This document shows positions 1 through 64,000 of a stretch of DNA of 64,000 nt, piece after piece. Position numbers and translations under genes: made by a program. Source of the stretch: Macrolepiota albuminosa (lineage: Eukaryota; Basidiomycota; Agaricomycetes; Agaricales; Agaricaceae); the NCBI GenBank assembly GCA_027475525.1, contig JAMWFC010000125.1, positions 515,723-579,722 of the forward strand, in the 5' to 3' direction. Below the pieces are notes generated by a model. That model was given only the letters and a program-made list of their open reading frames with translations. It was not told the origin of the DNA and did no database searches. Position 1 is the stretch's first letter. Every line of letters starts with the position of its first letter.

Positions 1-43
1 AGCGGTTACCCCTCGACGAAATGTAGCTAACAATGTAACGGCG

Positions 44-780
44 GTGGACAAATGCGACGACGCGCTACCTGGATTCGCGTACATAACAGAGACGGTAGCA
101 CCGGAAATCAAAGAAGAGGCCACGCCACCCAAAGAAGCTACGTCCATTGACCTGGTCAAAACCTACCTTAAGTCGCTAAGATCTAGCGACGATCCTGCCA
201 TCCTCACTGTGGCCCAAGACTCTCATGCGATTCGCTCGATTATGTTGACAGTTGATGGAAAAAGCAAGATAGAGTCTATCGTGGACAGCGGATCACAGAT
301 TATTTGATTCGCTCGATTATGTTGACAGTTGATGGAAAAAGCAAGATAGAATCTATCGTGGACAGCGGATCACAGATTATTTCAATGGCTGCCGACGTCG
401 CTAACGAGCTTGGCATCATTTACGACCCGACCATCATTCTTAATATGCAAAGCGCTAACGGCACTATTGATCGATCCTTGGGAATGGCCTGTAACGTGCC
501 ATGTGCTGTTGGCGATCTTACGTTTTATCTTCAAATCCACATTCTTAGATCATCTGCATACGACTTATTATTAGGGAGGCCCTTCGACGTCTTAGCCCGA
601 TCAGTAGTCAAGACGACGTCTGAAGACGAAACAATGCTAACTATTAGCGACCCTAACTCGGGCGTCAGGAGAACGGTACCAATGTTCCCCCGGGGAAAAT
701 TCCAGAAGCCGGGACCAAGAAAGCGACTTTACGTTAGCCACAACCCTTGCGAGTGTTTTCCGGCACCATCAAGGAGATGA
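44..780 (+). pseudogene. Element A protease region (Gag-Pro C-terminal part)
   Basis: Retropepsin-like aspartic protease domain of element A, which would mature the Gag-Pol polyprotein. The catalytic motif reads IVDSGSQI (DSG triad), followed about 80 residues later by the conserved hydrophobic-G stretch LLLGRPFDVL. The frame is broken by a 77-bp tandem duplication (229-382): the first copy ends in a stop at 305-307 and the second reopens in another frame. Removing one copy gives one continuous frame from position 44 to the TGA at 778-780. That TGA overlaps an ATG at 777-779 that opens the RT frame, so the break between protease and RT may be an ATGA stop-start arrangement rather than damage. 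The true start lies upstream of the window. Confidence 0.7.
229..382 (+). repeat. 77-bp tandem duplication (1 of 10)
   Basis: Two adjacent 77-bp copies (229-305, 306-382) with one mismatch, inside the protease coding region. 77 is not a multiple of three, so the frame breaks; deleting one copy restores it. It has the same period as nine other duplications in this window and is probably an assembly join. Confidence 0.95.
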
Positions 781-3700
781 GTGATGAGGATCATGGAGAT
801 GAAGCGCTTATCTTGGACTATAACCATCGGACTGGGCAAGTAAACTTTATATCACATACCCCTTTAGCCCATGAAATCTTGAATTCTTCCTCGTTGCTTA
901 CTAGCAAAGCGTTATCCTACTTATACCTCACTGCGTCAGATATTACTGAAAACCTTTCAACAGACACTTATTTCGTTTCTACTCCCGACTCTAAAGAATC
1001 TTTGATATCAGGTTTCGCTAGAAACCATGACTCTATTTATAATACGTTTGCTAACAATAGTACCCCTAAGCGCAAAGGGGTTCAAGTCAAGAAGAAATAT
1101 AAACCCGTAGCGCTTAAAACAAAACCGGTAGCAAGCGCCGTACCTGAGGAATTCCGCATCGAAAGAAAAATAATAGGCGACCCTTTGGCTACCCTGCCAA
1201 AACTCGACCCAAATCCACCACCCTTCGAACCAACAGGACGATTTACAGAAGAACGAAAGATGCTATTTCTTAGCGCCCACGATACCGGCTTTCTCTCGAC
1301 GGAGGAAATGGACGTATTAGTCAACATCATGCAAAAACAGAATGAGGCTTTCGCATGGGAGGACTCAGAACGCGGTAAACTTAGAACTGACTTTTTTCCA
1401 CCAGTGGTTATACCAACAATACCGCACGTACCCTGGACTGAGCATAACCGACCCATACCCCCGGGCATCGAAGCCGAAGTCTGCCAAATTATTCGCTCCA
1501 AGATAGCGGCAGGTGTATACGAGCCTTCTAATTTGGCCTACCGCTCGAGATGGTTCTGTGTACTGAAGAAAAACGGGAAGCTACGTATAGTTCACAGCCT
1601 AGAACCGCTAAACAAAGTCACCATTCGTCATTCAGGGGTACCGCCATTTCCTGATCATGTTGCTGAATCTTTCGCGGGACGAATATGTGGCGCTACCCTA
1701 GATTTGTACGTTGGCTATGATGAGCGCTTAATCCATCCTGCCTCTTGCGACTTAACGACGTTTCAAACACCGTTCGGGGCGCTACGACTAGTCACACTTC
1801 CTATGGGATGGACAAACTCGGTACCGATATTTCACGACGATATTACGTTCATCCTACAGCCCGAAATACCCCACCATGTGCTCAGCTTCATAGACGACGT
1901 AGGAGTTAAAGGCCCGAAGGATTGGCGATTGGTAGATGGCAAGCCCGAAGTTCACCCAGAAAATCCTAATATCCGTATGGTGCTATGGGACTTCTTTCAA
2001 CTGGTTAACCGAGTACTTCAGCGCATGAAGTATTGTGGCGGTACGTTTTCAGGGCACAAGCTTGTTCTTTGTGCGCTGCAATTTAAAATTTTGGGGCATG
2101 TTTGCACACCAGAAGGCAGGATTCCAGAGGAGAGCCGATTAGCGCTGCTGGAGAAATGGGGGGTCTGTCATAACCTCTCGGAAGTCCGCGCGTTCTTGGA
2201 CACTGTAGGGGTGCTGCGCATGTTCATACACCATTTTTCACATCGCGCAAACGCCCTCAATCGCCTCACCCGTTCAGGGGTCCCCTTCAAATTCGGACCC
2301 GATCAAATCAATGCCCAGAAGGACTTAGTAAAGACGCTACAGGAAGCGAAACCATTAGTGCCCATTGACTATACTACCGCCGATTCCGTTATACTTGCCG
2401 TTGACACTTCTTATATCGCCGTTGGCTTCTTTTTATGCCAGTGTGATGGCGCAAACCGGAAAATCAGGCGCTACAATCGCTTCGGATTGATTACCCTTAA
2501 CAACCGAGAATCGCGCTACAGTCAGCCCAAGCTAGAGTTATATGGCTTGTTTCGATCGTTTCAGGCGCTGCACATGTACCTCATTGGGGTACAAAATCTC
2601 ATTGTCGAGGTCGACGCACGATACATCAAAGGAATGCTTCAGAACCCTGATATTCAACCGTCGGCCAGTATGAACCGCTGGGTAGTAGCGATATTAATGT
2701 TTCACTTCGAGTTAGTACACGTCAGAAGTGCATTCCACGGGCTGGACAGATTATCTAGGCGACCCCGACAACTGGAAGATGAAGCGCTAGACGATAGCGA
2801 CAATGATGTATTTGACGACTGGATTGATCGATTGCATGGTTTTATGCATATCATTCAGTTGCCTATTCCAGTGCTTTGCAAAGACCAACCAGTTTTAACT
2901 TGGCTTCACCCTATTGTTCCGCACCAGCCCCGGCCATATCAAGCATCATCGACTTTTTACACGGCCAGTATCTATAACATCGCTAAGCCGTCTAACAATC
3001 TAAAGATAGTCGAGGAACCAAGACCCTTGCAAGAAGACAGTCAGAACCTGCCATATTTGGCGGTACCTCGAAGTGCCAAAGCTAAGTCAGAAGATCAGCG
3101 AGTGGACCAGGTTAGGAAGTGGCTACAGGATTTGCGACAACCATCAGACCTTACAGATACGGAATACGCCACCTTCATTTGATATGCAACGACTTTCTTT
3201 ATAGTGGAAGACCGACTTTGGCGACGAAATAGAGATGGTGCCCATAAACTAGTAATTAAACCGGATAATCGAGTTAGGATTCTACGTGCTATGCATGATG
3301 ACTTGAGACACCGAGGACTCTATGCGACAAGGGCAAACCTTTTGGAGCGCTTTTGGTGGCCGCAAGTTAGCGCCGATATTGCGTGGTATATTCGCACTTG
3401 TCATCTCTGTCAAATCCAGCAGACACGTCAGGTTCTTATTCCCCCAACAGTAGCGACTCCAGCGCCGCTATTTGGAAAAATATATATCAACACCATGCAC
3501 ATGCCCAAGTCAGGGCGCTACAAGTATATCATTCAAGGAAGGTGTTCCTTGGTACATTGGCCGGAGTTTTCTATGCTCCAGCGAGAAAATACAGATGCTA
3601 TAGCTAAGTGGCTCTTTGAGGACGTTATCTGCCGCTGGGGAGGCCTTCACGAGATCGTCACAGACAACGGAGCGCCAATAGTCAAGGCGCTCACTTATCT

Positions 3701-4004
3701 TGCCAAGAGATACAACATACAACATATCCGAGTCTCAGGATACAATAAATGCGCCAATGGAATCGTAGAAAGGCCTCATTTTGATGTTTGACAAGCGCTA
3801 TTCAAGGCGGTCGATGGTGACAAAAGTCGCTGGAGCAAGGCGACTTATTTGGTCTTCTGGTCGGAGCAGGTTACCGTACAAAGCTTGTGGACAATGACGA
3901 AGTCGCACAAGAAGAAGAAAACAATCAGTAATAGGACACGAAGGGGAAGGGCGCTAGACCTTAGCGCCTTGCACCTCACTTATGAAAAGAACAACAACGC
4001 ATAG
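777..4004 (+). pseudogene. pol: Element A pol: reverse transcriptase, RNase H, integrase (interrupted)
   Basis: Reverse transcriptase occupies about 1480-2250, with the active site written FIDDVGVKG (F-x-DD variant of YxDD). RNase H follows (about 2390-2700), with AVDTSYIAVGF and the acidic PKLELYGLF. Integrase (3204 onward) has the zinc-binding pattern HDDLRH...CHLC, then TDNG and IVERPH of the DDE core. The first core aspartate appears replaced: the segment reads INTMHMP where related elements usually have IDTMHMP. An in-frame TGA at 3180-3182 separates RNase H from integrase and another at 3789-3791 interrupts integrase just after the catalytic Glu. The frame then runs to 4004 but loses recognisable C-terminal integrase sequence. 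This copy cannot be autonomous. No chromodomain is seen. Confidence 0.85.
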
Positions 4005-4058
4005 GATTTCATACTATACAGGACTATGGAACTGGCAATAATTGACCTATTGGCTACT

Positions 4059-5630
4059 TTACGTTCTACAGCGAGGACCCCTAACAAATCCCTCAGAGCG
4101 CCTAGGATGCTGTCTGTGGCGGAGTTGCGCAGGAGAAGGAGGCAGTGCAGGGGGGAGAATAGGCGACGGAGTAGAGGAAAAGGTCCCCGGAGGAAAGGTG
4201 GAGAAGCCGGGAGGAGATTCATTTATGGGAGCAGGCGGCGCTCCAGCGCAAATGGTGGAGGAGCCGGGGGGAGACTCATTTATGGGAGCAGGCGGTGCTC
4301 CAGCTCCGAAGCGAAAGGTGGAGGAGCCAGGTGGAGACTCATTTATGGGGGCAGGAGGCGCTCCAGCTCCGAAGCGAGGAGGTAGAGGAGTAAAAGGAAT
4401 AATGACGCGCTCAAGCGTGGCGGCACGAACGTTGTCGTCAATCAGATCCGGCAAGGGCAACCACTTCAAAGTCTGAAGCAAGGGGTCAGCGACCCTGAAG
4501 GTATGAAAGGAAAAGGGGAGGGACTAACAATATTATCTGTTTCAAGGAGTAGGAACTCCAAGCACTTTTGGCTAACCAAAATAGGAGGCTGGAGGGACGT
4601 GTAAGAAGGTACTTAATCACGCCGCCTGTAGAAACTTACCGTGTTGGGGTGACGTTCGGACTCTACGAGCCACTCCTGGGTCATAGCCAGAAGTAACCTG
4701 TAACAACAAATCAGGGTGAGGATGTTCCTGTTCTGGTGTCGAATACCGCCTGGGGGCAGTTGAGCAAAGAACATCTCGAGGCGATCTAAAACCTCAGGAC
4801 GAGGGACGGAGGTGATGTCTTTGAGAAGGAAAAAGGGAGTAGGCATTTTGAAGAACTTAACAACGCTAGGCCCGGAAATCTCAGATATATACCTAGCGAC
4901 ATTATGCAGGGTCGAAGGACTTAGGAAACAGAACTTATGCGGCACCATCACGAGGACGCGACAACAACGATGTATTTCATATATCTACGGCAGGAGAAGC
5001 AAAAAGCTGGGAATATGTTAGGCCGGTGGTGCTGCGAAGAAGATGGGATCGCCTCACTCAAACAACATGGGGGGGGAGGAAAAACAACACATGACAAGTC
5101 AAGAAGGGCCGAACCAAGAAATACGCTTGCTAACAACCGTCGGCCCCTCAAGGGGACCACAAAAAAGACGAGCGCTGGTATACTTGCGAGGGGACTAGGA
5201 GAAAAGGGCTGTTAGACACGGAAGAAGGAGAGGTGATGGCTCAGTCACTAACCAGGTAATAGCTTTCCTCCATCAAAAGTTAAAGACGATCCGCCGTGTC
5301 TTCGGTGGCAATTTCCTGGATTTGGGCAACTGTCAGAAGGGCACTGTAGTGTGCCAAGAATAGCAAGACACGCACATGGAAAGCTTGACTCCAAGTGGCC
5401 TCCGTACCAAAATGCGTTAACGGGAATGCGTCTCCCCAAATTTCACAAGCAGCCCGCAGAAGCCGACAGCAACGACCCAACTCAACTACTTCGTCGGCCA
5501 ACTTAGGAATACCCTTGGGAGGGTAATGATGAAAGAACGAGGTGGCCCGGTTCAGAAAGGTGGGAGGGTCCATGGTAACATAGGCACGATCACAGCTCCG
5601 AGTCCACACGCAACCAGACGGGGTGGCCAT
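4059..5630 (-). CDS. Element A antisense gene 2 (hypothetical, at least three exons, incompletely resolved)
   Basis: Antisense to pol. I do not recognise the protein. The first exon starts at ATG 5630, with TATAAATT at 5673-5666 about 40 bp upstream, and stays open to 5280; its donor is unresolved. A middle exon (about 4948-4640) ends at a clear GTAAGT donor after ACG, in phase 0. The last exon begins at 4472 after a CTTCAG acceptor, is in phase, and ends at the stop 4061-4059. The last exon holds three copies of a Gly/Ala/Pro-rich unit around INESPPG. The first two exons contain similar modules (pattern FFxxxPPxGI then CCRLL or CCYRLL then W), suggesting an internal duplication, possibly related to exon 1 of antisense gene 1. 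Exon borders between 5280 and 4951 are unproven. Confidence 0.5.
4196..4385 (-). repeat. Three coding tandem repeats in antisense gene 2
   Basis: Three imperfect units of about 54-66 bp, each encoding on the minus strand a peptide like GAGAPPAPINESPPG. They lie within the last exon of antisense gene 2, and unit lengths vary by whole codons so the frame is kept. Confidence 0.75.
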
Positions 5631-5665
5631 CGTGAAGACTGATGGAATCGAGTTGATGCATAAGT

Positions 5666-5673
5666 AATTTATA
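5666..5673 (-). promoter_or_regulatory. TATA box for antisense gene 2
   Basis: TATAAATT on the minus strand, 36-43 bp upstream of the ATG at 5630. Position and sequence suit a pol II core promoter; no transcript evidence is available. Confidence 0.5.
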
Positions 5674-6127
5674 GGACACGGGAAGTGTTTCGATTAGCGA
5701 CAGCGTGGGAGGACTTTTCTCAAGGAGCCAGGACCCTAACAGGAGCGCTAGCCAATCAGAAGCATTTAACTTATTCTGGGACCCTCCAAAAAGGGAATCA
5801 ACATTCGATGTTCAGCGCTTACTCACAACCGCACTAAACGGGCATAAGCGATCACTGGTTTTCTATTTCTTTATATGCTCTACTTCTTACATGGATCCGC
5901 TTAATTATTTCCAGACAGTCCCTATTTTCTAAGGCTGGCACAGTAATGGCTATTGGACCGCGTCGGCAAAGGGGTTTTTGCGCTGTGATAATCTACTGAG
6001 TGTTTCCCCTTTTACTTATTTTTCTTTTGATTACTTACAAACTGACGATTTGAAGCAAAGGGGGGCGTTTATTTTTAGTATCAAACAACAAAGTCCATAA
6101 AAAGTTTAAAGCGCTATGGGTCGGCAA
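5674..6127. other. Intergenic spacer between the two antisense genes
   Basis: No coding signal that I trust on either strand. It holds the upstream region of antisense gene 2 and the 3' flank of antisense gene 1. T-rich sequence around 6000-6050 could include its transcription end on the minus strand. Confidence 0.4.
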
Positions 6128-8645
6128 CTACGGATCATACTCGGGAAGGGCGGGATCACCCAAAGGAAGCAAGTCCCTGTCCTGGATCGCATTACTCGCT
6201 TGCCACTCAAGCGCAGCCGTAATATTGTCATGGAGCTCGAGCAGGAGGCGCTCGCGGCGAGCTAAGGTGGAAACACGAGGACGCAGGTTGGCAAGTTCGC
6301 GACCAGCGGCTTCAGTTGCATCCTCAATATGGCGGAGTTGCTGGCGAAGGTCGGCAGAGGGACGGAGGGGAGTAACGGGATAGGAGAACTCGTCCCCGAG
6401 CCAAGGGAAGGCGTTGCCAGAAACTCGCATGGTGGGAGGGGGCGTCCAAAAGGGATCGAACTTGCTGGGAGATTAGAAAAGGGGAGAAAAGGGCACGAAC
6501 AAAGACGGACGTACCCGGACAGTTACAGGCGCACGGGGTGTCCACTCATGGCACTTGTCGCCAGGGGACATAGCTCTAGCGGAAGACAGATGGATGCCGT
6601 AGGGAGGCAAGTACCTCCAGTGGCGATGACGCTCACCTTCCGGCACCAGGGTTCCTTCGGACTCCGGCACCGTAGAAGTCTCACGACTACTAGGAAAAGA
6701 GGAAAAGCTGTGGGGAGGAGTAAGGGATGGAGTAATCGGAAGAGCAACAGGAGTGTCGCTAGCCGCAACTGGTTCGGGGGCAGGGGTAGCGCCAGCGACA
6801 GACATAACGACGTCTTCGGCAGCAGGGATAGCCACTACAGCGGGAACAGGAGTGGGGGACCTATCAGTCAAGAAGTTAGCACGCGAAGAAAAAGGACTGA
6901 GGAAAAACTCGTACTGGTTACCACTGGGGCCACTCTGACAAGGGTTAGCGGCGATAGGGGGAGTAAGGCAAAGCAGGAGAGCGCGTACCGCCAACAGCGC
7001 ATCGGCATCAACAACAGGCTCAGCTTCATCATCATCCTCTCCCTCGGCATCCCTCTCAGTGCCCTCCCCCTCATCCATAGAAGACTCAGTCGAAGACAAA
7101 ACCACAGGCGTAGCAGGCGCTAGCTCGCGGCGCTTACCAGGGCTCTTGCTAGGAGACGCAGCAACAGGCTTATGTTTCAAAGGAATGGGACGATGAGGAG
7201 AGCGAGCGAAAGGTGCCACCACAGTGGTACCATCCTGGGTAGTCGGCAGCACCAGGCTGGCTGCGCTGATCAATGTGGGCTGGTGAGTAGCCGCTAGATC
7301 ACGTTGCTGCAACACGAAGTTCTGGGCGTTACAAACCAACACTGCACGTTCATAGTTCCTTTGCATGATGGCGTCCCTACCACGTTCACGAGTACAAATC
7401 CTGTTGAAGGCACAGCCTCGTTTCAATGCATCGCACCGATAGCAAGGCAGAGAGGCGGTAGGGAACCAGCAGCCCTCAGGATTGTTCTCAGACCAACACT
7501 TGTTACACTAAGAAAGAAGTCAGCAACGGCATCAACCTATCAATGGACAAACCAGTACTTACCGTGCCAATTTTTGCCCTAAACGCACAGCGCTCCAAGG
7601 GCGCAACGGTAACCTTCTTCTTGCTGCCCAGTACTTGGACACCAGCCGGGATGCCGGTATCAATGACAGTAGTATCACAGCAAAGACGCAAAAGGTCGTG
7701 AAGCTCCACGTCGGTGAACGTGGTCTGGTTAGGCGCCTATCGACATTAAAATTTAGGCGCTAAAGTCTAGCAACAACGAGCAAAGCACTTACAACATACA
7801 AAGGGGGAACACAAGCAGGGAGATTGATCTGGAAGGGGAGAAGTCAGAAAAATGGAGTAAGGAAGATAGGGAAGGAACGCACGGTACGTTTGGGAGAACT
7901 AGCACGAGCAGGGGGCGCTTGTTCAATAATAATGGTGAAATTATGCGGAGGACCGTGGGAAGTTGGGCGCGTCGGGCCGGGTTGTGGCTCACTACGGGAA
8001 ACGGCAATATGTTTGATGGCCGAATGGGGAGGGGCAGTACAGACGGGAGAAGCAGCGCTTGGGGCAGGGCAAATGGAAGAAGCAGCGCCACAAAAAGGGC
8101 TGCCAAGAATGGAAGGAGGCGGAACAGAAGTCGAAGAAGGAGGGGCGGTAGGGACAGAAGGGACAGTAGAGGCCGAGGGGGCAGTAGGAAGACTGGTGAC
8201 GGTGGGAGACATGGCAACCGACTGCTCAAAGGATTAACAGTGTAAAAAGGGGAGAAGAAAAGGAAGGACTTACCTCGCTGACCTCGGTACTAGCCAACAA
8301 TGCTTTGATCTTGTCGGATAAGGAGGGAGCCTAGTATGGGCGCTGAACCTTAGCGCCACAAAGCCAAAATCAAACTTAGAAACTTACGAAAAGGTCTGCG
8401 AAAGGGCGCAACCAATTGGCACCTTCGAACTCACGGTACCAGGCCACACACCACTCGCGAACCTCGTCACCCCGCTCCCAGGAACTGTTGGAGCCGTGGA
8501 CCACGAGCCAGCGTCGATAAAGTTGCATAATGCCAGGGACGGTTTGTGGCGCATCAGCAGGACCGACAGACTTAGCGCGATCAAATAAATAGGAGGCCTT
8601 AGCCAGGAAATTGCGGAGAGCAGAGGCATCGAAAGGAGTGGACAT
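6128..8645 (-). CDS. Element A antisense gene 1: seven-exon protein with cysteine cluster
   Basis: Exons (minus strand): 8645-8388, 8330-8274, 8221-7883, 7828-7793, 7736-7563, 7507-6515, 6460-6128; total 2190 nt, 729 residues. All introns are phase 0, with donors GTAAGT (four), GTGCGT and GTACGT. TATAAAAA at 8702-8695 lies ~50 bp before the ATG. Exon 1 is a structured N-terminal domain (RRWLVVHG...WERGDE), exon 3 is Pro/Ser/Thr-rich, and exon 6 begins exactly at a cysteine cluster CX2CX8CX7CX2CX6C, followed by a low-complexity acidic/Pro-rich region. Exon 7 ends in a probable coiled coil. The cluster resembles zinc-binding modules; function is unknown. A related gene sits in the same antisense position in element C (17891-19614). 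Every exon is open although pol beside it is broken. The frame and splice sites make a real gene likely. Confidence 0.75.
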
Positions 8646-8694
8646 GCTGGAAAGATGGGAAGGAAAACACAGGAAGGTGAAGTGCTGAAAACGA

Positions 8695-8702
8695 TTTTTA
8701 TA
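8695..8702 (-). promoter_or_regulatory. TATA box for antisense gene 1
   Basis: TATAAAAA on the minus strand, about 50 bp upstream of ATG 8645 and about 80 bp inside the polypurine tract of element A. An internal antisense promoter of the retroelement is inferred. Confidence 0.6.
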
Positions 8703-8780
8703 AGGCGCCGGCGGCATTATACGGACCGTAGCGCAGTCAAATTAACGATGGCGTTTGACTGAGGACAGTCAATTTTTCAG

Positions 8781-8791
8781 TTGGGGGGAGA
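8781..8791 (+). other. Polypurine tract of element A
   Basis: TTGGGGGGAGA directly precedes the LTR start TGATAGG. In gypsy elements this primes plus-strand DNA synthesis. It fixes the orientation of element A as plus. Confidence 0.8.
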
Positions 8792-9489
8792 TGATAGGCT
8801 TCTACTCGGACTGAGCGCATCAAGGGACATTATAGGCCGACCAACACTTGACACACTAGAGACTCCAGCGACCAGCGTTGGGTACAGAGCAGCCCTAGCG
8901 TGGGCGCTCTATGGCAAGACTTATCCATTCATCTCAATCACCAGTATCAGCCCCTCAGCGCCCTCCACTCAGTTACTTTGAAGACCAAGAAGACTCAGAA
9001 CTCATAGCGCTAGCACAATGGCGGAAGGTGACTCTGACCAAACCCCGATCAGTACTGAAAGGAGTTAGCAATTGGCGCTGTCAATCACCGAGGCACCTCA
9101 ATCAGAAGTCTAAAGGAATCAATGATGACAAGACAGGATACACGCAGAACCGACATTTAAATCTATCAAAAGATGGTATAATGTTTAGCGCCGGAATTAG
9201 TGCTCACGGCGTCTGTCGAGGATTCCCCGACCATACCCCAGGATGGCATGGCCAATTAACTTACATCAAAAAGTGAGCAAACTCGTACCACTTCTAGGTA
9301 TTTTTAGAGTCGCCATTGGTCGCCGTCACCCATGTGCTGCAGGTTGCCGTTGACAGGTGGCCATTAGCTACAGTCACGAAGAGAGGCACTAATTGGTAGC
9401 GCCGTCAATGGACTCATTTTGGAAATACCGTAGCGCATAGTATAAAAACTAGCTACTTGCCATGTATATAACAACGAATCGTAACCTCT
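8792..9489 (+). repeat. 3' LTR of element A (698 bp)
   Basis: Begins TGATAGGC and ends CGTAACCTCT. The second copy (61766-62463, inverted) ends in TCA on the equivalent strand, so the terminal A has probably mutated to T here. Both copies are 698 bp. TATAAAAACTAG lies near 9440 and the LTR contains several AGCGC words. The matching 5' LTR is outside the window. Confidence 0.85.
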
Positions 9490-9773
9490 TGAGCACCCAG
9501 TTACAAGTTTGGCGCTAGCTTCGTCGTTTACGGTGCCACCTACGGGCACGCTACGCTGCACTATTTGTCTTATTCTCCATAACTTCTCCTAAACTACGAC
9601 GCTTACCACTTGTTAGGTAGCACCTGAGGCGCTATCATCTAGCGCATCGTCCTATCACCTCTGCTTGAGCACACCGGGACCCTGCCAGGACTCCTCATAA
9701 ACCTGTACGCCAGGTGCTGGAGACGGCGTTGTACTGTGTATATGTCCAGCGCACCCAACCACAGTTGGCGTCA

Positions 9774-11560
9774 TCACTGGTCCAGCTCTAACGGAGTGCG
9801 GGGAAGGCTGCGCGGGGCGTGCTTATACACAATTGTACCCAGAATGTGGGCGCAATGGCCAGAGGAATACTCATATGACACCACTCTATTTGCGTCAGCT
9901 CCTATCAGCACCATATTCATGGCATACGAATAATAGGTGCAATGGCTGAGCGCTCCTCTAAAGCATGAATTTAATTGCTCGATATCGAGCGGCCCCCACA
10001 CCTTCACCCCCAAGCCATTGGGGATCCTCCCCGAGAATTCATCCTCGGCCCTATACTTCTGGGCCTGTAGCTCCTTGGCGCGAATCGCCTTCTTCCTTGC
10101 AATGTGCTTATTGCGCAATACTCGTTGGAACCGGTCCGCGGCTGATTCCCCCTCCTCCCCATCCTCCTCCTGCTCTGAGCTCGACTCTCCATAGTCGCTC
10201 TTGTCAGACAAGGATGGTACTGGTGCTTTGCCTTTTTCTCCTCCTCCTGCTCTGAGCTCGACTCTCCATAGTCGCTCTTGTCAGACAAGGATGGTACTGG
10301 TGCTTTGCCTTTTTCAGGCACGGTCTTCCCTCTCGCGGTTGCCACCAGACCATCATACTGCTCTGGCATGCGGGGGTCTGGGGTCAATACAACCACGGGG
10401 TACTGCTCCGGTGGGGCCGGTACAAACACCGGCAACATAAATAATATCTGGACTTCTCCTGCTCGTGTGGAAATGCCAGCAGGGAAGAGTATAACCTCCA
10501 ATTTGGAGGCATCGAGAGGCAGCTTGCGGCCGCGGCACTGACAAGACGGCCCCAACTTGGTCGGGGCAGACGATTCTAGTTGTGGCTTAGCCACCGGAGA
10601 GGCAGGCGCATTTTGTGCCAGAGTTCTCCCTCCAGGCTCAGTGCGAGGAGTGACAGTAACGGGCGCTCTTGGTGCCACAGCAACGGTTTTGGGCCCCCTA
10701 GATGGGGCCCGGGATGATGCGGTTTCCTGCTGGCCCAGGGACAGACCTGCCAAGGGTTCACTAACTGCAGTCAGCGACTCTGAGGAGGCCTGAGGGCCCG
10801 ACTCGGGTAACCGTGATGACGAAGCCACGGGCTGAGTAGGCTGCTCATGGCATGTGAATTGCACGTCCGACAGCATCCTTGCCCGTGGAGAGTTGACCGG
10901 TCGACTGGGCTGATATTTAGCGCTCTTGACCTCGGCGGTCGGTTCCTCACCCGTGGCAATTTTGCGCTTAGACGCGTGTTCAATCTGTTCCAGCGCTGCG
11001 ACACGCTGCCTCTTCATCAGCTCAATCTGGTCGAGCAATCCCTCCATCACCATCACGGCCAAACTGTCCTGCAGGAAGGACGCAGTTGCAGGGACTGGCT
11101 GTCCTGCTGCTTCCAGTCTGCCCAACAGCACGTCTGACACTGCTAAACTCTGCACTTGTGGCGCAGGCTCCCCATATGACTCTTCCACGGGCCGATGCGC
11201 CCATGGTACTGACGGCGGCCCCGTCACCACACCCGCATACGTCGGATGCGACGCAGCTGGATGTGCCGACGGTTCCTGGTAGTAGCGCTCGCGGCGCATG
11301 CTGTCCTCCAGGTGCCCATAGCGCCCTTCGTCATCGACCTCCATCTCTTGCGAGTGGAGGGGTGTCTGGTATGGAAGCGGCTCATCACGGCCTGGATAGG
11401 CCACGCCCGCTGACTGAAACTGGCTTACCACCGGATATGGCGGCTGCCTCTGGTACTGATCAGGATAATCACATTTTTGTATATTCGGGGGTCTCCCCCC
11501 TCCACTAGAGCCTTGCCGGCTCTGATCACTCTTTTGCGGCCCCAAATAGGCCATTTTCAC
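9774..11560 (-). CDS. Element B post-pol ORF, unknown conserved protein
   Basis: Sense ORF after pol, in the position where some elements have env; no signal peptide or membrane segment is seen. Removing one copy of the 77-bp duplication (10172-10325) makes a single ORF of exactly 570 codons. Its N-terminal half is Gln/Pro/Tyr-rich and probably disordered. A central module (VPATASFLQD...MKRQRVAALEQI) and a C-terminal module (GRIPNGLGVKVW...NSCFRGAL) both have clear counterparts in element F's post-pol ORF (VPAESSFLRD...MRAQRKTDFLAL; GLIPDALGVVIY...NSFFGAGL). F's version continues about 440 residues further, so B's stop at 9774 is probably a truncation. Function unknown; its conservation between two diverged elements argues that it matters to the element. 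Confidence 0.65.
10172..10325 (+). repeat. 77-bp tandem duplication (2 of 10)
   Basis: Copies at 10172-10248 and 10249-10325, extendable a few bases either way. It splits the post-pol ORF of element B; deleting one copy restores the frame. Confidence 0.95.
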
Positions 11561-11717
11561 TAGACACGTAGACTACGTGTATTGGGACTGAGAAAAGAAA
11601 GAAAAAAAAACAATCTCCCAACTCCGCTAGTGGTGTAAACAACCACAAATACATGCCACCCAGCCTCTCACCGGCGATCAAAGTGGACTTCGTCCACATT
11701 CCACCACCACACACGCG
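11561..11717 (-). other. Spacer between pol and post-pol ORF of element B
   Basis: Short non-coding gap on the minus strand between the pol stop (11718) and the post-pol ORF start (11560). No feature recognised. Confidence 0.5.
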
Positions 11718-12753
11718 TTACGTGCGTTTTGCTAGCTGTTGAGGGCGTTTCACGCCCTGCAACTCTAGATACCTGTCCATCGCTGCAAGGTCTTTGCAGT
11801 TCACTAGTGGTTCCCAGGTAGTATCACCTAAGCTCCACCTTACCTCGAATTCGAGGCTTCCTTTTGTCCACCGATGACCTATGAGGTCATCTACAAACCA
11901 CTCCTGGTCATTGCCAGTTCCAAAGTCATACAGCTCTGGAGTTGCGCAGTTAGGGAAGAGCACATCACTACTGACCATATACGGTCACAATAGCGACATG
12001 TGAAACTTGGGCACTATCCTGCGTGCTTGCAGCACCTGGGGTAGTTCCAGCACATAGTTAGACGTGCTCGGCTCCGCCTCAAGGACCTTATATGGTCCAA
12101 TCCACTTTGGACACAACTTACTCGCCCTGCCTTTTGGCAGGTTCAAGTTCTTCGTTGAAAGGTACACTAGGCTCCCTTTCTCGATGTCCAGCTCATCACG
12201 TCTGCGATTATTTGCATGTTTGGTCTGCCATACACACAATTCTATAATCGCGTCATGGGCATCTGCCAGATTCCTTAGCGTGTTGCGTGCAAACTGCTTT
12301 ACTCCCACATGAATAATTTCGTCTGTACAAAGTTCACGAATCATGGATGGCATGTAGCCATTGTTGAGTTCAAAGGGTGAATACCCTGTAGTTTCTGATA
12401 TGCTCGCGTTTATCGCAAATTCCACAAGGGGACATCTATCCACCCAGTCCTTCTGATCAGGACGTATGAATGCTCACAGGATTTGCACGATATTTCTATT
12501 TGCGCGTTCAGTTTGACCATCCATTTGTGGATGAAACGACATTGACATGAGCAACTTTGCTCCCAGCAGTTTGTGCAACTCCTTCCACCATTTGGAAGTG
12601 AACTTAGCATCTCGATCGCTTACAATCAAACTTGGCAGTTCATGGAGGCATACTATCTCCTTGAGATAGATCCACAACAAGTCCGACGCTGTCATGGTGG
12701 TTCTCACCGGAATGAGATGGACCATACTGGTCATTCTGCAGATCACTACCCAC

Positions 12754-12853
12754 NNNNNNNNNNNNNNNNNNNNNNNNNNNNNNNNNNNNNNNNNNNNNNN
12801 NNNNNNNNNNNNNNNNNNNNNNNNNNNNNNNNNNNNNNNNNNNNNNNNNNNNN
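12754..12853. other. Assembly gap (100 N) in element B pol
   Basis: Exactly 100 N, a placeholder length. Flanking code jumps from mid RNase H to mid integrase; element F has about 1.1 kb between the same points. Confidence 0.95.
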
Positions 12854-14421
12854 GTCTGCCATGTTTTACCCTGGCCAAACATGGCCCCAACCCCAGTCTT
12901 CGACGCATCGCAAATGAGCCAGATGGGCTCGTTGATGCGTGGGTCAATTGGCCAGATGACTGGCATTTTTGTGCATATGCGCTTAATCATCTCAAAACAC
13001 CGCTGATGCAGTGGTCTCCAATGAAATGGTGACCCATTCTGGGTCATGGCCATAAGTGGCCCGGTGTATGCAGTGATGTCTGGCAAGAAGTTGCCAATAT
13101 AGTTCACAAGTCCGACAAATCGTTGGATATCATTATATGTGCGTGGAGTACGCCACTCTCGGATTCAATTGAGCTTATCCGTATCCAGGTGAATGCCCTT
13201 CTTGTCAATGACGTGACCGAGACAATCTATACTTGTTGCGTACAACTCGCACTTCTTCCATTTGAGATAGAGGCTGGCCTTCCGTAGCCATTCAAATACG
13301 ACTTGTAGGTGCTGCTCATGCTCCTCAATGGTGTCAGAAAATATGAATATATCGTCTAAATAGACGTGCATAAACTTCCCGATTACATCTCGGAAGATTG
13401 AGGTCATTAACCTCTGAAATGTTGCCGGTGCATTACAATCACCTATCTGCATGATGTTACTCACAAACGTCCCCATCAGGGATGAGAACAGCGTCTTTGG
13501 TATATCCTCTTCACGTATGCAAACCTGTTCATACACGTCTGTGAGGTCAATTTTCGACCTATACTTTGCTGTCGCAACATCTTCTCGTATTACTTCCTGA
13601 TCTGGAAGAGGTGTCACATCCTTGACTGTATTATCATTGCGCTGTCGCGCATCCAATGCAGTCCTTAATGTCCCATCTTTCTTGGGAATACACAATAATG
13701 GTGCAGCTTGCACCGCTGGTTGTGGTTCCCACCACTTTGCGTTTATATATCTATTCGTCTTTTCACGAAGTTGATCCTGTAGTGGTCGCAGACAGCAAGG
13801 CAGATGATACTTGTACTGCTTAGTATTATCAATGAGGTTAATCTCATGGTTAACCTCCCACCATGGAGGAAGCTCTTCCTTTGTTCCATTGACAATATCA
13901 GCAAACTCATGTTGCCATTGCTGGTGCAATCGAGGAATATCCTCCTCTGTAAGGCTCACAGCCTTACCTTTCCCTTTTGCTATGTGTGCTATACGCGGTT
14001 GAACCTTTGGTTCAAATCGCTCCCATAAGGCACATACGTGCTCTTCTGTGAGATCTCCTGGATTCAACCTTACAACAGGTTGTCTATCTACCACTCTCAT
14101 CATCCTTGACGACAACTGCACACTTCTCGCTTTCAACAAGAGTCCATCGCATACGATATCCATTGTTTCAGAGATCTTGTCCTCTCATGCGTGACGGTAT
14201 ACTTCCCCCATCTGGGTTGCCTGCACCCTTCCCATAGTCTGCGTCACCATTGACACCACCAATTCGTTCCACTCCCGTGGCATACATGGGTCATACGCCC
14301 ATTGCACTCCTGGCCGAGGCACTGGTCGATCCATTAGCGACCTAGTGCTACCCACAGTTCCCATTGTACTATTCACCTTGTCCTTGATGGAAAATCCTCA
14401 ACCTTCACTCGGGAGCTAGTC

Positions 14422-14575
14422 GGCTGGCATTCCAGCGACTCCACCACGCGTCTACCACGCTCATTCTTGCACTGTACAGCCTGTTTAGGCTTTCCATTGG
14501 CTGGCATTCCAGCGACTCCACCACGCGTCTACCACGCTCATTCTTGCACTGTACAGCCTGTTTAGGCTTTCCATT
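14422..14575 (+). repeat. 77-bp tandem duplication (3 of 10)
   Basis: Copies at 14422-14498 and 14499-14575, identical by eye, in the protease-RT linker of element B. Deleting one copy puts the upstream protease frame in register with the RT frame. Confidence 0.95.
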
Positions 14576-14735
14576 GGTACATGTACCCAATCACATCCGG
14601 GTGCTTCCCCTTCTTCAGAGTTCCTTGAAACTCTTCCTCAGACATCAGTATAGCCGGCGAGTCTGCCGGCAGGCTTTTCAGTGGGACCTGTTCGTCCTCC
14701 ACCTCCTGTACAGTCGCTCTCCTGCGACCATCTAG

Positions 14736-17085
14736 TCAGTTGCATTCATCACGCCGCTTTTCAGTTGCGCGATAGCGCCTCAGCCGACCATCTGTGTTGT
14801 TTAACACAACTTTCTCCACCTTCAAAGGTGTACCATTCACTACAACCATGTTGTTCACAAAATCCAGCGACACTTTGTTCTTACGCATGAACGGCGTACC
14901 AATGATCATATCATAGCGATCAAAATTCGCTATATCCACATATTCTCTTGTTGACGTCCCTGACGTCTTTATTCTCACTTCCGTGCCAAACTGCACCATG
15001 GCGCGACTCCCTACAGTCCCCAGCTGGAGCATCAGCTGTAAGGGCGACCTCTAGAGGCTGTGGCTTAGTCACACAGCTGGCAGAGGGAGATCCAAAGTGT
15101 ATTAGAATATATACTGACAATATCAAGGTAGCTACTCACCTGGCAGAGGGAGATCCAAAGAGAACAAGTCTGGGGATTCCCTATGCCAGGTTGGACGCTT
15201 CTGGGGCCTCTGAAGCATGGGAAACAACTGTACAGTACAACAAAACCTTAAAAACTCGAAAATTGACTAACCAAACAAGTGTGCAAACAAGGGAGGAAAA
15301 CTCCGGACTTTAGAAGTCAGAAAGGCAAACTCCGGCTTATCTAAGCAGCCTGGAGCGGTGCTGAAGGGCCCACACTTGTCTGAGTGATAGCTAAAGAACC
15401 AGAGCACCTCAAAGATTGAGAATAGTACTAACAGATAGTGTTGAAAAAGTAGTAACAGCAAAATGAGAGAATAATAGAAGAAATAAGGAAGTGAATGAAA
15501 GGAGAGTGAAGAAATAAAGAGTGAAAGAAGAAAGGAATGAGGAGTCCCCTGACATCAGCGGCTCCTCCAGTTCATGAATGCGAATCGCGTTGACGTGAGC
15601 AAACTGGGGTGTAATGCCCATAGTGGTACTCCCAGAGTCTCACAACGTCCATGCTGGATGTCCATTGACATCAACATATGTGACCAGGCAATCCTTCTCC
15701 TTGGGAGTATAGCGTGGCCTGTGCAACTTATTAGTTGCCTTCTGCAGGGTTACGCGTCTCATTCGGATGCGCTGATCTCCACGGCACTCAGTCAGTGCAA
15801 ACAGGTGTTCTTCCTCGTCCTCACAAGCATAATAGTCGCTGTCATACACGTCCACTGCAATGTATTCGTTGCCATCAATCTGGACGCTCTCAGCGTCATC
15901 CACTTCCGACCCATCAGCCTCTACTTGCGGCTCCTCCTCCGTTTCGTCGACGATCTCATCGTCCTCGTTGTCACTGACAACATCGCTTGGTGCCACAGCC
16001 GTATGGGCTGCTCGGATGTGTGCCTTAGGAGGGGCGGGACACTCCTTAGTGAAATGTCTGCTCCTGCCACAATTGTAGCACGCTGAGGGATCCCCTGCAG
16101 GCCTTCTCTGGGCCGCTCCTGGAACCCCAGCGGTTTTGCCCGCCATACACGCTGCAGGCGCCACCACTCCTCTTGGTGCTACTTGATTCTGACCTGAAAA
16201 GGGTCAACTATCCTTCGCTGGCAATTGTCCAGCAGGCTTTGATTGAGGCCGTTGGCCTCCAGGGATTGTCTTACGAACAACAAATCGTGGATTGCGATTG
16301 TTCTCCATCTCCGTCTGTTTGGCCAGGAAGGTTCCCACCTTCACTGCCTGACGGCTCACAGTTCCTCGGCAGGAACTCCGCTGCTCATAATAGTTCGCCG
16401 TCCGTGTTGACTGCTCATACCGGATGGCATATGCCAAAAATTTGGTCACAGTATTGACCTCCAGAGACAAATTGTCGTTGCATATCAACGCTCTCCTCAT
16501 GTCTGTGGGTATTCTGTCCAGGAATGTCTCACGAATAGTGTATTGATCTGGATAGACGGCCATATTCTGTGCATGACCCACCAGGTCATCATAAAAGGTC
16601 TGGACACCAGTCTTAGCGTCATACACTGCCTTTCTAAAGGCATCACGGGCTTCCTGCATCGTAGCAGCGTTGACGAAATGATTGTACAGTCCTATCAGGA
16701 CTTCTTTAAATGTCCAATGCGGTTTGTCGTGATTAATGTGGAGAACATGGCAACGGAACCAATTCCGAGCCTCTCCCTCCATAAATTCGTGTAGCACGAA
16801 TATCCTCTCCTGGTCCATGTCGTCTCCACCATAGCAGCAGGCTGCAAGGTGGTAGCACACGTCCATGGCCCAGTCCTCCAGTTGAGAGAACCTATGTCCT
16901 CCGGCGTACGCACATATGTGCTTACCATCAGATTTACGGGGACTTACCCCAGCAGGGAACTTAAATCTGACTCCAAGGGAGTCATCCACCAGACGAGTGA
17001 GACGGTCATGCATATGATCCATATGGATCCTGACCGCTTCATTCATGTCAGGTTCCGCTGAGTCGGGGGCTTTCCGGGAAAGCAA
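14736..17085 (-). pseudogene. gag: Element B gag and protease (interrupted)
   Basis: Capsid-type Gag domain at 17085-16400 (LEDWAMDVCYHLAAC, ERIFVLHEFMEGEARNWF, VQTFYDDLVGHAQNMAVYP), closely matching the Gag of element F. A CCHC zinc knuckle (CYNCGRSRHFTKEC) follows near 16080-16040, then an acidic linker and the protease (DSGSTT; later FDRYDMIIGTPFM). An in-frame TGA separates capsid and knuckle at 16204. Another falls just before the protease active site at 15640, where F has Trp (TL-W-DSGS). The solo LTR 15037-15554 interrupts the protease; the code resumes in register across its target duplication. The 5' end lies against a C-family LTR, so the original start is uncertain. Confidence 0.8.
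15037..15554 (-). mobile_element. Solo LTR of family G (518 bp) inside element B protease
   Basis: Inverted relative to the LTRs of element G. It starts TGTAAGGGCG and ends CCCCTGACA on the plus strand, and is flanked by the 5-bp target duplication TCAGC (15032-15036 and 15555-15559). It differs from G's LTRs at roughly ten positions by eye, so it is an older insertion whose internal part was removed by LTR-LTR recombination. Confidence 0.95.
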
Positions 17086-17095
17086 TCGCCCTTAC

Positions 17096-17762
17096 AATGC
17101 GGACTTGACCCACGGATACTTGGGTGTCTGGAACTCCGGGGCTAGGACTCCGGGGTTCAAGACGTGGACAGGGGTAATCCCGGGAGAGAGGACTTGGTCC
17201 AGGGGTTTTGGGTGGTGAGTGGCCGGGGAATTCGGGTGGGGGTCGAGTCGTGAACCAGAGGTTCTAAGATGAGACCAAGTTAGTAAATTAAAGTCGCGAA
17301 GTGCGTACCAGTCTTAGAGCACGCAATTATCCAAGCGTGCCAGTCAAGCGTGCCAGTCAATGTGTACCAGTCAAATAAAGGGCATGCAACAATTCAAGTA
17401 ACCAAGTGAAAACAGTGTAAGCAGTGTAATATCAAGACTCACAAATACAACGGGGAACTACGCTATAAGTACTACGGGACCGGGTCTCGGGGCTCCAGGG
17501 TGTCTGGGATGGGTTCCGGGGGTCATTGAGTAGCGGGCAGGGACTGTATACCTGGATCACGCGTGTGGGGCGCACGATCAATTGGTGCGGAGGGAGCTGT
17601 GATGCGTGATGCACGTAATCCAATCGTTGATCGGGGTCGGTGGTGGCTGATGGCGGTCCTTGATGCGCGTGATGGCGGTGTCGGCAGTCATGATGGCAGG
17701 GCGTGTCCTGTGGGGTCGGAGGGAGGGTCCCGGGGTGGGTCCGGAGGGGAGGGGTCGTGACA
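17096..17762 (-). repeat. Probable 3' LTR of element C
   Basis: On the minus strand it would begin TGTCACGACC (ending TGACA at 17762 on plus), directly after a purine-rich stretch, as expected for polypurine tract plus 3' LTR. The outer end is not proven because no second copy is in the window; it appears to abut element B gag near 17095. GC-rich DNA with an AT-richer middle (17280-17470) and short repeats of GCGTGCCAGTCAA near 17335-17370. Confidence 0.5.
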
Positions 17763-17776
17763 TCACCCTCCCCTCA
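17763..17776 (-). other. Polypurine tract of element C
   Basis: On the minus strand GAGGGGAGGGTGA runs directly into the presumed LTR start TGTCACG. It supports minus orientation for element C. Confidence 0.6.
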
Positions 17777-17890
17777 GCGCCGAGACCCTCCAAGGCGTGC
17801 GTAGCTGGTGGTCCGGACTGGGGTCCAATCATGGGATCCGGCACCTGACCTGCCACGTATCGAAAAAAAATTTTACCATCAAGTTCAACC

Positions 17891-19614
17891 ATGTCATGTA
17901 CGCTGACGCATTCCCCGATGCCCCCGCCCACTAATGAAGTTGCACCCTTGGTTGCGTGGGAGTCCCGGGATGCCTGGTACCAGCACCGTCTAGATCGAGA
18001 GTGTATAGCGGCACTCGCCCAACAGCGTAAGTGTTGCCGTGCCAGTCGCTTATGGCAACTGACCTTCCCCTTTCAGAACATCCCAACATTTCTGCCCCGG
18101 AGGCGGGTCCTAGTCGGCTCCCAGCACCTGCCCCCAATGCGGCCTCTGGCGGCTCCTCGGGGCCAGGTCTCAGCCATCCCGTGCCCAATTTTGCGCGGAT
18201 GACCGTGTGTCCTCCCCGTCCTCCTCCGCGGCCTCGACTGCCAGCCCCTCAATTCCGCCGCTCCGGAATGGCGGTAGGGGCGATCACAGAGGTCCTGAAT
18301 GACCGGTGCGTTGCGTGGTCGGACGTGTCACAGGAGGTTTTTGAGGAGGCCCTGGAGAGACTCTGGGGGCTGCCTCCTCACAACTGGTGTGTGAGTAATG
18401 GGCTGGTAAGTGGGTCCTTACCTCGGGTCTCCTGGCTGACCTTGGTGTTGCAGTGTCTGCACTGTGCCTGCTGGCTGGTGCCTTGCTTATTCGAGGCTCC
18501 GGCGCCCTCGTCCCGCCGGGACACTTCCGTGTGTGAGGCGTGCCGCCTCAACCACGAGCGGTGTTCCGTGTCGACACTGTGGAGGGTGCGCTGTGTCGTG
18601 CAGGAGCAGGGGTGGCCGTTGGGGGGGGTCACCCAGAGGATGGGGGTTGAGGAGCAGGACTGGATGGTGGAGCTGGCAGGAGAGGCATCCGTAGCGCCCG
18701 CGGAGGTGCCCAGTGGGGGGTCGGGGGGCCGGGAGGTCGTCCGGGTGGCGGGCTGGGGCCGCCCCATGGTCCTGATCACGTGTCGGGCGACCCGGGCCAG
18801 GACCGGGAGTCACAAGGGTCGTGGGGGGTGTCCTGACAAGAGGAAGAGGTGGGCGTCGCCTAACCCCTCCCCGGGGCTCTCCAAGAAGACGTGTCTGCCC
18901 TCTGGGACCCCACCTCCGGTTTTTCCCCCACGCCTATCTCCGGCGGTGTTCTCGCCTCTGTTGGGGTGGCCTCTGGGGGCGGACATAAGGGTTCTGCTGG
19001 AGCACCCGGGAGAGTCCGAGGAGGCCGTCGTGCGGAGGGAGTTGGAGGCAGGTCAGGAGGCGCTTCGGCAGCTGGAGGAGGCCCGAGCCGCTTGGGGGGA
19101 GGCAGAGGCAGAGCTGGAGGCGTTGCGGGTGAGGTTGGAGCAGGGAGTGGGGATCCCAGAGAGGGCCCCCTCGGGACAGGAGGTGATGGAGGTTCTGCGC
19201 CGTGACGTGGTGGTTGCATGCATGGCATCTCTCAGTGAGTCCTCTGTTGCCGGATTACTTCTTCTGCTAACGTCTCCAGGCTGGGCCCGGGAGCATCGTC
19301 TGCTCCTGGATGGGGTTGCCGCGGCACTGGCCTTGCTACAGGAGGGGCAGCATCCGGAGGTGACGACCCCCAGGGTGGAGCGCGGGCTTGACCTCCTGGG
19401 GCGATTAGTGGTCGCCCACCGGTGGAGGAACGTACCCGTCCCGGGGTCCTGGTTCGAGCGAGTGTTGGATGAGGGTGAGCCCCTCCCGTCTTGGGAGCTC
19501 CTGGCTGAGGAGGTGTGGCGGGAGCACGGTCTAGAGGGGGTGGGGGAGGATTTCCGGGGTTGGCCAAGGGGAGGGGAGGGCGAGGGGAGTCACAGTTTGG
19601 GGCCCCAGCGTTAG
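17891..19614 (+). CDS. Element C antisense gene: four-exon protein with cysteine cluster and coiled coil
   Basis: Antisense to element C pol. Exons: 17891-18026, 18077-18405, 18454-19234, 19280-19614; 1581 nt, 526 residues. Donors are GTAAGT, GTAAGT and GTGAGT; acceptors TTTCAG, TTGCAG and CTCCAG; the last intron has a GCTAAC branch-like site. Exon 2 is Pro-rich at its start. Exon 3 opens exactly at the first cysteine of CX2CXCX4C, followed by CX2CX6C (CEACRLNHERC). Exon 3 later has a Glu/Arg/Leu coiled coil (QEALRQLEEARAAWGEAEAE), and exon 4 ends in Gly/Glu-rich sequence. Cluster, preceding intron and antisense position match antisense gene 1 of element A, so I infer homology. Introns 2 and 3 are 48 and 45 bp, so unspliced reading also stays open there. 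Function unknown. Confidence 0.7.
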
Positions 19615-19744
19615 GGGTGGCATTTTGATGTTTTCTTTTTTCTTCTTCGTTCGTTGTGTTTCTTGTCCTGGCCTAGAACTGTAGATAGTGTACTTGTAAG
19701 AAAAGATGTATATACTCAGTCTTTCGGAGTAAGTAAGAAAGGAA
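19615..19744. other. Spacer between converging antisense gene and pol of element C
   Basis: The 3' ends of the plus-strand antisense gene (19614) and minus-strand pol (19745) converge here. T-rich sequence 19625-19660 could serve the plus-strand transcript end. Confidence 0.4.
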
Positions 19745-22700
19745 TCATGTAAGTAATGCGGCGGAAAAGCTGGAAGGAGACCCTGCTTTGGCTCTGGGGC
19801 GCTGCTTATGAGAAAAGGTACTAAAAAGGGAGTAAGTTCTAGAAAGGGGAAGCAGAAAGTATACATGGGAGTTGAATCCCTGCTGAGCCCAGAGGCGGGA
19901 GTTACACCCACTACTGCCATCTGTGAGTCCTGCGCCTGGGTGCCGTTGTTGGAAGTCCCGGAGTTTGTCGAGGGCACCTTCAAGGTTTTGGCGCGGTTCC
20001 CAAGTGTCGTCTTCCGGGCCATATTCCTTCCATCGTACGAGGAAGTGGGGTTGTCCACAAATATTCCAGGAGTCAAGGATGTCTTCAACCTCGTAGTGGT
20101 ACTCGTCCTCGACTTCGACCGGGGGAGGGGGCTCGGGGCGTCGTTCAGGGAAGGGATCCAGGGGGTGTCGTTCCAGGAGGCGGACGTGGAATACTGGGTG
20201 CAGACCTTTTAGTTCCGGGGGGAGCTCGATCTTGTAGGCGTGGGATAAGACCTTCTTCAATATTTTGAACGGGCCAAAGTGCTTGTGATCGAGCTTTGAG
20301 GAGGGCCAGCGGGTGCGGAGGTGGCGTCAATCTAACCATACCTTTGTTCCGGGGGCCCAGTCGGGGGTGTCTTCCCGTTTCCAGTCGGCGTGTTTTGCAT
20401 AGGCCCGGTTCGCGGTGTCAATCTCTTCCCGGAGAAACTTGTGAAGGGATTGGAGATCCTGGGCAGCGTGCAACGGGATGTCCCGGAGCGAGAGTGTCAG
20501 TCGAGGGTGGTATCCCTTGTTGGTAAAGAAGGGCAATACCCCGGTGGCAGAGTGCGGCGTGTTGTTGTAGGTGAACTCAGCCAGGAGGAGCTTGGCGCGC
20601 CAGTCGTCCTGCAAGTAGTTGACGTACAGTTGGAGGTACTGCTTGAGAGACTGGTTGACCCTTTCGGTTTGACCATCGGTTTTGGGGTGATAGGCAGTAG
20701 AGAGGTTAGTCTTTACTTCAAGGGCCTTACACAGGGAAGTCCAGAATTTGGATACGAAGAGTGGGCCACGGTCGGAGACAATGTCATCTGGGAGTCCATG
20801 TTTGGCGAAGACGTGCTTGAGAAACAGCCGGGCAAAGTCTGGGGCGGTATCCGTGGTGTGGCAGGGTAGGAAGATGCCCTGTTTGGTTAGCCTACACACA
20901 ACAACAAGAATGGCATCGAACCCTTCAGATTCCAGGAGTTCGACAATGTGGTCCAGGGATATGGAGGACCAGGGGCGTCGCCCGACCAGCAGGGGTTTCA
21001 GGAGTCCATATGGTCGGTGTCAGGGGATCTTGGCCCAGAGGCAGGGTTTGCATGATCGAATGTAACGGGTCACGTCCTTCTTCAATCCTGGCCAAAAGTA
21101 AGTCTGGGAGATAAGCTGAAGGGTCTTACGTATTCCCGGGTGTCCCCAGAGCTTGTGGTCGTGGTGTTGATGGAGGACATTGTAGCGGAGTCGGGCGTAA
21201 TCCGGGACGTAGATGTGGCCGCCCCGGAGGAGGAGTTTTTTGTTGGGGCACAAGGAGAAGGCAGGGTCTTGGTCGGTTCCGTTGGGGGGGTTGCGGGGGT
21301 CGTGGTTGATGAAGTACTTGTCTCGGGGGGTGCAGCGGATCTGGCTCAGGGTCCCTTTGTTGTTTAAGATCAGTACGGCATTCAGATGTTCAGGAGGGAT
21401 CACCACACGATGATTGAACGCATTGCGTTCCGCCTCAAATGACTTCTTGGGATAGATGTCTGGTCGATGGGTGAGGGCATCGGGTTTAGCTCTGAGTCGT
21501 CCTGGGCGGTACTGGATTGTGAAGTCGTATTCCAAGAGAACTTCGGACCATCGGGCCTGCCGTCGACTAAGTTGCTTGGTCGTGGTGAAGTACTGCAGGT
21601 TGTTGTGATCCGAGTAGACCTGAATCCGGTGCCGGGCTCCCTTGAGGTAGGCTCGCCATTGTTTGAAGGCTTCGACGATGGCGAGGAGCTCCTTGTCATA
21701 GATGTCATAGCTGAGCTCAGCGTCGATCATGGACCAGGTGTAGAAGGCAACTGGCCGGGGCTCTCCGCTGTCAGGTTCCATCTGCGAGAGAATCCTGGCA
21801 ATGGCGTAGTCAGAGGCGTTGCATTCCAGGATAATCGGGAGGGCTGGGTCGTAGTGCCGGAGTACGGGGGCGGCCATGAAAGCCTCCTTGAGCAGGTGAA
21901 AGACACTGTGGCACTGACTGTCCCAGTTCCAGGCGACGTCCTTGCGTGTGAGCTGGTTGAGGGGTTTTGTGATACCGGAGTAGTTATCTATGAACCTCCG
22001 GTAGAAGTTAGCGAAACCCAAGAAGGATTGTGCTTCCTTGACGTTCTAGGGTTGTGGCCAGTTGACGATGGCCTCAACCTTGTGGGGGTCCATGCAAACG
22101 CCATTCGGGGATACTATGACGCTGAGATACTCAACCTCTTCCATGTGGAATGAACACTTCTCAGGCGTGGCATGGAGGTTGTGCTCCCGGAGGCATTCAA
22201 GGACTTGCCGGACATGTTTCTGGTGGTCCTCCTGCAAGTCAGAATAGATGAGGATGTTGTCCAGATAGACGATCACAAAGACGTCACTCATGTCATGGAA
22301 GATGTCGTTCATGAAGTATTGGAACGTGGCAGGAGAGTTAGTCATTCCGAAAGGCATCACAAGGTACTCAAACAGACCATACCGCGTGCGGAACATGGTT
22401 TTCCACTTGTGTCCTGGGGCGATGCGGATGTTGTTGTAACCGGAGCGCAGGTCGATCTTCATGTAAACCTTGGCACTGCGGAGTCGATCGACCAGGTCGC
22501 CGATGAGTGGGAGCGGGTAGCGGTTCTTCTTGGTGATCTTATTGAGTCCCCGGTAATTGATGCAGAGTCAGAGCGAGCCGTCCTTCTTCTTGATGAATAG
22601 AACTGGGGCTCCGGCAGCGGAGGCGGAGGGTCGGATGAATCCCTTACCGAGCATTTTGTCGAGGTAGTCCTTGAGGGCCTGGAGTTCAACTTCCGACATG

Positions 22701-23515
22701 TTGTATACCTTGCTGAAAGGGGGGGTGGCTCCTTCCTCGAGGTCGATGGTATGGTCATAGGGGCGGTGAGGGGAAATCTCCTTGGCATCTCCTTCGGAGA
22801 ATACATCAGCGAAGTCGTGATACTCCAGGGGAACTACTTCTCAGAGGATTTGCTCCTCGGTTTTCTTTTCCGGGGGAATAGCGTCCCCTCGTAGATGTTC
22901 TTCCGGGAGAGAAGGCGAGGTGTGTAGCTGAAACGTGGGAGTTCCATCCTTCATGAGGTGGGTGAAGGGGGTGGCCCCAATGATCCTAATGTCAAGTGCG
23001 TTCAGGTCGATTGGGGTCGCGGAGGCATTGGCCGGAGTGGGTGTGACGCGTGTCTGAGACTGGCAGGGGTAGTTCGGCCCTTTGTACTTGTTCCGAGGAA
23101 TGTTTGGGGGTCAATCGGGGGCCTTGCGGTCTCGGACGGGCATGGGTGGTGCATGCGTGGGGGGCGTGGCAGTTGTCCCAGGGGTGTCGGGCGTCGGGTT
23201 GTTTCCTAGGGCCCGGAGGTGCACGGTGGTTGAGGGGTGGTTTTCGGGTCCTGGGAAGGTCATGGTGAGTGTCCTCCAATCGATGTCGGGGTTTGTGTCG
23301 TGCAGCCAGGGTAGTCCCAGCACCATCGGGGTCAACTCGTGAAGTCGCATGACCAGGAAGTCCAAGGTGAACTCATAGTCGTTGTCCAGGGTCACGTGTC
23401 CCGAGTGAGACCTCTGGATCGGGCCAGAGGAGGAGTAACCTAATTTAAACATAGTGACATGATATCTATTTAGACTATAGCAGTGTACAGTAAGCATCGA
23501 TAATCTAGTGGAATA
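19745..23515 (-). pseudogene. pol: Element C pol: protease, RT, RNase H, integrase, chromodomain (inactive)
   Basis: Protease remnant ends GLPWLHDTNPDIDW. RT has [18 protein letters not shown] and the active site [10 protein letters not shown], where the second catalytic Asp is Asn. RNase H reads LECNASDYA where ECDASDYA is usual. Integrase has the zinc motif region (HPGIRKTL...CKPC), SLDHIVELL, VSDRGPLF and DGQTERVNQ. The C-terminal chromodomain is well preserved ([26 protein letters not shown]) and would target integration to marked chromatin. In-frame stops: TGA in RT (~22567), TAG near 22048, TGA near 21018 and TGA near 20328. All visible catalytic changes fit G-to-A or C-to-T. Non-autonomous. 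Confidence 0.85.
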
Positions 23516-23615
23516 NNNNNNNNNNNNNNNNNNNNNNNNNNNNNNNNNNNNNNNNNNNNNNNNNNNNNNNNNNNNNNNNNNNNNNNNNNNNNNNNNNNNN
23601 NNNNNNNNNNNNNNN
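23516..23615. other. Assembly gap (100 N)
   Basis: Exactly 100 N between element C protease and unrelated plus-strand coding sequence. The true distance and even the adjacency are unproven. Confidence 0.95.
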
Positions 23616-23617
23616 CT

Positions 23618-23947
23618 GACCAATCCCCTGCCACTGCTGACATATCCGTTCCCACTGGTGACACCTCTGCCCTTGCCACTGACCAATCCCATTATGCCGC
23701 TAACTTATCCGCTCTCACCGTTGCTCTGTCCCCGCTTCAACAAACATCCTCAGGGACGACTCCCGCACGAACATCTCCATCACCCCCTCAACCATCTTCT
23801 GTCCCTCCGCCAGTCCCTGCCGAGGACCCTCTCCCTGGCCCAAGGGGACGGGCTCGCAGCAACTCCCAAAGTAGTCGGCCGCCGATGCAACGGACCCGAT
23901 CATCCAGTCGGCTTACTGAGAGATGGAAGGCAACAGAAGAGAAGTAA
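23618..23947 (+). pseudogene. C-terminal fragment of an unknown gene (5' part in gap)
   Basis: An open frame enters from the gap and ends at TAA 23945-23947. It is Ser/Thr/Pro/Ala-rich, then basic near the end (GRARSNSQSS, RTRSSSRLTERW). Composition and synonymous variation between repeated PLPLTNP-like stretches in another frame argue for this frame being coding. I do not recognise the family. It converges on the cargo gene ending at 24174. It may belong to the KDZ region or be an unrelated end joined across the gap. Confidence 0.4.
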
Positions 23948-24173
23948 AGGATGGACGATTACATATTTTTTTTTTCGCTATGACAGACATTCGTACATTC
24001 TTGTAACCCTATAGTTTACAAAAATGTAATATAACATTCCCCCCTTCCCCACATCAATGACGGCGGACTGGTCGAATGACCTTAGTGCAGCTGCTACTCC
24101 TTTTGGCTGGTGTAGACATATCAATGTATCGAGCTGCATCTTCCTGTAGCATTTGTGCTTGAGACTTGCGAGG

Positions 24174-26333
24174 TCACTTGGAATTTGTTGACAATTGGTT
24201 AGGCAATGCCTTGCGCTTCTTTTGGTTTTGTAATGCCGGCCTTCCCTCACCTTCAAATTGGTCATTGTCCTCATCTTGAAGAATGTCAAGCACCCTTCTT
24301 GACACTCTATATCTAGGGGAACCATCACTAGGGCCATTAATTGGAGGGTCTGGATGGCTCCATCCTCTTTGTTGTAAGAGGTGGATGGTAGTGGCATCTA
24401 CCACTGCTGTATCATCAACACATCCGTCATGAACGGATTCATCAAGAACGGACTCGTCGTGAGCGGAAGCTGATACATTTGGTTGGGATTCGTTGTGAAC
24501 CATGGATCTGTTGTGGCACTGAGGCTGGGGAGTGTGCGGTGAGCGCAAGACAGGAGGTTCCTCCTGTAAGTCAGGCAGTGGTGTGTGTGGTATGCTAGGT
24601 GACAGGGGAAGTGTAGGCCCCCATTGCCACTCCAAGTTGGCTGCAGATCCGGTGACTAAAGCAGATCCGCCATCAGCGGCTCCATCATTAGCAATGGTCC
24701 TACTGTTGCCATCAACTACCGCAGATCCGGTGACTAAAGTGGATCCACCATCAGCGGCTCCATCATTAGCAATGGTCCTACTGTTGCCATCGACTACCGC
24801 TGATGGTGTTGGCCTCTGTTTCTAATTTTTCCCTCCATTTTTGCGTGTAGCCTTACGTGCTGCTGCTGCTGCCACATTTTTTTCACGATCAGCTTGGGTG
24901 CCGTACTCGGCAGCTACTGGCTGCTTGTGATGGTTGAGATAAACCGTCCAGCGGAAGGTGTCACCAGATCCATACTGTCCTTGACGGTCTCTCCAGAAGT
25001 TCAGCAGACGCAATAGCTCAGGCCGACCAAGATTATGAGGATCTTGGAATATCAGACCCTCTGGAAGATACCTTGAATGTATGAATTGCTGATCATTGGT
25101 CCTCACTGCCTTGTAAGGAGCAGATTCATAACGGTAACCAGACGCAATTTCTGATGGGGTGATCAGATGATGAGCAAAGGTGGAGAAAACTAGGATTCAC
25201 TGTAATGAGTATTTAGATAGTCCCGGACAAGCATTTCCAATTCTGCCCGAGTTTGAAATATATTTGGTCCTGGATCTGCTGGTAATATTGGGAATCCATC
25301 CCTATCCAGATCAAGGATGAGGTCATGGCGTGTAAGGATAGGAGGAGTCAAATCATGGGGTGATTGCATGTTGGACGGCATGTCTCTACCAAGAAGAGCA
25401 GACATGTAATCCATCATCTTCTTGTTGAGGTCACTAACAAGGTCAGGAAAGGAGTCTTGAAAGGTAGGTCGGTTAGCATGGGTCAAGTATGACATATTGT
25501 CATGACTATAATTGGTGTCAAAATTGTTTAAAGAATAATGGCACCACATACATTCTAATAGTCATGCCTTCATCTGCATACCAACCAACAACAGTCCAAC
25601 TCAACATGCCCATCTCTCTAGATTGAAGCACATCTGCATCGTCCACATGCTTCAAACCGTGCTTTCGGGCCTTCCTGGAGAGACAACGACTAGAAAGCGG
25701 AATCAAGCGGACGGATGGGGGACGGAAGGAGTACCAACTTGCGCTGAATTTCTGGCGGATTTCCTTTTTCGCTCCATTCTGCCGCCATCTTCCGTAAACA
25801 ACTTTCCTCCTGCGGTGTGAGTTGATGCATAACATTTTTGACAGCCACATTATATTGTGCAAATGCATCCAATCCCAAGGTGTTGTGATCCTTACCCCTC
25901 AACAAGTTCTGGATCTCCTTGTTTATCTCCTTTGCCATTGTCTGCCGGACAACATCTCGCAGTGAAGTTTTCAGGAGCACCTTTGGATCTTTATGCTGGT
26001 AATAAGGGCGCCAGCAATTCTTGATATACTGGACAACCTTTTATTCAAGCAAATGATGTCTAGTTCTTTGCAATGAGTTGCTGTACCTACTTTGATTCTC
26101 TCTGCCCACTCTTCCCCTGTCTTTGGCTCTGTCCCCTTAGTGGCCCAGTAGTTGAAAATATCCGTTAGGATTTTATCCTTCAAGATAGCAGTCCGAGCTT
26201 GAGGAGTAGTTGAGGAGCGGTAGAGTTCCTTGTATGGTTCAAAGATAGATCTTTCTTCCGCTGTAAATATCAGTTCCACTCGTCTTTTCTTTGGTGAAAA
26301 TATTGGTTCAGGTGGTTGCAGGAGGGCAGACAT
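24174..26333 (-). CDS. KDZ-linked cargo gene, hypothetical agaricomycete protein (five exons, internal TAG)
   Basis: Exons: 26333-26091, 26028-25739, 25674-25552, 25505-25201, 25150-24174. The first stop in frame is TAG 24824-24822, giving a clean 429-residue protein. The frame continues past it for another 216 codons, through two in-frame 78-bp repeats, to 24174, so the TAG is probably a decayed CAG. All junctions keep phase. The protein has a helical, charged N-terminal half (EERSIFEPYKELYR; LRDVVRQTMAKEINKEIQNLL; LTPQEESCLRKMAAEWSE) and a C-terminal part with FIHSRYLPEGL and FWRDRQGQYGSG. It resembles a large family of hypothetical proteins multiplied in mushroom genomes (recalled, not searched). 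It is transcribed divergently from the KDZ transposase with only ~240 bp between starts. Function unknown. Confidence 0.65.
24643..24798 (-). repeat. Two in-frame 78-bp coding repeats in the cargo gene
   Basis: Copies 24643-24720 and 24721-24798 differ at several bases and encode 26-residue units around GNSRTIANDGAADGGS. Period 78 keeps the frame, unlike the 77-bp artefacts. Confidence 0.85.
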
Positions 26334-26575
26334 GTTTGTAGACAATATAATTTTCTGCAACCACACAGTTCTCAACCAAAGGATCACATGATAAAATATA
26401 GATTTTCTGTTCAGTGTCCGTTGATGACAAACGGATTCCGTTTGTCTTTGACGGATAGGGTCCGCTGTCCGCTGGTATCTGGCCCGTCCAAATTGGGGCA
26501 TATTGCCAATATTGATGAGCAGTCTCATTAGATATCCCATACAATGGCTAGGTCCTGGCCATAGATATTTTGATC
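26334..26575. promoter_or_regulatory. Divergent promoter region between cargo gene and KDZ transposase
   Basis: About 240 bp between ATG 26333 (minus) and ATG 26576 (plus). It contains clustered TCCGCT and ACGGAT words at 26425-26475. No clear TATA box. Confidence 0.4.
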
Positions 26576-29500
26576 ATGAACCTGAACTCTCTAAAGAAAC
26601 GCAAGCGACCAAAAACAACAGTCATCAGACAAAGGGAGGAAAGGACACGACTCACTCAGAACACACGAGGGTTGCCAGTCCTCATAACACAACGGCTACC
26701 ACTGGGTCCCGCTCCCATTGTAACTGGTGCACCACCTGCGGCATTTGCAGATGATGATAACTTTGCACACTTGGACAATAATCCAACGGTAGATGATGTA
26801 GATGATACAATGCCCGTATCCATAAGGCATGTAAAGGTGATTTGAATGTATGCTATTATTGAGAGCGAATTATTCAAGTTCATACATAGACACAGGCAGA
26901 TTATCTTAACAACTTCATCAACCATGTTCCACAGTTGCTCAATGGATTGCTTGGTCGTGAATCAATGGATGACGTTACTGATTGCCTTGCTTGTCCTGAC
27001 CATTACCTCGCATGATGGCAATGCCGTGATTGCATTGGGTCAAGAATATTCTGTCGTGGATGTTTCCGCCGCACGCATGACTCCAACCTGTTTCACCGAC
27101 CTGAAGTATGGAATGGTAGGTATTTCCAACCAATGAATATGTCGGATACTGGAGGGTATTTCTATATCCAACACAATTCATTGCATGCAAACTGTCATCA
27201 AGGGAAGGTCAGGGTCAGGGCTCTTGAGGACCACAAGCGGAAAAAGGACATTCAGGAGCAAGAGTTTCTACGACTCGAATATCAACTGGATGTTGAACTT
27301 CCATCAGCGGATAGCGATCCGGGACATCCGGCAGCGCATCCATCCATGACTTCAGATTTCCTGAGCAGACTTCAGGATGCCAGCCTTGATCAAATCATGG
27401 AAGAGGAAGAGCAAGAGGACCCAGAGAATAATGTGCCAATAGAAGATATTCCAGAAGATCGGCCAGCCACGAACGGGTTCCATATGGACAGATATGATTG
27501 CTTTGGGAATCCAATACAACGGATTGTTCACACAACTGGAGTACACTACATCACTGTCATTTCATGTGAGTGTTCTGGGATGGATGTCTTGGTGGAGGAT
27601 ACCATCCGCTCGCAGCTGGTCCCCAGTACATTTGATCAGACACAAACATATTTTACAACAGCTGTGCTGGACGACTTCCGTCTGACAAATCTAGAGTGCA
27701 AAGCATCCGCCTACCAGTACTGGCAGAAAATTGCAAGAATAACTTCCCTGATTGCATCTTCTGGTGAGGTGGATAACCTTTACCGTGAGCTACGACGACT
27801 TTCTCATTCATGGCGGTGGCTGAAGAAGTTGAAGTGGGCAGGCTTTGGCCATGATGAATTGAGGCATCCCATGGGGCTGGACCATGGTGAACTTGCAATA
27901 TTCTGTCCAACTTGTCCCCAACCAGGAGTCAATCTTCCATCCAACTGGGAAGAAGATCCCGTCCGGTGGAAGTTCAATCGTTCTTTAATGATGGACGGCA
28001 ACTTCAAGGCGGATCATGTCCAACATTCTAATCCTGCTCATGATGTATGGCATTCAGAAGGCGGTGGTATGATGGCCAGGAGGGATGAGCTCACCCACTA
28101 TCTCAAGCGCGCAAAGGAACAGCCAACGGTGAGTGACATTCTTTAACTCTACCTGTCCGCCGTCCGCTCATCAATTCAATCCTGTCCGTCGGCCGTCCGC
28201 TGGACCTCCGGCTGTCCAGGGAGCTGCCTGTGAAAACACATTCAAAGCTATTGAAAAGGCCCTGATGATGAACAAGTCATGCGACATTACTGGTATTGTT
28301 GCAACGGCATGTACACGGCACGGCTGCTTTGCTCCTAATAGTATAACAAACTTGACCCGTGGTGAAGGCCAGGTTTACACAGACTTTTCCATCACATGGG
28401 CAGTTAAGACGACCAACATGGATGGGATTCAGCGTCTCCTACTGGTATATGACATAGCATGCCAGTGGTGTGTCAAATTTTCTGAACGGCTTGCCAAGGC
28501 TGGAGAAGTCCTGCCAGATAATCTACTCGTGGACTTTGCAATAGGACTTCTTCATGTCCATGGGCATAAGGAGGATTGTTTTTTCCGCTTTGCCCCGTCC
28601 TTCATTCCTGGGGCCGGTCATTTGGCTGGGGAGATAATTGAAAGTCTCTGGTCTACACTAAATAAAGTCTCACAGATGGCCTGTACGGCTACCTTGGCAC
28701 ATCGGGCAGAAATCCTTGATGATCACATGTGTGACTCAAACTGGAAGAAGCTGCTTGACATGGTTCCATTCCTATGTTGAAAGTACAGGACTGCTGTTGA
28801 GATGAGAGATGCAGCCATTCAACATTTCACTGAGCGATCCATCGGAATATCAACGGATTTACTAACAAGCTGGGAAGCCGGAATAGCTAAGGCAGAAAGG
28901 CTCAGAGAGGAGGGAAACCGTAAAGCAATGGATATTCTGAAAGCTCGTACAATGACCTTCAATAGTGCAAGTGAAGACCGAATGGCAGCAGACAGTGGAA
29001 ACCACTCAACGGATGTTGCAGCGACGGATATTCATTCCTTCTGGATTCAACTTGCCCTTGACATTGAGGAGCAGCAGTAAGGTGTATTGCTGATGGCCCA
29101 AACTATTTCACTAATTGGAAGCTCAGAATTGCAATTCAGGACCAGGTTTGCCGTTTGAATCGGCATGCAAGCAATGATGATCGGCAAAAGGTCGAGGCAG
29201 AAAGAGAAATATTAAGGGTTCAACTCAATGTCCTTGCTGCTTCTCAGGACAGGAGCGGGTTCATTGCTGGTGGAAGGCGGACTGCCCCCCTGGAACCGGA
29301 TGAAGTTCCCGGAGCCTTTGACGACAATGAAATGGCGGAAGATGGACAACCAGCGGATCCGCTGGTACCGCCGGCGGATAACCTTGAACCAACGGATGTA
29401 GTTGTTCCAGAAGATTTTGAAATCTCCTTCCCATCTATGATCATGGGTAATGTCTCACCATTAACAATGATAGAGCGCAATCTGCGCTTGATTCAAATTG

Positions 29501-30108
29501 AAAGGCTCCTGCAAGCCCTTCAGGAATTCATTGCAGAGAAATCATTCCTATATTCTCACGTCGTCCAGGTCGCCCCAAGCAAGAATGTGAAAACTCGAGC
29601 TCGCGCATCTCTTCAAAGAATCCAGGCCTCAATCCTGGTGAAGGCTCGTGCCTATGCACGATGCTGCAGTGCTCTGCTGCGACTGGAATCGGACCCCAGC
29701 ATTCAGAGAAAGTATCCAGTTCTACAGAAAGCAGATTTGAATGCAAGCACAGCTATACGAGATCCCAACATTCCTGGTTCATCAAGGATCAAGGTATCTT
29801 GGATATGGCACTCTAATTCTGATGCAGAAAATGAATCTGCAACTTATCTACGTGATAGAGCACAACGCAACAGATGGACAGAGGAATGTCAGCTTGTCAC
29901 GAGTGAAATGGAGTGGACAGTTTGGTATTTCTTCAACCAGGCAGATATTTGGTCGAAGCATGGTATGTCAGTGAAGAAAAGAGGTCTCCAGTCATATGCC
30001 CACAAAAAGGTGGCCATGTGGCAAGAATTGGCCTCGATGGCAATTGATAAATTTAGGCGGGTGCTTCCTGATTTTATTCCCCCCCAAACTGCAAGAGATC
30101 CGCTGTGA
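26576..30108 (+). pseudogene. KDZ transposase with N-terminal cysteine cluster (two in-frame TGA)
   Basis: Exons 26576-26836, 26896-28128, 28220-29076, 29127-30108; 1110 residues if read through. Exon 2 carries the cysteine cluster: CLACPDHYLA, then WQCRDCIG, then FCRGCFRRTH. The transposase core follows, with candidate catalytic acids in MMDGNFKADH, YDIACQW and GEIIESLW, plus GCFAPNS and GLLHVHGHKEDC. This order matches Kyakuja-Dileera-Zisupton transposases, which move DNA by a DDE (RNase H-like) mechanism. Two in-frame TGA codons break it: 27013-27015 inside the cysteine cluster and 28778-28780 after FLC. All three introns keep phase with normal GT-AG ends (GTGATT, GTGAGT, GTAAGG donors). 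Thus a recently lost but nearly whole transposase. Confidence 0.85.
28129..28219 (+). repeat. KDZ intron built of TCCGC-type words
   Basis: Intron 2 of the transposase (GTGAGT...TGTCCAG) consists largely of repeated CTGTCCG and CCGTCCGCT words. The same words recur across 24-35 kb, in non-coding and coding DNA. Confidence 0.7.
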
Positions 30109-30111
30109 AAA

Positions 30112-30220
30112 TGGTGGATGCAGAGACGGATTGATGTGATGGATGCAGAGACGGATTGATGTGATGGATGCAGAGACCGATTGATGTGACAGATGCAGAG
30201 ACGGATTGAACTGATGGATG
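30112..30220 (+). repeat. 25-bp minisatellite downstream of the KDZ transposase
   Basis: Four to five copies of a 25-bp unit around GATGCAGAGACGGATTGA, starting four bases after the transposase stop codon. Confidence 0.85.
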
Positions 30221-30365
30221 CAGCTTGCTGCCATCAGCGGATGATTGGAACAGATTTGTGACAGTCACGTGCAATGGAATTGTTGAAATGATGGATGCAG
30301 CTTGCTGCCATCAGCGGATGATTGGAACAGATTTGTGACAGTCACGTGCAATGGAATTGTTGAAA
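30212..30365 (+). repeat. 77-bp tandem duplication (4 of 10)
   Basis: Copies 30212-30288 and 30289-30365, identical by eye, in non-coding DNA after the transposase. Confidence 0.95.
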
Positions 30366-30433
30366 ATCACTTTTGTTTACAAGGCACAAAAATCTGATAC
30401 ATAGCAGTATCCGCTTCTACAAGCAAGAGTGCA

Positions 30434-32525
30434 ATGGCGTCTACCTCTGTACTACACAATGTCATGTCCCAAGCGACTGTACTAGAAAATTTGCAAGAGG
30501 TTGTTGACTACATCGAGTCACGCCTCATTGCAGCACTTTCCATATTTGGCAATCTTGCACCAAGTCTTGAAGCGGAAGAGGCATGGATTATCCAGCATCT
30601 AGACAAGGAGTTGGTAAGATGACTTCAAAATGTGTAAATATATTAGGATCTGACTGTGTGCCATAGAACTTTGTATTGTCATATCTGGGGGCTGCATTAC
30701 TGAATAATGTGGTCTGCAATGTCCCAGACATTATCAAAAGCATGAGCCGATTTTTCCCTCTCCAAAATCAGCAAACTTTGCCCACAGAGATCCTGGAGTT
30801 TGTTGATGGCCGTCAAGGTCTTATTAGAAATCTGTATGGCTGTGATTGGTGGAACCACATTGGCCAAGAGGATGTTCAGGTCTTAAGCAATGAAACGCTG
30901 GAGCATTGCCTTCTCGTACATCAGCAAGGCTTCCACTCTCTTGAAAGCTTCTTGGCATGCAACCGCCGGCCGCCCATGACATTGCCATCCAATGAATTGG
31001 TGTCTGTCCCAGCACCAGACGATTTGCTCCGTGTGTTTGCAGGTAGCGGATCCACCAGGGGCCACCAGCGGACACTTCTAGCCCTAGACAAGTGGCGGTC
31101 GCTGGATAGGACGGAACATGTGCCAACGGCCAACGATATGATCCGCCTGTTTGCTGGCAGCAAGTCCATTGCTGCTTCCGTTGTCAGTTCCGTTGCCAGG
31201 TCCGTGGATCCTGCTCGGACGGGCCAATTGACAGGCATCGAGTCCCATACCAACAGTATTGATGGTGAGCAGCCTGATCCTCAAGACTGCCTCTCCATGG
31301 CCCATCCTACCACTCTCCCTGATGTCGACTCTCCCCAATGGCCATCCTTGACACATATTGAACCCTCGAACGCACAACATCCATTCCACCACCTCTACAG
31401 TCAGAGTAAACCTGGACTGGTGTATGGCCCTACAATGGAAAACTCTCGCGTTGTGGTTCAACCGGCATCCCAACTTCCTTCCGCCCCAGCAGCTCATGTC
31501 CGTGGGACATTCAGGGAGCTGGGGGAAACTGACGACGACCAGGTGGATATCCCTAATCCATCCATTAGTGACCCTGACTTAGAGGGTATCCCTCCTTTGT
31601 TCATTCCTGCGGAAGAGGAGACGGAAGACGAATCTTTGCCGCCTTTGTTCATTCCTGCGGAAGAGGAGACGGAAGACAAATCTTTGCCGCCTTTGTTCAT
31701 TCCTGCGCAAGAGGAGATGGAAGAGGATTCTTTGCCTCCTTTGTTCATTCCTGCGGAAGAGGAGACCAAAGACAATGATTTGCCCCCTTTGTTCATTCCT
31801 GCGGAAGAGGAGATGGACAACAATTCTTTGCCACCTCTATTCATTGTTGGTGAAGGAGCAGAAGGACTAACAGCAATGGAGACCGTGGCGGCTGGTGACG
31901 GCGGACAAACGGAAGTCCGGAGCAGCAGACGTATGGCGACCAAGGACAAAGAAAACCTTCCGCCGCTATTTCTTGTGACGGCGGATGGAGGCATGGCAGC
32001 TGATGATGAAGAGAATCTTCCACCGCTTTTTGATGTAACGGCTCTTCAAATCCCATCTTCCCCCTTCCAACAATCTCCTTCTCCAACCCTACCTACTGGT
32101 AACAATGTCCGGGAGTGGGAGGAATATGAGTCACGTATGACTTGACGTGAGGATCAGAGAAGAATTAATGAATTGTATCAACAACGTGAGTATAATTTGG
32201 CACTGGTAATCATAGTTAATTTATTTCAACAGAACAAGAATTTCGCGCTAGAGCAAAACATGGTCGATGTAGGCCCATTGGCCCTTTCAATCAAGCTGGT
32301 CGTACTGATGATGTGTCTGTTGATATGTCAGAGTCACCCTCACCATCTTCATCGTCAGGCCTGATAGCAAACTATGAAGACATCACACTTCCCAGACCTC
32401 AAGGGCCATATACACCGGACGACTTTGCATTTTTGACAGCAGACTACCTGCTTGATGAGGATTTGTTCTATTCAGACACATTACATGAATCTAATGAAGA
32501 GGAGGAATACACATCGGACAAGTAA
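30434..32525 (+). pseudogene. KDZ-region second gene with 16-residue repeats (three exons, one TGA)
   Basis: Exons 30434-30613, 30667-32185, 32233-32525; 663 residues if the single in-frame TGA at 32143-32145 is read through. Junction phases agree (donors GTAAGA and GTGAGT; acceptors CATAG and CAACAG). The N-terminal 150 residues look folded (NVVCNVPDIIKSMSRFFP, GCDWWNHIGQEDV). The middle is Ser/Pro-rich. Residues ~310-395 contain five full copies of an acidic 16-residue unit PPLFIPAEEETEDESL plus degenerate copies. The C-terminus is acidic (DEDLFYSD, EEEEYTSDK). I do not recognise the family. The TGA follows SRMT and precedes REDQRR, so an Arg codon (CGA) is the likely original. Same strand as the transposase and 325 bp after it, so plausibly cargo. 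Confidence 0.6.
31591..31848 (+). repeat. 48-bp coding repeat array (16-residue acidic units)
   Basis: Five complete 48-bp units plus a partial one, each encoding PPLFIPAEEE followed by a variable acidic tail. The frame is kept in all units. Confidence 0.9.
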
Positions 32526-32900
32526 TTTAATCCTTAGTTACTATAATTCTTGGCTTTTCCGTTGGTTATTTTTCGTCAAGATTAACTGTCCCGTTGTGCT
32601 GCTGATATTTTTCGTCAAGATTAACCGTCCCGTTGTGCTGTTGACGAATCCATTATAAATCTGTTTGATCTGTTACCTCCAGTTGTGCACTAGAAGGAAC
32701 ATAAACTGACAATATTCTGCTAGACCACAGAACATTCTGTGGATTATACATAAATATCACTCTAGTATTGTGTACTAGGCTACAGCACTTTACTACAGAC
32801 ATTTCAATTAGTTTGGACAGGACTCAGGTCCACTAAGATTAACCGTCCCATTGTTTTGTTCCGTTATGCCACTCTCATGAACGCAAAAAACAACACACTC
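32526..32900 (+). repeat. Short 39-bp tandem repeat and AT-rich spacer
   Basis: Two copies of a 39-bp unit containing TTTCGTCAAGATTAAC (starting 32571 and 32610), with a third degenerate fragment near 32837. No gene seen in the rest. Confidence 0.7.
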
Positions 32901-32904
32901 TTCA

Positions 32905-33765
32905 ACGATTACACAAGGGGGACTCGAACCCTCGAATTGGGCAGTAGAAAGAATATAGACGTAAATAACAATTAGTAAAACAAAGTTATGTCATGTCTAA
33001 TGATGTGCACTAGTGGGATTCGAACCCGGCTCTTGTGCACAATATGAAATATCAATGTATCAATATTCCATTCGACCACAGATCCTTACCAAAAATTAGT
33101 ACAGTTTACATCTAGTGCAAAAATGCAGCAGTATAAAAAGACACCATTATACGTCATTATGGTGGACTAGGGAAGTCTGGACTAGGGGAGTCGAACCTGC
33201 CACTCCACACAATACTGAAAATTGAGTGGGTCAGATCAACTACCATAGGCCACTGACAGGCAGGTTTGACCCCCTTCTAAGTAAGCGCCTGTGGTACAAT
33301 GGAATATTGATAAATTGATATTTGATATTGTGCACAAGAGGTGGGTTCGACTCCTGCTAGTGCATATTAGAGCAGCAGGCCGCTGATGTCCGCTAGCATC
33401 ATTAATGTGATCCGTTTAAAACTCCAGAGATTTCTGCAGTGGCATGGGTTGGTCGTCTTTGCGCATGTGGTCATTCCAGATCTCGTGACTATGCGCAACT
33501 TTGTCCAACCCATACCCGCTTCAGTAATTTCTAGCGTTTTTAATGGATCAACTTGATGATGCTAGCGAGTGATGAACGGATATTTTATTAGGGCTTACAG
33601 GCCCTATTAAAATATTTGTCACTAGCAGGAGTCCAACCCGCCTCTCAATATTCCATTGTCACCATTAGACCCCATTAAGGTGGAGTAGGGGGAGTAGAAC
33701 CCACCACTGTACACAATATTGAATATCAATAAACGAATATTCCACTGAACCACTGGGACTGGTTG
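32905..33765. repeat. Cluster of tRNA-like repeats with pol III A and B boxes
   Basis: At least five units in mixed orientation: 33005-33085 (minus), 33180-33256 (minus), 33286-33366 (plus), 33612-33675 (minus), 33680-33765 (minus); a B-box-only fragment lies at ~32918-32945 (minus). The best units have a perfect A box (TGGTACAATGG, TGGTCGAATGG, TGGTTCAGTGG) and B box (GGTTCGACTCC, GGTTCGAATCC) about 40 bp apart. The middle is an AT-rich stretch starting GAATATTGAT instead of an anticodon arm. The acceptor ends do not pair well, so these are not functional tRNAs; a tRNA-derived SINE-like family is the simplest reading. Confidence 0.65.
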
Positions 33766-33822
33766 CACCGCTGATGTCAGCTGGCTCACATGCCGACGTC
33801 AGCTACCGTCCGCTACCGTCCG

Positions 33823-33976
33823 CTGGCATGCCAGCAGACAGCGGACACTCACGCACCCTCTTCCGCCCTTCCCCCTCTTTCTCCCCAGTGCCATCCTCTC
33901 TGGCATGCCAGCAGACAGCGGACACTCACGCACCCTCTTCCGCCCTTCCCCCTCTTTCTCCCCAGTGCCATCCTCT
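33823..33976 (+). repeat. 77-bp tandem duplication (5 of 10)
   Basis: Copies 33823-33899 and 33900-33976, identical by eye, in non-coding TCCGCTGG-rich DNA. Confidence 0.95.
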
Positions 33977-35210
33977 CTACTCCCCACACTACCTCACACG
34001 CCACCCCCGTCCACCACATGCACCCCGCTTCCCTCCTCCCCCCTGACCTGACGTCCGACGTCTGCTACGTCCGCTGGGGTACCAGCAGACACCCACGCTC
34101 CTCCCCTTCCCCCTTCCCCCTCTTTCTCCCCACCCCCATCCCTTTTCCGCCACCCCCCACGCTCTCCGAGACGCCATCCCATGCGGCGGACACCCACACA
34201 CCCCGTTTCCTTCTCTCCCGCCCTGATGCCGGACAATGCCGGGGGTTGCCGACGGATACCAGCGGATATCCGGCGGATGCCGACGGATGCATGACGGATG
34301 CCAGCGGGTCATGACGGCTGCCGACAAACTCCGACGGATGCCAGCTGATGGCCAGCTGATGGCTGCTGATGCCAACGCCCCTTTCAGGCCACGAAAACTC
34401 TTTTGGGAGGTATGCCACCCCCCTTCCACCTCAAAAAATCCATATGGGAACCTGCGGAAACGTAGGTGGGCGTCCGTTCATTGTGTTATCCGACCTTTGA
34501 ATCTATCCATTAGTAACGGACCTGTGGTGCAACGGTTAAATGTGTGTTCCGTTGCTGGAGGCTTTCCCAAGGCCGGGGGTTCGATTCCCCCCCACAGGCA
34601 TACGGTGGGCAAGACGAAGTTACTTTTTTCCTTGGTCCAACCAGACTCCGTGGACCTGCATAGGCCTCTGTGGATGTCCGCTGGTGTCCTGCGCAGGCCT
34701 GGGAGGGCCCGCGTAAGTTTGAGTCCATCGACATACGTCTGCGTGGATGTCCGCTGGTGGCTTGCATAGGCCTGCATAGATTTTCAGGGCCCTTTTGTGG
34801 ACGTACGCTGGCATCAGGGGTGGGAAAAGGATGGAAGGGGAGACGCGCAGCCTCGAGTTATTGCGGGGAGGAATGGAGAGGGGAGGGAAGTGGGGAACCT
34901 CGAGGAGGGTTTATTCATGCCATGAAGTCCGCCAATGGAGGAGGTTTTCACTCATGTGCTGATGCCCGCTGGCGGCCGCTGGCGGCTGCTGACGCACATT
35001 GACGTCCGCTAGTGTCCGCTGGCATCCACCGGGCCTGCATGCGCATGTGTGTGCCTGCCTTTTATCGATCCACTGGACCGTGTCATACAGCACATTGTGA
35101 CACGTCCGCGGCTCTGTATTCTACGGCACTGTGGGGACTGCTCCGCTCCAGTGTAGCGGACTCCACTGGACACATATGGTATGGCACAAAGCGGGCTCCC
35201 GTACAACGTA
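33977..35210. repeat. Gene-free DNA rich in TCCGCTGG / CGGATGCC words
   Basis: No convincing coding sequence. Dense irregular repeats of GTCCGCTGG (for example 34060-34080, 34675-34690, 34748-34760, 35005-35030) and GACGGATGCC (34250-34345). It could be a subterminal region of the KDZ transposon or another repeat family using the same word. Confidence 0.5.
34521..34598 (+). tRNA. tRNA-like sequence, possible tRNA pseudogene or SINE head (anticodon uncertain)
   Basis: 78 nt with a perfect 7-bp acceptor stem (CCTGTGG with CCACAGG), A box TGGTGCAACGG and T-arm GGGGGTTCGATTCCCCC with a perfect B box. An anticodon loop GTTGCTG would give TGC (Ala), but the D and anticodon stems are weak and the variable region is long. 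No tRNA-specific terminator T-run directly follows. Related in promoter boxes to the cluster at 32.9-33.8 kb. Confidence 0.4.
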
Positions 35211-35214
35211 TGAC

Positions 35215-36015
35215 ATGTATCGTTGTGATGTCTCTATGTGAAACAAATGTATCACATGACAGTAAAAATCAAAGACATTCTTCCCATGCATATATGTAAC
35301 TGTACAGACAAATGAATATATCACATGACAGTAAAAATTGAAGACATTCTTTCCACATGTACCTAGTCTACTGCTTACTAAGTAACCATACAGATGAATG
35401 GCACATATCACATGATGGCAAAAATTGAAGACATTTTTCCTGCACATACCTAGTCTACTGCTTACTAAGTAGCTGTACAGACAAATGGTATGTATCACAT
35501 GATAGCCAAAATTGACAACTGTAGCTCTCCATTCTGGTGTATGTAGATATCAAATATTAACATAGTAACACTACAGAACACATGACATTAAAAAGTGAAG
35601 ACATTATTCCCATGTGTACCTAGTCTACTGCTGACTAAGTAACTGTACAGACAAATGGTATATCACATGATGGTAAAAAGCGAAGATATTATTCCCATGC
35701 ATATTTGTAACCATACAAATGAATGGCACATATCACATGATGGCAAAAATTGAAGACATTCTTTCCACACATACCTGGTCTACTGCTTACTAAGTAACCA
35801 TACAGACAAACAGTACATATCACATGATGGCAAAAATCAAAGACATTCTTCCCATGTGTACCTAGTCTACTGCTTACTAAGTAACTGTACAGATGAATGG
35901 CATGTATCACATGACGGTAAAAAGTGAAGACACTATTCCCATGCTTACCCAAAGGAAGTAATGACAACAAGAACAAACAATGTCACATGACAGCAAAAAT
36001 TGAAGATATTTTTCC
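35215..36015. repeat. Satellite-like array, about ten degenerate copies
   Basis: Unit of roughly 75-110 bp with recurring pieces ATCACATGA, AAAATTGAAGACATT and CTAGTCTACTGCTTACTAAG. Copies are diverged and vary in length. The same family flanks element F on both sides (44230-44300 and 63433-63640), showing that F landed in such DNA. Confidence 0.8.
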
Positions 36016-36225
36016 CACACATAGTTTGCTGCACAGAAAAACCTCAATCTATTCTAGATCTCGGAACAAGGTAGAACAATCTGCTGTGGTTCACACAGTG
36101 CTGAATCAGACTGCAATATTGGATTGACTAGTACTATAGAGTGAATACAAGATGTTGTCTTATGTAATAGTCTACTGCTGAGTGATAGTGTTGGTGATGC
36201 TTGTAACTAGTGTGATGATCTGTTA

Positions 36226-36335
36226 TAGTTTTCAACAATATTGTTGATGTATACTCTAATATACTTTGGATCTTCCTCTGCCAGCTGTGTGACTGACTGT
36301 GAGACATAGAATTCAGAGGTTGCCCTTATATAGGC
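36226..36335 (+). repeat. Degenerate fragment of a family G LTR
   Basis: Matches the last ~110 bp of element G's LTR with many changes (CTAATATACTTTGGATC, CTCTGCCAGCTGTGTGACTG). An old LTR remnant. Confidence 0.75.
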
Positions 36336-38160
36336 AATCTGAGAAGAAGAAAGCTTATTCAGGCTCTTTTTGTGTAGGCCATTTTTACATTTTGCATGAT
36401 CAAAGTAGAATGGAAGAATGCATTGTTGGGACATCATATGTTATCAATGTAACAATGTGATATGGTACAACAAACCATTCTCAAAGGGGCACCACAGTCA
36501 CCACTGCTTTGTCCACAGACACCTTATAATAGATACATGATGCCATGAGTACCCTCAGTTCTACTTACACATTACTGAGGGTATGTTACAGATACCATTA
36601 CACATAGAAATTACACTGACTACCAATCATACCTAAATTATCACTCACTGTGTATAACTCTAGGTATAAACAATGGTTTACACCTGAATAGACATTGTTA
36701 TAGTTCTAACATGCATCATTGGTTTATTTAGATAAATTTTTGCTTGTCACCAGGACTGCAATTTAGATGCATGTTTTTTTTGCTTTCTTCATTATTTTTA
36801 TACTAACAATGCAAGGCAGTTGCTGAATATGCACTGTCTTCTCAACCATCTCACATATCAGAAATTTGCAAGAAGATCCAGATAATTTTTCCACTCATTG
36901 CATTAAGTGCACTGTGGTTGGCAGTGAAGATGTCCTACAACCTCTTATTATTGAAGCTGGCTGAAAAGCACACTGCTTTTTTAATGGTAGCTGTACAAAA
37001 TACCTTCACTCTTTTATATTATTTATTGTTTCATGAGTCAGGGATGGCACATGTGCCACTACAATCAATTTGATTGGATTGATATCACAGATTGTCATGC
37101 CAAACAGAAATTTATCCTTTACAGGTCTTCTCAGCTGCACAAGGCACCTAAAAACTCATAGAAGACTTGCTCAGTAGTGTATCCAACCTGTACTTAATAT
37201 CTGGAGTTTCAATATAACATAGAGATTAAAACTGGGAACAGTCTTTCTGAAAGATGTATATTTCTACTTAATGATCAAGCAATCACCATACAATGGCACA
37301 TTGAATTCACCCCAAATTTTGAGATCCCAGGAGCACTAGTATTATTGAACTCGAGTACAGAAGGATCAGAGATACAGACATCTAGATCTCATAAAAAACC
37401 ACATTTTGCAACTCCCTGTGATTTTGCAACCAAATGTGATAGTAGGTGTCCAGAGGAAACAATTACATGTTCCAGTGCTAAGCTTATTCAAGAGGAAATG
37501 CGGTTGAAAACGATCCCGATCGAAGGACATGACCTCGACCGTGTCACAGAGTTGACATGCTTCTCAATGAACGTGTGGAATCCTTATTCTCAAATTTATC
37601 GATGTACGTGCGAGACCAGCCATTGATGTCTGGGATTAAACAGGCTTCGACCTGACATGTTTTCCAATGTAAGCGATAAGAAATCACCTTACATGCTTAT
37701 ACATGACAATTGCACCCAAGTTGGGTCTAGTTCGGAAGCGGCTACGGAAAGCTTGTACAAGCGAATGGGAAAGCGTCAATCATATAAAGTTTAACACCTA
37801 TGCCGAATTGACAGTACCCAGACAAGTCAACACATTTTGCCTCTTGAGTGGCTTTTCATTCCGTATTACGTCAAATCGGATGATCACGGTTGACGTCCTT
37901 CGTTTCTATGCATGAATATGGGTATACAATGCAATGAAAAACTCACTCCTCATGCAAAGTTGCGAGAAATCAATTGTTCGAGTCACGTGGATGCCTTTAA
38001 TCAGTGGCTCAATGTTGTTCAGATCCCTGTGCAAATGCTCAAATGCTCTTCTGGTTTTAGGTTCCGTGACGGTACATTTCCTTAGCCTAAGTGTTCACGA
38101 AGACTCCCTGTCAGGTTTAGAATGTTCTTCATAGTCCCCAAAAGTCGAAGACCGCAGACC
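36336..38160. other. Gene-free region upstream of pyranose oxidase
   Basis: AT-rich to ~37480, then more mixed composition. Short open frames (37345-37626, 37703-37915) show no splice-consistent extension or recognisable motif. A hairpin with stem ACCCTCAGT lies at 36549-36586. Confidence 0.5.
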
Positions 38161-38218
38161 AACTGCCCGGGCTAATACACCGATTGTACTTACCGAGAAA
38201 ATTCATTGTAGCCGCAGA

Positions 38219-38227
38219 TCTATAAAA
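38219..38227 (+). promoter_or_regulatory. TATA box of the pyranose 2-oxidase gene
   Basis: TCTATAAAA lies 45-53 bp upstream of the ATG at 38272, giving a short 5' leader. Confidence 0.65.
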
Positions 38228-38271
38228 CCCTTCAGGTAGAAAGTATCCAGAGCAATAGTTCTACAGTTGCA

Positions 38272-41055
38272 ATGGCTGATCTTACTCTTCATCGCGTTCA
38301 CCAAGATACGCTCATCCCTGAGTTTGATGTTCGTATTCTTCACGACACAAACGCCTTGTATTAACACCGAGTTCTAGGTCTTCATCGCTGGATCTGGTCC
38401 TATCGGTGCCCTGTATGCTCGTCAACTGGTTGATAACGGTTGTAACGTTAGGCCATGCCTTCAACACTTTCGCTATATCTGACAGCTTGTATAGGTCGTA
38501 ATGGCTGAGATCGGTGATCAGTAAGCGAGCTCGTACTAAGATAGATTATACTGAACTCACCATCATCGATAGAGATACGCGTGTTCCTGGTGCTCATAAG
38601 AAGAACGAGATCGAGTACCAGAAGGACATTGATCGTTTTGTTCAGTATGTTAAGAATGCCACTTGAAGAGCCGTTCCCATTTAACACTAGCATAGTGTTA
38701 TACAATGTGCTCTATCCACGGTCTCCATCCCCGTCAGTAGCTCCGTGGTGCCTACTCTTGATCCATCCGCATGGAGGCCCAGGTCAGGAATCATTTCTTT
38801 ACGGATGTAAACGTTGATATTCCAACTGCTTCAGAGATCCCAATCAGCAGATCATATCTAATGGTCGCAACCCTTTCCAGGAGGGGTACAACAATCTTGG
38901 TGCGCAGGCCGTCACCCGTGGAGTCGGGGGCATGAGTACTCATTGGTAGGTTAACTCGAGTCGATTCGAGTTTTGTCGATCATCTTCATGTCATTCCAGG
39001 ACTTGTTCCACGCCTGAGTTCTTGAAGCGAGACGAACACGGTACTGTATTTGAGCGGCCGGTCATCTTCAAAGACCCTGCTGATGACGACGATGAGTGGC
39101 AGCTCTTGTACAAAGCTGCGCGTTCGATAATCGGTACCTCAGCAACCGAATATACTCACTCAATCCGTCACAATATCGTCCTCAAGACATTACAGCAGAA
39201 TTACCCAGATCGTAACGTGAAATCGCTCCCTCTGGCCTGTCACCGTCTAGCCGAGGACTCGCCTTATGTTCAATGGCACGCTGCCGATAATGTATGCTAA
39301 CTTCTGCGCCTTCTTGTGAAGGTCTACATAACTCCCTTGATTCCAGGTTTTTGCAGACATGTTTAACCCAGCGAAAGAGAGAAAGAAGAACGCGAAGGGT
39401 GTGGAACGTGGTACATTCGTCTTGTTGACCAACACACGCTGCACAAAGCTTCACCTTGATTCCACTTCCTCTTCCATTAATCCATCTGTCGCACTTGCGT
39501 ATGTGTTTTGCATCGATAAGGCGTATGTTCAACCTTCTCCCTAGGGAAGTCAAAGATCTCCTAGCGGATCGCCTCGACCCAGGAGCCCCAAACATGACAG
39601 ATTACGCCATCAGAGCAAAGGCAACGAATCCCTTCAAAAGCTATACATGACTCTGACACGAGACAATAGATATTTGTTGTTTCTGCGGGTGCGGTAGCTA
39701 CTCCACAGGTTAGGAAGCATAACGTCGAGTTTATCCAGGTTCATCTAACCAAGGATTCCAGATTTTAGCCAAGTCTGGTTTTGGTGGAACCCGAGAACAA
39801 GTTGGGAATGAAGAAGCGCAGTTGATTCCCAACCTCGGCCGTTACATCACAGAACAACCGTACGTCATACAAACCCTTGCTCAAGCTTGGTACTGATTCC
39901 TTTTAGCATGACTTTCTGCCAGATTGTTCTCCACCAGGTACGCTACCTCAATCTTTACTTCGCATTTTAGGCTAAACAAGCAAGGCCCTGGTCGATGATG
40001 TTACAAACTTCGATGACAAGCCTCAGTGGTGGGAGGACGCTGTGAAAGCACACATGATTGAAAACCCCAATGATCCAAATCCGATGTAGGCTCTTCATTT
40101 CAACGCCATTTCCCTGCTGCTGAAAAATTATGTAGCCCCTTGCAAGATGGAGAGCCTCAGGTCACGATACCTGCTTCACATGAGGTATTCAATATCCAAT
40201 GACTTTGGAAGGAATCCCACTCTGATCACTCAAAGCGTCCTTGGCACACTCAAATTCACCGTGATGCCTTCAGCTATGGCGAGACTGGGCCTCTTGTTGA
40301 TAGCCGTGTTGTTGTCGATCTCCGATTCTTCGGGAGGCAGCTGGGAGTTCCAGATAACAGGATGATTTTCGAGAATACCATCAAGGATGCATATGGAATG
40401 CCTCAGCCGACGTTCATATACGAGCCTACGACCAAGTTTGCAAACGAATGCTCCGAAATGATGAGAGAGTAAGCCCCTTTTCTCGTCAGTTCACATCAAC
40501 GTTGACGTGTATCCCAGTATGACGGATGTGGCCCACAAATTAGGAGGTTATCTACCTGGATCGAACCCTCAATTTATGACGTGAGTGTATTGTCACGACT
40601 TCTGGTCAACCCTGACCTCGCCTTCCAATAGTCCTGGACTCGCACTTCACCTGGCCGGAACAACTCGTCTCGGCCGCGGAGACGTAGAGGATGAGTACAA
40701 TTCCAGTGTCGCAGATTACAATTCTCAAGTATGGAAGTTCAATAACCTCTACGTTGGCGGCAATGGCCTCATCCCAACCGCGTTCGGCGCTAAGTGAGAT
40801 CCTTCAAGTCCTACCTACATGGCCTTGTTCAAATATATTATCTGCAGCCCAACGTTAACCTCAATGTGCCTCGCGATTCGTGCCGCCTACAAGATCCACC
40901 AGGACTTGACCACTGGTGCTCAGCAGCCCACGGCTCCAGACCCTACCGTTCGTCTCACGAGGACTCCAGAAGATTGGGTCACATGGACTAACGACCCTAA
41001 CGATCCGAACTTCCCTGACCACAAGCGCCTTCGTGCTCCTCATCGTCGGGTCTAG
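38272..41055 (+). CDS. p2ox: Pyranose 2-oxidase, intact 18-exon gene
   Basis: FAD-dependent GMC oxidoreductase (EC 1.1.3.10) oxidising glucose at C2 and making H2O2, linked to wood decay. Exons: 38272-38328, 38378-38446, 38495-38520, 38573-38644, 38696-38782, 38835-38945, 39000-39291, 39347-39498, 39545-39620, 39670-39708, 39762-39859, 39907-39937, 39985-40085, 40136-40184, 40236-40468, 40518-40580, 40632-40793, 40848-41055. They sum to 1926 nt, 641 residues, close to the ~620-residue characterised enzymes, with every phase consistent. Seen: FAD-binding GSGPIG, flavinylation motif [18 protein letters not shown], catalytic His in LALHLAGT and Asn in GANPTLTS. The intron after 39620 appears to use a GC donor; introns 1, 2 and 10 start GTT. 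The acceptor before exon 13 is the least certain. No signal peptide. No internal stop, so probably functional. Confidence 0.9.
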
Positions 41056-41740
41056 TTCTCTGACCCAGCTCTCTGAGTTTTTGAAACGAGAATTGATGTC
41101 TACGAGAAAGCTTGATCTATGTGTATGGATGTATGGACAAGTATAGTCCTATGTTGCCGGACCATTCCACATGATTCCCTTTTTTGCTTAGTTCTTTATT
41201 TGTGCTTTGGACGCATTCCTTGGCTAGTTCACTGTATTAGTCGCACCGGTTCATCACGTTATTGTGAAGTCTACTACTACATTGTTTAATATGGTGTGTT
41301 GGCATAAGGAAAATTGTTTATCAGTGGTGCTTGTCCGGACCCTCTGACTAGGGGCTTCTACAAAGTATAAAAATTGCCTGGGCAGACTTGATAGCAGATA
41401 ACAAGTATGTAGGGTGAGGTGAGTTGGAAAACAAAGAGATAAACTGTAAAAGTTAAATCTAGAAACTGAGTTTTGGTAGCAAACAGCAAGTAGGTGGAGG
41501 TAAGTTAGGAAGCAACGAATGAATTGGGTGTCAGGTCCAATCAGCTAATTCTGTCCAGGGTGGTACCGGCCTGGTCTCTTGATGGGGCAGTGTTTTTCTT
41601 GGATGCCTGGGGAGGTTAGAGGTGTTGCTAGTGTTGAGATCCATCGACACCGTAAGTGCGAGAGGACCCACAAATTGATTCGCAAATTTCCGAACAACCT
41701 CGACCCTTTACAACAGTGCGGCTTTGCTTTATTGCCAACA
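41056..41740. other. Downstream flank of pyranose oxidase
   Basis: No coding sequence recognised. It includes the presumed 3' UTR and terminator region of the oxidase gene; no clear polyadenylation motif stands out. Confidence 0.4.
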
Positions 41741-41942
41741 CTGCTGGCACTAGAACCTGTTTCCATCAGAAAAAGTGACAAAGAAATGTGTCATGCCTTT
41801 TCCAGGGTATATATGTCTAAGGGAAAAAGGTTTGAGACAATGGAAAAATGCCTTTTCTAAGGCAAATAGTTGCTAAAGCAATGGCATGACACATTTCTTT
41901 GTCACTTTTTCTGGTGGAAACAGGTTCTGGCACCAGCAGTGC
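41741..41942. repeat. Foldback (long inverted repeat) element
   Basis: Arms of about 60 bp (41741-41803 and 41880-41942) are inverted copies at roughly 90% identity by eye, around a ~76-bp centre. The arms begin CACTGCTGG. MITE-like, or the end of a DNA element; target duplication not identified. Confidence 0.75.
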
Positions 41943-44301
41943 AAGAGGACAGATGTTGTCGAACTCATATATATTCCATACTTAAAACAATGGACACCCT
42001 CAGTCATTCATACAAGGACTGAGGGTCAGCCACTTTTTTTACTTACTGTTACAATACAAAACTAACTGTACCATAGAATGGATAACTTATTAGTCCATGA
42101 TTATCTAGGTACCAGATTCCAACAGCTAGGGTTGGGGTTGTTTGGAGTGGGGTTTGTGTGTATTGTGACAAGTGATCAATAGAGGTTAGGGTGCAAGATG
42201 CCCCTAAAGTTATTCATGTTCCTGTTAGACTGGTCATTCTATAGCTTCTCAGTGTACCACATGGTCACATGACATTCATTGTACACACACCAATGTGGCA
42301 ATTACTACCTCAGTTGCTTCTTCTATACAGACAATCACTGAGGTATTAAGTGCTCATTTCCTCTTATTGTTTTACTGTACCAATATTGATTCTGTACATA
42401 TAGCCATTCCACTGTCACATAGATATGACAATAATTAGGCACTTCTTCTATACAGACAGTTACTGAGGTACTATTCCTCTGTTCTGAGATCTAGAATAGA
42501 TCATAGCTATGGTTGTGTCTGTTTTAACACAGTCTCTGCACCCACTTGGTCTGTAATGTTGCAATCAATCAAGGCTTTATTTGGCTGATGTTTTTTCTTT
42601 GCCAGACACATTGAATGTCCAGTTGACCCATAGATCCAGCAGTTTCTGTCCAAGAGACATTCTTTGTTGAGTAATTGTAATTCTAAGAAAGTATGTGTAG
42701 GACTGATTTACTTAATACAGAAATTAGTCTACAGGAGTAATTAATATGCATATTCCAGGATGTAAGTGAAACAATGCTCACCCTCAGTCACACTAAGAAA
42801 GTATGTGTACGACTAAGGTGTGTTGTGACAGTGGCAACCAATAGAGGTTAGAGTGCAAGATGCCCCTAAAGTTATTCATGTTCCCAATGCCCATTGATAT
42901 GAATAGTCTCCCAGCTGCCTGGAAAGTAGCTGAGCACAGTGTTATTTAACCATATGAAGTTCTGCTTGGCCTTCTTAGTATCAAGTGCTAAGTGTTGGTC
43001 AACCTTAATATTATATGCTTTTTTACAGCAATGCATTTAAGCATCATCACCAGGCTTGATTTTCCAATATGTCCACAATTGGTATTTAAGCCTCCCACAC
43101 ATTAGCCTTCAGATACCAGCTGATTGTCTCTCAATTGCTGCTGTAATGTCATAAAGCATTATGGCATTATTTTCATCAATAAGGTTGATTTTATGGTTCA
43201 CATTTTGCTTGACTCTTGCATGTCATTTTCACTACTGGATCTATAGCAGGAGTTCTGCAGTAAGTGTTCCCTGTACACATGCATGAATTGTAAGGAGATC
43301 AGTGTCAGGGGACTCCTTAAATCTCTAATTTGTCTGGTATTCTGAGCTGTGTTATTGGCTCTACTCCTCTTTCTGAACACCATCAAAACTCACAAAGTTT
43401 CAAGATCACTTCAGGAGTTGCAATCCATTCATATAAACTGTAGGCTGACTGTGACTAGCCTGCCTTACCAAGTCTACCATGACTTGATTCCTTGAGTATC
43501 ACTGTAAGTGTGCATCAGCCAGGGTCAGCATGAAATTTTATATTACATTGAAATATCATATATATACTATTACATCCACTACTGGACACCCTCAGTCAAT
43601 TATCCTCCAGACTGAGAGTGAGTATCTATAGTATTATGCATGCAGAACATGGACCAATGTACCATAGATTGGTACTAAGCATCTGTAGGTCTATGACCCA
43701 GTCCACTACTGGCCTTGGGATGAGTTTATCCCATACATGCCTCCTCAGTCTTGTTATGGTCCCAAGTGGCTTCCTGAGCCATTCACCAGACAAGTGGCCT
43801 AATAGTTATCTGGTCTGTGTTGCTGGGTAGATGCTCCTGCCCTAGAGGTTGTGGGGTTCAATCTCACACATGCATGGATACTATGAAGCCCTGTAAGTGC
43901 AGTGTCACATGTTATACAAGAGTCTGGCCTTGGTGAAGTCAGTTTGATGGGAATATATCTCCACTCTTGGAGGGCATGTTTGGCAACATAATCATGTGAT
44001 TAGGAGTCTGGCCTTGGTAAAGTCAGTTTGCAGGGGAAATATTTCTAGTCTTTATCATAGTTCTGGATAGATTCAGGATCTCTTTTTAAATGCAGCAATG
44101 CACCAAGAGGATAGGGGATAATAAGCAGGGAAATTGTCCTGATAACAAGCTGACTATTAAAACAGGCCACTTGCTTGTATAGGCCATTGATAGCATGGCA
44201 TGTCTGAGATCTATCTGTTGACATTGTTTCACACCAATATAGTCTACTGCTTATATAAGCATCTGCACACAGGCTGCTGCTTACACAAGCATCTGGATAG
44301 A
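41943..44301. repeat. Gene-free repeat-rich region
   Basis: No gene recognised. It holds recurring small hairpins with stem ACCCTCAGT/ACTGAGGGT (41995-42026; imperfect at 43586-43618) or TACCTCAGT/ACTGAGGTA (42306-42347). A ~45-bp dispersed repeat containing GTGCAAGATGCCCC occurs at ~42180 and ~42842, and a CTTCTTCTATACAGACA repeat at 42318 and 42442. The right end is the satellite family into which element F inserted. Confidence 0.6.
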
Positions 44302-44537
44302 TGTAACAAAGTTACGAAGGTTAGAGAGCTTAGTGTGCACACACGACACTGAATCAGACCAGACCGGTCTATTGGCAATGTAGTGTACACAAAAGTAAGC
44401 TGCTTTGTAAGCAGCTGGTAAACTAATTTATATAGTAATGTAAATTAATATTATATTATAATAAATATAATATAATAGTATCTACTGTAAGGTAAGTAAA
44501 GCTATGTGGCCAACGCCACATAGCGGACTACGCTACA
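44302..44537 (-). repeat. 3' LTR of element F (236 bp)
   Basis: Starts TGTAACAAAG and ends CGCTACA on plus. Same length as the other LTR (63197-63432), with seven differences by eye, all transitions. Preceded by target duplication ATAGA (44297-44301), matching 63433-63437. Confidence 0.97.
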
Positions 44538-44549
44538 CACCCCCCAATC
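44538..44549 (-). other. Polypurine tract of element F
   Basis: On the minus strand ATTGGGGGGTG abuts the LTR start TGTAGCG. It confirms minus orientation. Confidence 0.8.
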
Positions 44550-44582
44550 AGACCGAGCTACGGTCTTGAGATAATACGACGG

Positions 44583-45373
44583 TCATGCCGTCGGTAAGTC
44601 AGGGACAGGGGCAATGGGAGAGTCCCCAGGCTCCCGGAATGGATCGGCAGTCGCGTCGTCCATGTCGTAGTCGAGGAGTTCATCCTCGGGTGTGGGCGCG
44701 TAGGAAGTACCCAAAGGCCCTGCTACTGGCAGGGAATCGTCATAGTCCCGGAGGGGGGACAGTGTGAGATTGGGGTCGATGGTCAACCCTGGGACAGGTG
44801 GTTGGGGATCAGGCAGATCCCCGGTGTTGGACGGGTACTGGCGCGTCCAGATTTCACGGGCATGAATGTCTTGCCCGATGGAGAGGTACATCCCCTTGGC
44901 AAGCGCGTCGTCGTATGCACGACGACTGTCCTGCTGCTGGAGCATCAGGCGTTGGCGATCGCCAATGGTGGCCTCGCACCACCCATCCCACTGAGGGATG
45001 GACTGGGGTGTACCGTAGTGGTCGAGGCGTTGTAGCCTCTCGTCGTCGATAGCAGCCGCCTCGTTGTAGAGCCAGCTGTCGCTGAAGAATAGATGGGCCA
45101 AGTAGGTGACCCCATAAGTGTACGCGTGGTCAGCCCAGCTGACCGGAATTTGATTGTGAAGAAGGACGCGTAACACATCCGAAGTGGTGAATACGGAAGC
45201 TGACGCTTCTGGGATGTCCACAGCCCGAACCTCGAAGGTAGGGTCGTCGGCGTGGAGAGGCTCAAAGGCTTGCCCCGTGGCCGCCTCGTACTCAGCCACG
45301 GCCTCTTTGTAGAGGCCTGGCCTGGCGAAGACGTAGGCCAGGTACTTGTGTACCGTGGCCTTGGAGGGGTGGC
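44583..45373 (-). pseudogene. Element F post-pol ORF, 3' half (cut by element G)
   Basis: Continues the ORF of 54548-51942 across element G: joined at one copy of the GTGGC target site the frame is unbroken (ends ...ALSTSH, resumes PSKATVHKYL). About 260 residues here include helical sequence (LYKEAVAEYEAATG, WADHAYTYGVTYLAHLFF) and an acidic Pro-rich tail ending PVPDLPTA just before the polypurine tract. No recognised domain, no membrane segment. Element B's copy is truncated before this part. Confidence 0.7.
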
Positions 45374-45890
45374 TGTCAGGGGACCCCTCATTCCTTTCTT
45401 CTTTCACTCCTTATTTCTTCACTCTCCTTTCATTCACTTCCTTATTTCTTCTACCATTCTCTCATTTGGCTGTTACTACTTCTTCAACACTATCTGTTGG
45501 TACTATTCTCAACCTTTGAGGTGCTCTGGTTCTTTAGCTATCACTCAGACAAGTGTGGGCCCTTCAGCACCGCTCCAGGCTGCTTAGATAAGCCGGAGTT
45601 TGCCTTTCTGACTTCTAAAGTCCGGAGTTTTCCTCCCTTGTTTGCACACTTGTTTGGTTAGTCAATTTTCGAGTTTTTAAGGTTTGTTGTACTGTACAGT
45701 TGTTTCCCACGCTTCAGAGGCCCCAGAAGCGTCCAACCTGGCATAGGGAATCCCCAGACTTGTTCTCTTTGGATCTCCCTCTGCCAGGTGAGTAGCTACC
45801 TTGATATTGTCAGTATATATTCTAATACACTTTGGATCTCCCTCTGCCAGCTGTGTGACTGAGCCACAGCCTCTAGAGGTCGCCCTTACA
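45374..45890 (+). repeat. 5' LTR of element G (517 bp)
   Basis: Starts TGTCAGGGGA and ends GCCCTTACA. Appears identical to 51425-51941, so the insertion is recent. It contains an 11-nt self-primer match at 45756-45766 and an intron-like 63-bp segment at 45788-45850 flanked by a 21-bp direct repeat. Confidence 0.97.
45756..45766 (+). promoter_or_regulatory. Self-primer sequence in the LTR of element G (probable RNA 5' end)
   Basis: AGACTTGTTCT is the exact reverse complement of 45893-45903, two bases after the LTR. In Tf1 the first 11 nt of the transcript fold back to prime reverse transcription; by analogy transcription would start at or near 45756. Confidence 0.7.
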
Positions 45891-45892
45891 GC

Positions 45893-45903
45893 AGAACAAG
45901 TCT
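45893..45903 (+). other. Primer binding site of element G (self-priming type)
   Basis: AGAACAAGTCT, two bases after the 5' LTR. It pairs perfectly over 11 nt with 45756-45766 and has no TGG start expected of a tRNA 3'-end primer site. Confidence 0.75.
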
Positions 45904-46830
45904 CTACATTTCGGTCTGGGAGCCCCCTTCAGCCTGCTTGAGCCCTCTCTTGCCCCTTTAGGTCCCTCCCCCACTGGATTACTCCCTGCCCCTCTGTTGC
46001 TTCTATGACCCAACCAGCCCCCTCAGACACTCCCCTGGACGCTTCTGCCCCTCAGGATGATGCCTGGGGTCGCTTGCTTGCTCTGGAGACTCAGGTGCAG
46101 ACCACTCAAGCTTCCCTCACCCTCCACACCACCGAACTTGCTGGATTACGTCAGGCCACAGACACTATCTCCCATTCCCTTCAGGCCCTCTTAGAGCGCC
46201 TCCCTCTCACTCCTACCCCTCTCCAGGCACCTCCAGTTAGGGCTGGCACACCCCCAGTCCCTCGCTTTGGGGCCTCCCCCCCAGTTCATGCCAATATTCC
46301 TCGCCCAGCACTCCCAGACGCATTCAATGGTGACCGAGCGATAGGCGAGCGTTTCCTGCAGTCCTGCATCACCTATATTCAGCTTAGTGGTGAGGCTTTC
46401 CCCTCTGACGCTCTCAAAATCGCTTGGGTTCTTTCTTACATGAAGTCTGGGCGAGCTTCAACATATGCGCTACGAGTCTTTCGACGTCCTGGAGGAGTAG
46501 AGAGTTTTGGAAGTTGGGATCAGTTTGAGAAGGAGTTTCGGACAGAGTTCTTCCCCTTGGACCCTGCTAAGGTGGCAGCCCTCACTCTCCGAGATCCTCA
46601 TCGATATGGGCAAGGGAAGCGGACCCTAGATGAGTACATCGACTCCTTCAGAGCTCTTGCTGAACAGGCCTGTTATCCGGATGGTCTTCAGCTCTGTCTC
46701 ACCTTCCGAGATGGCCTCCTTCCCTCTCTCATGGATCGGATCAACAGCATGGCTGAGGGACGACCTGATGACACGAGTATCGAGACCTGGTATCAGGTAG
46801 CACGTGATCAGTGGCAGCTCATGGAGTTAC

Positions 46831-46984
46831 GACGTGAGCTCCACCGTGGAACTGCCCCTCGCTCCACTCCACAGGCATCCTTTTCTGCTCGTCATCCCAT
46901 CCAGCCTGACGTGAGCTCCACCGTGGAACTGCCCCTCGCTCCACTCCACAGGCATCCTTTTCTGCTCGTCATCCCATCCAGCCT
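46831..46984 (+). repeat. 77-bp tandem duplication (6 of 10)
   Basis: Identical copies 46831-46907 and 46908-46984 in element G gag. The only coding case in which deleting a copy does not fully restore the frame. Confidence 0.95.
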
Positions 46985-47333
46985 CCCTTCCATTTCGCGC
47001 TCCACCCCCAGCTCAGGTACCTGCAGCACGTCCTCTTCCTTTTGGAGTACCTATGGATGTCGATGCCTCTCGTCAACGTTCCTCCCTTCCTCTCCTCTGC
47101 CGTCGCTGTGGAAAGCCTGGTCACTTCGCTCGGTATTGTCCCCAGGGGTTAGAGGTGCGCTATCTCTCAGCTTCAGAGCAGGAGGAGCTCCTTCTCCAGC
47201 TCCTTGCTGCCCGAGACGTTCGAGGAAACCCCTCCCCAGATGTACAGACCGAAGCAGAACCCCTGGAGGAGTCCTTGGGTCCTGTGGAAGCTGTAGCAGA
47301 ACCATTGGATGGGTCCTTTGGTTCAGCAGGGGA

Positions 47334-47340
47334 GGGTTTT
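47334..47340 (+). promoter_or_regulatory. Putative -1 ribosomal frameshift site of element G
   Basis: GGGTTTT fits the X XXY YYZ heptamer in the gag frame (GAG GGT TTT CAA TAG), two codons before the gag stop. Slipping back one base enters exactly the pol frame, which is open for 4 kb. A GC-rich stretch capable of pairing follows near 47365-47385. Confidence 0.55.
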
Positions 47341-50300
47341 CAATAGAGCGACGGATGAGTTGTACGCCTCCGCCGCCTGGTGCTAATCAGTTTACATGTC
47401 AATCAGTAGAGTCTTCTAATGTATCGCTCCCTACTCCTGATTCTCTGACTGAAACTGTAAGCACCCCCTCCGACGTACAAAATACCCCCTTGGTCCAAGC
47501 CTCCGCTAAGACTTCTTCTCCTCCTTCTCCTGTCCGACGACCACGTGTCCCAGCTTGGGAACGATGCCTTCCCCGTCGCTATGTTGTTGCTTCTACTCCC
47601 TCTCCCAACTCTCTGCGTCTGAATGTGGAGATTGAGACAACTGACACTCAGCAGACTCGAAGCGTCATAGCTCTCTTGGACAGTGGCGCTACTGGACTCT
47701 TCCTAGACACCCGTTATGTGGAACAACACCGGCTCACTACCCGTCCCCTCTCTCACCCTATTCCAGTCTATAACATTGACGGTATGCTCAATGAAGCTGG
47801 ATCCATCCGCTCAGTGGTGGATTTAGTCCTTCGTTATCAGACTCATTCTGAGCGTGCAGTCTTTGCAGTTACCAGCCTAGGAAAGCAGGACATGATACTT
47901 GGGTTCTCCTGGCTGCGTGATCACAATCCTGAGATTGACTGGGCCAAGGGTAAGGTGAGCATGAGCCGCTGCCCTCGACGGTGTTCCACATGTGCTAAGG
48001 AAGTGAGAGAGGAGCGCAGAGAGTCAGTCCGTGAGCGTGCTGCTATCCGGGCTTGCCGAGTTGGACACCTCCCCTTTGCAGACCTTGACCTACTGGATCC
48101 TCCTCCCTTGGCGTTCCCTTATAGAGAGGCCCTCTATGAGGACGTTCGAGGTGTAGTGAGTGAAGCCCAGATGGAAGATGGACGCGAGGGTGAATTTGGA
48201 TGCGCTCCTGACCCAGAGTCTCCAGACGAGGCTATCGAGACAGGTGATAGGATTTATGCAACTACGTTACGACCTCCACCAACTGTAGCAGAGATCAGAG
48301 CTAGCCAAACTACCTCCCAGCGGCTAGCTCAGGCATTTGCTGCCAACTCTGCTCCTAAGTCGTTCCGAGATGCAGTTCCTCATCACCTGCAAGACTTTGA
48401 GGATGTTTTCTCTAAGGCATCATTTGACTCCCTGCCAGAGCGTAAGCAGTGGGACCATGCAATTGAGCTTACACCCAATGCTGAGCCCTCTAGCTGCAAG
48501 GTCTACCCACTCTCTCCCAGAGAACAGGATGAGCTTGATGCCTTTTTGCAGGAGAATTTAGACTCTGGTCGCATCCGTCCCTCAAAGTCTCCAATGGCCT
48601 CTCCAGTCTTCTTCATTAAGAAGAAGGATGGATCTCTACGTCTGGTTCAGGACTACCGAGTCTTGAATGCGATGACTGTGAAGAATCGCTACCCCTTACC
48701 ACTCATTTCAGAGCTTGTCAACAACCTCCGAGGTGCGCGCTACTTTACCAAGTTGGATGTCCGCTGGGGCTACAACAATGTGCGCATCAAAGAAGGAGAT
48801 GAGTGGAAGGGAGCATTCCGAACAAATCGTGGACTCTTTGAACCTCTGGTAATGTTCTTTGGCCTCACTAATAGCCCTGCCACCTTCCAGACCATGATGA
48901 ACGACATTTTCCGAGACCTCATAGCGGAAGGTGTTGTGTGTGTATACCTCGACGATATTCTCATCTATACCAAGACTCTAGAGGAGCATCGTCGGATTAC
49001 ACGCATCGTACTGGAACGTCTTCGCCAGCACCAGCTCTATCTTAAGCCAGAGAAGTGTGAGTTTGAGCAGACTAAGGTTGAATATCTTGGACTGATCATC
49101 TCTCATGGAATGGCTGAGATGGACCCAGTCAAGGTGGCTGGTGTAGCGGAGTGGCCAGAGCCTAAGAACAAGAAGGAGGTTCAGGCCTTCCTGGGTTTTA
49201 CCAACTTCTACCGGAGGTTTATTCAGGATTTCTCACACCATGCCCGGCCCCTCTTTGATCTCACCACTAAGGACACTCCTTGGCACTGGGATGCAGCACA
49301 GCAGACAGCCTTTGATGCCCTCAAACAGGCAGTCACTTCAAAGCCTGTCCTTATATTCCCAGATGATGACTCTCCCTTCCGTGTCGAAGCTGATAGCTCA
49401 GATTTTGCTACTGGAGCCGTTCTCTCTCAACAGTCAAGGGAGGATGGTAAGTGGCATCCTGTGGCTTTCTACTCCAAGAGTCTCAATGCCGTGGAGCGAA
49501 ATTATGAGATCCATGACAAGGAGATGCTAGCTATCATTCGGTCATTTGAGGAGTGGCGACATTTCCTTGAGGGTGCCAGGCATAAATTCGAGGTGTGGAC
49601 TGATCACAAGAACTTAGAGTACTTTCGGACGGCCAAGAAACTCAACCGCCGACAGGCTCGATGGTCCTTGTATCTGGCCAACTTCGACTTCTCTCTGCAT
49701 CACAAACCGGGACGGAGCATGGGTAAGCCAGATGCGCTTTCTAGGCGAGCAGACCATGGTTCAGGAGCTAGTGACAATGACAATATTGTACTTCTGAAGC
49801 CAGAACTATTTGCTATCCGTGCTCTAGAAGGTGTGGTTGGCCAGGGAGAAGAAGTGAGCATCCTTCGAGACATCCAACGAGGTAACCGGGAGGGCGCTCA
49901 AGAAGATCTGGTAGCTAAGGCTGCCATGGCCTTGCATGCTCGAGAGAAAGCTGGAGTGAAGTCTGTCCGCACCGACGAGTGGTCTCTGGAGAATGGTCTT
50001 CTCACCTTCCGGGGACGCATTTATGTTCCCAACCTGCCAGACCTCCGGAGGCGGATTGTGGAGCAGCATCATGACTCTCGAGTTGCAGGACATCCTGGCA
50101 GATGGAAGACACTGGAGCTGGTTTCGCGGAATTACTGGTGGCCTCAAATGTCACGGTATATTGGCTCTTACACCTCCACCTGTGATCTTTGCCTTCGGAC
50201 TAAGCCTCGTCGTCAGCCTCCTATGGGACAGCTTCATCCATTGCCTATCCCAGCTGAGCGTTGGAGTGTGGCCTCAGTAGACTTCATTGTTGAGTTACCT

Positions 50301-51413
50301 GATTCTCATGGATATGATGCGATCATGGTGGTAGTGGATCTCTGTGGCAAGCGTGCTCATTTTATTCCAACACACACTACTTGCTCAGCCATGGGCGCTG
50401 CCAATCTGTACCGGAAGCATGTCTGGAAGCTCCATGGGTTGTCAGATGCTTATGTCTCAGACCACGGACCTCAGTTTGTGGCAGAGTTTACGAGAGAACT
50501 GTATCGCCTCCTCCATGTCAAACTCCACACCTCCACAGCCTACCACCCCCAGTCTGATGGCCAGACTGAGCGTGTCAACCAGGAGCTAGAGCAGTATCTC
50601 CGGCTCTTCTGCAATGAACGACAGGATGACTGGGACGATCTATTACCAGAGGCAGAGTTCCAGTACAACAACCGTGTACACGCTGCCACCCAGATGTCTC
50701 CTTTCCTTCTAGATACTGGTCGACATCCTCGGATGGGATTTGAGCCTCGTGGACGACCTTCAGAGAATGAAGCAGTCAATGAGTTCATAGATCGGATGAA
50801 GGCAGCCCAGGAGGAGGCCAAGGCAGCTTTAGCTAAGGCAAAGGATGACATGGCCCGCTACTACGATCGTGGACGAACTCCAGCCCCCAAGTACAAGCCT
50901 GGAGATCGAGTCTACCTGGATGCCTCTGACATTGCCACTACCCGACCTTCTCAGAAGCTCTCTCACCGTCGTCTAGGCCCCTTCCCTATAGTAAGACAGG
51001 TAGGCCCACTTGCCTATCAACTCAAGCTGCCTAGTGGAATGAGTCGACTCCATCCAGTCTTCAATGTGGTGAAGCTTTCTCCAGCCCCAGAGGATCCAAT
51101 TCCAGGTCGACGTCCACAGCCACCTCCACCACCAGTTCTGGTAAACAACCAAGAAGAGTACGAAGTGGAGCGGATCCTAGACAGCCGACTCTTTAGGAAT
51201 AAGCTTCAGTTCAAGGTCAAGTGGAAGGGCTATGGAATCGAGGACATTTCCTGGGAGCCACAAGAGAATGTCCATGCCCCTGCCTTGGTCCGGGAATTCT
51301 ATCAACAGCATCCTGATGCTCCTCGGGCAATCAGAGGCCTCTATTCCCTTTCCAAAGTAGACCAGGCCATCCAGAACTACTTCTATCCAGCACGTCGAGA
51401 CGCCGCACTCTAG
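47341..51413 (+). CDS. pol: Element G pol: protease, RT, RNase H, integrase, chromodomain (open)
   Basis: Protease with ALLDSGATG (47670) and GFSWL; RT from about 48560 to 49180 with intact VYLDDILIY (48941-48967); RNase H from 49380 (EADSSDFATG, KEMLAIIRSFEEW, WTDHKNLEY); integrase from 50065 with HHDSR...H and CDLC zinc ligands, SVDFIVELP, SDHGPQF and DGQTERVNQ giving the D,D-35-E core; chromodomain at 51150-51310 (YEVERILDS, FKVKWKGYGIEDISWEP). No stop codon or obvious catalytic change, so pol itself could be active. Likely translated by -1 frameshift from gag, since there is no good ATG context early in this frame. One unusual residue: VMFFGLTN where VMPFGLTN is standard. Confidence 0.93.
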
Positions 51414-51424
51414 AGGGGGGGTGA
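51414..51424 (+). other. Polypurine tract of element G
   Basis: AGGGGGGGTGA overlaps the end of the pol stop codon region and abuts the 3' LTR start TGTCAGG. Confidence 0.85.
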
Positions 51425-51941
51425 TGTCAGGGGACCCCTCATTCCTTTCTTCTTTCACTCCTTATTTCTTCACTCTCCTTTCATTCACTTCCTTATTTCT
51501 TCTACCATTCTCTCATTTGGCTGTTACTACTTCTTCAACACTATCTGTTGGTACTATTCTCAACCTTTGAGGTGCTCTGGTTCTTTAGCTATCACTCAGA
51601 CAAGTGTGGGCCCTTCAGCACCGCTCCAGGCTGCTTAGATAAGCCGGAGTTTGCCTTTCTGACTTCTAAAGTCCGGAGTTTTCCTCCCTTGTTTGCACAC
51701 TTGTTTGGTTAGTCAATTTTCGAGTTTTTAAGGTTTGTTGTACTGTACAGTTGTTTCCCACGCTTCAGAGGCCCCAGAAGCGTCCAACCTGGCATAGGGA
51801 ATCCCCAGACTTGTTCTCTTTGGATCTCCCTCTGCCAGGTGAGTAGCTACCTTGATATTGTCAGTATATATTCTAATACACTTTGGATCTCCCTCTGCCA
51901 GCTGTGTGACTGAGCCACAGCCTCTAGAGGTCGCCCTTACA
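51425..51941 (+). repeat. 3' LTR of element G (517 bp)
   Basis: Same length as, and by eye identical to, 45374-45890. Followed by target duplication GTGGC. Confidence 0.97.
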
Positions 51942-53035
51942 GTGGCTGGTGCTGAGGGCGCATACAAGCGCAAACCCAAAGAGGCTGCGCCAATGAATGC
52001 GCATGGCTCGGTCCATGGCCAGACCGGTCCACACATTGGACGTCCCAGGACGTCCATAGAGGAGGGCGTATGAGCCCAGGTAGTCCAAAGCAAATGGTTG
52101 CTTTGGATCAGGGGGGGTAAGGCCGACGAAGGCAATTTTCCCTCCCTCTTTGCGGCAATAGAGCCGCGACGGCACAATCATTCGTGGGACGTTCTCCCGC
52201 TCCTCTAGACTCGCGAAGGGTACCGCGATAGTCCTATACTCGACCTCGTCGAGTAAATGAGACATAGCTCTGTCTCGGGCCGTAGGGTGGCAGTTGAGCG
52301 CCACCCGCTTGAATTCGTTGAGCAAGAGGTAGCCCAACTGACGCTGACGAAGCGGCGTAAACTGGTTGTTAACCAGTGCGTGAAGTCTGCGGACTTCTTG
52401 AGGACTGCGGGGAAACCCGCGAGGTGCAACTTGGTACACCTTACTGTTGTGGGGCGTCGCGGCGGCGTTGCCCTGTTTATCGTCCTCGAAGGACCTGGCT
52501 GCGCGGGCTTCTTGCCCGACGAAGATGGTATTGGTCATTGGCGACCAATAGAATTGGGGAGCCAACCCCGCACCAAAGAATGAGTTCTGGCGCTCAATAG
52601 TGTGATCATGGTAAATCACCACACCGAGCGCATCAGGGATGAGCCCGGTTTCGTCCTCAAGGAGGGCGGCCCCTCATTTGGTGCTGTTCTGCGCCCGACG
52701 CTCCATCTTGGCTCGTCAATTGCTGCTGCGCCGTTTGTGTGCCATACGTTGTGCCGCCGTCTCGTGCGGCACTGGGGATTCCATACGAGCCTCTTCAGGC
52801 TCCTCATACCAATCGTCGTTGGAGGGCGGGGAAGGCAGCCTCTCCGGCTCTGACTTCTCAGATCGTGGGTCCATTGCCCACACACACCGCGGGAGTCGGG
52901 CTGGCAGGCCCTCTACCAGTATAGCGGGTAAAAAGGGGATGTTAGCCCCTGGGGCCCCTTTTGGGGCATCCTCGGGGAAGTGCACGTTGACGTAGGCGCG
53001 CCCTTCCGGTTGCTTACCCCGACAATCCTTTCAGG

Positions 53036-53189
53036 GTTGTGAGGCCTTGGCCTCAGTGGGGCGTGTGCTCATGCCCCTGGAACTCTGCTCCCCAGAGTAC
53101 GTGGTGGATACGGTTGTGAGGCCTTGGCCTCAGTGGGGCGTGTGCTCATGCCCCTGGAACTCTGCTCCCCAGAGTACGTGGTGGATACC
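53036..53189 (+). repeat. 77-bp tandem duplication (7 of 10)
   Basis: Copies 53036-53112 and 53113-53189, identical by eye, in the F post-pol ORF. Deleting one restores the frame. Confidence 0.95.
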
Positions 53190-53742
53190 ACGGATACTGG
53201 TCGTGAAGACGCAACCTCAGACGCGCCGCTGGCGAGGCGCTGGATAAGCCGGGGGGCGGCTGGAGCAGGAACATCTTCATAGGGGAGGATGTCCCGTCCT
53301 AGACCGGCCTCCCGGCTGGGGGCAGCAACGCTCGACTTAATCGAGCGGGAGGGCGCGTCCTCCACTCCTTGCCGACGCGCCCTTTTGCTGGAGTCGGTGT
53401 CCTGACTTGGGGGTGTAGTCTGCCGCTTACGAGCGGCCGAAAGGGCAAGGAAATCAGTTTTGCGCTGAGCGCGCATATGATCCATGTCGTCCATCATCCG
53501 GCAGATGAGGACGACTGCCTCCGCATCGCGGAGGAATGATGACTCTGCGGGTACATCGTACCCGTTATCTCCCAGACGTTGGAGAAGGGTAGCCAGGACT
53601 AAGTCCTGGCTGTGAGTGGGCTCGACAGCCCGTGCTTTTCCTTTGTCGCGTCGAGGACGCGACTCTTCTTCCGAGCTGGGCTCGGATTGGTGCGGCATTT
53701 CCAGCCGCTGTAGCAAGGAGAGCTTGGCCAAGCTCTCCGTCA

Positions 53743-53896
53743 GCGCATCAGCCGATGAACTGATGCTCCGTTCTGTATTGAGAGTTTCTGTACTCTCACT
53801 GGCCGCGGTGGCCTGCACGGCGCATCAGCCGATGAACTGATGCTCCGTTCTGTATTGAGAGTTTCTGTACTCTCACTGGCCGCGGTGGCCTGCACA
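53743..53896 (+). repeat. 77-bp tandem duplication (8 of 10)
   Basis: Copies 53743-53819 and 53820-53896, identical by eye, in the F post-pol ORF. Deleting one restores the frame. Confidence 0.95.
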
Positions 53897-54650
53897 AGGG
53901 ATGCTTTGCGTCCCTCTAGATTGTCAATTGGTGCTGTGGTCGACAGGGAAATCGACCGGCCTCTCTTGGCTTGCGACTCATGCGAGTCGCTGTACTGGGG
54001 CATTGCGCCCCAAGCCCCCATCCAAGCCGGGGGGTACGGCATCATTACGGGCACACCACCCATCCCAGGGTAGTGCGCCGGGGCGGTAAACTGGGGAAAA
54101 GGATGTGTCCCCAGTTGCCCTGTTGCCAGTACGGGGGCAAGCTGCCTCCATGCCGACGCTGCTTGGGGGCTGACTAGCCCCCTGTAGGCCTGTTGCTGGA
54201 ATTGGCCCTCGGTGTGATGTGGCGCATAAGCGCCCGGTGCTGGTTGTTGGGGCTGATAGCCGCCCACAGGTGCGTTCTGGGGCATGAAGTTGCCCTGCAT
54301 GGTTTGAAGTGGCAGATAGCCACTGATCACCGGCTGCTGCGGCAGGTAGCCCGCCGCTGGTGGTTGCTGCTGCTGTGGGAAGCCCACAGCTGGTTGCGAT
54401 TGTCCCCACTGGGGCGCATTTTGGGTCAGCGGGGGAGCCATCTGCCCCCCCCTTCAGCCGACGGTAAGACCGACGGCATACTCTCAAACTGCTGCTGCTG
54501 TAGCTGCTGCTGCTGCTGGTCACTCAAGTCCACGGGCATGCTGTCCATGGTTGGGGAAAAAAGCGAAAAAGAAATTTCGCCTTTTAAGACGTGTTTCAGC
54601 CACAGCTGCTGACCAACTCAGCCAAGCCGCGATCGGCACTGCCGATCAAA

Positions 54651-57600
54651 TTAAGCGCCGGCACGCTTACTTAATTGATGTGGGCACTTAACGCCCTTCA
54701 ACTCCAAATAACGGTCAAGTGCCGCTAACTTGGAGCAATGGGAGTGTGGCTCCCATGTTGTGTCCCCCAGGGACCATCATACTTCAAACTCGAGCGTGTT
54801 ACGCTCAGTCCACCGGTGCCCAATTATGCACTCGACAAACCATTCATCATCGTCTCGAGCCCCAAAATCATAGGGGCCCGGGGTTGCCCTGTTAGGGAAC
54901 AGCGCATTGTCAGATGCGCTGTACGGTCGCAACAGCGACACATGAAACTTAGGAACGATGCGTCGTTCCTGTAATGCCAAAGGCAACTCCAGCACGTAGT
55001 TGGAGGTACTTGGCTCTGCGTCTAGGACGCGGTATGGGCCTACCCATTTCGGGCAGAGTTTACTCGCCCATCCCTTTGGGAGCCTCAGATTACGCGTTGA
55101 TAGGTATACCAACGCTCCTACAGCTATTGGCGGGTCTGCTCGCCTACGGTGATTGGCATTTTTCGCCTGGAAGACTCGCGCCTCTATGATGGCGTCATGC
55201 GCCGCCGCAATGTTCTCCAGGGCCTGCCTGGCAAACTCGACAACTCCGCGGTGAGCCACTGTGTCAGCACGAACTTCGTGCAGCATGGAGGGCAAGTACC
55301 CTCCGTTGAGTTCAAAGGGCGCATACCCTGTGGTATCCGAGATACTCGCGTTAATCGCGAACTCAGTGAGTGGACACCAGTCCACCCAGTCCCGTTGGTC
55401 CGGGCGAACAACTGCCCTCAAAATCTGACCTATACTGCGGTTAGCCCGCTCTGTCTGCCCATCCATTTGAGGATGGAAGGACGTCGACATGAGGAGTTGC
55501 GCTCCTAGCAGTTTGTGGAGTTCTCTCCACCATTGAGACGTGAACTTTGAGTCACGATCGCTCACAATGGTGCTAGGCAGCCCATGCAGCCTAACGATCT
55601 CCCTCAGGTAGATCCACGACAGCTCCTTAGCCGTCAGCGTAGTTCGCACCGGTATGAGGTGCACCATGCTCGTCATGCAGCATATGACTACCCAGAGGTA
55701 ATCGAACCCTCTGGACTCGGGAAAGGGACCTACGAAGTCCATTCCGATTGAGTCCCAGGGTTTCACCGGCACAGGTAGCTGGTGTAGCTTCCCGGGAGGG
55801 GATCCAGGGGGCAACTTTGCCCTCTGACACGCTGCGCATGACACGCAAAACTTAGTCACTTCTTGGGCCATACGTGGCCACCAGTACCATCTCCGGATGT
55901 AGCCCAACGTCCGGGCGGCACCAAAGTGCCCCACCAGGGCATGGGCCTGGTCCAAGACCCGCGTAACAATGGTACGTGTACGGAGGAGGCATACCACTGC
56001 CACCCCTTGACGGTTCTCCGTCGTGATGAGTCCACCAGGCTCATGCCTGAACCGAGGATGGTCGTCAGGATTGGCGATTATCTCGGCAAAGAGACAATCA
56101 TCGCCATAATTCTGCACCACCTCCTGCCGGAAGTCGTCATTGCCCAGGCTAGGAGGCTGGGATGAAGGCAATTCGCCTTCGAGCATCTCCGCAAGTGTAA
56201 CGGGTACATCGTGGCGCTCGTGCTCCCTAGTGGACGCTGGGTCCACGGCTTCATGCTCCTTGAGCAACTGGGCGGCTACGTCCCGTTCTTCACGCTGCTC
56301 TCTGAGGCGAGTGCTTTGCCTCCGTTCATCATCACGCATAGCGCGTACTTCCAGGACATGCTCCCTGAGCTCCTGGTATCGGTGGAGAGGTAAATCCTCT
56401 CCATCAGGGTCTATGCGGCAGTCTGCCTGCACATACTCATGAGGCTTGTGAGCCTCCCCGACTACATCACTCTCAAAGTAGCGTGACAAGCAGTCTGCCA
56501 CTTTGTTGAGTTCACCTTTAACATAGGTGATGTCGAACTGGTATCTCAACATGTAGTCTATCCACCGTCGCTGACGCGGCGACAAGTTCACCTGAGTTTT
56601 AAAGAACTCAAGGGCTTTGTGGTCCGTTATGATGTGGATGGGGTATCCCATCAGCTTATCCTCCCACTTGAGGAGGGCCTCGAGTATGGCAAGAGTCTCC
56701 AGCTCATGCACCGCATAGTTTTGCTGGGCCGTCGTGAACTTCTTTGACATGAACCCTGCTGGGCGGCACGTCTGCCAGCTGCTTCCCTGGCCGTACATGG
56801 CTCCGACGCCTGTCTTGGACGCGTCGCAAATGAGCCATATTGGCTCGTCCCGTCTAGGGTCGATTGGTCGAATCACCGGAGTCTTTGTACAGATCTGTTT
56901 GACCATCTCGAAGCACCGCTGGTGCAACGGCCTCCAATTGAACGGTGATCCGTTCTGCGTCATGGCCATAAGTGGCCCAGTATAGGCTGTGACATCGGGC
57001 AAGAAGCTCGATATGTAGTTGACAAGGCCAACAAATCGTTGGATGTCATTGTAGTTTCAGGGCGTGCGCCACTCCCGAATACGATCGAGCTTGTCCTGAT
57101 CAGGGTGGATACCCCGCTCATCTATGACATGCCCTAGGCAGTCTATACTCTGAGCGTAGAGCTCACATTTTTTCCACTTCAAGTACAACTTGTACTTGTG
57201 CAGTCATTCGAATACGACTCTGAGGTGCTGCTCATGCTCCTCCATGGTATCCGAGTAGATGAATATGTCATCTAAGTAGACGTGCATGAAACGTCCTATT
57301 ACGTCTCGGAAGATAGAGGTCATTAGCCTCTGGAAAGTTGCTGGAGCATTGCAGTCTCCAATCTGCATTATATTGCTCGTGAATGTACCCATGATTGACG
57401 CAAATACGGTCTTGGGTACGTCCTTGGTGCGAATGCGCACCTGCTCGTAAGCGTCAGTAAGGTCAATCTTCGAGCGATACTTCGCCCGAGCCACGTCTTC
57501 CCGGATCACCTCTTGATCTGGTAAAGGAGTTACATCCTTTATGGTATTGTCATTGCGCTGACGCGCATCAAGAGCTGTTCGAAGGGTTCCATCCTTCTTT

Positions 57601-58401
57601 GGGATGCACAATAACGGTGCAGCTTGAGCGGTGGTGCATGGGGACCACCATTGAGCATTCAAATAGCGATTAGTCTTATTGCGTAGTTGCTCCTGGAGGG
57701 CGCGCGGACAGCGCGGCAAGTGGTACTTATACTGCTTGTTCTCGTCTATGAGATTAATCTCATGGTTCACCTCCCGCCATGGTGGGAGCTCCTCCTTGGT
57801 CCCATTGACCATGTCGGCAAATTCTTCTTGCCATTGCTGATGCAACCGAGGAATATCTTCTTCACAAAGGCTTGTCGCCTTCTGTTTCCCCTTCATGCGT
57901 ACTGGGGGAAGTACTTCCACCGTCTCTGAGGGTGGCCGAGGCGGCGGTGCATACTGCTCGCACATTGCGAGCACCCAATTGACACTGTCATCAGGTATAT
58001 GTAGTCTCAGCGGGGCACCCGCTGCCGCTGCCTTATAAGCCACGAGGCTTCTTCCTTCACGTACAAGCGAGTACGCTACGGATACCTCGTCCGGGGCTGG
58101 CTGGCGATACGCTGGTTTGACGGTCATCCGTCTCTGGTGCGCATTTCGCGCACACGTGGCTGCCACCAGCTCGTTCCACTCTTGCGGCATTCGGGGGTCG
58201 TATGCCCAGTCGTACTCCGGTAGGGGGGCTGGTCGCTCCCATAGGGACCGAGTGTCCCCCTCTTCTGAGGCTTCCGCCTCTCGGATACTGTCTTCCAAGT
58301 CTTCCAACTTGAATTGTGAGGACGTAGGTGGACATACATCCACTGAGTCCTCCCGTCGTCTCACCTTTCAATGGCGTTTGTCTGGAGGCCTTGCGCCTCA
58401 A
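54651..58401 (-). pseudogene. pol: Element F pol: RT, RNase H, integrase, chromodomain (three TGA)
   Basis: An N-terminal linker (YDWAYDPRMPQEWNELV) precedes RT, which has IPKKDGTLRTALDAR and active site HVYLDDIFIYSD (~57270). RNase H: LICDASKTGVG, ELETLAILEALLKWE, IITDHKALEFF. Integrase: GHFGAARTLGYI, CVSCAACQ, GMDFVGPFP, SDRDSKF, DGQTERANR. The C-terminal chromodomain (EWFVECIIGHRW ... WSLGDTTWEP) continues through a TGA at about 54777 to a stop at 54651. Other in-frame TGA codons follow VVFE (57204-57206, Trp in element B) and WRTP (~57055, Arg in B). Otherwise complete, which makes F the best guide to the missing 1.1 kb of element B. Confidence 0.87.
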
Positions 58402-58553
58402 ATCTCAGGAGCAATTATTCGCTCGTTGCTCCTCTTGGAGGCTTGATACTCCTCCTCGCTCATCATTACCACGTTGTGGTCTGCACTCAGTCCAGGCATA
58501 GCCTGCACTTCCTCCTCCACATCCTCCATGGCCGGCACTCTGCGCCGGCCAAG
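58402..58553 (-). other. Protease-RT linker of element F
   Basis: Coding-like minus-strand sequence (MMSEEEY-type peptide as in element B) interrupted by stops; it joins the protease and RT frames. Confidence 0.4.
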
Positions 58554-58699
58554 TCATGGAGAGTCCTTGCGTTTCTCCATAGTGCGATGACATCGCAGAC
58601 GATTATCAGTGTTGTCTGCTGTAGCTCGTTCGGCTGGGATCACTTTCCCATTCACTAGTACCTGACATTGGTCAAAGTCTAGTATGACTTTGTTACACC

Positions 58700-58853
58700 G
58701 CATGAATGGCGTTCCCAGTATCATATCGTAGCGATCGAAGTTCGCTACATCCATGTATTCCCGGCTATGTGAGCCCGCATGAATGGCGTTCCCAGTATCA
58801 TATCGTAGCGATCGAAGTTCGCTACATCCATGTATTCCCGGCTATGTGAGCCC
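58700..58853 (+). repeat. 77-bp tandem duplication (9 of 10)
   Basis: Copies 58700-58776 and 58777-58853, identical by eye, in the F protease. Deleting one restores the frame. Confidence 0.95.
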
Positions 58854-61362
58854 AGCGTTTGGACATTCACATTTGTCCCATACTGCACCATGGCTCGGCT
58901 CCCTACGGTGCCCAGCTGTAACGCCAATGGCGTATCCAACTTCTGCACGGATATTCCGTACACATGGGCGAACTGGGGTGTTATGCCCGATGTGGTACTC
59001 CCAGAGTCCCATAGGGTCCATGCCTTGTGGCCGTCTACGTCCACATACGAGACCAGGCACTCCTTGTCTGCTCGTTTCAATGTAGGGCGCTGCAAAGTGC
59101 CCTCTGCACGACGAAGGGTCACCTTCTTCATCCAAACTACGTTATTCCGTTCGGGATCATTTGTGGACGGCCAATCCGTCATTGCCGCTAGGCATTCAGA
59201 GTCGCTGTCGCGACTGTAATACTCATTGTCGTAGACGTCGTCATATACGTCGACTGTGATGTACTCCTCCCCCTCCACAACCACACTCTCAGGCTCGGCG
59301 CCCGATGCCTCCTCTGGGGGCTCCTGGTCGTTTGTGGGGTGCTCTGCCTCAGAATTGGCAGATACGTCTCCATCACTCCCACTCGCGGCTGCAGTATGTG
59401 CAGCTCGAAGGTGGGCGCGAGGTGTATACTCCTTCCTCGGGGGTCCTGGCTTTGCAGGGCAGTTGGTAGCGTAGTGGCCTGGTTGGCCACACACGAAACA
59501 AGTCCCCGACTGCCCCGGTGGGTTGGCCGGCTTGAAGTCCAGCCTTGGTTTAGGACGTTTGCCGTCTGGCGCCTGCTCTGGGCGTGGGCGGCTCCGCCCT
59601 TGGTTCGCAGCAGGGGTTCTGCATACAACAAACCGCGTGTTGCGGTCACGGTCCAAATTGGTCTTTTTGGCCAGGAAGGTCCCCACATGCTGACCCCGTG
59701 AGGGTGTCCCACCAGGCGGTAGTCGCCTGGGTCCCCCTTTGTGCCCACTCCAATGTTCGTAGTGGTTAGCAGTCTTCAGAGACTGCTCATACCGGATGGC
59801 ATATGCCACAAATTCTTCCACATCGTTGACTTCTGGGGACAATCCGTCCTCACGTATCAAATAGCGGCGCATATCCGCTGGAATGCCATCCAAGAACGTT
59901 TCGAGCATTGTATACCCGTCCGGGTATACTGCCATGTTCTGGGCATGGTCATTAAGGGTATCATAGAACCCTTGTACTCCCAACTTCTCGGTGTACTTGG
60001 CAGACTGGAAGTCCCGCCTTGCATCCTGGAGCGTTGAGGGGTGTACGAATCGATCGTACAGTCCTGTAAGGACTCCTTTAAACGTCCAGTCATATTGGAC
60101 ACGGTTGACGTGCAGTACTGCCCGTCGAAACCAACCCATGGCCTCTCCGGCCAAGAACTCAGGCAGAACAAAGATTCGTTCTCGTTCCATACGGTCACCT
60201 CCATATAAGCACATGGCAAGATGGGTGCATACATCCATCGCCCAATCTTCCAGGTCGCTGAACTTGGACGCGCCTGTATAGGCGCGAATGTGCCTACTGT
60301 CTGCTTTACGCAGCTTCACTCTGTCTGGTAACCGTAAGGTTACGCCCAGGGCATCATTGACTACTCGATGCAGGCGATCGTGCATGGCTTCACGATGCAT
60401 TCGGATGGCTTCCCGCTGACCCGGGGATCTAGTCGCCAAATCAGCGGCATGGGGAAGTGACTTCCCCCGTCCACCTTGCAGAGGACGTCCCGAGCCTCCT
60501 CGACTGTGGGCATAATTGCCCTTGTCTCGAGGAATCGACCTAGGGCCGTCATCCCAGCCGTTACCAGGGACATCACATCTCGTGGCGCCATCTCAATCAA
60601 GGAAGTCTCCTCGATCATGATCGTTGCGCCGGCCTGGACCTGGAGAAGCTTGATTCTCCTGACCCTGCGTGACGAATTGACGACGCATCTCGTCAATGGG
60701 CTTAGTGTCCTCGAATACAATGCCCTGATCGTTGATAAGGGACTGTCCCTTAGTCCTGAGGTCGCCATTGCGCATACGTTGATACGCGACTCTGTCGCTC
60801 AACGTTTCGGCCATGGGCACGCACGGCATCACGGATGCCTCGCTTTCCACTTTGAGCACAGTGCTATCGTGCCCATCCGGACCTGACATATCTGTCCTAC
60901 GGTCATGGTTACGCATGTGCAGGGGCTCCTCACGCCACCCTTGTCCTGCTGGAGTATAAAAAGTACTCACCGGTCTTACTTCGGGCACTTCTTGCACCCG
61001 TGCTAGTGCCTCCACTAGCTCGATTCCGACGTCTTGATTGCGTCGTGCCGAGCATTCCTTGGACGTGTGGCTCCAGGGGGTCGAGACCCCCGATTGCCGT
61101 GTGGCCTTACGCTGCACATACATTTGCAGCTCCATAGTGAGCACTCTCACCATCAAATCAGTATATTTCGTACTGAATACATTGGGCACTTTGTGCCCTT
61201 GTCGCCTAAGTGCTACTATATGGGCTGACACGTAGCGCTCGAGTTGCGCTTGGGTGGTGTATTTCATCACCTCTGGGTGCAAGTCCCAGAACACCCGCAA
61301 GCGCACGGTGTACGTGGTTTTCAGCCGCTGTTCCTCTGCTCCGACGTCGTCGTCACTTGACG

Positions 61363-61516
61363 ACTCCATCACCTCCTCTGGAAGCTCTACAACCTCCGGA
61401 GCTTCCTCCACTGCTGGTGTGCGCGGAAATCGATCTTCCACTCCATCACCTCCTCTGGAAGCTCTACAACCTCCGGAGCTTCCTTCACTGCTGGTGTGCG
61501 TGGAAATCGATCTTCC
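61363..61516 (+). repeat. 77-bp tandem duplication (10 of 10)
   Basis: Copies 61363-61439 and 61440-61516 with about two mismatches, in F gag. Deleting one restores the frame. Confidence 0.93.
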
Positions 61517-61765
61517 GCGCGGTATACTTCAGGCCTTGCAGCCTCCTCCGGTACCTCTTCTAAGCGGGATTCCGCTACTTTAGAAGGCATTGGACCCGCT
61601 GTGGACCGCCTGGTCCCACTGCTCCGGCTCGCAGGGAGGGCTCTCCCAGTCCGTACTGACAACTCGGCGTCTCCTGGGGCGCCATAGGCGCCGGTTGACT
61701 GTCGGCCGTCCTGCAGGGGTTCTTTGAAAGCCACTCGGCTAGACCGTCGCGGTCCTCCTGGCAGC

Positions 61766-62463
61766 TGAGGTTACGATTCGTTGTTATATACATGGCAAGT
61801 AGCTAGTTTTTATACTATGCGCTACATTATTTCCAAAATAAGTCCATTGACGGCGCTACCAATTAGCGCCTCTCTTCGTGACTGTAGCTAATGGCCACCT
61901 GTCAACGGCAACCTGCAGCACATGGGTGACGGCGACCAACGGCGACTCAAAAACTACTTAGAAGTGGTACGAGTTTGCTCACTTTTTGATGTAATTTAAT
62001 TGGCCATGCCATTCCGGAGTATGGTCGGGGAATCCTCGACAGACGCCGTGAGCGCTAATTCCGGCGCTAAACATTGTACCATCTTTTGATAGATTTAAAT
62101 GTCGGGTCTGCGTGTATCCTGTCTCGTCGTCATTGATTCTTTTAGACTTCTGATTGAGGTGCCTCGGTGATTGACAGCGCCAATTGCTAACTCCTTTCAG
62201 TACTGATCAGGGTTTGGTCAGAGTCACCTTCCGCCATTGTGCTAGCGCTATGAGTTCTGAGTCTTCTTGGTCTTCAAAGTAACTGAGTGGAGGGCGCTGA
62301 GGGGCTGATACTGGTGATTGAGATGAATGGATAAGTCTTGCCATAGAGCGCCCGCGCTAGGGCTGCTCTGTACCCAATGCTGGTCGCTAGAGTCTCTAGT
62401 GTGTCAAGTGTTGGTCGGCCTATAATATCCCTTGATGCGCTCAGTCCGAGTAGAAGCCTATCA
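61766..62463 (-). mobile_element. Solo LTR of family A (698 bp) inside element F gag
   Basis: Inverted copy of the LTR at 8792-9489, clearly diverged but the same length. Perfect TG...CA ends (TGAGGTTACG to GCCTATCA on plus). Flanks GCAGC and CCAGC match at four of five bases, a probable mutated target duplication. Confidence 0.9.
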
Positions 62464-62843
62464 CCAGCATTGTCATCACTTGATGACTCAATTGCCTCCT
62501 CTGGAAGCTCTACAACCTCTGGAGCTTCCTCCACTGCTGGCGTGTGCAGGAATCGGTTTTCCGCGCGAGCTACTTCAGGACTTGCAGCCTCATCCGGTAC
62601 CTCTTCTATGCAGGCTTCCGCTATCTTAGAGGGCATTGAGCCCGCTGTGGACTGCCTGGTCCCACTACTCCAGCTCGGAGGGATAGCTCTCCCAGTCCGT
62701 ACTGCCAACTCAGTATCTCCTGAGACGCCATATGCACCTGTTGACTGTCGGCCGTCCTTAGGGGGCCCTTTTGAAGCTAGTCGGCTAGACCATCGCAGTC
62801 CTCCTGGCAGCTGCGTAACTGGAGGAGTTAATCCCCCAGGCAT

Positions 62844-63196
62844 CTTGTCTTGGAGGCGTTGCGGACCGTCCTGCTGTGAGCTTTCAGCTCTCCGGGCCTC
62901 GCTCTCATTTCTGGCCAGGTCGGTACTCGGACCTCGGTCTTGAGCCTTGGGTCTTACCTGACCCGCATTGGACGCTGACGCGTCCTGGGTGTCTGCTGGG
63001 TCTCCCCGTAGGTCGTGGGCATTTCACCCGCCGTCAGTAGGCGCTGCAGGTATGGGATTACTCATCGATCCCCTGTTTGAAATTTGCACGGTGTGGCTGT
63101 GCAAGAAGCTCGAGAAGCTGATAGAGTTCTGTCAACAAACTCAACGACTGACGTCGGATGCTAGGCAATAGATCCTAGCTGGCGGATTCAAAAAAA
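62844..63196 (-). other. 5' leader of element F
   Basis: Between the 5' LTR and the gag start on the minus strand. No tRNA primer site starting TGG is evident directly after the LTR, and I found no self-primer match. Confidence 0.5.
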
Positions 63197-63432
63197 TGTA
63201 ACGAAGTTACGAAGGTTAGAGAGCTTAGTGTGCACACATGACACTGAATCAGACCAGACCGGTCTATTGGCAATGTAGTATATACAAAAGTAAGCTGCTT
63301 TGTAAGCAGCTGGTAAACTAATTTATATAGTAATGTAAATTAATATTATATTATAATAAATATAATATAATAGTACCTATTGTAAGGTAAGTAAAGCTAT
63401 ATGGCCAACGCCACATAGCGGACTACGCTACA
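63197..63432 (-). repeat. 5' LTR of element F (236 bp)
   Basis: Starts TGTAACGAAG and ends CGCTACA on plus. Followed by target duplication ATAGA (63433-63437). Confidence 0.97.
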
Positions 63433-64000
63433 ATAGACAAATAGTCTAATGAATCACATGACAGCAAAAATTGAAGACCTTTTTCCCACACTGACACAGG
63501 CTATTGCTTACCAAGCATCCAGACATCCTATTGCTTACACAAGCATCTGGCAGCCTAATAAATCACATAATGGCAAAAATTGAAGACATTTTTTCCACAC
63601 TGACACAGGCTGCTGCTTACACAAGCATTTAGATTGACGTAAATGCAGGTTCTATAGATAAAAAGCATTTTTGGAGGCCTCTGTGCAAATGAGCAGATAT
63701 AACATAGGATCACCAAGACACCAATGGCCATTTCTAATTTGATGCCATTGTTTTGGCAGATGTTGAGTTGGAAACAGTAGAGCATGAGGTCTTATTCAGT
63801 TGTGTTACATGCAAGAGGATTGCATTGTTTATTTATATAATAGTTCTCTATTTTTCTTAGTCGTGCAGTGGTCTTGCACTAGTTCCACCACCGTCAACAG
63901 TCAGGTTATCACAGAGTTGCTCATTCACTGTACCTCAGCAGTCTGAGTAGTCCATTTTCACATGTCACTACTCTAAGTAAGGCCTTTCACAGTGGTCAGT
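63433..64000. repeat. Satellite-type flank and gene-free end of window
   Basis: 63433-63640 has two or three copies of the unit seen at 35.2-36.0 kb (AAAATTGAAGAC, CTTACACAAGCAT). 63640-64000 shows no gene or known repeat. Confidence 0.6.

Follow-up and report, generated by a model that had tools for sequence, protein, structure and literature searches.

Multi-intron genes antisense to pol lie just inside the 3' LTR of two distantly related gypsy-type retrotransposons in Macrolepiota albuminosa

Genes encoded opposite to pol have been described in several groups of LTR elements. One fungal example is brtn, which in Boty-like elements, a gypsy group of Botrytis cinerea and Sclerotinia, sits antisense in the interval from pol to the 3' LTR (Zhao et al. 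2011, Virology 417:248, as cited in PMC7264820, PMC8365987 and PMC4227169). The plant elements Retand, Grande and RIRE2 are described as carrying antisense ORFs at the corresponding place, and GENE23 of Grande is reported to be nuclear and to have a promoter upstream (PMC11963269, PMC7264820). In the retrovirus HTLV-1, the spliced antisense gene hbz is driven from the 3' LTR and is described as encoding a nuclear regulator of sense expression (PMC10186651).

Here we analysed a stretch of 64,000 nucleotides from M. albuminosa (the window), in which two elements, A and C, each carry a multi-intron gene antisense to pol and just inside the 3' LTR. The coordinates of the original prediction, 8645-6128 for gene A and 17891-19614 for gene C, hold, and we confirmed that both genes form multi-copy families between pol and the 3' LTR. 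Both elements are gypsy-type LTR retrotransposons, as judged by RNase H and integrase domains, paired LTRs and target-site duplications; neither of the two copies in the window has an unbroken pol.

The pol piece of element A (747-3179, plus strand) encodes a divergent reverse transcriptase (RT) and RNase H (Pfam RT_RNaseH, 7.7e-10; no Pfam match to RVT_1 was obtained for this piece), and an integrase piece is located at 3204-3788 on the same strand (Integrase_H2C2, 1.2e-15). The 3' LTR (TGAT...ATCA, about 985 bp) occupies 8792-9776 on the plus strand; matches in copies begin and end at these two positions, and its first 697 bp recur in inverted orientation, with 97% identity, at 61767-62463. 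Exact target-site duplications were found for two of the three A elements read (GCGC/GCGC and CCGC/CCGC), while that of the third (C65), read by eye, agrees at three of four bases. Four of the five pol pieces fetched besides that of the window were matched and all lie antisense to gene A; the fifth (L089) gave no match in this orientation test.

Gene A is encoded on the minus strand (8645-6128) by eight exons, with an open spliced coding sequence of 711 aa. The exons are located at 8388-8645 (ATG at 8645), 8274-8330, 7883-8221, 7793-7828, 7563-7736, 6915-7507, 6515-6860 and 6128-6460 (with the stop), and the sixth opens with the first cysteine of CX2CX8CX8CX2CX6C. The seven exons originally proposed were rejected. 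An additional intron of 54 nt (6914-6861) was recognised because the interval contained an in-frame stop in 9 of 10 copies inspected and the alignment was unusually variable there. With eight exons the coding sequence is intact in the window and in 13 of the 29 fetched copies, and 16 of 30 sequences (window included) are not intact as modelled. The ATG lies 147 bp from the LTR edge, and the TATA box ahead of the gene (TATAAAA at about 8702) was kept in all three sequences compared. Element A also contains a second spliced antisense gene, A2 (4059-5630, minus strand), which by three-frame reading starts with an ATG at 5630 and whose last exon ends at 4059, the position where the interval of the original prediction began. 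The A2 model is partial and provisional, with a first intron at about 5375-5316, shorter by 7 nt in 12 of 15 copies, and a further donor at 4639.

In element C the 3' LTR (TGTCA...TGACA, 717 bp) spans 17046-17762 on the minus strand and has its outer edge, 17046, in common with most copies. By Pfam, pol extends over 19531-23460 on the minus strand, split into several frames, with RNase H and the integrase zinc domain at 21020-22021 on the same strand. Two of three C elements read have exact target-site duplications (CATAG/CATAG and CCTGC/CCTGC), and no clean duplication was seen in the third (C126). Gene C, on the plus strand at 17891-19614, consists of four exons as predicted, located at 17891-18026, 18077-18405, 18454-19234 and 19280-19614 (with the stop). 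Its spliced coding sequence is open over 526 aa, and exon 3 opens with the first cysteine of CX2CX6CX15CX2CX6C. The ATG lies 129 bp from the LTR edge, so that both genes agree with the predicted start 115-150 bp from the polypurine tract; no TATA box was evident ahead of gene C. The gene is intact in the window and in 12 of 30 other copies, the intact ones including eight near-identical copies (L016-L023) and two that look like one duplicated stretch (L011 and L012), and 18 of 31 sequences with the window included are not intact as modelled.

A total of 82 gene C loci were found. RVT_1 was detected within 8 kb of 43, the other 39 having no scored RT in range, with RT scoring covering 150 of 2743 RT candidates. 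At 42 of these 43 loci gene C is antisense to and 3' of RT, and at one (C115:1300303) it is on the same strand. All 13 C-family LTR pairs examined, with a spacing of 9.9-10.6 kb, enclose gene C in the direction opposite to the LTRs. Among the copies fetched, which were the best-scoring only (29 A and 29 C, 58 together), LTR edge and gene start were matched in 29 of 29 for C; for A the match was unbroken in 26 of 29 and in pieces in L043, and the rearranged copies L040 and L045 have no LTR beside the gene. Within this one genome, neither of the outcomes named as refuting the original prediction was seen: full-length elements with the arrangement exist, and the homologues among the fetched copies adjoin an LTR in 29 of 29 C and 27 of 29 A copies.

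The packaged genomic RNA of LTR retrotransposons is the sense strand. The introns of an antisense gene are recopied in every cycle, because in the sense RNA they are mere complementary sequence and are not spliced. GT..AG was retained at 163 of 174 introns of gene A and 82 of 87 of gene C, and no precise intron loss was found among the 58 fetched copies (L040 is rearranged and aligned only partly). Since intron-bearing copies lie between near-identical LTRs with target-site duplications, antisense placement is the simplest reading of intron survival, which supports the proposal that such introns outlast retrotransposition. Protein P0001, a database entry of different origin and the one match for gene C among about 8000 candidates scored, has an insert exactly at intron 2, as an unspliced reading of this intron would. 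The fold of a single intron gave no signal, and an Rfam scan of the window found nothing.

The exons of both antisense genes are under purifying selection. NG86 dN/dS was 0.22-0.31 for gene C and 0.13-0.38 for gene A, in each case for 10 pairs from five chosen sequences, with dS among diverged copies of up to 0.82. In gene C, third codon positions show 1.4-2.4 times the variation of first and second positions, and 136 exon indels are of length 3n and 17 otherwise (29 non-independent copies). All six cysteines keep their register in 29 of the 31 C sequences and in each of the 30 A sequences. The codon-position pattern, the 3n indels and the kept cysteines together show that selection acts on the protein.

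In both genes this Zn-cluster-like block begins exactly at a phase-0 exon. The Zn(2)-Cys(6) cluster (PF00172) likewise has six cysteines, ordered CX2C..C..CX2CX6C, but the gene C block has a 15-residue middle loop and the first half of the gene A block is CX2CX8C. PF00172 did not match gene A, nor the window copy of gene C at E<=0.1; it scored 8.9 bits for the whole L018 copy of gene C and 16.0 bits for its 68-aa piece, below the cut-off of 21. A coiled-coil hint in protein C was also below cut-off, no solved structure matched a gene C cysteine piece, and structure predictions of the two cysteine regions (mean pLDDT 47.0 and 46.1) were not used. Searches of contigs from viral and prokaryote genomes found no relatives of gene C, and gene A had none in viral contigs or in the protein database (about 8000 candidates scored).

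The two elements had been called unrelated; their pols are distantly related (21.6% identity between A and C). Pol of element D is 24.2% identical to that of A and 43.9% to that of C over 998 residues, and element D, which is related to C through its pol, leaves no space for a comparable antisense gene. The two genes, however, may descend from one ancestor. Both have a phase-0 intron directly ahead of the first cysteine, similar spacing and a KR/SP stretch downstream, an arrangement noticed after the fact that is suggestive only; protein comparison detected no homology by BLASTP (E 3.7, with an earlier, wrong last exon of A) or HHalign (probability about 0.1%). It is conceivable, though rather doubtful, that a single Zn-cluster-like family of antisense genes, with A and C as divergent representatives, has persisted in gypsy lineages with pols about 22% identical or has passed from one lineage to another, and such a modular, intron-bearing regulatory gene might stand behind many unnamed Cys-rich fungal families.

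Position, exons, selection, spread of intron-bearing copies and cysteines are firmly established. The explanation as a whole, that each is a gypsy-type element in which pol and the 3' LTR flank an antisense transcription unit, is likely. The promoter of the unit would lie just inside the 3' LTR, and the spliced transcript would encode a nuclear protein that combines the Zn-cluster-like block with a basic stretch and, in protein C, possibly with a coiled coil. This protein could regulate expression or integration of its own element in the style of HBZ of HTLV-1, a role that we propose tentatively by analogy. An error of the gene models or assembly is highly improbable: tandem duplications spaced 77 bp apart are indeed numerous in the assembly, but these disrupt frames instead of making them, and the identical exon structure is repeated in many separate insertions.

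Host genes are typically rich in introns, and fungi have many Zn-cluster proteins, which would fit a cellular gene taken up once in antisense by each family and now carried as a passenger. We consider this unlikely, since low dN/dS across copies as diverged as these speaks against a neutral passenger, and only two of 58 fetched copies, both rearranged, have no LTR beside the gene; capture may still have been the origin, followed by recruitment. Slightly less probable again is that the antisense RNA rather than the protein matters, by forming dsRNA with the genomic RNA and damping the element, as proposed in PMC7264820 for plant antisense ORFs. The protein-level selection described above argues against this, but RNA and protein roles may occur together.

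The antisense unit shows how as many as seven introns can be accommodated in a gene borne by a retroelement, and its many natural copies make selection on an antisense protein measurable. Some intron-rich, Cys-rich annotation families of fungi would be reassigned from host genes to retrotransposon genes. Antisense genes have a precedent in fungi: brtn of Boty, compared by description only, likewise occupies the antisense strand between pol and the 3' LTR of a fungal gypsy element. No spliced case in a fungal LTR element was recognised in a literature search by title and abstract start, which covered few subscription papers and is weak evidence of absence. The plant antisense ORFs are distinguished by the TRP28 domain (PF04195) and GENE23; no Pfam family, TRP28 included, matched protein A or C at E<=0.1, and the word "intron" is absent from the main texts on these ORFs (PMC11963269, PMC7264820). 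Like A and C, hbz of HTLV-1 and APH-2, -3 and -4 are spliced antisense genes, but the hbz product is a bZIP protein of an animal retrovirus, to which we claim no sequence relation. Multi-intron antisense genes in two distant fungal gypsy lineages, both with a Zn-cluster-like block at a phase-0 exon, look new, and with them HBZ and GENE23 would have a probable counterpart in fungi.

In the window (C94:515723-579722 of a 100-Mb genome in 129 contigs), the gypsy elements A and C each carry a spliced gene between pol and the 3' LTR on the strand opposite to pol, as the original prediction stated. In element A, pol lies on the plus strand within the window's first 4 kb and is interrupted by stops, gene A lies at 8645-6128 (minus) and the 3' LTR at 8792-9776. 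In element C, pol (19531-23460, minus), gene C (17891-19614, plus) and the 3' LTR (17046-17762) were located. Introns were 45-57 nt long, which together with the kinds of element points to a fungal, probably basidiomycete, source. Both antisense genes are intact and both adjoining pols are broken.

Gene C was searched against its own genome and gave at least 110 matches, merged into 82 loci; 82 of 2033 candidates were scored, hence this is a lower bound. A scored reverse transcriptase (RT) lay within 8 kb of 43 loci, and at 42 of these gene C ran antisense to the RT and lay 2.5-3.8 kb 3' of it, as predicted for its homologues; the other one (C115:1300303) was on the same strand. At the remaining 39 loci no RT was found within 8 kb among the 150 of 2743 RT candidates scored, which, at that share, does not mean that RT is absent. 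A 541-bp element C LTR probe gave at least 40 full-length matches (best 40 of 1743 candidates scored), 26 of which form 13 pairs at a spacing of 9.9-10.6 kb, with 14 unpaired at that spacing. Seven pairs enclose a gene C match from the genome search, and pieces fetched at the expected place in the other six contained gene C in every case (6/6), opposite to the LTR orientation. Target sites at the outer LTR ends of three elements read CATAG/CATAG and CCTGC/CCTGC, with no clean duplication in the third (C126). LTR edge and gene start were both matched in 29/29 fetched copies.

Gene A gave at least 155 matches in its own genome (61 of 2744 candidates scored). A-type pol was antisense to the gene in 4/5 fetched pieces, and the fifth (L089) had no A-type pol match. 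The A LTR probe gave at least 40 full-length or nearly full-length matches (best 40 of 1433 scored); among those listed, eight form four pairs spaced 12.0-12.7 kb. Three pairs enclose a gene A match (C114:3580411/3592446, C114:3870117/3882399 and C65:2096235/2108982), with target sites GCGC/GCGC, CCGC/CCGC and ACGG/ATGG, the last read by eye; for the fourth (C36), no gene A was among the matches listed. LTR edge and gene start were matched in one stretch in 26/29 copies, in pieces in L043, and L040 and L045 were rearranged.

The four-exon model of gene C (526 codons) stood, the predicted coding sequence being intact in the window and 12 other copies (13/31 sequences, 8 of them near-identical to each other). 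For gene A, a multi-exon antisense gene was upheld and the predicted exon number was not: the seven-exon model met an in-frame stop at one common place in 9/10 copies inspected, where the alignment of copies is unusually variable. A stretch of 53 or 54 nt with GT start and AG end is present in 29/29 copies, and splicing it gives eight exons and 711 codons, intact in the window and 13/29 copies. Non-intact copies L042, L057, L061, L062 and L066 were lengthened by a 77-bp duplication, taken for an assembly artefact.

Relative to the gene C copy of the window, 29 others differed by 11-21% at first and second codon positions, 18-40% at third positions and 12-39% in introns. Exon indels were of length 3n in 136 cases and not in 17 (29 copies, non-independent). 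NG86 dN/dS, from ten pairs of five chosen sequences each, was 0.22-0.31 for gene C and 0.13-0.38 for gene A, the latter on the seven-exon model with stops in one of the five copies. Six cysteines stayed in register in 29/31 C and 30/30 A sequences. Taken together, these sequence patterns show that both proteins are under selection, or were until recently. GT..AG was retained at 82/87 gene C introns, one intron (in L031) was cut by a deletion, and no precise loss was found across the 87 introns in 29 copies. In gene A, GT..AG was retained at 163/174 introns (seven-exon model), with 4 of the 11 exceptions in the rearranged L040. No intronless copy was found among the fetched A and C copies.

Element A has a second predicted spliced antisense gene, A2 (5630-4059, minus); a TATA-like TATAAAT precedes its ATG by about 40 bases. 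Its first intron was 7 nt shorter in 12/15 copies, and a 57-63-nt repeat (4183-4365) lies in its last exon. In nine copies the match to the window stops or drops at 5520, within A2, so another version may exist in a subfamily.

Not all gypsy elements of this genome carry the antisense gene, since element D (45363-51942), a gypsy chromovirus with a single 1802-aa ORF, has no space for it: the ORF ends at 51413 and the terminal repeat (99% identical over 300 bp) matches from 51417. Its pol is 43.9% identical to that of element C. Element B (10004-17045, minus), another gypsy element, seems to be cut by the element C insertion (17046) and by an inverted D-family terminal repeat copy (15032-15565); its 518-aa sense ORF after pol (11560-10004) had no Pfam match. 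Tandem arrays with spacings of 48 bp and 87 bp lie at 31543-31893 and 35303-36014. Tandem duplications at 77-bp spacing (once 154 bp), 95-100% identical in the window, occur in exons and introns alike at 229, 10162, 14422, 30206, 33823, 46831, 53035, 53743 and 58688, and in copies L016, L042, L053, L057, L060-L064, L066 and L067. They are probably assembler artefacts from unmerged k = 77 overlaps, and as one in an exon shifts the frame, genes called across these sites of the assembly cannot be relied on.

Elements A and C are distant: their pols share 21.6% identity over 315 residues, and their LTR lengths and target sites (4 bp and 5 bp, respectively) differ. Protein A did not match protein C by BLASTP or HHalign. 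In both, the cysteine block starts where an exon does, its first codon directly following a phase-0 intron; the spacing is CX2CX8CX8CX2CX6C in A and CX2CX6CX15CX2CX6C in C, and a basic KR/SP stretch lies downstream. This shared arrangement may reflect common descent or convergence. Pfam Zn_clus fell short of its 21-bit cut-off with 16.0 bits for a piece of one C copy and did not match A; therefore, neither was placed in that family. The coiled-coil family Cep57_CLD_2 scored 18.9 bits in the same C copy (cut-off 27.1). Outside this genome, database protein P0001 (source lgn, 1466-bp contig) matched 43% of gene C at 54% identity, its insert sitting exactly at the position of intron 2; no relative of A was found among the protein candidates scored.

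The antisense transcription unit would begin just inside the 3' LTR and yield a putative nuclear protein. Sense genomic RNA holds just the complement of the introns, so that these most likely escape splicing ahead of reverse transcription.

The arrangement itself is already known, because PMC7264820 names Grande, RIRE2, Retand, PvRetro13 and, among fungi, Boty as carriers of antisense ORFs, and PMC10186651 describes hbz as a spliced antisense gene. What is new is the multi-intron form in two gypsy lineages that are only distantly related, within a single, probably fungal, genome, provided that Zhao et al. (2011) do not already describe it for Boty. The nearest known cases to the antisense genes of A and C are HBZ, GENE23 and brtn.
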